Part shown: in pieces, positions 1 to 41,181 of the stretch
Layout: the number at the start of each line of letters is the position of its first letter
How positions within the stretch are numbered: the stretch's first letter is position 1
Source: Podaxis mareebaensis
Lineage: Eukaryota; Basidiomycota; Agaricomycetes; Agaricales; Agaricaceae
DNA: 41,181 nt
NCBI GenBank assembly: GCA_018524725.1
Contig: JAEUWP010000318.1
Coordinates: 1 to 41,181, forward strand
Direction of reading: 5' to 3'
Program-made: the position numbers and the translations under genes
Notes under the pieces: model-generated
The model's database searches: none
The model's input: only the letters and a program-made list of their open reading frames with translations
Told to the model about the DNA's origin: nothing

Positions 1-114
1 TCGCCCGACGGCGCGCGAGTTGCCTCGGGATCGCGGGATCGGACGGTGAGGATCTGGAATGCGGGGACGGGCGAGGAAGCCGCCCGGTTGGAGGGCCACA
101 CAAATTTAGTTTAG
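1..114 (+). pseudogene. WD40 repeat fragment, truncated
   Basis: Frame 1 reads one WD40 blade from the window edge: [20 protein letters not shown], then a GTGEE turn and an LEGHT segment that starts the next repeat. The GH and (L/I)W residues and the DGxxxASGSxDxTVRIW signature are typical of WD40 arrays in Agaricomycete NACHT/WD40 signalling proteins. After about position 103 the sequence switches abruptly from very GC-rich to AT-rich and meets stops at 112-117, so the gene looks interrupted by a repeat insertion. The rest of the gene lies outside the window or is lost. The family assignment is secure; the NACHT link is inference from what such high-identity repeats usually belong to. Confidence 0.85.
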
Positions 115-939
115 TAAAGATTTGTATCCTAGATGAATTGAACCCAATGCTATGGAGAAACAACTAAACAAGACCCAACAGACAAGAATAACATACCATT
201 AGACTATGTGACCCTTTATAAAGTTTTCTGTTAAAAGTTATTAGACTACATTGATGAACAATATCACATGACTTACCTTTTCTAGTATTGGTCATATTGT
301 AGACCTCTCCATTTGTCTTCCTCAGTTGTCTGCTATTAACTGAGATGTCTGTACAGTGTACTATGCTCACTTGGTACATTCAGCCATCACACTAATGATC
401 TGAGATGCAATATTCTCATAAAATCAGAGAAAATATTACTAATATAGAAGTACATTTGTGTCAAATTTGGCAGTATTTGGTTTAAGTGTTCCCTGACAAA
501 GTCAGAGTCAAGGTGAAAAAGTGTGTAAAAAGCATGTGATCAACTTTTCATCTCTCTTTAGATGTAATTTTAGCCTCAGATCTTGTCTATTTAGTATATT
601 TCTTATATGTACAGAATCAGCTTGACACCAGCTATATTTTGGTAACAAAGGGTCAATGTATCAGTATATTATTTGGATGAGATGAAAGATTTACTGAAGT
701 ATGACAAAATGAGTAGCACAATCTACCCATATCACTTCCTAGTTGCTTCTTGAGAACATCTTCCCACTTCCTTGGCTCAAACTTGCTATATTATTAGCCT
801 GATGGTCTCCTATGCATAACCTAATCTCATAAAGAAGGCCAGTGCATGAAATACTCTTAATCAATATATTTATGATACTACTCTTACATACCAGTTGGGG
901 CAAGAGATTACTGAGAAACTCAAGGGCTTGTAGCACTTT
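115..939. other. AT-rich intergenic or repeat sequence, no gene seen
   Basis: AT-rich, almost free of CG dinucleotides. I found no recognisable domain in either strand. It may be the 5' flank of the transposase relic that follows, but I could not identify a terminal inverted repeat. Confidence 0.4.
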
Positions 940-2110
940 GGGACACTATAATGTTTCTTACTAAATCCTAATATAAAGAGTTAAAGAAGAGTACACCCAG
1001 GAGAAGTTTGTTGCTACACTACAGAAGCTCAGTCCTACAAAGGAGTGAATTCTTGTGGAGTTCATTAAGGAATAAGCTGATTGAGGTTTTCCCTTGATCA
1101 TCAAATCCTTTGCAATTATAGCAATGCCCTCCTCCATACAGAGAATGGACCAGATTGTAAGCCTCTTAGTTATCAATAGTTGTGGGTATTTCTATGATAG
1201 CACTACTGTGAGCTTCAGATACACTGGAGTAAACCACTTGACAGACAGAGAGCATAGGCTCTTAATCCTGAGACTAAATGAATGTGGTTTGAGCTTGTCA
1301 AGTCACATATAGTATTGTTAATGCTGGGATTCCATCTGAGAACATTTATGGAATGAATGAAAGTAGCTTCCCATTATCACATCAGGACAGGGAATGGGTT
1401 CTAAGAAAATGAGGTACTAAGACCCATTACAAACAGGGTGGTACAAGTCAAGAGAATATCATAGCTTTCATTATAATCTGTGCTAATGGGACAATGATTC
1501 AACTAATACTCATTTTCAAGGGACAGAACTTGATGAGTAAATAAAATGACAATAATATTACAAATATGACACAGGTCTGGGTATTTAGATCTTATCTCAC
1601 TGCTCATTAAATCCATCTATAGGATTTGTTTTTTTTCTAATAGATGGACTGATGGAGAGCTTGCATAATAGTAGATTGAAGTTGATTTTGACACTCAAAC
1701 TCATGAGAAGACAGAGGGATAGCCTCAGGTTCTTTTACTCAATGGTCATAAATCACACTAAACTCAAGAGCTACTCAAATATACTCAAGAGTATAACATC
1801 ATTATTCTTGGATACCCACTACACTGTATCTATACACTCTAGGGTCTTGATGTTGTATGTTTTACAAGGATGAAGGAGATGTGGAAAGACAAGATTAATG
1901 CTTTCAAAAAAGCAAATCAGCATCTACTCTCCAAAGGGGACTTTACAGGTGTTTTTGGAAAGGCTCTTACATATACATTTACCTCCAAAACTATTAAAGC
2001 TGCTTTTAAGGCTACTAGTGTCTACCTATATAATGATATTGTCATTACTGAGACTCAAATGAAGTCCAGCCTTCCTATATTGATTAAAGGAAGCTTTCTC
2101 CTATCCTAAC
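940..2110 (+). pseudogene. pogo/Fot1-like DDE transposase relic
   Basis: A cut-and-paste DNA transposase decayed by stops and frameshifts but readable across frames. In order: an N-terminal segment near 1035-1090 (ILVEFIKE then GFPL); a CENP-B-type helix-turn-helix segment near 1185-1290 (WSKPLDRQRA, ALNPET); the first catalytic region near 1330-1375, with GMNE where the family has GxDE; a segment near 1440-1530 with ICANGT and IFKGQ in place of ICADGT and IFKG; a second catalytic region near 1735-1765, with LLLNGHKSH in place of LLLDGHxSH; the third catalytic block near 1845, GLDVVCF; and a C-terminal domain at 1870-2060 (GDFTGVFGKAL, TIKAAFKATSVY, VITETQMKSSLP). Two of the three catalytic aspartates have become Asn, so it is inactive. 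It belongs to the same superfamily as the better preserved transposon at 27668-31028. Confidence 0.8.
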
Positions 2111-2599
2111 TATCTTCTTTCTGTCATATTCTATCTACATTCTATGAACTCCCATCTATACCTTTTGACCATGGGTCTAATGTAGAAACAAGCTCTCTTA
2201 GTCCACAGTCTAGAATACCATTGAAATGTCAATATACAGAGTTGGACTTGACACCAATGAAGCAGGTCTAGCTGATGTCATAGAGCCTCTTAAGAAGCTT
2301 GTCTGTTATAGTCTCAGCTATATTTAAAACACACTTACTCAGTATACTGTTTCATCTTATGTTTCAGCCCCTTGTTACACTTCACCTTAGTCACCCACTG
2401 ACTCATCCTCTTGTTTCATCTATTCTTAGCTTCCCTTCCCATAGTATATAAACCCTAGGTAGAGCACCTGTATTCCTTATGCTTTACCAACTAGTTCTTT
2501 TCCCTTTGCTCATTCTCAAATCTTTGCCTAGTTACAACCTGAGTTCATACAAAGGTCATAATATTTGGTAAAGCATCACCAACTCACCTTGCAACAAGA
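2111..2599 (+). other. probable LTR/leader sequence upstream of a gag relic
   Basis: No coding sequence is recognised after the transposase C-terminus. A TATA-like promoter at 2445-2452 followed by a leader rich in short direct stretches precedes the gag relic of element C, so part of this stretch is probably the LTR and 5' leader of that element. LTR boundaries could not be fixed because the partner LTR was not found. Confidence 0.35.
2445..2452 (+). promoter_or_regulatory. TATA-box-like element
   Basis: TATATAAA lies about 150 bp before the first readable gag codons of element C, a spacing consistent with an LTR promoter. Sequence match only. Confidence 0.35.
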
Positions 2600-4265
2600 A
2601 AAGCCCAACTAGAGGCATGTATCAAGGTACAACACCAGTGCTCAACTAGGAGCAAGGCTCAGTGTATGAGCAGAAGCAATATTTGGAACAGTCAAGAAGG
2701 AACACTAGCACCATACAGCCTAGGACAAACCAGAAAGCCACCAGTGGCAGAGTTTTTGGACATTACAGAGAGCAAGCACACCAACAATAAAGAAACCACT
2801 AAGTCAGAACTTGAAGGCCAGGCAGAACTTGCAGACAAAGAATAACCAGAGGAATCAGCAGATGAAGAAGAACCAGAGGAACCTGCAGATGAAGAAGAAT
2901 CAGAACAACCAGCAGATGAAGAAGACATCAATATTGACATAGCTGAAGGAACAGCAGCAACTCAACAGACAGGAGGGAAATTATTAGTTCCTGATCCAGG
3001 ATTTTATGATGGGAACAGAAGCCAGTTTGATGACTGGTGGAGGTCAATGGCATTTTTCTTGAAGTTTAACAAGATCAAAGAGGCTGACAGGAAAGCTGTA
3101 GCAGTACTCTCATGAATAGGAGGAGGAACAGCAGGACAATTTACAAGTATGAAACTCAACCAGATAGAGAACAGCAATAACACACTCATGTAGGATACAT
3201 TCAGAAAGGAAGTAGAGGTAACATTCAGGAATAAAGGGCAACAAAGCAATGCAGAATGGAGAATTAACACATACCAGCAGAACAACAAATATATAGTAGA
3301 CTTCCTCATTGAATTCAATGTATTGAAGACAAGATCCAAGACAGATGACAAGCATGCCATATTCCTGCTCAAGAAGAATACACTCAGATATCATCAAGAC
3401 TATATTGGGGTTCCCAATCAAAGCAATACCTGAATCCTACAAGCAATGGAAGGAAACTATTCTGAACATTGGCTTGGGATATGAAGCTGTTGAAACCTGA
3501 ACCTGATACACAGGAACTGGCATCACATATAGAGGCATAGGTCAACCAATAGAGATAGGGAGACAAATGATGCCCAACAACAAGGTACTACCTCGATGCT
3601 TCAAGTGCAACACCATAGGGCACATTGCCTGAGACTGCAAGAAGCTAGAAGGGAGAAGGTGCCTCAACTGTGGCAAAGAAGGGCACATCTCCAGAAACTG
3701 CAGAGCACCCAAGAAGGCATGTATCAGGAGCATGGAGGAGGAATAGGAAGGTGTAGAAGGGTTAGAGCAGCAGGGGTTTTCTGAAGGCTCAGAGTGAGCG
3801 TGAACTTTTGAGCTGCTGTATTTAAAGCTTCTTCTAGACAATCATATATGATTCCTCAAAGAAGAAGTGGAGTGTGAGAACTCTTTGTGAAACCAAAGGT
3901 TCAAATACCCAGAAACCAGCAATGGAGACCAACAACACTGATTGACTCAGGATGCACACACACCTGCATTGCAAAGAAGACAGTCAAAGAATAGGAGATA
4001 CCAACAAAGAAATTGGAGAAACTATTTGAAGTATACAATGCAGATGGGACTTGTAACAAGAGACAAAACATCATGGAATACACAGAACTAGAGATGGACA
4101 TCAATGGACACAAAGAGCAATTGGCAGCAGTTGTCTCATACATTGACTCAGCAGACATATTCCTAGGACATGACTGGCTAACTGAACACAACCCCAAGGT
4201 TGATTAGAGCAACAGACAAATCAGGTTTACAAGATGCCCCCTGATAGGGCAGCTAATGTGGAGTA
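2600..4265 (+). mobile_element. Ty3/gypsy gag-protease relic (element C)
   Basis: Reading across frameshifts gives a Gag with an acidic N-terminal repeat (2846-2930), a matrix/capsid-like part with FYDGNRSQFDDWW and AFFLKFNKIKEADRK near 3000-3090, and TFRKEVEVTFRNK near 3200. Two CCHC zinc knuckles follow at about 3597-3705: CFKC...GHIA.DC and CLNCGKEGHISRNC. A retropepsin follows, with active site LIDSGCTHT near 3940 and the downstream FLGHDWLTEHNPKVD block at 4160-4206. The CPPDRAANVEYF tail ends at a stop near 4270. No RT, RNase H or integrase follows, so the pol part is deleted or was never copied. The region is CpG-poor with several TGA/TAG stops. It is distinct in sequence from elements A and B. 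Confidence 0.8.
2846..2930 (+). repeat. acidic 27-bp tandem repeat in gag
   Basis: Three imperfect 27-nt units encode PEESADEEE, PEEPADEEE and SEQPADEED-like blocks in the Gag of element C. The unit length is a multiple of three, so the reading frame is kept. Confidence 0.7.
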
Positions 4266-4438
4266 CTTTTGATTAGTGTGTTTTGTTAAAGTGGTATAGA
4301 AATATAATAAAAGTATCACAAAAGCCACACCCTAGTAAGTTCATGGGGGACTCTGGTTCAGAATGAAAATAGTAGTTAGAAATGTGAAAACAAAGTGTTT
4401 CATAAGAAACAGGAAGTTGTAAAGGAATAGGGGAAATA
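4266..4438. other. non-coding flank
   Basis: AT-rich sequence after the protease relic, with no gene or clear motif seen. Confidence 0.3.
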
Positions 4439-5455
4439 TGTTATGTGCTTTGTGCTTTTAAGAAATGTGAGGTTTTTTTTTATGAAATGCTGTTGTGAGA
4501 TGGTCTCTATGATTTTTCTAACTCAAGGTTGAACTAAGATTGTTTATTCTAGGAAAGGAGTCTCTCTCATAGCATCACTATGATTTATAAGTACTAAAGA
4601 AATCACAGTAGTGAGAACCTTTCCTCACTACAACTAGTATCTAAGTGAAGCTCAGTAGGAATTCCCTTTTGCTTCACCTCACGTTATCAAGGGGCTTTTT
4701 ATATTATAAGTGGGGATGATTACAATTAAAATCTTGACTCAACAAATGATTATGCATACAAGTACAGAGTCATATAATTTATAATCTACATTATTCACTA
4801 TCCAATAAGGTGCTCTGATAATAGACATGTATGTATTTCTACTGGACACATGAGCTGGTAAAGTATGTGCATATAATAACTATCAGCTTTTGCTGACCAA
4901 ATCTACTGTATGTATAACACTATTTGTCATTCCTGACTTAATAGTATTATAAACCTTCATTCCCCACATTCTGGGCTGCTTTGGATCACCAGCAGTTAAT
5001 GAGTCACATGGTCAGTGTCTTTGCAAGATTAGGGAACCTCATCTACTGAGGTGACACATCAATCCCTTAGTTAAGTAGTCTTTCTTCTGACTCAGATTTC
5101 ATTTACTGAGGCCATAGCTGAACTAAGCTTTTGGATACATGGTGGCAGCTAAGCATACTACTGAATGAGGTAGTCCTTGGTGTTGCTTACATGATAAAAG
5201 ATCTTCACAAGGATGGGATTGATGAATATTCTTCAGTAATATAGTCCTAAGTTCAATAAGAGTATTGAGTCAATGGCATATGGATACTTCTAGTTGGTAC
5301 AGTTTTCCCAATCTAGGTGCCTAGACTAACTACTTCTTGTGAGGCACTGAGGTCACTTCTAGTGTAAGTTCATAGTCTGTTATCTTAGCTGTGAAAATTG
5401 ATTATATTCTAATCCAGTTACTGTTTTCATGACTGAAAACTGTTGCAGCTGTAAC
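4439..5455 (-). repeat. candidate LTR of a decayed minus-strand LTR element
   Basis: The right edge is well motivated: a polypurine-like tract on the minus strand (5456-5468) is followed at once by TGTTACAGCTGC, the usual PPT-LTR arrangement. The left edge at 4439 (TGTTATGTGC on the plus strand) is proposed only because it gives matching TGTTA/TAACA ends about 1.0 kb apart. No partner LTR or target duplication was found, so the left boundary is uncertain. Confidence 0.3.
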
Positions 5456-5468
5456 ATCTCCCCCCACT
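5456..5468 (-). promoter_or_regulatory. polypurine tract (minus-strand LTR element)
   Basis: Minus-strand AGTGGGGGGAGA directly adjoins TGTTACA. This is the expected plus-strand DNA priming site of an LTR retrotransposon transcribed leftwards. Confidence 0.5.
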
Positions 5469-6190
5469 ATAAATGACTGTCCTCAGTCATCCTTGTGCAG
5501 GACTACTGTCAATAATATCTTATGTCTGTACTTGTTTTCCTGACTCTGATCTGCCTATGACTTTTTTGCAAACTAAATCCTCATGCTGAGAATATATACC
5601 AATTTCCCCAAGAGCTTGATATACTTCTCTTATTGTGAAAATATCCATGGGTATCTTGGGGATGCTAGCTAATACTGTACTGTATTCTACTCCTGGAACT
5701 TCATGTTGTCCTAGTTCCTCCATATGGGATACAGAAATTCCAGGGTTCTATTCTATTAGGAAATTCTTAACTAGGATTTCCAGATTTGAGGACTCTTTTC
5801 CTAAGAATTTTATATTGTCCTCCAAATCCATTGCTACAGAGAGCTTGAAGGAAGGTTTGTCCAGAGAAGTCCCTGGTCTTCTTTGACACTTGGACACTTC
5901 TCCAATCTATTATTAGACTCTCATGGATCCTGATCATCCAGTCCCTAAGGGTTATAGATTGGATTTGCAATCTATGATACTGCTATTCTAATATTTTGTT
6001 GATCAATTTTAGAACTTTTGTTAATTTTGAGTTCATTTCTATTGCGAAGACAGAGAACTCATATCATAGCAATAAGTCAACACCCTAGTTCTAGGAAGAA
6101 CCTGGCCACTTCTTCTGCATTTCACATTAATTAAAAGTTTAATCCTAATTAACCTTTGGGCAGTCAGAAACCCATTTTACAAGCCCCCAT
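5469..6190 (-). other. decayed sequence, possibly the end of a minus-strand retroelement
   Basis: Open minus-strand stretches exist at 5520-5723 (beginning EELGQHEVPGVEYSTV) and 5767-5970, next to the polypurine tract. They could be the last decayed part of the internal region of the element whose LTR is proposed at 4439-5455. I do not recognise a domain, and both may be chance openings in AT-rich DNA. Confidence 0.25.
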
Positions 6191-6196
6191 ATTCTG

Positions 6197-6204
6197 TTTA
6201 AATA
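6197..6204 (+). promoter_or_regulatory. TATA-like element of the Cys-rich gene
   Basis: TTTAAATA lies about 75 bp before the ATG at 6276, followed by a pyrimidine-rich leader. Both are typical of fungal core promoters. Confidence 0.4.
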
Positions 6205-6275
6205 GAGGAATCTACACTAGCTAAGTCTTTCTTATCCTATCATTCTCATTATCTGCCACCTTTTCTCAATTTGAC

Positions 6276-8419
6276 ATGTCTGATCAGTCCTCTGCCACCA
6301 AAACTCTCCAGATGCTTTCCTTGAAAGATTTGGAAGCTTTACTTGTACAGAAGAAGGCTGAAGAAAATGCTAACAAGGAGCAACTTGCCAGGGAAGCTGA
6401 AGAGAAGAGGAAGAAAAAGGTAGAAAAATGAGCTAGGAAAGAGGCCAAGCATCAGGCCCAAGAGGAGGAGAAGAAGTGGAAGGAGGCAGCAAAATAACAG
6501 GCTTGTGAAGAGGCAGAATACAAATGACATGAGGAAGCTAACTACCTTGTCTATGAGATTACTGAGAAATGCAAGAAGAAAGAAGAACAGCACTGAGCTC
6601 ATCAACATCAACTAGAGGTAAATTGTTGTGATACCCCTATCCATGCATCCACTGAGGCTTAGGTGGCCTTACAAAGTGAGCTATCCCATTTCTTTGTTTA
6701 AAGACCCTCTTTTTAACTAATATCTAATTTAGACATCTGGACCCTCTCTGGGACCATGAAAGCTGGGGCCTAACTAGGTAGCTAACTGGCTTCATCCCTA
6801 GTGAATCCCATCTCTGGACCTTTGAACAAACCTCTTGCTCCTCAAAGTGGGTAACTAAACTTTTCTTAGTTAATTTTTCTACTGATAATCCTTTTCCAGC
6901 CCTGAAACCTAGGAAGCCTCACTGTCTTATCATGGCTCCTAAGCTAGGGGACCCTCCTTACAAAGAGCTACCTTTGTCAGGGGACTATATTCCCTTCCTG
7001 ACTCCTATTACCTCTCTGTCACCTCACCCAAAGAAGCAGGCATGTGCTCCTTCCTCTTTGTGTCCTGAAAAGGCCTCAAAAACCTCCAAGACTCAGGATG
7101 CCAGTTCCAAGTCTCACAAAGAAGCTGGTAAAGCTAAGGGCAAGGGCAAACAGGCTTCTGTCCCTAAGTCTGGTAAGTTTTCTAGCTCTAATCCTTATTT
7201 AAATACTTATTTTTGATTTTCTAGCTCCTCATACTAACAAGGAATTGGTATATGTGAATGGGGTAGTGTCCTCTGTCAGGTGGCTTCACCCCATTTCTTG
7301 CTTGTATGCTTTGCCTGACTTGGAAGACATGGTAAATCTTCCTTGTGCTGTTTATCTGATAACCCTACTAACTTTCATTAGGGTCCTACTTGGGATGAGA
7401 ATCCCAAATGTCCCAACTGCACTTGCAGTTGGATTCCTTGCATACATAAGCCTGGTATGGAAGATGATAGGGACAATGCAAAGACTACTAATGACCCACA
7501 CTTTGGCCATTGCCTTGAGGAATCCCTTAAGAAGGTTCCCTGTGAGACCTGCCAAAGTAAGAATCAACCTCATTGCAGCTACATAAAGCCTCCTTTATTG
7601 GTGTAGAATCTTGCTGAGATGTTATGTATAGGTGGCATCTCTAGTGAACATTGTAAGTACTAATTTTCTTTTTTACTTATTTCTGACTGAACTTCCTTCT
7701 TAGACCTTCATAATCATGTCCAAAGCCTTAACATTGCCTGGTCCCAGGTCCAGGCTCTCAAACTGCATTACTGTATAGCCATCAACAGTTATCAGGCCCA
7801 ACTTAGTGAACTTGCACTGGACTTGGTAATGGCCCAAAAGTATCATAGCCACAACCCAAATTATTGAGTTGAGGTAGGTCTAGCCAAAACTCACAAGGAT
7901 GCTGAATGGGTATTTGGACTCACTTGCAACTGTCTTGCTAATCCAGATAAAGACTTGAGTGTCCCTGCCATAGCTGCCCAACTATACCAAGCTCAAGGCT
8001 GCCTGGAGAAGTATTTGACCAAGTCCTTAGGTGGTAAACCCACTATCTGAATGGAACTTCCTAAGGCTCCTTTCTGGTTGGACTATTGTTGCCTTGCTTG
8101 TACTCATATGGGCTTAACTCCCCCTCCTGCCAGCCATCCTTGTAAGGAAGAAGTCACAGATGCTCCTGCTGCTGAAGTGGACATCAAGATGACCAAAGTT
8201 CACAAGAGTTACTCACCTTCTCCTCTGCCAGCTCCTAACAAGTTCCTGAGTCTTTCTAAAGTTCCGTCTCTGGCTCCTAGTGAGCCCTCTTTCCCCTCAT
8301 TATCTTCCTCAAGTTCTTGCACAGGTTCTCCAGCTCCCACTTGTGCACAGTCTCTTCTAGAGTCCTCAGAATCTAGTTCTGAGGAGTCTTCTGAGGAGGA
8401 GGCCTTGGCTAACAAGTAA
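6276..8419 (+). pseudogene. multi-exon coiled-coil and Cys-rich protein, decayed, function unknown
   Basis: Starts MSDQSSATKTLQMLSLKDLE, then a Lys/Glu/Ala-rich coiled coil to about 6617. Introns with GT...AG ends and fungal size can be placed at 7173-7224, 7332-7381 and 7653-7703, with less certain ones between 6618 and 6899. Splicing joins a Lys/Ser-rich segment (6932-7172), a Cys-rich module at 7382-7590 (CPNCTCSWIPC ... FGHC ... VPCETCQSKNQPHCSY), a helical domain (7704-8080) and a Ser/Pro/Glu-rich tail ending ESSEESSEEEALANK. The Cys spacing suggests metal binding, but I do not recognise the family. In-frame stops (four in the coiled coil, TAG near 7600, TGA near 7865 and 8047) are mostly TGA, fitting CGA to TGA. 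The gene is nearly CpG-free and sits among dead transposons. It could be a decayed host gene or a gene carried by a mobile element. Confidence 0.55.
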
Positions 8420-9417
8420 GGTGGAACTTTTTGTGCAGCTTTCATTTTGTTCTGCTTTTATTTTTGGACTGCTATCCTTTGTCTGTTGTGTTTGTAACTT
8501 AGAGACTTGTTTTCCATGTCTAGGGTATATACCTTAGGCTGCTTTCTCTAGTTACAATCTTTTATCTCTTGTTCATCTTGTAGTTAGAAACTTTTGTTAG
8601 TTTTCTAGCTACAAGATTTTGTTGTCCATATTCTACAGTCTTAATATAATGACCATTGTTCTGGTACTGTTTCTCACATGATCTTATGAGCCCTAAGGCC
8701 AGTGATTTCTGGACCCCATGAGTTCTAAATTCAAATCTCTACTTGCATTCTTATGTGTGAAGTTCCACTGTTATGGAACACCTTGTGATTAAGACTTGAT
8801 ATGGATCTGACTAGTGATATTCATCTTATTGATCTGTTGTGACTTGTTTCTAATTGGTATATTTCCTAGCTAGGATTTCTTTGCTCACACCAAAAAATCC
8901 AGTATCTGGTGATGTCTTTGGTGATGATACTAGGGTGGCATACTCCTCTCTTCTCCCCTCTACTAAATAGATGATGTCCTTGTCCTTTTGCTAAATAGTG
9001 TAGGAGATTCTTTTATAGTGTTCACATGTTTATCTGTTCTGACTCATTGTTTAATACTTTTTGGCTATGGTATCATTCAACAATGTCTATATAGAGGATT
9101 GCCACTTTTTGATACTACTGATGCATCCTCTGTAGAGACCTTCCACATGTTCTCTGCTGAGTTATCTCTATTCAGTTTTTCATTTGGGAGATATAAAGTC
9201 CATTTCTCAATTGCTGCATACTACTGTTACAGGTTAGGTAGCTTATCAATAGGCTTTTTGGACCTGTAACAATCTACCCTAAGCCTGTAAACATTTTTGC
9301 ATAGATTTTCTGACACATTTTCTAGTTCTTGTATTTAAGGACTTCAGTAGCAACTATGGAGGGCATTACTCCAGTCTTCTTGAGTATTCTTATTTGCTTT
9401 TTCTGATCCTTTTATTA
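8420..9417. other. T-rich spacer without recognised gene
   Basis: T-rich, CpG-poor sequence between the two decayed multi-exon genes. A hydrophobic open frame at 8988-9269 has no recognisable features and is probably chance in T-rich DNA. It may contain the 3' UTR of the first gene and the promoter of the second. Confidence 0.35.
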
Positions 9418-10731
9418 ATGTCTCTTGAATCTCTTAATGCCTTTACTGAACTTGATGATGCTGTTAGCAACTTTCATCATTGCCTTCAGCATTTCAGCCA
9501 CAAGGAGACTACTAAGACTTCTGTCTTTAATGCTCTTCAGGCAATTATTGAACCTGCTGTATATCTTCTTGTGTGGAGCTTTCTATAACTTTCTGACTTG
9601 TCTTATTTATAGGACATCTTCCTTTGTCAGCTTAAGGGTGATGCAAGTGCTCTGAACAAGCCTGATTTCAACAAGTTGGTTTACTAAGCTCATTGTGCTT
9701 TCAAGATCTGGCAAAGCAATCATGATGGAAGCTACAAGATGCCTCCTGTCTATCACCAAATCCACCAACTTTGTCAACAATTGTCTCGCATCAAGACTAA
9801 GACTTCTATCCTTACTGAAACAACTTCCAATCTTCCTGGTGGAGGCAGTCCTGATGACAGGTCAGCTGGTTCATCTGCTACTTCAGTTTCTAGCACTAGT
9901 TCCAGTACTCCACTTAAAAAGGTATACTCACATTGCTTCTCTTTATTACTCCACAATTGATTTCCTTCTATAGTGCCACAGAGGGAAAGCTACTCCCTCT
10001 ACTAATCAGGCTGCTAGTGAGGTTGTGGAAGAGGAGACCCAAATTGTTAACCTCAATCTGGCTAACAGTCTACTTAGGTCTGTCTCTCCTTCTGAAGTAA
10101 GCCCTTTATCAAGATTCTTTCTTTATAAAAGGCTAATATTTCTGCTAGGATCATAGGCACATGGACAACATGGGTTCTGCTTTAATGCCTTCATTGCTTG
10201 AAATCTTTACTCAGGCCCCTAGCTCCTCTGTCCATGTCTGTACATCCCCTTAATGCTATTGACAATTTCTCAACTGATTTTTCTGATAGTCAGGTACTGC
10301 ACCATGCACTCATGTCACCACAGTATGTCTTCCTTATGCATTGGTTCCAGGGATAGACACTTTAAGTCATGCTTACCAATGTGCTGTATAGCTTACTGCT
10401 AATTATTGTCCTCATGTTGTTACAGCTGAGGCTTCCAATGACAGTGAGTGTTCTAATTGCTTCTTTAGTTAAGCTAGGATTGACCTAGGTCTTCTCAGCT
10501 GCTGCTCTCTTGAAGTCCTTACAAGGCTTTGCTGCTTGCACTGTCAAGCTTAATGAACACCTCACTTCGACTGCTAGCAAACTAGCAGTTGAAACCCATC
10601 TCTTGGGGTGTAGCTCAGAAGTTGTTCAGGCTGTGGAGGATTTAGAGGTAGCTGTTCATTGGTATCAGTACCTTTCAGGTGAGCAAGACAATTTGCTCAA
10701 AGCCTTAGATGGTATGTCCATTAAGGCTTAA
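9418..10731 (+). pseudogene. second multi-exon gene of unknown function, decayed
   Basis: Readable exons: 9418-9558 (MSLESLNAFTELDDAVSNF..., helical), 9613-9921 (DIFLCQLKGDASALNK ... KMPPVYHQIHQLCQQLSR, then a Ser-rich stretch), 9974-10096 and 10149 onward, and a last exon near 10492-10731 ending LLKALDGMSIKA. Predicted introns at 9559-9612, 9922-9973 and 10097-10148 are 52-54 bp with GT/AG ends. Reading is broken by a TAA near 9686 and a frame loss near 10250. The true start may lie in an upstream exon near 9354. I recognise no domain. Same strand, same CpG depletion and same intron style as the gene at 6276-8419, so the two may belong to one host locus or one mobile unit; that is inference. 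Confidence 0.45.
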
Positions 10732-10927
10732 AGTACTGACCAAGCTACTTCTTGTATACCTTTTCTACTGTTGCCACTCCAATACTCCCAACTCATCCAT
10801 ATACTACTGTTAAACACTACCTTATTGATACTCTGACTGTTTGTGTACTCATTATTTCTTTATGTCTTTACTGCTCTGTGAATACACATGTACCTTTCTA
10901 GTAGCCCCTGCTGATACCTAAGAATTC
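10732..10927. other. junction between the decayed gene and the 3' end of element B
   Basis: Holds the 3' end of the multi-exon gene on the plus strand and, on the minus strand, a possible few codons past the first stop of element B pol (DKYLAKNS, then ATRKVHVYSQSSKD). No LTR of element B was recognised here, so its 3' LTR is probably lost or truncated. Confidence 0.35.
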
Positions 10928-10999
10928 TTTGCAAGGTACTTGTCTCACTAGGATTCCATTTCTTCATCAGTGAGTCTTTTATCTGATTCCTCTAGCAAC
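10928..10999 (-). pseudogene. C-terminus of element B pol, separated by element A
   Basis: The minus strand encodes LLEESDKRLTDEEMES then a stop. It is the direct in-frame continuation of the pol tail that ends at 23785, once element A and one copy of TTTAA are set aside. This proves that element A inserted inside a coding region of B. Confidence 0.85.
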
Positions 11000-11004
11000 T
11001 TTAA
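11000..11004. repeat. target site duplication TTTAA (left copy)
   Basis: TTTAA immediately precedes TGTTAGG, the end of the left LTR, and recurs at 23780-23784 immediately after the right LTR. A 5-bp duplication is usual for Ty3/gypsy integrases. Confidence 0.9.
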
Positions 11005-11296
11005 TGTTAGGTTGGTCCTTATCACTGGTCACCTAAGCTTTGCTAGGGGGCAGCTATCTCACTAGATGGTTCGCAGAGGTGCTAGGATCTAGCAAGAAGG
11101 ATCACAATAAGAAGGTGGCAAGGCAAGTGTCCAATTAAGTACACTCAGGAGGTCAAACATCTATAAGTCGAGAATATGACCAATAGAGCATTTACTACCA
11201 CACTGATCGTGAGCTAACATCAATCAGAAGTTAAAGGTAAACAGTAACTTGAGATTTGAGAATATATGAAGCTTGCACTTCCAGTACATGGGCAGC

Positions 11297-11304
11297 TATT
11301 TAAG
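11297..11304 (-). promoter_or_regulatory. TATA-like box of the family A LTR
   Basis: Minus-strand CTTAAATA is conserved in all four LTR copies (second near 13830, third near 22708, fourth near 37647), within a well-kept block reading GCAGCTATTTAAGC on the plus strand. It lies downstream of the LTR reading frame, where U3 core promoter sequence would be expected. Position of transcription start not determined. Confidence 0.45.
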
Positions 11305-11393
11305 CTTTACTTCTAATGTCCTAAGAAGGTAACTATGACGAAGTAATGCTACGAGTCCGAGAGTCAATAGAAGCAAAGCTATGGAGTGGAGTG

Positions 11394-11446
11394 AGACAAG
11401 AATAGAAACTAAGACAAGAATAGAAACTAGATAAGAAAGGAAACTA
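11394..11446. repeat. 18-bp tandem repeat in the LTR
   Basis: AGACAAGAATAGAAACTA occurs twice in perfect tandem, followed by a diverged third unit. The repeat is present, more or less degenerate, in the other LTR copies. Confidence 0.75.
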
Positions 11447-11547
11447 ACTAGGTAAGGAAACTGTTCAGGATGGAGTTCAGGCAAGATACAGGAATACAAG
11501 GTGAAGCATCTGTAGCAAGATAGAAAGGGAACTATTTACGAGTTATA

Positions 11548-13738
11548 TTACAAGTCCATGTCTGGATGAAGTTGTCCACTGGAGTCGGAAGAGTAAGAGT
11601 CAGGAGACGAGGCAGAACTGGGAACAGTGAAGTTCCCAATGAGGGGCAAGTCAGAGGAATCTGACTCGTGTATGATAAGCATGCTGTGGTGAGGCAATGA
11701 TGATGACAATGATGATGAGGAAATGTCTGTGGTGACATAGGGAGGTGGATAGGGAGGGGGATCCTCAGCAGGTTCAGAGTCATCAATGCCGGGGACATGG
11801 GAGTCAATGCTGCGAAGTGGAGGGAGCTGCGATCTGCAGGGAGGGATAGCCGGAGGTTCGTCAGAGTTAGGGTCAAGATGATAGACTTCTACTTCTTGAA
11901 AGTAGAGTCCGTGAGTGACTTCATATTTGATAATATGAGGGACAACCTTGGGCAGATACATCATGTAGGGATGAAGGAATATGATCAGCTCTCCAGTGTA
12001 AGGGATCATCTTCCAACCGTGGGCCCAGGCGGAGTTGAAGTTATTGTGGATGGTTTGGACGTACAACCCATCAGGACTGAAGACATGAGTGAAGGGAGCA
12101 TTCTCCCAAGCAATGCGAAGTATTTCAGTCATCATTCAATTGGTTGAGTAGAATAGTGGTCCTGGCGTTAGCCAGTCTTGTGAGAATAGTGATGCATGGC
12201 CAGGGAGGTGATGGTTGGTGAAGGCTTCGTTGCGGTAGTGTATGGGGTCTTCATTTGGTATACCTGTATCTTGAGTGGTGTGGCGGGAGGCGTTGGGAAG
12301 TCCAAGCTTGTGGACTAAAGCGTTATAGATGTGATTGCAGTGGGGAGTACTAGGAGGGTCCATAACATTATCCCCTTCGTTATTAGTGAGTTCCATTTTG
12401 CTATTATCTGAGACTGGTGTCAGGTGGGGAGTAGGTGGTCTACGATCTTCCACTTCTGATGTCGGAGAAGGGAGATTTGTGATGTCTGTCAGCTGTATGG
12501 ATTGGTTCCCATGTCTGTCCCAATGGATGAGGGAGCGAATGTGTGTAGCAGCTCTGTCGAGTATCCCATGTCATTCTCTGATTGATGCAGGGGAGGCCAA
12601 AGGTATAGGAGTTGGGGTGTGTGGTCTGCCTGCTTCTGGTGCTGATAATGTTGTCAGTGAGGGTGGAGATGGCAGCATCAATGGATTGGTGCAGTTGCGC
12701 ACTTGACAGACTTGGGCTTCTGGCACGGTGGGGAAGGTAGGGGGTTCCATTATAGTCCCTAACTCGTAGAGATGATCTGGTGACGTTACTTCCTCTGTAT
12801 TGATCAGTACACAGATACCACTGGTGTTGATTGGCCCTTTGTGGAAAAGTGCATGAAGGGTGAAGTAGTGGAGGAGGTCAGGATGGGAGTGGGTGCTGAG
12901 GAGGAGTGATAGGTCAGCTAGAAGTGCAGCAGTTGCCCAGATTGGGAATGTCTGTCGGGGAGTCAGGACGTCATTGTATTCTTTGATGTGGAGCCACATA
13001 GTGGCTTGCATCAGTAGATCATGACAATAGAGCCTCAGTTTGTGATGGAAGGCTAACATCTTGATAAGATCTAATGCTTCCCTGAATTGAAGGCATGAGA
13101 TGTGGACTTGGAGTTGGGGGAGTCCAGGAATGTAGGGCACGAGTCTCATGTAAAGTTGTATCAGGTTGTGATTGTCGATCTGCTCATTGGGGAGGTCGGG
13201 ATAATGGAGGATTCGAAAGAGAGCTAGTTCAGCTAAGTGCATTGAGTTGTAAACTGACTTTATCAATGAGAAGTTTGGTGGTAGCACTTGAGCTCTCGAT
13301 GTCGCTACGTAGTTGAGGGGAGATGTTGTGGCCAATACAAGCAAGTCGGGCCGTCTCCATTGAGTTCGAAAGTCGAATGAGCATTCTAGCAGAATGCACG
13401 ATAGTAGTAATAGTTTCCCTGTAGACATTGCAGTTCTGAACCAGAAGTGGATTCCTTTGAAGAGTGGAGTCCTGGGTGATGGAGTTAACCCAGTCCAGAG
13501 ATTCTTGGAGTTGAACGAGTTCGGAGTCAAGGTCAGATACTTCACTAGGGAGGGAAGGTAGTTCGATCAGGGATCTGGCATTGATTGGCCAGATGAATTC
13601 TCAGGTTCCGATGCGGGTTGAGTAGGCTGGGAGCAGACGGAGTGGGTGTGAGATGAGGAAGGGCGCAGCATCCTGTGCAATCATGGTCGTTGTGATGTGT
13701 TGTATGGCGAGGTGTTCTGTGATGGCATTCAAGCGTTC
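11548..13738 (-). pseudogene. third ORF of element A, copy from the truncated unit
   Basis: This second copy of the 3' ORF lacks its first 45 or so codons because of the junction near 13738. It reads in frame ...MIAQDAAPFLISHPL (no extra C here, unlike the other copy), through LDWVNSITQDSTLQRNP and KLLIDKVSLQLNALS. It then needs a +1 shift at 13229-13237 to continue as HLAELALFRILHYPDLP, and proceeds to the LTR-encoded end LHPDMDL. Stops at 12568 (RE-stop-H) and 12130 are TGA where other copies are open or plausibly had CGA. It shows which frame was ancestral in the N-terminal part. Confidence 0.75.
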
Positions 13739-13741
13739 TAC
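13735..13741. other. deletion/recombination junction between third ORF and LTR sequence
   Basis: Left of the junction the sequence matches third-ORF DNA at about 16280 (GGCATTCAAGC). Right of it the sequence matches LTR DNA at about 22616 (TACTACCACACTGATC). The two parents share only a few bases (CGTT) at the crossover, which fits microhomology-mediated deletion or template switching. Confidence 0.8.
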
Positions 13742-14914
13742 TACCACACTGATCATGAACTAACGTCAATCAGAAGTTAAAGGTGAACAATAACTTGAGA
13801 TTTGAGAATATAGGAAGCTTGCGCTTCCAGTACATGGGTGGCTATTTAAGCTTTACTTCTAATGTCCTAAGAAGGTAACTATGATGAAGTAATGCTACGA
13901 GTCTGAGAGTCAAATAGAAGCAAGGCTATGGAGCGGAGTGGGACAAGAATAGAAACTAGGACAGGAATGGAGACTAGACAAGAAAGGAAACTAACTAAGT
14001 AAGGGAAGTGTTCAAGACGGAGTTCAGGCAAGATACAGGAATACAAGGTGAAGTGTCTGTAGCGAGATAGAAAGGAAACTATTTACTAGTTATATTACAA
14101 GTCCATGTCTGGGTGAAGCTGTCCATTGGAGTCGGAGGAGTAAGAACTGGGAGATGAGGTGGAACTGGGAACGGTGAAGTTCCCAATGAAGGGTGAGTCA
14201 GAGGAATCTGACTCGTGGATGATAAGCATGCTGCAGTGAGGTGATGACGATGATGATGATGATGAGGAAATGTCTGCAGTGACGTAGGGAGGTGGATAGG
14301 GAGGAGGATCCTCAGTGGGTTCTGAGTCATCAATACCTGGAATGTTGGAGTTGATGCTGTGAAGCAGAGGGAGCTGCAATCTGTGGGGAGGGATGGCTGG
14401 AGGTTCGTCGGAGTTAGGGTTGAGACGATAGACTTCTACTTCTCGAAAGTAGAGTCCGCAAGTGACTTCGTATTTGATAATATGAGGGACAACCTCTGGC
14501 GGATACATCATATATGGATGAAGGAATACGATCAGCTCTCCAGCATAGGGGATCATCTTCCAACCATGTGCCCAGGCGGAGTTGAAGTTATTGTGGATGG
14601 TTTGGACATACAACCCATCGGGATCGAAGATGTGAGTGAAGGGAGCATTCTCCCAGGCGATGCGAAGTATTTTGGTCATCATATGGTCAGTCGAGTAGAA
14701 CAGTGGGCCAGGCATTGGCCAGTCTTGTGAGAATAAGGATGCATGACCAGGGAGGCAATGATTAGCGAAGGCTTCATTGCGATAGTGGACGGGGTCTTCA
14801 TCTGGCATACAGGTATCCTGAGTGGTGTGGTGGGAGGCGTTTGGAAGTCCAAGCTCATGGACTAGAGCGTTGTAGATGCAGTTGCAGCGTGGTGTACTAG
14901 AAGGGTTCATAACA
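13738..14914 (-). repeat. family A LTR, copy 2 (lacks about 180 bp)
   Basis: Matches LTR copy 1 from TACTACCACACTG to the ...GTTCATAACA end. The missing part corresponds to 11005 to about 11184 of copy 1, the downstream (U5) end in element orientation. It carries an uninterrupted 816-nt LTR frame (14910-14095). Confidence 0.9.
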
Positions 14915-16427
14915 TTATCCCCTTTGTTATTAGCGAGTTCCATCTCACTATTATTTGAGACTGGTGTTGGGTGGGGAGTAGGTGGTCTACGATCTTCCGC
15001 TTCTGATGTTGGAGAAGGGAGATTCATGATGTCCGTCAGCTGTATGGATTGGTTCCTGTGTCTGTCCCAATGGACAAGGGAGCAAATGTGCATGGCAGCT
15101 CTGTCGAGTATCCTGTGTCGTTCTCTGATTGATGCAGGGGAGGCCGAAGGTATAGGAGTTGGGGTGCATGGTCTGCCTGCTTCTGGTGCTGATGATGTTG
15201 TCGGTGAGGGCAGAGATGGCGGCATCAATGGATTGGTGCAATTGCACACTTGATGGACTTGGGCTTCTGGCATGGCGGGGAAGGTAGTGGGTTCCATTAT
15301 AGTCCCTAGCTCATAGAGATGATCTGGTGATGTTACTTCCTCAGTATCGATCAGTACATGGATACTGCTGGTGTTGATTGGTCCTTTGTGGAAAAGTGTG
15401 TGAAGGGTGAAGTAGTGGAGGAGGTTGGGGTGGGAGTGGGTGCCGAGGAGGAGTGATAGGTCGGCTAGGAGTGCAGTGGTTGCCCAGATTGGGAATGTCT
15501 GTCAGGGAGTCAGGATGTCATTGTACTCTTTGATGTGGAGCCACATAGTGGCTTGCATCAGTAGATCATGACAGTAGAGCCTTGGTTCACGATGGAAGGC
15601 TAGCATCTTGATAAGATCTAATGCTTCCCTGAATTGAAGGCATGAGATGTGGACTTGGAGTTGGGGAAGTCCGGGAATGTAAGGCACGAGTCTCATGTAG
15701 AGTTGTATCAGGTTGTGATTGTCGATCTGTTTGTTGAGGAGGTTGGGATAATGGAGGATTCAAAAGAGAGCTAGTTCAGCTAAGTGCGTTGAGTTGTAAA
15801 CTGACTTTATCAATGAGAAGTTTGGTGGTAGCGCTTGAGCTCTCGATGTTGCTACATAGTTGAGGGGAGATGTTGTGGCCAATACAAGCAAGTTGGGCCG
15901 TCTCCATTGAGTTCAAAAGTCAAATGAGCATTCTAGCAGAATGCACGATAGTAGTAATAGTTTCCCTGTAGATGTTGCAGTTCTGAACCAGAAGTGGATT
16001 CCTTTGAAGAGTGGAGTCCTGGGTGATGGAGTTAACCCAGTCCAGAGATTCTTGGAGTTGAACGAGTTTGGAGTCAAGGTCAGATACTTCACTAGGGAGG
16101 GAAGGTAGTTCAATCAGGGATCCAGCGTTGATTGGCCAGATGAATTCTCGGGTTCCGATGTGGGTTGAGTAGGCTGGGAGCGGGTGGAGTGGGTGCGAGA
16201 TGAGGAAGGGGTGCAGCATCCTGCGCAATCATGGTCATTGTGATGTGTTGTATGGTGAGGTGTTCTGTGATGGCATTCAAGCATTCTTGGAAGGTGGTGG
16301 GTGGTTCTGTGAGGGATGGGATGCTGTTAGAATTATGGCCAGTGCTTGTAGTAGAGTTGGGAGGAATTGAAGAAGTTTGCTGGGCTTCAGTTTGAATGGT
16401 GGCTTGCTGGTTGTTGGTGGTTGACAT
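14095..16427 (-). CDS. third ORF of element A, overlapping PPT and LTR, function unknown
   Basis: ATG at 16427 (MSTTNNQQATIQTEAQQTSS) lies 9 nt after the tandem TGA-TAA stop of pol, in the same frame. The roughly 775-codon product has a Gln/Thr/Pro-rich start and a helical middle (LDWVNSITQDSTLQRNP; LIQLYMRLVPYIPGLPQLQV; HISCLQFREALDLIKML). The frame crosses the polypurine tract, which encodes NNKGDN, and enters the LTR with VMNPSSTP. The LTR part contains WENAPFTHIFDPDGLYV, AWAHGWKMIPYAGE, FLHPYMMYPPEVV, EDPPPYPPPYV, a poly-Ser run and the end LHPDMDL. This copy has one inserted C near 16215 and two internal TGAs, plus the +1 shift at 15776-15784 shared with the other copy. There is no signal peptide or clear membrane helix, so it does not look like an Env. 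No known domain recognised. Confidence 0.75.
14915..14931 (-). promoter_or_regulatory. polypurine tract of element A
   Basis: Minus-strand AATAACAAAGGGGATAA directly precedes the LTR end TGTTATGAACC. The same tract with CG in place of CA (AACGAAGGGG) precedes LTR copy 1 at 12368-12384. It is embedded in the coding frame of the third ORF. Confidence 0.8.
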
Positions 16428-16439
16428 CTCCAGTAGTTA

Positions 16440-19400
16440 TCAAAGCTTGTTCTTCCTTTTATAAGCATTAAGGATTTGCTGTGCATTGGAGAATGCAGAC
16501 TGCAGTTCCCATGTATTTTCAGAGTGTGGATAGCCAGTCCACTTGACTAGGAATTCGAGGTGGTTGCACAGTTTTCAATGATTTAGGATGGCTTCTACTT
16601 CATAATGTTCTTCGTCATTGTGCAGTTCTGGTGTGGGTCATGGGTAGTGTTTGCCATATAGGTTATTCTCAGTTACTGGAGTCAGTAAGGTGGCATGGAA
16701 CACGGGGTGAATTCTCCATGTTTTGGGTAACTTTAGTTCAAAGTTGACTGCAGATATCTTCTTGACGATTTCGAATGGTCCTTCGTGTTTTGGAGTGAGT
16801 TTTCTTGATTTGACTTGCAATGGAAGATTGCGAGTGTCTAACCATACTAGGTCTCCTGTGGAGTAGGTGGGGAGTCAATAGTTGGCTGTGCATCTTGCCA
16901 TGATTTGACAGGCATGGTTATGGGCTTGAATAGCATGGTGGCGGGCTTCCATTAATTGATCCATGCAGTTTTCTGCTGATGGATTGTTTGTTGGTTCCAT
17001 TTCTGTTGGGAACACTTTTGGGGTGTAGCCATAAAGTAATTGGAATGGAGTTTCAGAGTGTCCAGCATGGGGACAGTTGTTGTGGCAGAATTCATAGATT
17101 GGAAGGTACTTGCTCCATTCATTCAGGTCGCTTGAAGTGGCAATGGTGAGGTAGGTTTCGATTTCTTGGTTGAAGCATTCGGTGGATCCATCGGTTTGCG
17201 GATGGTAAGCTGTAGAGTAGGTGGGCTTGATGTCGAGGAGTTTGTACAGTTCTCGCATTGCTTTGGATGTGAATTGGGGGTCTTGATCTGAGATGACCTT
17301 ATCGGGAAGGCCATATTGCAAAAATAGATGGTTGACCAAAATAGAAGCAATGACTTGGCTGTCGGTGGTCTTCATAGTAGGGGCTAAAATTATCCCCTTC
17401 ATTAGGCCATGGTCCACTATGGCCAAAATAGAATCATATTCGTGGGATGGTGGTAGATCTGTAATAAGATCCATAGAGATTTGTGAAAAGGGTCATGTTG
17501 ATTGAGATGCTGGGATCAGTTGATAGGGTGGCTTGTCTGGTTGTCTAATGATCTTGTGCTGTTGGCAGGTTGGGCAGCCTTTAACGTATTCAGTGACATA
17601 GTCTTTCATGGCTGGCCAGTAAACGTATTCAGCGAGTTTGCATAGTGTTTTGGCTACTCCAGGGTGTCCTGCAGTCTGATGATTGTGTACTTGTTGGAGT
17701 AATCTGCGGCACAGTGATGGTTCATTAGGAATCAGGATTCAATTCCCATGTGTAGGTAACTCTTGATCCAGTGTGTCATCATCATTGGGGTCTATCATTT
17801 CTTGGTGCTTCTTGATGACTCGTTTATCATCTTCTGTAATGATGGCAATCATTGATTGATCAAATACAGTAATGTCTTGGTTTTCTGGTTCTTGGGGTGC
17901 GTAGTTGGGTCGTCTTGATAGTGCATCTGCTGGTCCATTCTTTCGACTAGGGATATGTTTGATCTTGAGATTTGGTTGAAATCATTGCATAAATTGTACC
18001 CAGTGAACTTGTCACTTGTTGAGGGTTTGGGGTTCCTTGTTACATGATAGGTTTTCATGGTCACTCCAGATGATGATTTCATGGGGTGATCCTTTGAGGT
18101 AGTGGCACCATGTGCGCAGTGTGATAATAATAGCTAACCATTCGAGTTCTGAGCAATGGTAGTTGCATTCTGTTGGAGTAAAGGCTTTGGAATGGAAGGC
18201 TATTGGGCGACGAATGCCATTTTTGTCTTTTTGGTAGAGTACAGCTCCTGCTGCATATTGCAATGCATCAGTTTCAATTTCAAAGGGTTTTGATGGATCA
18301 GGTGCGATAAGAATAGGTCGGTCTTCGAATTTCCTTTTGAGTTTGTCAAAGGCTTGTTGATGCTCGGGTTTCCATTCAAACTTGACATTCTTGGACATTA
18401 AGGCATTAAGAGGTGCTGCATGTTTGGAGTAATTTCAGATAAATTGTCAGTAGAAGTTGCAGAATCCAATGAATTTTCAGACATCTCGAGTTGTCCTCGG
18501 TGTAGGCCAATTCTTGATTCCTTTGAGTTTGGTGGTGTCCATTTCAATTGAGGTGGGAGTGACTACTGCTCCTAGGTATTCGATGCATTGCTTTTCAAAT
18601 TTGCACTTCTCAGGTTTGAGGTATAGGTCGTGTTTGCATAGAATGTTGAGTACTTCTCAAGTGATTTGTCATAGTTCTTCTCGGGTTTTGGCATGAATGA
18701 GAATGTTGTCCATGTAGATGAGTACTTGTCCTCTTCAAATAAGGTGAGCGAAGATATGATCCATCATAGATTGAAATGTTGCAGGGCTGTTGCACATTCC
18801 AAAGAACATGACTGTCAGTTCAAATAAACCTCTTGGGGTTTTGAAGGCTCCTTTCCACTGGTCACCTTCATGGATGCAGATGTTGTTATATCCAGCTTGG
18901 ACGTCGAACTTTGTAAACCATTTTGATCCTTTGAGTTTATTGAGTAGTGATGATATGAGTGGTATTGGGTACGTGTTCTTGATTGTATGCATATTGAGGT
19001 ATCAATAGTCTTGGCATGGTCGTAGTTTGCCATCTTTCTTTCCTACAAAGAAGAAAGGTGATGCCATAGGTGATTCGGAAGGATGAATATATCCTTTAGT
19101 GAGATTTTCGTCAATGAACTTGTCGAGTTCTTGCATTTCGATAGGCGATAGTCAGTAAGGTTTGAATGATTTGGGTTCGAATCAATCCTTGAGTTCGATT
19201 TTGTGATCCCAAGGTCTGCTTGGTGGAAATCGTGATGCTTTCTTCTTGGAAAATATGTCGAGGTAATCATGAAATTCCTTTGGAACGACTTTTTGTGGGT
19301 CAGATTCTTTCTTCAGATCTCCATACTGTTGCGCAATGGTTTGCGAAGCATTGGCTTTGAAGTTAATTTCGAGGAACGATTCGGGTTCCAAGGTGATGTG

Positions 19401-19964
19401 GTTGAGTTCATCAATTTCGTCTTCCATGGTATGAAGGAGTTCTTGATAAATGCATCCTGGGTCATCATTTCTCCAGGTGAGGGTTTGGTTTCTCCAGTCG
19501 ATGTCAGGATTGTGTTCCATGAGCCATGGGGCTCCAAGAATGATCTTGGGTTTGCCGAGTTTCATAACTCATGTCATAACAGGTGTGATCTGGTTATCAA
19601 TCTCAATATTAAGTATACATTCTTCTGTAGTTGTTCCGGCTTTGTTAATTGATCCGTTGGCATTACGAACTTCAATTGGTTTCAGTAAGGGGCATGTTTT
19701 GAGGTTCCATTGACTAATAAGACTGTCATCGATAAAGTTTCCTCCTGCTCCTGAGTTTAGCAGGGTAAGTGTGTTGATTGGTTGTCATTGGTTGAGATGT
19801 ATTCACACTGGAAGATATAGGATCTTGTTATGTTGCTGGGCAGTTACTTGGTTAATAGCTTGAATCGGTTTTTGATAGGTAGGTGGGTTTCTCGGTCTGG
19901 GGTATCCATTGAATGAATATTTGGAATCGCTGCTCGCGATTTGCGAGTTATCAGAACTAGACAT
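16440..19964 (-). pseudogene. element A pol: protease, RT, RNase H, integrase, chromodomain
   Basis: Domains in order on the minus strand. Protease: LLNSGAGGNFIDD near 19750 (catalytic D is N) and ILGAPWLMEHNPDIDW near 19520. [34 protein letters not shown] near 19040, and the catalytic box YMDN near 18705 instead of YMDD. RNase H: IETDALQYAAGAVLYQKD near 18260 and SDHENLSC. Integrase: CPTCQQHK near 17560, then catalytic D in MDLITDLP, D in ISDQDPQFTS and E in TECFNQEIETYL. GPY-like module: GPFEIVKKISAVNFELKLP near 16760. Chromodomain: LEFLVKWTGYPHSENTWEL near 16540. About nineteen in-frame stops are all TGA, many at conserved Arg positions such as DY-R-YLN. The product would copy and integrate the element, with the chromodomain steering it to heterochromatin. 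It cannot be functional as it stands. Confidence 0.95.
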
Positions 19965-21445
19965 GATGCTGGCTAGTCCCTTCTGGTAAAATCCTTTCCT
20001 TTCCCTTTTGAGTCTTCTTCATCACTTGACTCTTCTTCGATGTTGTTGAGTCTGGATCGTCTATGTTTTCAGAATCGTCTTCCATGTTGGTTTCGGGAAT
20101 AGGAGGCTCGATTCTTTGACTTCTGCTTGTTGAGCAGGCATGATCGTGCATAGTGCTTGCCAGTTTTGCAGATGAAGCATAATCCTTTGCTTCTGAGTTC
20201 ACAGAGTTCTTGGGGTAGGAGATTGTTGAGTTCCGATTTGACATGTGCTTCGATGATTTGATTAACTTGTTCACTTGTGTAGTAGTCGTCGTCGGATGAT
20301 ATTTCTGAAGAGTCTTCGTCTGATGACTGTTCAGATTCGCTATCTGTTCCGTCAATATTATTGAGCTTGTTCGTGAGGATGTTGTCAATGTCCATGGGAC
20401 CATATCCTGGGGGGTTACGAGTTGTTTGAGATGGTGTATACACTCGGAAGTTGTAGCTTTTGCTTGAAATACGAGATTTCGAATGCTTCTTGTGATGGGA
20501 GTTTGAGTAGTGTCGGTACAAATTTCTCAGGCAATCAGTAAACGATTGAAAGTGTGCCAGTCCTCCTGTGCAGCGGGCTGCTGTGTAGACAGCTTCAGGG
20601 TTGTTTTCTGCTGGGCTTTGGTTAATGACGCCTTTGCAGTAATACGGGTCCAGTCCTTTAAGGAATAGTGTGACTTTGGTCTCATTATGAGAGATGCCTG
20701 CTGAGGTGCATAGGCTCTTGAACTGGTTGATATATTCTTCAATTGGTCTGCCATTCTGTTTGAGGTGTGTGAGGCAGTCGATGCTGACAACAGTGGTAGA
20801 GGCTTGTTTAAATGAGTTGTCCAACTCAGTGAAGAACTGTGATAAGGTTTGCATCATATTGAAGGTGTTTCTGGTGGTATGGGAGGTGACATAGGCTTCC
20901 TTCCATGTTGTGGCCGGTCCTTGCATGTTGAGGAGGGTGAACATGATCTTAGCAGAGTTGGAGGAGAGATTGGTCGGTTGGCATGCATAGTAAATTTGTA
21001 AGTCTCTCTTCCATCGTGGGTAGTCAGAGGGGTCTCCATAGAAAGGCTCAGGCTTCTTGACCTTTGGGTCTCGGGTGTTTGACATGGTGGAATGTACTGA
21101 CTGAGGTGATTGGGCTCTGGAGGGTGTATCGGGATATGGGGTAGTCGGATTGTATGGGTCTGGTCTGTGTGTGTTGATGAGGTTATTGAGGATGTCTTCT
21201 CATTCGGTAGGTGAGGTAGTTCTGATGTATAACTGTTGCTCTGGTGTGAATGAGTCATACCAGGCTTGTTGTGCTGATGTGAGGATGAGCGGGTGGAGTG
21301 TTGGTTCTTCAGGTGATTCTCCTGGGGATTCAGACTGTTGGTTACTTCCTGAGTGGTATGAGTGTTCTGACTTGGTGTCGATGTGCTTGGGATCTCCTCT
21401 GTGTTGAAGGAGGGGGTTTGGCTGGGTAGATTGTTCTGGTGTCAT
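19957..21445 (-). pseudogene. element A gag with one CCHC knuckle
   Basis: ATG at 21445 (MTPEQSTQPNP), a TGA at about 21200 (TE-stop-ED), then a long capsid frame with KKPEPFYGDPSDYPRWKRD, NMQGPATTWKEAYV and RPIEEYINQFKSLC. Next come an acidic Ser-rich linker (SESEQSSDEDSSEISSDDD), a zinc knuckle CFICKTGKHYARSC near 20165 and a basic end. It binds and packages the element RNA. The frame ends at a TGA near 20070, after which an acidic Lys-rich tail is readable in the same frame. Pol follows in another frame, so a frameshift or similar device presumably joined them. Confidence 0.85.
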
Positions 21446-21768
21446 AGCTGCTTGGCTAATTTGCTCAGAGCACTCTCCAAGAGAAGCTTGTCTGATAAGT
21501 CCTGCTGTGGCACTGGTTGAGGGTTTGATGGGGGGAGGAGTGTTGTGAAAGGATTCGGTGCATTGGATGGGCAGGGGTGGTGAATACGGGGTTTGCTCCG
21601 GTGAGCGGGTACGAAGCCAAAGTGAGGGATCTGAGGGTGGGGTCGGTTGGTGTTGTTGAGGTTGTTTGGATTTTCTAGATCATGAGGAGGAAGATTGGTC
21701 GGGATCGGGCTCAGTCTGAGCTCGTTGCTTTCCTTTTCCTGAGAACAGGGTGGCATTGAAGAATCCAT
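21442..21768 (-). CDS. short leader ORF overlapping gag start by ATGA
   Basis: MDSSMPPCSQEKESNELRLS, Pro/Asn-rich, then an amphipathic helix-like end LSDKLLLESALSKLAKQL. Its TGA overlaps the ATG of the downstream gag frame (ATGA at 21442-21445). It may be the true N-terminus of Gag displaced by a frameshift, or a separate small protein with coupled reinitiation. No domain recognised. Confidence 0.4.
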   Translation of the reverse strand: MDSSMPPCSQEKESNELRLSPIPTNLPPHDLENPNNLNNTNRPHPQIPHFGFVPAHRSKPRIHHPCPSNAPNPFTTLLPPSNPQPVPQQDLSDKLLLESALSKLAKQL

Positions 21769-22430
21769 GGTGAAGGTGTCACGGGGTGGTTGCTGACTAG
21801 CTTGGATGAAATCCTATCTTGATTTCGAGTATCTCCAGGATTTCTCATGGTACGGCTTTAATCTTTCTCGAATCCAGTTGTGCTTCTGGATGGTGGACGA
21901 TTTCTGTAGTGTGCAAAATCCACACTTGTGCTAGGGGTCTATCTTTCCTTTCTGGTTACCCTTCAATCAAATACTCCTTCTTTGTACATGGCTTAGAGTT
22001 ATTCCATGGCACGGCTATTGTCTCCCACAGCCAGTCTAGTGCTTGATGTGGGTGCTTTTCTCCTTTACTTGTTCTTCAAGATAATGGCCAGTTATCCAGG
22101 CTTTCAAGGATTGGCTCTGCCCTTTGTTATCGGTCTGGAGTAGGTCGCAGTTGTTTTCCAGGTTCACCAAGGTTCCTACAATCTGTCTAAATTGCTTTAG
22201 ACAGAGCGGTTTCCTCTCTCCAATCTGCGGGCCTTTAAGATCTAGGTTGCTATCCTGATCACCGTGTTCAGGCATATCTCCTGATGTAGATTTGTGGTCT
22301 ACTCGCAGATCCAGTCTAGTGTTGGCTAGGTCTGTGATGGGATTAGGGCCCGTGTCACCCTAGAGATATCATGCATTGTCTAGTCACTTACAATGGACAC
22401 GAGGGTCGCTGAGGGAAGCTTCCTATATAA
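21769..22430 (-). other. 5' leader of element A
   Basis: Untranslated leader between the LTR and gag, containing a 79-codon frame at 22036-22275 (MPEHGDQDSNLDLKGPQIGE...) that could be an upstream ORF. The bases next to the LTR on the minus strand are TTATATAGGAAGCTTCCC. This lacks the TGG that begins tRNA-complementary primer sites, and contains the palindrome GGAAGCTTCC. Either priming is unconventional or the site is mutated. Confidence 0.5.
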
Positions 22431-23779
22431 TGTTAGGTTGGTCCTTATCACCAGTTGCCTAAGCTTTGCTAGGGGGCAGCTATCTCACTAGATGGTTCAC
22501 AGAGGCGCTAGGATCTAGCAAGAAGGATCACAATAAGAAGGTGGCAAGGCAAGTGTCCAGTTAAGTACACTCAGGAGGTCGAATGTCTATAAGTTGAGAG
22601 TATGACCAATAGAACGTTTACTACCACACTGATCATGAGAAGTTAAAGGTGAACAATAACTTGAGATTTGAGAATATAGGAAGCTTGCACTTCCAGTACA
22701 TGGGCAGCTATTTAAGCTTTACTTCTAATGTCCTAAGAAGGTAACTATGACAAAGTAATGCTACAAGTCTGAGAGTCAATAGAAGTGAAGCTATGGAGTG
22801 GAGTGAGACAAGAATAGAAACTAAGATGAGAATAGAAACTAGATAAGAAAGGAAACTAACTAGGTAAGGAAACTGTTCAGGATGGAGTTCAGGCAAGATA
22901 CAGGAATACAAGGTGAAGCATCTGTAGCAAGATAGAAAGGGAACTATTTACGAGTTATATTACAAGTCCATGTCTGGATGAAGTTGTCCACTGGAGTCGG
23001 AAGAGTAAGAGTCAGGAGACGAGGCAGAACTGGGAACAGTGAAGTTCCCGATGAGGGGCGAGTCAGAGGAATCTGACTCATGTATGATAAGCATGCTGTG
23101 GTGAGGCAATGATGATGACGATGATGATGAGGAAATGTCTGCGGTGACATAGGGAGGTGGATAAGGAGGGGGATCCTCAGTGGGTTCAGAGTCATTGATG
23201 CCAGGGACGTTGGAGTCAACACTGCGAAGTGGAGGGAGCTGCAATCTGTGGGGAGGGATAGCCAGAGGTTTGTTGGAGTTAGGGTCGAGACAATAGACTT
23301 CTACTTCTTGAAAGTAGAGTCTGCGAGCAACTTCATATTTGATAATATGAGGGACGACCTCGGGTGGATACATCATGTAGGGATGAAGGAATACAATCGG
23401 CTCTCCAGCGTAAGGGATCATCTTCCAACTGTGGGCCCAGGCGGAGTTGAAGTTATTGTGGATGGTTTGGACGTACAACCCATCAGGATCGAAGACATGA
23501 GTGAAGGGAGCATTCTCCCAAGTGATGCAAAGTATTTCAGTCATCATTCAATCAGTCAAGTAGAATAGTGGTCCTGGCATTAGCCAGTCTTGTGAGAATA
23601 GTGATGCATGGCTGGGGAGGCGATGGTTGGCAAAGGCTTCATTGTGGTAGTGTATGGGGTCTTCATTTAGTATACCCATATCTTGAGTGGTGTGGTGGGA
23701 GGCGTTGGGAAGTCCAAGCTCATGGACTAAAGCATTATAGATGCAATTGTGGCAGGGAGTACTAGGAGGGTTCATAACA
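22431..23779 (-). repeat. family A LTR, copy 3 (5' LTR, 1349 bp)
   Basis: Begins TGTTAGG at the left and ends GTTCATAACA at the right, followed by target duplication TTTAA. It has a 14-16 bp deletion near 22639 relative to copy 1. It contains its own 816-nt frame from ATG 23775 to stop 22960. The frame upstream of it is fused by chance to the interrupted pol of element B. Confidence 0.9.
22960..23775 (-). CDS. LTR-encoded C-terminal part of the third ORF (5' LTR copy)
   Basis: Starts at the ATG seven bases into the LTR (MNPPSTPCHNC...) and runs 272 codons to the conserved LHPDMDL end, with a single TGA near 23541. It retains DPPPYPPPYV. In a 5' LTR this segment lies upstream of the promoter, so translation here is not expected. 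The copy is maintained by reverse transcription from the 3' LTR. Confidence 0.6.
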
Positions 23780-23784
23780 TTTAA
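23780..23784. repeat. target site duplication TTTAA (right copy)
   Basis: Matches 11000-11004 and directly follows the CATAACA end of LTR copy 3. Confidence 0.9.
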
Positions 23785-26700
23785 TGTGTCCAAGTTAGTG
23801 TCTAAAAGACTTCTGACTTTCTCATTGAACTTGATCTTTTGTCTTGCAAGGTATGGTATTACTCTGAATGCTGCTACCTTATTTTGCCAGACTGATCCAT
23901 CCATTTCCACTAGAATATAAGCTCCTCTGCTTAACCATTTTATGACTACCATAGGCCCTATATACCTTGGTTTTATTTTTTGGTCCATGGACATCTCAAT
24001 TGCAGAGTTCTTTACCAAGACCAGATTCCCAGGTCCTAGTTTGAACTCTTTGATCTTATGCTTATAATCCTCCTCTAATTGTAATGCTCATGTTAACTTT
24101 TCTTCAGTCACCCTCATGTGCATTTCTTCTACATGCATTACATGTTTTGCTAGAGCCTGCACCCTTAATCTGATAAGTTCACTAGTGGATGTCAACTTGT
24201 TTGGGTATCTGACCAGCCACATTGCTTCAATTACATCTAAAGGAATAGTTGGATGTGCCCCTGTTACCATAAAATATGGTGAACAACCTGTTCCTTTTCT
24301 GATAGTGATACAATCCACCCACATTACATGATGTAGCAACCAATACCATTTCTTTATATCACCATTTGTTGCTTTGAACAACATCTGGAGAAGATCCCAA
24401 TGGGGTCTTTTGATGGTACCATTAGCTTGCAAGTTATATGGCAAAATGGTGACACCTTTAATTCCATATTTTTCTGATAACCACCTCACTGCTTTTTTAA
24501 ACAGGGATCCATTATCAGTAACTACTTTAACTAGCAAGCCCCACTGACAAATGATATCTTCAAATAGCCATTGACCAATGGACTTTGCATTCTCTTTTCT
24601 TAGCACTCTTGCCTCCATCCACAAGGATAACCCACAACATCCATGTATGATATAACTACATCCATTTGACAGTGGAGTAATATGTACTGTATCTGTGTGT
24701 AATACTTGGAATATAGATGGTGTATGTGTTACCACTGGAGGGAGCTCTAGTGCCATTTTCTGTCTAATTTGACAAAGGTGGCATGATTTGACATACCACA
24801 CAATGTTGCCTTCCATCTCTAGCCACCAAAACCTTTGGGCAATCATCCTGTTTGTCACATAGGCACCTCTATGTCCCAATTTATTGTGACATTCTTTCAT
24901 GATGCTCACACAATTTTCTGGATCTACCACTAGTTGTGGAAAACCAGATCCAGTTGTTTTTCTGTACAGTCATCTATCCTTATCTAGCCAGAAGTGTGAG
25001 GCCACTCTAATGAACTTTGCCTATTCTGTAGTCATCCTCATGAGGTCTGATTTCTTAGGTTCAGTAGCTAACCAGTCCCTAATTTTGTGAAGTTGTTCAT
25101 CCTGCATCTTGGCCATCTGAGTTCTTCTGTTTTTATCATAAGGTTCTTCACTAGCTGCTATGTCCTCTAAGTCTTGTTCTTCTTGTGATGGTACTTCATC
25201 TAAGAATTGTCTAATGAGTATAGGACAGCTGGGATCTCTTGTGAGTATCCTTTGCTGCTTAATTTCTCACTTAGTATTTTCCTTAGTCTCTCTTAAGGCC
25301 ATCTGGAATTCTGAATTATCTTTGAAGAACTTCTGAAAGAAACCAGTCCTATTGTCAATTTCATCAAAGAAGTCTTCTAAGTCTAGGGGGTCCTTATTGC
25401 AAGGATCATTCTTCACCAGTTTGAAGTCTTCTCTATCATCTTCTGAACCATCATCAAACTTTTGCTCCACAGGGTCTCCTGGATACCAGGGGTATCATGA
25501 AAGTCTGTTTGGACCAAAAGTCTTTCCTTTCTTATGTACCAGGGTGAAATGGAAGTTGGTCCTAATGTAGTCTACCCAGTGATTAATTGTCATATTAGGC
25601 AGTTTACCAGGATTATTCAACATTCTGAACAAATACTTAGCATTGGTTTCAATTACCAGGTCTCTACACCCTCTTAATAAATATGCTTCTTCTTCTAGTG
25701 CTATTCTCAATCTGCACAATTCTTGCTTAGGTTGTGAATACCACTGCTGTCTGGGATCCATTAATATGGAACTGAACTTCACATAGTGAATCTGCTTAGG
25801 GTCTATATCATTGCATTGATAGATATAGTACCCTACTGCTCTCCATGAGGAGTCTACTGCCATTACAATAGGCTGTTCACTAGGAAACCTAGGATTCCTA
25901 GTATGAAAGCATTCTTGTATCTTATCTTTTAATTGCTGTTGCATGAGCTGCTGTTCTGGTCTCCATTCAAATGGTATGTTGGGTCTGCACACATTATACA
26001 AAGGAGCTGTGATGGTTACAAAGTGAGGAATATGATTCCTGCATTGAACCACTGTACCTAAGAAAGCTCTTACATCAGTAGGGTTTTCACAAGGCCCCCA
26101 TCTAATGATCTTTCCTATGGTATCCACTGTAGGTTTTCTTCCTTGGTAGGAACAGTCAAACCTGACAATTGTAATATGATCAGCACAAATTGTAGTCTTG
26201 GGTCCTGAAAAGGTTCCTCCCACATACTTCATTCTCTGTAAGATTCTATTGACTGTTTGCATATGCTCCCATACAAAGCAATGAATCCCTGGGTTCTCAC
26301 ATAGAACTTCATAACTTCTGTCAGGTTGTTTGTAGTGAGATAGAGGTCCTCTAATAGGTACATTGTCTATGTAGGGCATAGTGTATTCTGGTATTTCATC
26401 TTGCAGGATGTAAGTTACATCATCATAGAAGATTGGAATGGAATTAGTCCAACCCATTGGTAGGGTGACCAACCTCAATGCTCCAAAGGGTGTCTGGAAG
26501 GTGGTCAAGTCTTGTGACAGTTCTGCTAGCTGTTACTCATCATAACTGACATATAAATCTAATACACCATTACATGCACAACCAGCAAAGTGCATTGCCA
26601 ATTCTTCTGTAGCTGGAGGCAAACCTGAGTGTGCTATAGTTACTTGATTAAGCAGCTCCAGACTATGAACCAATCTAAGGCTTTTTCCATCTTTCTTAAC

Positions 26701-27666
26701 TACACAGAACCATCATGACCTGTAGGAGGAGTTTGATGGTTCATATACTCCTGTGTCAATTTTTCATCTGATGATTTTACATACTTCATCATAGATAGCT
26801 GGGGGTATCCTGAAATGTTTTTCTACCCATGGTGTATGGGCTATTGTCAGAATCTCTACAGGAGGGAAATACTCTTCTTTGAACTTTCTGTGTTCCATGT
26901 CATCCCATGTGAAAGCTTCATTATGTTCAGCTATTAACCAATGCATAAGTTTCTGCTCTTCTGTAGTGAGGAATTCTGATCCATGCCCTGCATCCATCTT
27001 ACACATACAATCTTCTATGTAGTGGCTCTTGGGTTGGAACTCTGGTGGCTGTACAGGGAGTACTGGCAGATTGGCTAGGGGATCTCCTTTAATTTCTTGA
27101 GTGATCTGAAACTTCTCTGGCAGCTCTCCAAGTACTGGTTTAACTTATAACACTACTGGTTTGTACTTCTTCACAAAGCATAAAGCAGTGTCATTCTGGG
27201 TCCATGGACTGTCTACTGGGGTTACTGCAATAACTGCTGATGGTCCAGCAGGTCCCATATTTTCTGACTGGATATACTGTTGAAAGACCTTCTTTTCTGG
27301 TAGACTAGAGTCTTCCAAACTTTTAATAGGATAAAGTAAATTGACTTCATCTTTTCTTATCTTGCTCATGGAGATCCTGGTGATCTCACTGATGTAGGGC
27401 TGACTATCTTTTCCAAGTGAGATGACACATGCAACCTCTCCTTCAGCCCCATTCTTGAATTTATTGAGGTCCTCTAAAAATTTTGTTCTTTGATGCAAGG
27501 TAACTGTCCCTAAGCATATGTTGTGAGAGCTGTCCTCTCCTTTGTATTGGGGTCAGTGATACTAATGTACTGACTACCCTCAACTGAGTTCATGACATGA
27601 CTCTCAGTTATAATGTCAAACAGCTTGCCTAGTAGTACACAATAAGGAGCTTCCTCCATCACATAT
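23785..27666 (-). pseudogene. element B pol: protease end, RT, RNase H, integrase
   Basis: In minus-strand order: protease end (YVMEEAPYCVLLGKLFD near 27650), a linker (27498-27145), and an RT N-terminus with FTWDDMEHRKFKEEYFPPVE near 26900. RT proper has VKKDGKSLRLVHSLE, TTFQTPFGALRLVTLPMGWT at 26508, and YIDNVPIRGP near 26380 where family members have YIDD. RNase H has VMAVDSSWRAVGYYIYQ near 25860. An acidic linker follows at 25470-25267. Integrase has HNKLGHRG and CHLCQIRQ (HHCC zinc finger), DTVHI, VVTDNGSLFKKAV and a decayed third catalytic region at NGTIKR. A GPM/GPY-like module is RYIGPMVVIKWLSRGAYILVE near 23940. It represents a different Ty3/gypsy lineage from A, without a chromodomain seen. 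Many TGA stops and some frameshifts. Confidence 0.9.
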
Positions 27667-27667
27667 A
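27666..27667. repeat. TA target duplication of the DNA transposon (left)
   Basis: TA precedes the inverted repeat here and follows it at 31029-31030, the signature of Tc1/mariner-pogo transposition. Confidence 0.85.
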
Positions 27668-27693
27668 CAGTCACTTAGCATTCCTTTTAACAC
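27668..27693 (+). repeat. left terminal inverted repeat
   Basis: 26 bp, the perfect reverse complement of 31003-31028. Confidence 0.95.
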
Positions 27694-27930
27694 CAAATTA
27701 TATTTCGCAAATTTCGAACGCATTTTTTGTACAAACTGAATGAAAATTTACATGTAGTATTCGACGTTTGAGTCCCACAGATCTACAAATTTTCGAAATT
27801 TTTAAGTGAGAAATGAGACCACGAAACATGTTTCAAATTTTGTCACAAAACCAGTCCTTTTAACAGTGTGACCCCGTGTGTGACATGATGTTACACACCA
27901 ATCAAACATATATCTCCTGCCGAAAATCCC

Positions 27931-30317
27931 TCAATCCTCATCACTCAGAGACTCTTCGCCACCCTCAGAGGCATTGGGAGTGTCAGAGGCACTACTGGAG
28001 ACCTCTTTAGTAGTTGAGAAAAGGTTGGGAAACCCACAATCTTTAGCCGACTGTTGCAAAGTTGGCTTGGGAGTTGCTTTTGGTAAAGGGCCAAGTTTTC
28101 CAGGATCTGGGAGGGGAGGTTGTCCGAGATCAGCTCTCTCCAGGTTGTTTTCATGCCATAACCCCATAAACTCTTTGTGTTCCATCCGAAGCTGCTTATT
28201 CCTTGTTTTCCTTTCACTCTCCTTCTCTCTCCACTCCTTGAGTTGTTTTGAGTGATAGGCCCAGACTGTTTTCTTGTGCTTCTTTTCATCACCCTCCTTT
28301 CTCAATTCCTGCTCCCTTGCTACCACTGCCTCAACAAACTCTGCCCCAGTAAGCAACTGAGGCTTTCCACCCAACAGTCCAGCTCGACCCTGGGATGACT
28401 TTGACTTTGCCTTTTCCTCCTTTGTTTGAAGTTGGTTCTGGAGCCACTGGCAGTATACATGTTGGAGAATAATGGCTGCCTGTTGTCCATGAAGCTGGCC
28501 TTTATGATATGCTTCTTGGAGTGTAGCATTAAGTAATGCAGCTTGAAGGAGTGATTCACGTTCAGTTCAGGGCTCAAATTGGAGCAAGTCGGTATGCTTC
28601 TTGACTGGTAATAAAACAAGTGGAGTGTACTTGGGAGGAGGGGTGTCAGAGGTGAGGGGATTCGAAGAGAAAAGTGGGTGGTCAATGGTGGTTAGGAGGC
28701 GAGTGAAGGAATTGACCAAACCAGATGGAATGTTGAAGTTAAAATCATTCTCTTCCTCAGAGGCTGAGGAAGCACTAGGAGTTGAGTGGTCATGGTGAAC
28801 AGCTGGGGCCTTACCCTTCTCAGCCCACATAGCAATAGCATGAGCAGTATTACAAATTGGAGTGTTGGGTTTGAGCAGCATTGATATGTCACGTGCAGTA
28901 TCATGACTGGGCTTGAAAAGTTCAGAATGGATAACAGAATGGTCAAGAGGAACAACACCAGTCTTGTGAAATGCAGCCTGGATGTTATCAGGAGTGAGGG
29001 CATGAATATGGGCATGACCATAAATTGAGAGAAAATTAGACTTGGTCACTTTTCCTCCAGTTGACCATTGAAAGTCATCATGTTCCTGTTGCCAAAAGTG
29101 CTTGAGGACTCCAAAGATTGCAACATCGAGGCCCTGGTAGACATGGGTGGAGTGTGAAGGATAGCAAAGAATGGAGATGTTGTGATGTTGAGCATAAGTG
29201 AGGAAGTCGTAGGAATAATGGGAGTTATGGCCATCAAGAAGGATTACTCATTTACGTCCTTGAGCCTTTGACTTTGTAGATTCATCGAACTGCTTGAGCC
29301 ATAATGCACCTAGCTCTGCATCAGTCCAACCCTTCTGTGAATAGCCCAACCTAATATGACATTAGTGATAAAGTCTGTAATAGTAAGAGATACATACGAT
29401 GCATTTGCAGGGTTGTCCTGATTCCACTTGATTAAGTGTCCATTACCCTTGAAAATGACAGCTGGAGCAATACTTGTACCATCGGCACAAATTGTAACAA
29501 TAATCATGATATTCTCATGACTACCATCTCGCTGTTGATAAAGGGTAGGTTCACCTTTCCTCCCAAATACATGCTCCTTCCCACCTTCACTGGCCTAAAG
29601 TTTATGATATAAATATTTATTCATTTTTGATAAATTTAGACACATACCTGAATACCAGTCTCATCAACTCCAAAAATACACTCAGGACTCACACCACTGA
29701 GCTCCTCTTCAAGTAAGTCAAACCAAAGATTATGGTTGTTTGGATTGACAGCACGAGCCTGGACTGAGTCTAGCTTCCTTGAATACCCCTTCTGAATTGT
29801 CTCACTGTGTCGTTTAGTAAAGCGGCTTGTCCAGCTGACACCTACACCAGTCTCTGGAAAGGCATCTCCAAGCCTTGCACATGCCACTGTATTGACATGG
29901 TCCTCCAAGTGACCTGCTGTTAAAGGGAAACCTCGATCAGCAGCTTCAAGTGCAAATGCAATGACCACTTGTTCTTCTTCATCTGTGAGCCACCTCTTCT
30001 CCATATTAGCCTCTTGAATGCTCTGGACACCTTCAATGAATGAGGATAATAAAGTATTCATTATGTAGATATTACTCACCTTTTACTCTGTTAGCAACAG
30101 TAACATGAGTGATCTACACATCCCTTCCAGTCTCCACTCTATAAGCCCTCATAACCTCCTCAGCAATTGCACGATACCCCTTTCTCTTCTCACTAGGCTC
30201 CAAATCTCTTTCCTGCTCCTCCAGATACATCTCAGCAGCCCTAGTAACCAGCATCTCCTTCTCAGCATTCAACTCCCTCAAGGTCTGTTCAGAGCTTTTC
30301 TTGGTTTTTGAAGGCAT
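27931..30317 (-). pseudogene. pogo/Fot1-type DDE transposase with three introns
   Basis: Exon 1 from ATG 30317 (MPSKTKKSSEQTLREL) carries the N-terminal helix-turn-helix, with a TAG near 30112. Exon 2 (about 30030-29648) holds the CENP-B-like DNA-binding domain (GFPLTAGHLEDHV; SWTSRFTKRHSETIQ) and the first catalytic Asp in FGVDETGIQ. Introns at 29595-29647 and 29351-29397 have GT/AG ends; the first intron is near 30035-30080. Exon 3 has ITICADGT-like VTICADGTSIAPAVIFKGN. Exon 4 has GWTDAE, VILLDGHNSH and GLDVAIFGVLK. The second and third Asp are 35 residues apart (DD35D). A long C-terminal extension rich in charged helices ends GEESLSDED. TGA stops at 29248-29250 and 28567-28569 both fit lost CGA codons. 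All three catalytic Asp are present. Only about three stops separate it from an open gene. Confidence 0.9.
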
Positions 30318-31002
30318 TGGAGTAGTGTGTAGAATTGTGTAGCTTCAAGACTGAGGTGGTAGGAGGGAAGTGTGTTGACAAAAGGACCTCAGACGGCACT
30401 TGGGTATCCCAACAAAGTCCAAAGTTAGTTGGCAGATGTTGTATATTATTAGATCTTCTTTCTATTCTTGAATGAGCTTTCTAATTATCAATTTTGGTGT
30501 AAAACACTCCAGAAGCATTTTGTAGCATAAATACATGTCCTCTAAACCCACTCCAAGTGTACAGGTAGCCAGAATTTTATGAGAGAGGGAGGAGGAAGGT
30601 AGAATGTCAGTTGTGCCAAAGATTGTCACAATTTGTGACAATCATAACAGTATGTGACATCTTCCCCTTCCTCCCATTATTTTTAAGTATTTCAAGAATA
30701 TATTGTGCTCCCCTCACCTGGGAGCTATAATAATGGTATATATGGATGCATTTGACATGGGGTAGTAGGCTTGTGCAATTTTTCGGCCAGATGTGTGAGG
30801 GGTCAAGAAATATCGGCCAGACAAATTTTCACCAAACTGTCCAAAATTGGAAATCCATCATGATTTCATCAATCCATCATCCCGGCCATCAATTTCTATT
30901 ATTGGACACAGACAGGCATATGTCGGGCATATTCTAGACAGGAAACTGAGTCACACATGTCATCGAATCATGAGAAAATCCTCAGTGTAAAAAGGAATGG
31001 TA

Positions 31003-31028
31003 GTGTTAAAAGGAATGCTAAGTGACTG
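31003..31028 (-). repeat. right terminal inverted repeat
   Basis: 26 bp, the perfect reverse complement of the left repeat, followed by the TA duplication at 31029-31030. Confidence 0.95.
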
Positions 31029-31070
31029 TACCTATAGATGTACTGTAACATTGCCAAATGTAAATGGAAC
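31029..31070 (-). pseudogene. 42-bp remnant of element B protease between two insertions
   Basis: Encodes VPFTFGNVTVHL on the minus strand. It links the LIN..RLAKN end at 34958 to VYVMEEAPYC at 27666. It is all that is left of B between the LINE and the DNA transposon. Confidence 0.85.
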
Positions 31071-31084
31071 ATTCTTAGCTAGTC
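31071..31084. repeat. LINE target site duplication (left copy)
   Basis: ATTCTTAGCTAGTC(T) here matches 34958-34972. The last T merges with the T-run, so the length is 14 or 15 bp. Confidence 0.9.
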
Positions 31085-31101
31085 TTTTTTTTTTTTTTTT
31101 T

Positions 31102-31398
31102 AAATCAATGTTTATTGCACTAGACTAGCTAATACAAATGGGTGCACAGTAGCAGTCCCAATACCGAAACTAGAGAAGAAAAGGAGAAGAAAAGGAGAAC
31201 TAAGAGTAAGAGAGAGAGATAGGAGTATATGAACTACACTGGAGATATGAGACAAGAAGAGAGAGAAAACTAACTTAACATATTGTAATTGATGAAAGGA
31301 GATGGGAGAGAGAAGTATAGAAGCAGGGGAGCTAGCTATGAGTCAGGGGTGAGGGGAAAAAGCCTTCAGTAAATGTCTGGGACTCTGTTTCTTGCAAG
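31102..31398 (-). other. LINE 3' UTR
   Basis: Contains a purine/pyrimidine-biased stretch and then the conserved 3' tail at 31135-31162, AATAAA at about 31110-31120 and GATTTAAA just before the poly(A). Confidence 0.7.
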
Positions 31399-34300
31399 TC
31401 ACTCTCTATGGTTGAGGCAGTGGGTGGCGAACTCCTCTTGTGTGATGGGTCCTTGTATTTGGTTGGTGAAGGAAAATGCCATGGGGTTCTGGTCTAGGAA
31501 TTGGATAACCCAATAAAAGCTGTCCCAGGCTCCTACTGGGTATCGAAAGCAGGGGTAGTCATCAAGTATGTGATCATGAGTCTCAAGTGGCTCACCACAT
31601 GGGCAGGAGGTGATATGGCACCCAGGAAAGAAACACTGGTGAAAGGTGCCAATAGGCATGTGGTTGGTAACACAGTGCATGAAGCATGCACATCATTGGG
31701 TGTTTTTTCTGAGAGGTGAATTTAGCCAAGTCCCACCTTTGGCATACTTGGGTTGGAGGGGCTGCTCAGCAGGGTTGAGTAAAGGGAGCCAATTGTGACC
31801 ATGGTAGGTTGGATTGTTCATGCATTGTTGCCAGAAGGATAGGCATTTTTGAGTATAATGATTGCAAACGAATCTGAGGGATGTGCAGATGGGTTGATGA
31901 TGCAGGTTGGGAAGGTGGAGCAATTTTGCTAACATGTGTGCCTTGTGATGTATTGACCAGTTGGCAGATGATGGGATTGACCAAAAGTGGACATGGTTGA
32001 GAGGGGAGGAGGAGAGCCAGGAGTGGAGGAGAGGTGCGACTGCAATGGAGTCCAGGTGCATGCTGTGGGGCCTATAAGAAAATAAGAGTTTGGCAGAAGA
32101 GATTGAGTCCATGAAAACTACAATAGATGAGATACTGAGAGATTGAGCAGAGGAAATGGAAGAGAATAAGCTGAGGCAGAGAGCATACAATTCAGAATCA
32201 GAAGTAGTTACTTCCCCACAGGGGTGGACAGCAGAGGAGAGAATGTCAGTTTCAGAAGAATTAAAAATGAGATAGGCAGAAGTGGCAGAGAGAGAAGGAT
32301 TAGAAGGAACAGATCCATCAGTAGCTACTAAAAGGGAAACTGGAGAAGAAAAGGAAAGGTCCCAAGCACAGGAGGCATTGGTGATATGGAGAGCCATGGT
32401 GCCTTCTTTCAAAGGGTCAGGGCATTCAATGAATTTGATTTGGTTGCTAAACAAGTCCAGCAAGTGCTGACCAGATTTGGCATTAGGGTGTAGATGCTGA
32501 AATTGGTCTGTGACCAGTTGGGTGTCTGATACAAAGTCAAGCGCTGTCAAGCACTGCTTGGTTTGGTGTGTGTCTAATGGATCGATGTTGCGGGTGAGAA
32601 GTTTAAGGGGGTGGGATGGGGGAAGGGTGTGGAACTGGAGGGAACATCACTTGGCAAGCTTGAATAAATGGAGTTGGATGGGGATGAGACCAGCAATGGC
32701 CTCAACCCCACCTGAAGGAGTGGTGCAGAATGCACCTGTAATCCACAGAGCAGCTTGTTGTTGCATGCATTGGAGAGATTTGATGAGCCCATGGTATCAG
32801 GCATTGCAATTAAACCATAGATGAAACCCATAGATGGTGATAGGGACGATGCATGATCAATACAGGAGTCATTTATGGAAGGGGGATAAACTGCAGATGG
32901 AGTTACTGAGCATGTGCATGCATCAGACAGTGGAAAGAGCTTTGGTGGAGTAGAAGCAGACATGTTCCTTAAATGAGAGGCTTCTGTCAAACCAGAAACT
33001 GAGGTATCGAAGGAAAGGTTTAGGGCAGATGGTGAGTGAGTCGTCAATGACAACAGGGGGGTTGGGATCATGAGATGGGTGGTTGGAGAAGTGGAAGGCC
33101 TCGGTTTTGTCCCTTTCAAGGATGAATCCAAGGCAGTGGAGGTAGTCTTCACAGTTCTTGTAAACCTGTGAAAGAAGATGACAGTTAGTGGAAAAGGAAT
33201 CTGATTGGACAACAATAAGTCCATCATCAATGAAAGAAACTATTTTACAGTGAGGGTCATTGGAAAATTTGTACATGAAAGGGGAAAGTGATAAAGCAGT
33301 GAGAATAGGGGAAAGGGCAGATCCTTGACCAACACCAACAGAAGTGGGGAATCTGGGGGATAAGTTATTGTTCCAAGAGTAAGTGGTGAAACAGTTCTTT
33401 AGATAATCAGAAAAGAAAGAGACAAGGTTGGAGTTGAAACCTTGATGTCAGAGGGTAGAGACGAGGATGGAATGATTAGTGGGGGGGGAGGGATTGCGCC
33501 ACATCAAATGCAATAATGCTTGTCTTGAGCTTTTGTTTCCAACCTGTATGGACAAGGTGAGTGACATAGACACCAGTGTCCTCAGTAGAATGCTGAATAA
33601 TTCCTCCAAATTGGAGGGGGTGGACAAGGTTGTGTTGGGATGCTTTGAATTGCATCCAGGCAGAGATCATTTTCTCAATTAACTTACTGAGTGTGTTGAG
33701 AAGGACTATGAGATGGAACATCTTCAGGGTGGAGTAGTGCAGTTTGTTGGGTTTAGGGATGATGATGGAGGTGGAGTGTTTGAAGTGATCCAGCCACATG
33801 GAGAGCTCAACGCATTTAGATGTGAAGAGAAGGAAGTTTGATCTAAAGACGTTATTGGACATCAGATGTTTAATATGAGCCCAAGATAGATGATCTGGGC
33901 CTGGGGTGGAAGAATTGGCACAAGGGTTAAGGGTGTCAAAGAGTTCAGTGTGGGAGAAGGGGGACCAGGAGCACTCCTGATGGGTGTCAAGGGACTCTAT
34001 GGTGCTCAAATCCACAGGTCAATCAGAAGTGGAGTTGTAGGAAGAGTCGAGAGTGTGCCAGAGATCATCTAGCTCATCACAACTCTTCCCATTGAAAGTG
34101 ATGGATTGGGAAGGGGGAAGATTACATTTGCCAACCCAAGACATAAGGTCCCAGGGGCGACGGTCCTCTTCAGCAATGTCTTTGATTTTCTTATCAAAAA
34201 AGGTGCACTTAGCTTGGCAGGTGGTGCATTGGAATTTAGTCCAGTTTGACTTGGACTTGTGGGTCTGGAATGCTTTAAGGGTGGTAGAGCACTGAGAGTT

Positions 34301-34900
34301 CCACCAAGGTTTGGATTTGGTGCAAATGCAGACAAGTTTGGCATTGGACTGCCATTCTTGAGAGATGATGTAGGACATGCTATTGGCATAAGAGTTGACA
34401 TCGTCTCCTGAGTTGAAGACAGGTGGGATGGCTTGGAGGCAGACACCTATGGAGTATAAGAACATGGCTTCTTCTTCCAAATCATGAGGGATGGTAAACT
34501 TTTCAATGAAAGGTTTGAATGGGGAGGGTGTGGAGAGAGAGGAGAGGAGGGGGCAGTGGTCCAAATTGAGTTGCCAGTCATCCTGGATGGTATGAACTGG
34601 ACTTGGTTGTAGGGGGTCATCTATTGAGAAAATGAGATCAATGATGGAGGGGTGTTTGGTGTTGTCAAATGGTATGTGAATATACTTAGCCTCTGTTGGG
34701 GTAGAGAGTGTAAGGCTGATAGAATTCATGATGTCAATGAGTAAGTCAGTGCGAGCAGAGTGGTGGATGATGTGGGGATCCCATTCAGGGGAATGGGAAT
34801 TGAAGTCTCCTCCCACACAGATAACATTCTTGGGGAAGAAGTGGATGCAGGATTCTAGAAGGTGAGTGAAGAATCATCAGAGGGTTCCAAATAACAATTG
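31399..34900 (-). pseudogene. LINE ORF2: partial endonuclease, RT, RNase H, zinc motif
   Basis: The endonuclease end has GGDFNSHSPEWDP at 34816 and later SIIDLIFS and LDHCPLLSSL. RT begins near 34000 with STPGPDHLSWAHIKHL, then FKHSTSIIIPKPNK, a core LIVLLNTLSKLIEKMIS and LHPLQFGG; the catalytic box is SFIDDGLIVVQS near 33240. RNase H at about 32350-31930 has LLVATDGSVPSNPS, TSDSELYAL and FMDSISSAKLL, giving the D-E-D acidic residues. The C-terminal motif is CPCGEPLETHDHILDDYPCF near 31600. The frame is broken near 34017 (TGA), 33476 and 32700-32550. The protein nicks target DNA and reverse transcribes its RNA. This copy is dead. Confidence 0.9.
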
Positions 34901-34957
34901 AGGAAATACATCTTCTTGGGGAAAGACAAAGATATGAGTTGAAAGTTGGGAGAAGAG

Positions 34958-34972
34958 ATTCTTAGCTAGTCT
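34958..34972. repeat. LINE target site duplication (right copy)
   Basis: ATTCTTAGCTAGTCT, the perfect match to 31071-31085. It encodes the RLAKN residues of element B protease on the minus strand. Confidence 0.9.
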
Positions 34973-37349
34973 GCAGGTCCTAGTTATCTGTCTGTTTGCA
35001 CTCTGCATGTTTATAGTTAACTTGGGATCCCAAGCTAACTTACAGTCACTAGCTGCATCTTGCAACATGGAGACTATCTGCAAGCCACTATCTAGTAAGG
35101 CTTCTTCTTTAAGTCCATTCATGAGGGCTGGAATGACACATAGTGCTGCCATATCTTTGGCTGCTACTAGGTCATCTTTAGTCACAGTAAACACTTGCCT
35201 TTCTCTATTGTTATAGGGTAGGCTTTCTAGATACTGCATGGCAGAATCTTTAATTTTCCAAGTCTGGACCAGTTGACCCATAAGATCAATACCTGATTCA
35301 CAGACTTTTACTGGTGCCACTAACATATTTACTGTGACAAAGTGCTACTCTCAAGGAACCTGCTGTTCAGATTCTTCTTCTTCTATTTCTAAGGAGTTGG
35401 CCACACTGGCAGGAACTCTTTTCTTACTGATAATATCTTTGCATGCCTCTCTGATTTTTGGCACAACAGCTAACAACTCTTTCTGTGTTAGCTTGATTTC
35501 ATTACCCATGAATCTCATGAGTATTTCTTCTATACTGACTCCTTCTTTGACTTCTATATGATGCCTGTAGTTAGAAGGTTTCTTATCTCTGAGATATCTG
35601 GCTGGTATAGGTGGTACCTCAACTACTGGCTTCATTTCTGGTATTTTCCTGTAAGGAAAGTGATTCTTCTGAGGGCTAGTATATGCCCTTGGTTTGTTTA
35701 GTTTTTCTACTGGAGGAGGAGTTGTTTCCTCCTTGCTAAGGTCATCTTTACTACTGTCCTCTGTTGCCTGTGGCTTTTGAAATGTGACCTTCTTTTCAAA
35801 AGGTGGCTTTTTCATTAGACATTCTAGAAACCCAACTTCTTCATTGTGTCCCTAGTTTGAACATACATCTTGCCAAGTTTACTCAGCAAGTCCTCTAAGT
35901 TATCTTCTTCTAATGATGGAGGTATTTACTCAGGCTGTTTAGCTTTTCTGCCAAAGGCTTGGATCATTGCTTCCATGCTAGCAAGCTGACCTTCTAGGCA
36001 CTCTAATTCTAAAGCCTGTGGGTCAGGCTTCTTTTCTTCCACACATTGTTGTAGGGTAATGAGCATGTTAGCTCTGCTATTACTATACAGATTGGGATAA
36101 CCATGTCTGGTTTGTTATCATCCTGAGGTAACTCAGGTGGGCCATAGATCATCATGACCACAGTTTGTAGTAGGTACTTATCTATGCACTGCTTTATGGA
36201 CAAGCCAGGCTCATGTGGGATCCCAGTGCCATTCATGAAACATAGTCATGAACCTTCTTGTTTAATTTTTCCATCTTTTTCATCTTGTATTTTGACTGGG
36301 CAGACAACCCAGCAATGGCCTTGTTCATTACAATAGAAACATCCTTGGCCATTCACACTAGGAGGAAAACCATTATTCAGTGGTACTCCCATTGACTGAT
36401 TCTGTTGATGATAATTATTTCCTCCTGATGTGACTTTTGTGAGGCTACTGGTTAAAGTGGACTTTAATGAATCCAGTGAACTTTGGAGTTTACACTGATT
36501 TAATTCCATTGTATCTTTGAGGTGGTTCACCTCTTGTTGAACCAAATCAATATCTGGTCCTATTGAGACAGCCAGTTCCATAGATTCTTTCTTAATATGA
36601 GGTACTGTATTCCTTGAAAATGTCTCAGCCTGACCACACCAGTGTTCATATTGTAATGCACAAGTGATGGTTTTTCTGCTGACTAATTCTACTGCTTTGT
36701 CCATGACCTCTTTTCTCTCATAGGGGTCTTCTATGTGACTCTTGCCATCTCTATTGACCTTTAGGGTACCCTGAATACTAAGTCTAGTATTCAAAGTATT
36801 GCAAAAATCTGGGCTAAGTGTCCTAACAAATGCTTCAATGAGCTCTTGATTAGATACCACTGCTGGATCTGTCAGACATTTGCTCATGATATAGTTAAAC
36901 TTTCTTTTGAAAGCCATTAAATCATCAGAATCATGTAGCATTATTCTGTTATATTCTCTGCACAGTACATGAAGGTCCTTGATGTGTCCTTGATCTTTGT
37001 CAAGTGCTCCTACATAATCTTTGTTTATTTTATTGATGAAAGCATCCCAATCTGTGCCTCAATATTCTGGGATGCTGATCCATTCCTTGCATAATTCTGG
37101 TTCTAGATAGCAAACTGCCCACTTGATTTTCTTGTGATCATCACTGATTTCTGAGATTTCAAAGTAGTTGGTTAGTCACCATATGTAGTCTTTTAAGGTG
37201 GACAATCATCCATCCCATCTGGGTGTGCTGTTAGTAAACAGCTGAGGCATGTGTGGTGCTTTTGGCATTTTGCTGCTTGAGTTCAATGGATTGATAACAT
37301 TACTATTTATATTCAATGGTTGCATTGAATTCTGAGGTTGAGTACTAGT

Positions 37350-37354
37350 GCTTC
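37350..37354. repeat. target site duplication GCTTC (left)
   Basis: GCTTC precedes the solo LTR and recurs at 38723-38727. Confidence 0.9.
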
Positions 37355-38722
37355 TGTTAGGTAGGTCCTTATCACCAGTCACCTAAGCTTTGCTAGGGGG
37401 CAGCTATCTCACTAGATGGTTCACAGAGGCGCTAGGATCTAGCAAGAAGGATCATGGTAAGTAGGTGGTGAGGCAAGTGTCCAGTTAAGTACACTCAGGA
37501 GGTCGAATGCTTATCAGTCGAGAGTATGACCAACAAGACATTTACTACCACACTGATCATGAGCTAATGTCAATCAAAAGTTAAAGATGAACAATAACTT
37601 GAGATTTGAGAATATAGGAAGCTTGCGCTTCCAGTACATGAGCAGCTATTTAAGCTTTACTTCTAAGGTCCAATTCCGGTAACTATGACAAAGTAGTGCT
37701 ATGAGTCTGAGAGTCAATAGAAGTGTAACTACAGAGCAGAGCAAGACTAGAATAGAACTAGACAAGAATAGGAATAGAGACAAGAAAGGAAGTTAACTAA
37801 CTAAGGAAATCATACAAGATAGAGTTCAGGCAGGATACAGGAATACAATGTGAAATGTCTGTAGCAAGATAGAAGAGAAGCTATTTACTGGTTATATTAC
37901 AAGTCCATATCGGGGTGGAGGTGTCCGTTAGAAGAGTCGGAAGAGTAAGAGTCGGGAGACGAGGTGGAACTAGGAATGGGGAAGTTGCCTGTTGAAGGCA
38001 ATGAGTCAGGAGAATCTTCATGGAGGAAGATGAGGCTGTGGTGCGGGGACAATGATGATGATGACGATACATCGCCAGTGACATATGGTGGTGGATATGG
38101 AGGAGGATCGCCAATGGGTTCCTCTGGGTTTGACTCGTCGATACCTGGAACGTTGGAGTCAACACTGCAGAGGGGCAGAAGCTGAGTACAATGGGGAGGG
38201 ATGGCTGGAGGTTCGTCAGAGTTAGGATTGACATGGTAGACTTCTACTTCTCAAAAGTAGAATCTGTGGGCGACTTCGTACTTGATGATGTGCAGGACCA
38301 CTTCAGGTGGATACATCATGTAGGGGTGAAGGAATACAATGGGTTCTCCAGTGTAGGGGATCATCTTCCAACCATGGGCCCAGGCGGAGTTGAAGTTGTT
38401 GTGAATTGTCTGAACATATAACCCATTGGGATCGAAGACGTGAGTGAAGGGAGCATTCTCCCAAGTGATGCATAGTATCTCCGTCATCATATGGTCGGTC
38501 TCATAGAAGAGTGGTCCAGGTGTTGGCCAATCTTCGGAGAATAGGGAGGCGTGGCCAGGGAGGCGATGATTGGCAAGGGCTTCATTGCGATAGCAGGTTG
38601 GATCTTTGGCTGATATACCCATATCTTGCGTGGTAGAGTGAGAGGCATTGGGGAGTCCAAGCTCGTGGACTAATGCATGATAAATAATGTCATGGCGGGA
38701 GGCACCAGGCTGGTTCATAACA
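37355..38722 (-). mobile_element. solo LTR of family A (1368 bp), with perfect 5-bp duplication
   Basis: TGTTAGGTAGG at the left and GGTTCATAACA at the right, flanked by GCTTC. It is the most diverged of the four LTR copies, yet it ends at precisely the same bases, which fixes the LTR boundaries of the family. Solo LTRs arise by recombination between the two LTRs of a full element. It lies in element B gag, between QFEPSGSC and the STSTQPQNSMQP region. Confidence 0.95.
37897..38718 (-). CDS. LTR-encoded frame in the solo LTR
   Basis: ATG at 38718 (MNQPGASRHDIIYHALVHEL) to the TAA at 37897, 822 nt, two codons longer than the 816-nt frame of the other copies. Indels relative to them are in-frame (NPEEPIGD versus EPTED; SNGH versus SGQ). 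It is open except for one TGA (FYF-stop-EVEV, where other copies have FR or FQ). DPPPYPPPYV and LHPDMDL are conserved. It is evidence that this segment of the LTR was under coding constraint. Confidence 0.65.
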
Positions 38723-39012
38723 GCTTCCTGATGGTTCAAATTGCCCAGGAATAGTTTGCCTAGTTGATGGGTTAACTTCAAATGAAATACTTGAATCAGA
38801 TAAGGAATCACGTTCTAATTTGATTTCTGAATCTACTGACAAAGGGACACTAGATGTGGCTTGCAACCTTTGTAGTGGATGTCCCAAAGGGTATTCTGGA
38901 TTGTCTGAGCTGGGTGATAAACCTGCTCTCTGTGAATTTTGCATTTGCCTGCCTTGTTCCAGCTCAGCAACTTGCTTTTCATCTAGTAAGTCTGTCACCT
39001 TCCTTTTCCAGT
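38723..39012 (-). pseudogene. element B gag N-terminal segment
   Basis: Minus-strand WKRKVTDLLDEKQVAELEQG, then a Ser/Asp-rich linker to QFEPSGSC, interrupted on one side by the solo LTR and on the other by the ORF1-only LINE. CpG-poor like the rest of B. Assignment to B rests on reading-frame continuity across the solo LTR and on composition. Confidence 0.6.
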
Positions 39013-39054
39013 AACCACCACCATCTCCCTCTGTGGTCAGTTATTCGTAGTACT

Positions 39055-40839
39055 ATGGGCAGACGAAGGAATAAATTCGAACCCCTCGACTTATCTGAGG
39101 TCCCCGAGACCCCTCAGCAGCAACGCCCGACTGCTTCCAGCTGGTCAGACTTATCATATCACCCGCCGCACACATTGGAGGACCTAAACCATCCTCCTAC
39201 TCCTTCCTCTCGGCCTAACCCAAGTGGCCGACAAACTCCCTCTCGTATTTCGGGCAGGGATTTATTTGAAGCTTCATGGCCCATCTCTCCACCTCTCGGG
39301 CATGCTACTGGGATACTCCAGAGCAGGTCCTCTTCCGACATGGAGCTCGACCTCCCTGTCTCCCCTCCCTTCGAGCAGAAGACTCCTAAAGCTGCTCCCT
39401 CCAACCTTCCCTCCGAATCCACCCCCAGCAAGGTCGACGGTAATGAGGAGGATGAAACACCCTCGGGCGCACTCATTATGCTATCCCGAGCTTTTTGTGA
39501 TTCAGAGGAGTCTTTTCCCCCTGACCCCCGCTTATTTGCTGCCCTCTGCGACTTCATTTCTGTTTTGGAGTCCAAGAATCTATTCGCCAATCGCACTCCC
39601 CCCTCTGCCTGGCGTATCCCCCCCCCAGCAGACAGTATTACTGCTCTGCTTATTGAGGCAATTAAGCCACATGCCCAACATGTGTCGTTCCATGGAACGG
39701 CTGACTCAGTGATGGCAGACGCTCAACCGATGCCTGCCTCCCAGCCCTCTACCCAGGCCCCGGTGCCTCCTCAGCCCCCCCCTGCGACTCCTGCTCCACG
39801 TGACAGGCCCAGACCTCCCTCACGTGCCCCTCAGCCTCCATGCGACAGGCCCAGCCCTCCCTCACGTGACATCAAGACCGGTCCTCCCGGACCTAACCCC
39901 TCTACAAGGCGTAAGCCTTATTATGCGACCCGGGGACCTACCCGGTGTCAATTCTTCTTGAGCGCCAGTGCTAGCGACCTAGCTAGTGCTCGTGTCTCCC
40001 TCCAATCCCTCGTCACACGCTTCAATCAAGCGCTTGCCCGGGCCAAGTCAGCACTCACCGTCAACTCTGGCTGCTTCCATTCCGGTGTCATCGCCTTCTC
40101 TACTGGCGGTGTCCCCTCCCAGGCAGACCTCGACACCCTCTCTGCCTGCCTCCCCACTGCGCTCAAGAGCGCTTTGATCACCCTCCCAGTGTCCTGATCT
40201 TTTATCAAGATCGTGGACACCCCCTTCTTCTCAGCCGACGGTTTCACCCTCTCAGCTGACCAGGTCAAGACCGAGGCCTCTACCTCCCCCTTCTTTCCCA
40301 CCTCTGACATGCACCACATGCACGTCGTCTGTAATTCCGCCAAGTCTGATACCGCCACCGTGTGGATCGACCTGATCGACTCTCAACGCGGCACCCTTGC
40401 CGCCTCCCTCATCAACAGACACATCATGATAAATGGTGTGTCCTGTCTCATCAAAGGGGCTCGCGCCCACACCGGCACACCTCAGTGTCAGCGATGCTGG
40501 CACTGGGGTCATCCTTCTGACGCTTGCTGCGCTCGCGCACCCAAGTGTCCTCTCTGTGGGGGTCCTCACTCTGAGGCCTCTCACCGCTCCATGGCTGGGT
40601 GTTGCAAGGGCAACCCCAAGGCAACTCCCCCCATCCCTCCCACTCCGACAGGCACTCCCTGTCCTCATTCCCCCAGGTGCCTCAACTGTTCAGGCGCCCA
40701 CTCCTCCAACGACCGCCGGTGTCCCTACTGGTGACATCGCTTCGATCAGGATTGGATCCACGGTCGATACCAATGCGACGCGGCCTCCGCTTCAGCCAAG
40801 AAAGCCTCCGCTCCTCGGGGTGGGGGTCGTAAGGGTTAG
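39055..40839 (+). pseudogene. LINE ORF1 (gag-like) with CCHC zinc knuckles
   Basis: ATG at 39055 (MGRRRNKFEPLDLSEVPETP) and a Pro/Ser-rich disordered N-terminal half. An RRM-like or Gag-like central region follows at about 39920-40450 (TRCQFFLSASASDLASARVS; SALTVNSGCFHSGVIAFS; SADGFTLSADQVKTEAS; LIDSQRGTLAASLINR). Then come knuckles CQRCWHWGHPSDAC (40489-40530), CPLCGGPHSEASHRSMAGC and CLNCSGAHSSNDRRC (40680-40722). The frame is 595 codons long to the TAG at 40837-40839, interrupted by TGA at 40195-40197 and 40732-40734. Both fit CGA to TGA, the second giving a YWRHRF-type continuation. ORF1 proteins coat the LINE RNA. With only two stops this is one of the least decayed genes in the window. 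Confidence 0.85.
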
Positions 40840-41085
40840 TCAAGATAATTGCAAGCGGCCACGTCACCATATCTAGCTCGGACTCCCTCGTGTTCGTCTC
40901 TATGCGTTTAACTTTGAAACTTTTTCATTCCTGTTGTTCGGGGCACCTGTTTTTCTTTTCCTCTAGTTCTCCTTTCTCTTAACCATTGGGACTGCTACTG
41001 TGCACCCATTTGCCTAGATACTCTTTGTAGTAGATCGATGATGGCAATAAATGTCGATTTAAAAAAAAAAAAAAAAAAAAAAAAA
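40840..41085 (+). other. LINE 3' UTR and poly(A)
   Basis: Holds a T/C-rich stretch, the shared 28-bp tail block at 40985-41012, GCAATAAATGTCGATTT and the A-run. ORF1 ends only about 145 nt before the shared block, so the missing ORF2 was removed with little else. Confidence 0.8.
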
Positions 41086-41181
41086 CGATTCCAATGATGT
41101 CTGGATGAGTTCTTGGCCTTTTCTTGAGCAAGCTTCTGGGCAGCCTCAAAGCCCCAGCATTTCTGCATGGTATGGCCAAGT
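41086..41181. other. flank of the LINE, not identified
   Basis: CpG-poor sequence. The minus strand reads CWGFEAAQKLAQEKAKNS, possibly the upstream continuation of a Gag or of another repeat, but this is too short to assign. Confidence 0.3.

What the first reader, a model, noticed from the sequence alone, without database searches (positions are those of the whole stretch)
14095..16427. Chromovirus with a third ORF that runs through the polypurine tract into the LTR
Element A has a third ORF of about 775 codons starting 9 nt after the pol stop, in the same frame. It continues across the PPT (coding NNKGDN) and for about 272 codons inside the LTR. The LTR boundaries are fixed independently by two perfect target duplications (TTTAA, GCTTC) and TGTTA/TAACA ends. 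A 3' ORF in U3 recalls the positions of lentiviral nef and MMTV sag. Fungal Ty3/gypsy elements normally have only gag and pol. No domain, signal peptide or membrane helix is visible, so it is not an obvious Env.
Basis: partly seen in the sequence, partly recalled or inferred. Interest (0 to 1): 0.88.

Follow-up and report, generated by a model that had tools for sequence, protein, structure and literature searches.

The report
Overlapping retrotransposon genes reaching the LTR
This jumping element of a fungus carries, behind its usual genes, two extra genes written over one another in different reading frames, and the second runs on into the element's end repeat; mutation patterns in many copies indicate that both were kept working while the element was mobile.

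Summary
The 3' coding region is real, but it is not one 775-codon ORF. In 30 copies (of 46 places) it resolves into two genes. ORF3 (window 16427-14987, minus strand, about 480 codons) starts 9 nt after the pol stop and ends at a stop shared by 30/30 copies. ORF4, in the +1 frame, starts at an AUG inside ORF3, overlaps it by about 1.2 kb, crosses the polypurine tract and continues 273 codons into the LTR (to 14095). Between copies the LTR-coded part has dN/dS 0.16 (0.10 without CpG changes); the two LTRs of one insertion differ evenly over codon positions. TAA/TAG in the ORF3 frame are depleted 20-fold against synonymous shuffles (30/30 copies), but not beyond ORF3. Two further chromovirus families show the same overlap; in one, ORF4 also enters the LTR, by 70 codons. 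No known family matches; sister ORF3s carry zinc knuckles. The window copy is broken and its "element A" is composite. Position recalls nef/sag; homology was not detected. New variant of a known kind. Expression route and function are inferred.

The parts
11005..23779 (-). Composite Ty3/gypsy chromovirus insertion (element A)
   Evidence: 5' LTR 22431-23779 and 3' LTR 11005-12367 with TGTTA/TAACA ends and a 5-bp duplication TTTAA on both sides; gag and pol domains
22431..23779 (-). 5' LTR (1349 bp); carries a copy of the ORF4 3' part
20069..21199 (-). gag reading frame (Retrotrans_gag, Ty3_capsid)
   Evidence: Pfam E=6.7e-13 and 3.3e-9
16437..18434 (-). end of pol: RNase H (18012-18434), integrase (16875-17492), chromodomain region; pol stop at 16439-16437; interrupted in this copy
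   Evidence: Pfam (rve 2.7e-7, just below its cut-off); chromodomain found in a family copy; stop position
14987..16427 (-). ORF3, about 480 codons; broken in this copy by a length change and TGA stops
   Evidence: ORF3 frame without a stop in 80% or more of 30 copies over 482 codons, then TAG in 30/30 copies; TAA/TAG depletion 30/30 rows
14095..16276 (-). ORF4, +1 frame to ORF3; candidate starts 16276 (ATG in 30/30 copies) and 16219 (29/30, A at -3); about 710-730 codons
   Evidence: open from 15501 to 14095 in this copy (468 codons)
14987..16219 (-). region read in both frames (overlap of ORF3 and ORF4)
14915..14925 (-). polypurine tract AAAGGGGATAA, coding inside ORF4
14095..14914 (-). LTR (U3) part of ORF4, 273 codons
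   Evidence: dN/dS 0.16 (0.10 without CpG-type changes), third/other rate ratio 5.34, p=0.00005; even after the stop
14284..14307 (-). tandem PPxY motif (PPPYPPPY) in the LTR-coded tail
   Evidence: 27 of 27 copies that reach it hold at least one PPxY, 17 of them both
13732..14914 (-). shortened LTR directly behind the PPT, of another lineage than the flanking LTRs
11187..13739 (-). partial second copy of ORF3/ORF4/LTR, 90% identical to 13732-16287
11005..12367 (-). 3' LTR (partner of the 5' LTR)
37355..38722 (-). solo LTR of the same family with duplication GCTTC

Best explanation
The element belongs to a chromovirus family that carries two accessory genes behind pol. SHOWN by sequence evidence: ORF3 (about 480 codons) and ORF4 (about 710 codons, +1 frame) are separate protein-coding frames overlapping by about 1.2 kb; ORF4 ends in U3, so its last 273 codons are part of the LTR. 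Both were under selection while the family was mobile, and copies decayed neutrally, almost only at CpG, after insertion. FOLLOWS from the known retroelement cycle: U3 of both LTRs of a new copy is made from the 3' copy, so selection on the 3' gene keeps the sequence in both LTRs, and the PPT has to serve as primer and as code. INFERRED: ORF3 is translated from an AUG closely behind the pol stop (by reinitiation, or from a shorter mRNA), and ORF4 by leaky scanning to the next AUG shared by most copies, which lies in the ORF4 frame in all three families examined. INFERRED, weak: the products are non-envelope accessory proteins of the particle or RNP. ORF3 would be a nucleic-acid partner (CCHC knuckles in both sister families, none seen in this one); the LTR-coded tail of ORF4 would dock a WW-domain ubiquitin ligase (Rsp5/Nedd4 type) through its PPxY motifs.
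For: Copies: 46 places by DNA, 30 taken as loci; 91 ORF4 places by protein. Selection on ORF4: at non-CpG sites, changes per site at codon positions 1/2/3 are 0.57/0.13/3.25 and 0.43/0.15/3.21 in two LTR windows, and 2.15/2.52/2.73 behind the stop. Permutation p=0.00005 for ORF4 inside and outside the LTR, 0.25 behind it. Mean pairwise dN/dS: LTR part 0.16, internal 0.26, pol end 0.18. Neutral control: the LTR pair of element A differs at 2/2/1 non-CpG and 24/18/22 CpG-type sites by codon position, against 8/4/36 non-CpG between lineages. Overlap: no stop in 80% or more of copies over 482 ORF3 codons, against 22 in the third frame there and 9 in the ORF3 frame over the next 299 codons. TAA+TAG in the ORF3 frame 0.40 per copy against 8.01 shuffled, 30 of 30 rows p<0.01; control beyond ORF3 9.55 against 10.69, 0 of 29. 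Constraint alternates: ORF4 frame at 1380-1529 (p=0.00005), ORF3 frame at 1560-1649 (p=0.004; windows picked after a scan). Sister families: the same test 11 of 11 and 16 of 16 rows. In family C ORF4 crosses the PPT and ends 70 codons inside the LTR: variable non-CpG sites by codon position 8/47, 3/53, 22/48 from the LTR border to the stop, 15/34, 17/38, 11/32 behind it; the stop is TGA in 8 of 8 copies with letters there (recount). Starts. PPxY.
Against: No RNA or protein data. Rows are related by descent, so row counts are not independent trials. The ORF3 frame shows no amino-acid constraint over part of its length (dN/dS 0.82-0.99 over 1025-1888) and no periodicity at 374-484 (p=0.75) or over 659-1003 as a whole (p=0.81). 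ORF3-only dN/dS is 0.44, no lower than a wrong-frame control (0.45-0.50). In one search, which also counted TGA, the stretch 660-1004 of family A gave 0 of 29 rows. ORF4 shows no constraint between its AUGs and about position 656, so the true start is open. AUGs are not depleted before the ORF4 start in family A. The PPxY and zinc-knuckle roles rest on motifs, and no knuckle is seen in family A. Family A proteins match neither sister family.
Confidence: 0.9

Rival explanations
1. One fusion protein: ribosomes start at the ORF3 AUG and move into the ORF4 frame by +1 frameshift or by splicing near reference position 660-700, so the product is one protein of about 775 residues.
For: In family A the visible constraint switches from the ORF3 to the ORF4 frame between 656 and 692, and ORF4 upstream of 656 is unconstrained.
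Against: The ORF3 frame stays depleted of TAA/TAG up to 1808, is the constrained frame again at 1560-1649 and ends at a stop shared by 30/30 copies. In family C the ORF4 constraint begins at an AUG (433, 15 of 16 copies). The candidate junction region is strongly conserved in the 16 copies printed, unlike an intron.
Confidence: 0.15
2. Only ORF4 is a gene; the ORF3 frame is open by composition.
For: The ORF3 frame lacks amino-acid constraint over several hundred bases, and ORF3-only dN/dS is no lower than a wrong-frame control.
Against: The synonymous shuffle keeps protein and codon usage and predicts 8 TAA/TAG against 0.4 seen; the same relative frame beyond ORF3 is not depleted. ORF3-frame periodicity at 485-658 (p=0.0007) and 1560-1649 (p=0.004). 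Sister ORF3s carry zf-CCHC (B 6.1e-5; C 0.0036, below Pfam's cut-off).
Confidence: 0.06
3. A captured host gene fragment carried along as passenger, without use to the element.
For: No match in the domain libraries used, so an unknown host origin cannot be excluded. The setting of the 91 ORF4 places was not checked one by one.
Against: Selection across the copies with a neutral control; the same architecture in three families.
Confidence: 0.03
4. The product is a highly diverged envelope-like protein.
For: It lies where env lies; ORF4 has a 19-residue stretch with hydropathy mean above 1.6 in 13 of 30 copies.
Against: The median maximum is 1.57 for ORF4 and 1.02 for ORF3, one weak candidate helix at most; overlapping frames and a tail in U3 are unlike env. 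No signal-peptide program was at hand and the structure predictions were too poor to help (pLDDT 32.5 and 34.9).
Confidence: 0.06

Closest known systems
Fungal chromoviruses (chromodomain Ty3/gypsy; Metaviridae)
   Same: gag, pol with RNase H, integrase, chromodomain; LTRs, PPT, 5-bp target duplication
   Different: two further genes behind pol, overprinted, one ending in U3; PMC2864245 (section 5 read) describes the majority of its fungal full-length elements as having one or two ORFs, with an 'add. ORF' of unknown function in a figure legend
Retroviral U3 genes (lentiviral nef, MMTV sag; foamy virus accessory genes) - recalled, not tested
   Same: a 3' gene that crosses the PPT and ends in U3
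   Different: fungal chromovirus; much longer protein; overlaps a second long gene; no recognised env; no dedicated comparison with nef or sag was made, no match in the libraries searched
Bdelloid rotifer LTR retrotransposons with additional ORFs (PMC5408684; listing, abstract start and passages seen)
   Same: additional ORF behind pol
   Different: the words 'overlap' and 'into the LTR' do not occur in its main text; animal hosts, no chromodomain
dUTPase-carrying basidiomycete LTR elements (PMC2864245 section 5 read; Novikova and Blinov 2008 seen only as a reference)
   Same: basidiomycete elements with an additional function
   Different: the dUTPase is part of Pol; the ORF3/ORF4 pieces have no Pfam match

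Membership tests
Chromovirus (Ty3/gypsy) | pol order RNase H - integrase - chromodomain | tested here: met
   family copy: RT_RNaseH 9.7e-34, H2C2 1.1e-21, rve 2.2e-5 (below its cut-off), Chromo 2.8e-14
Chromovirus (Ty3/gypsy) | gag of Ty3 type, LTRs with TG..CA ends, short target duplication | tested here: met
Retrovirus with env | env-like third ORF with signal peptide and membrane helix | tested here: inconclusive
   hydropathy maximum above 1.6 in 13 of 30 copies for ORF4 and 1 of 30 for ORF3; no signal-peptide program at hand
nef/sag-type U3 gene (as analogy) | coding frame crosses the PPT and ends in U3 under selection | tested here: met
nef/sag (as homologue) | sequence similarity to nef or sag | tested here: inconclusive
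   no Pfam match up to E=1 for the ORF3/ORF4 pieces, no PDB match for the ORF4 profile up to E=1; no dedicated comparison was made
Overprinted gene pair | stop depletion in the second frame beyond what protein and codon usage of the first explain | tested here: met
   TAA+TAG: A 30/30, B 11/11, C 16/16 rows p<0.01; controls 0/29 and 0/30. The version counting TGA too: A 0/29 on a short stretch, B 10/11 and 9/11, C 13/16 and 14/16
Overprinted gene pair | both products made | not testable with these tools
   no RNA or protein data held

The most novel reading that the evidence does not exclude
A clade of fungal chromoviruses has evolved, independently of retroviruses, a complex-retrovirus-like 3' gene set: two long genes overprinted for about 1.2 kb and read from neighbouring AUGs, the second extending through the PPT into U3 (273 codons in one family, 70 in another) and, in this family, ending in a PPxY tail that recruits a host ubiquitin ligase. 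LTR length in these families would then be set partly by a protein gene.
Probability: 0.5. Interest if true: 0.88.

Novelty: new variant of a known kind. Interest (0 to 1): 0.77.

Why it matters
Fungal LTR retrotransposons are usually treated as gag-pol only. A selected gene inside the LTR means that an LTR can be coding sequence, that annotation which cuts ORFs at LTR borders will miss it, and that U3-overlapping accessory genes arose outside retroviruses. Long overprinting in three families gives a natural test bed for how new proteins arise in a second frame. Because each insertion carries two LTR copies of the same age, it also gives a clean internal comparison of selected and neutral change.

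Tried and rejected
Single-ORF reading: rejected. My first codon-position analysis mixed 9 wrongly oriented copies among 30; found, replaced. My interim view that ORF3 ends after about 213 codons (note) was dropped when the interior stops proved to be CGA/TGA/CAA sites and the shared stop was found at 1811. My note gives the family C pol stop as 217; that is wrong: the pol frame stops at 224 in 10 of 16 copies and at 239 in 16 of 16. Intron in the overlap: not favoured, the region is too conserved. Structure prediction from window sequences alone: pLDDT 32.5 and 34.9, so no fold search was run. PDB: nothing up to E=1 for the ORF4 profile and one piece, four ribosomal S10 chains at E 0.77-0.91 for another piece, taken as chance; NCBIfam: nothing. 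Homology of family A ORFs with sister ORFs: none found. AUG depletion before the ORF4 start as support for leaky scanning: not shown (A 2.7 per copy against 1.31 expected, many at decayed CpG; C 0.75 against 0.86; B 0 against 0.07). Rfam: nothing in the window at gathering scores. Literature: ten searches (two of them returned no paper, and several lists were capped at 12-20 rows of up to 508 papers). None of the titles and abstract starts listed describes an overprinted pair or a U3 gene in a fungal LTR element. Opened: PMC2864245 (section 5 and passages), PMC5408684 and PMC2774666 (passages), PMC3411680 (word search, no occurrence of the five terms). The rest were seen as listings only.
Full report
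SETTING. The window is contig C31 of a 36.95-Mb assembly in 429 contigs. Hydrophobin matches at 19 places, none in 14 control genomes, and a best named pol relative in Agaricus bisporus at 53% identity point to a basidiomycete, probably an agaricomycete; the species is not known.

THE ELEMENT. On the minus strand a chromovirus lies between LTRs 22431-23779 and 11005-12367, with TTAAA on both sides. Gag is recognised (Retrotrans_gag 6.7e-13, Ty3_capsid 3.3e-9) and so are RNase H and integrase. A copy of the same family shows the chromodomain (2.8e-14). The insertion is composite: ORF4 ends inside a shortened LTR (14914-13732), then follows a partial second copy of the 3' region (11187-13739), which ends in the true 3' LTR. 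In the ORF part of the LTR the two flanking LTRs differ at 5 non-CpG sites, but from the shortened LTR at 48 and 47. So the LTR of the finding belongs to another lineage than the LTRs whose target duplication was used to fix its borders, although its 5' border itself is right.

WHAT THE READING FRAMES ARE. The window copy does not hold one frame. I took 30 of the 46 places found by DNA, oriented and aligned them, and counted changes per site by parsimony, setting aside sites where two or more copies hold CpG. Reference positions below are those of copy L015; position 374 corresponds to window 16427. The pol stop is at 362. ORF3 starts at ATG 374 (27 of 28 copies with letters), and its frame has no stop in 80% or more of copies until TAG at 1811 (30/30; window 14987). 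Inside, 30 stop sites are of CpG type (CGA or CAA in at least two other copies); 7 further sites are not, the six printed being in one copy each. ORF4 is in the +1 frame, behind a stop shared by 30/30 copies at 522, with ATG at 525 (30/30) and 582 (29/30, A at -3), and runs to 2714 (window 14095). The longest uninterrupted ORF4 frames among the 30 copies have 729 and 713 codons. Of 111 stop codons in the ORF4 frame of the 30 copies (525-2709), 94 are TGA (my sum over).

SELECTION. In the LTR-coded part the third codon position changes 5.3 times faster than the others (p=0.00005), in internal ORF4 4.6 times (p=0.00005), at the end of pol 4.7 times (p=0.00005), behind the ORF4 stop 1.2 times (p=0.25). 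Mean pairwise dN/dS: LTR part 0.16, internal ORF4 0.26, pol end 0.18; without CpG-type changes 0.10, 0.13, 0.07. The decisive control is the LTR pair of one insertion: 2, 2 and 1 non-CpG differences at the three codon positions and 24, 18 and 22 CpG-type ones, while lineages differ at 8, 4 and 36. Selection therefore acted while elements moved, and copies then decayed without regard to frame.

OVERPRINTING. Shuffling synonymous codons of ORF4 in each copy predicts 8.01 TAA or TAG in the ORF3 frame (582-1808); 0.40 are seen, and all 30 rows have p<0.01. Beyond the end of ORF3 the same frame has 9.55 against 10.69 (0 of 29 rows; one row dropped for gaps), and the third frame has 14.67 against 11.77 (0 of 30 rows). 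From ORF3 towards ORF4 the numbers are 0.79 against 6.02 (26 of 29 rows, one dropped). An earlier form of the test that also counted TGA, on the short stretch 660-1004, gave 0 of 29 rows; CpG decay adds TGA there. Constraint alternates along the overlap: ORF3 frame at 485-658 (p=0.0007), ORF4 frame at 659-1003 (p=0.00005) and 1380-1529 (p=0.00005), ORF3 frame at 1560-1649 (p=0.004); the last windows were picked after a scan. ORF4 third positions change at 0.73 per site within 659-1003 and at 1.78 within 1008-1886 (68/93 and 414/232). Against this, the ORF3 frame shows no amino-acid constraint over 1025-1888 as a whole (0.82-0.99), and ORF3 upstream of the overlap has dN/dS 0.44, as a wrong-frame control does (0.45-0.50). 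I read ORF3 as a protein with conserved parts and a loose linker. Copies share ancestry, so row counts overstate independence.

SISTER FAMILIES. An integrase search listed 150 places: 45 of this family at 79-100% identity (the window's own included), then further families. Three sister loci from two families were read. Family B (11 of the 41 places used) and family C (16 of the 40 places used) both have a zinc-knuckle ORF3 (zf-CCHC 6.1e-5 in B; 0.0036 and below Pfam's cut-off in C) and a +1 ORF4 overlapping it by about 1.25 kb. TAA/TAG depletion is 11/11 and 16/16 rows. In family C the ORF4 constraint begins near an AUG present in 15 of 16 copies. ORF4 of family C crosses the PPT (read EGDHVMN) and ends 70 codons inside an LTR of 818 bp. 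Variable non-CpG sites by codon position, in 9 sequences, are 8/47, 3/53, 22/48 from the LTR border to the stop and 15/34, 17/38, 11/32 behind it (one search had cut the windows about 20 bases early). A site just before the LTR reads TGA in 8, CGA in 5 and CAA in 3 of 16 copies, again CpG-type. In family B the coding region, with a further zinc-knuckle ORF5 (0.0011, below cut-off), ends before the 665-bp LTR. By profile comparison ORF4 of B and C are related (probability 85, E=6e-6) and so are their ORF3 knuckles (96, E=1.3e-9); part of the ORF4 similarity could be induced by the overlap. Family A matches neither.

HOW IT PROBABLY WORKS. In all three families the ORF3 AUG follows the pol stop: 9 nt in A, 14 in B, and in C 16 nt behind the stop that 16 of 16 copies share (31 behind an earlier one in 10 of 16). 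The next AUG shared by most copies lies in the ORF4 frame (A 525, B 103, C 433). In B and C pol and ORF3 are in different frames, so readthrough of the pol stop cannot be general. I infer reinitiation or a short 3' mRNA for ORF3 and leaky scanning for ORF4. Because U3 is copied from the 3' end into both LTRs, one functional 3' gene preserves the sequence of both. The LTR-coded tail carries a tandem PPxY in this family: 27 of 27 copies that reach it keep at least one, 17 both. PPxY binds WW domains of Nedd4/Rsp5 ligases, as in retroviral late domains (recalled). With the zinc knuckles of sister ORF3s this suggests RNP or particle accessory proteins; I put about 0.3 on that functional guess, 0.5 on leaky scanning, and above 0.9 on two selected genes with ORF4 in U3. 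An envelope-like role is unlikely but not excluded: ORF4 has a stretch with hydropathy above 1.6 in 13 of 30 copies; I raised that rival from 0.04 to 0.06 for this reason.

NOVELTY. Additional ORFs in fungal elements are known in outline (PMC2864245, section 5 read). PMC2774666 (passages read) says a clade of fungal chromoviruses carries additional genes, citing two references, one of them a dUTPase paper. Ten searches of the held library gave no listed paper on an overprinted pair or a U3 gene in fungal LTR elements; subscription journals are largely missing and the lists were capped. I file it as a new variant of a known kind: chromovirus membership is met, and the 3' gene arrangement I found nowhere described.

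Noticed in passing
11187-16287 (window): Internal tandem duplication of the 3' region inside one insertion, the two units' LTRs belonging to different lineages (48 and 47 non-CpG differences); suggests template switching or recombination between lineages.
   Followed up: partly
11005-12367 and 22431-23779 (window): Post-insertion decay is almost only CpG-type: 64 of 69 differences of the LTR pair in the ORF part, which suggests cytosine methylation of the copies.
   Followed up: partly
LTR-coded part of ORF4 in 30 copies: Silent sites diverge more than twice as fast in the LTR part (dS 0.467) as in internal ORF4 (0.204) or pol end (0.191), CpG-type changes excluded; U3 lineages may be older than the internal ones; unexplained.
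   Followed up: no
L039:2096-3178: Family B carries a third 3' ORF with CCHC-like knuckles just before the LTR, with change biased to third positions.
   Followed up: partly
23548-26508 (window): Element A appears inserted into the pol of another Ty3/gypsy element (integrase H2C2 1e-14, RNase H 5.4e-7).
   Followed up: no
34019-34816 (window): Endonuclease of a non-LTR retrotransposon type (Exo_endo_phos_2, 8.8e-8).
   Followed up: no
38854-40197 (window): A 447-codon ORF on the + strand beside the solo LTR, without Pfam match at E<=0.01.
   Followed up: no
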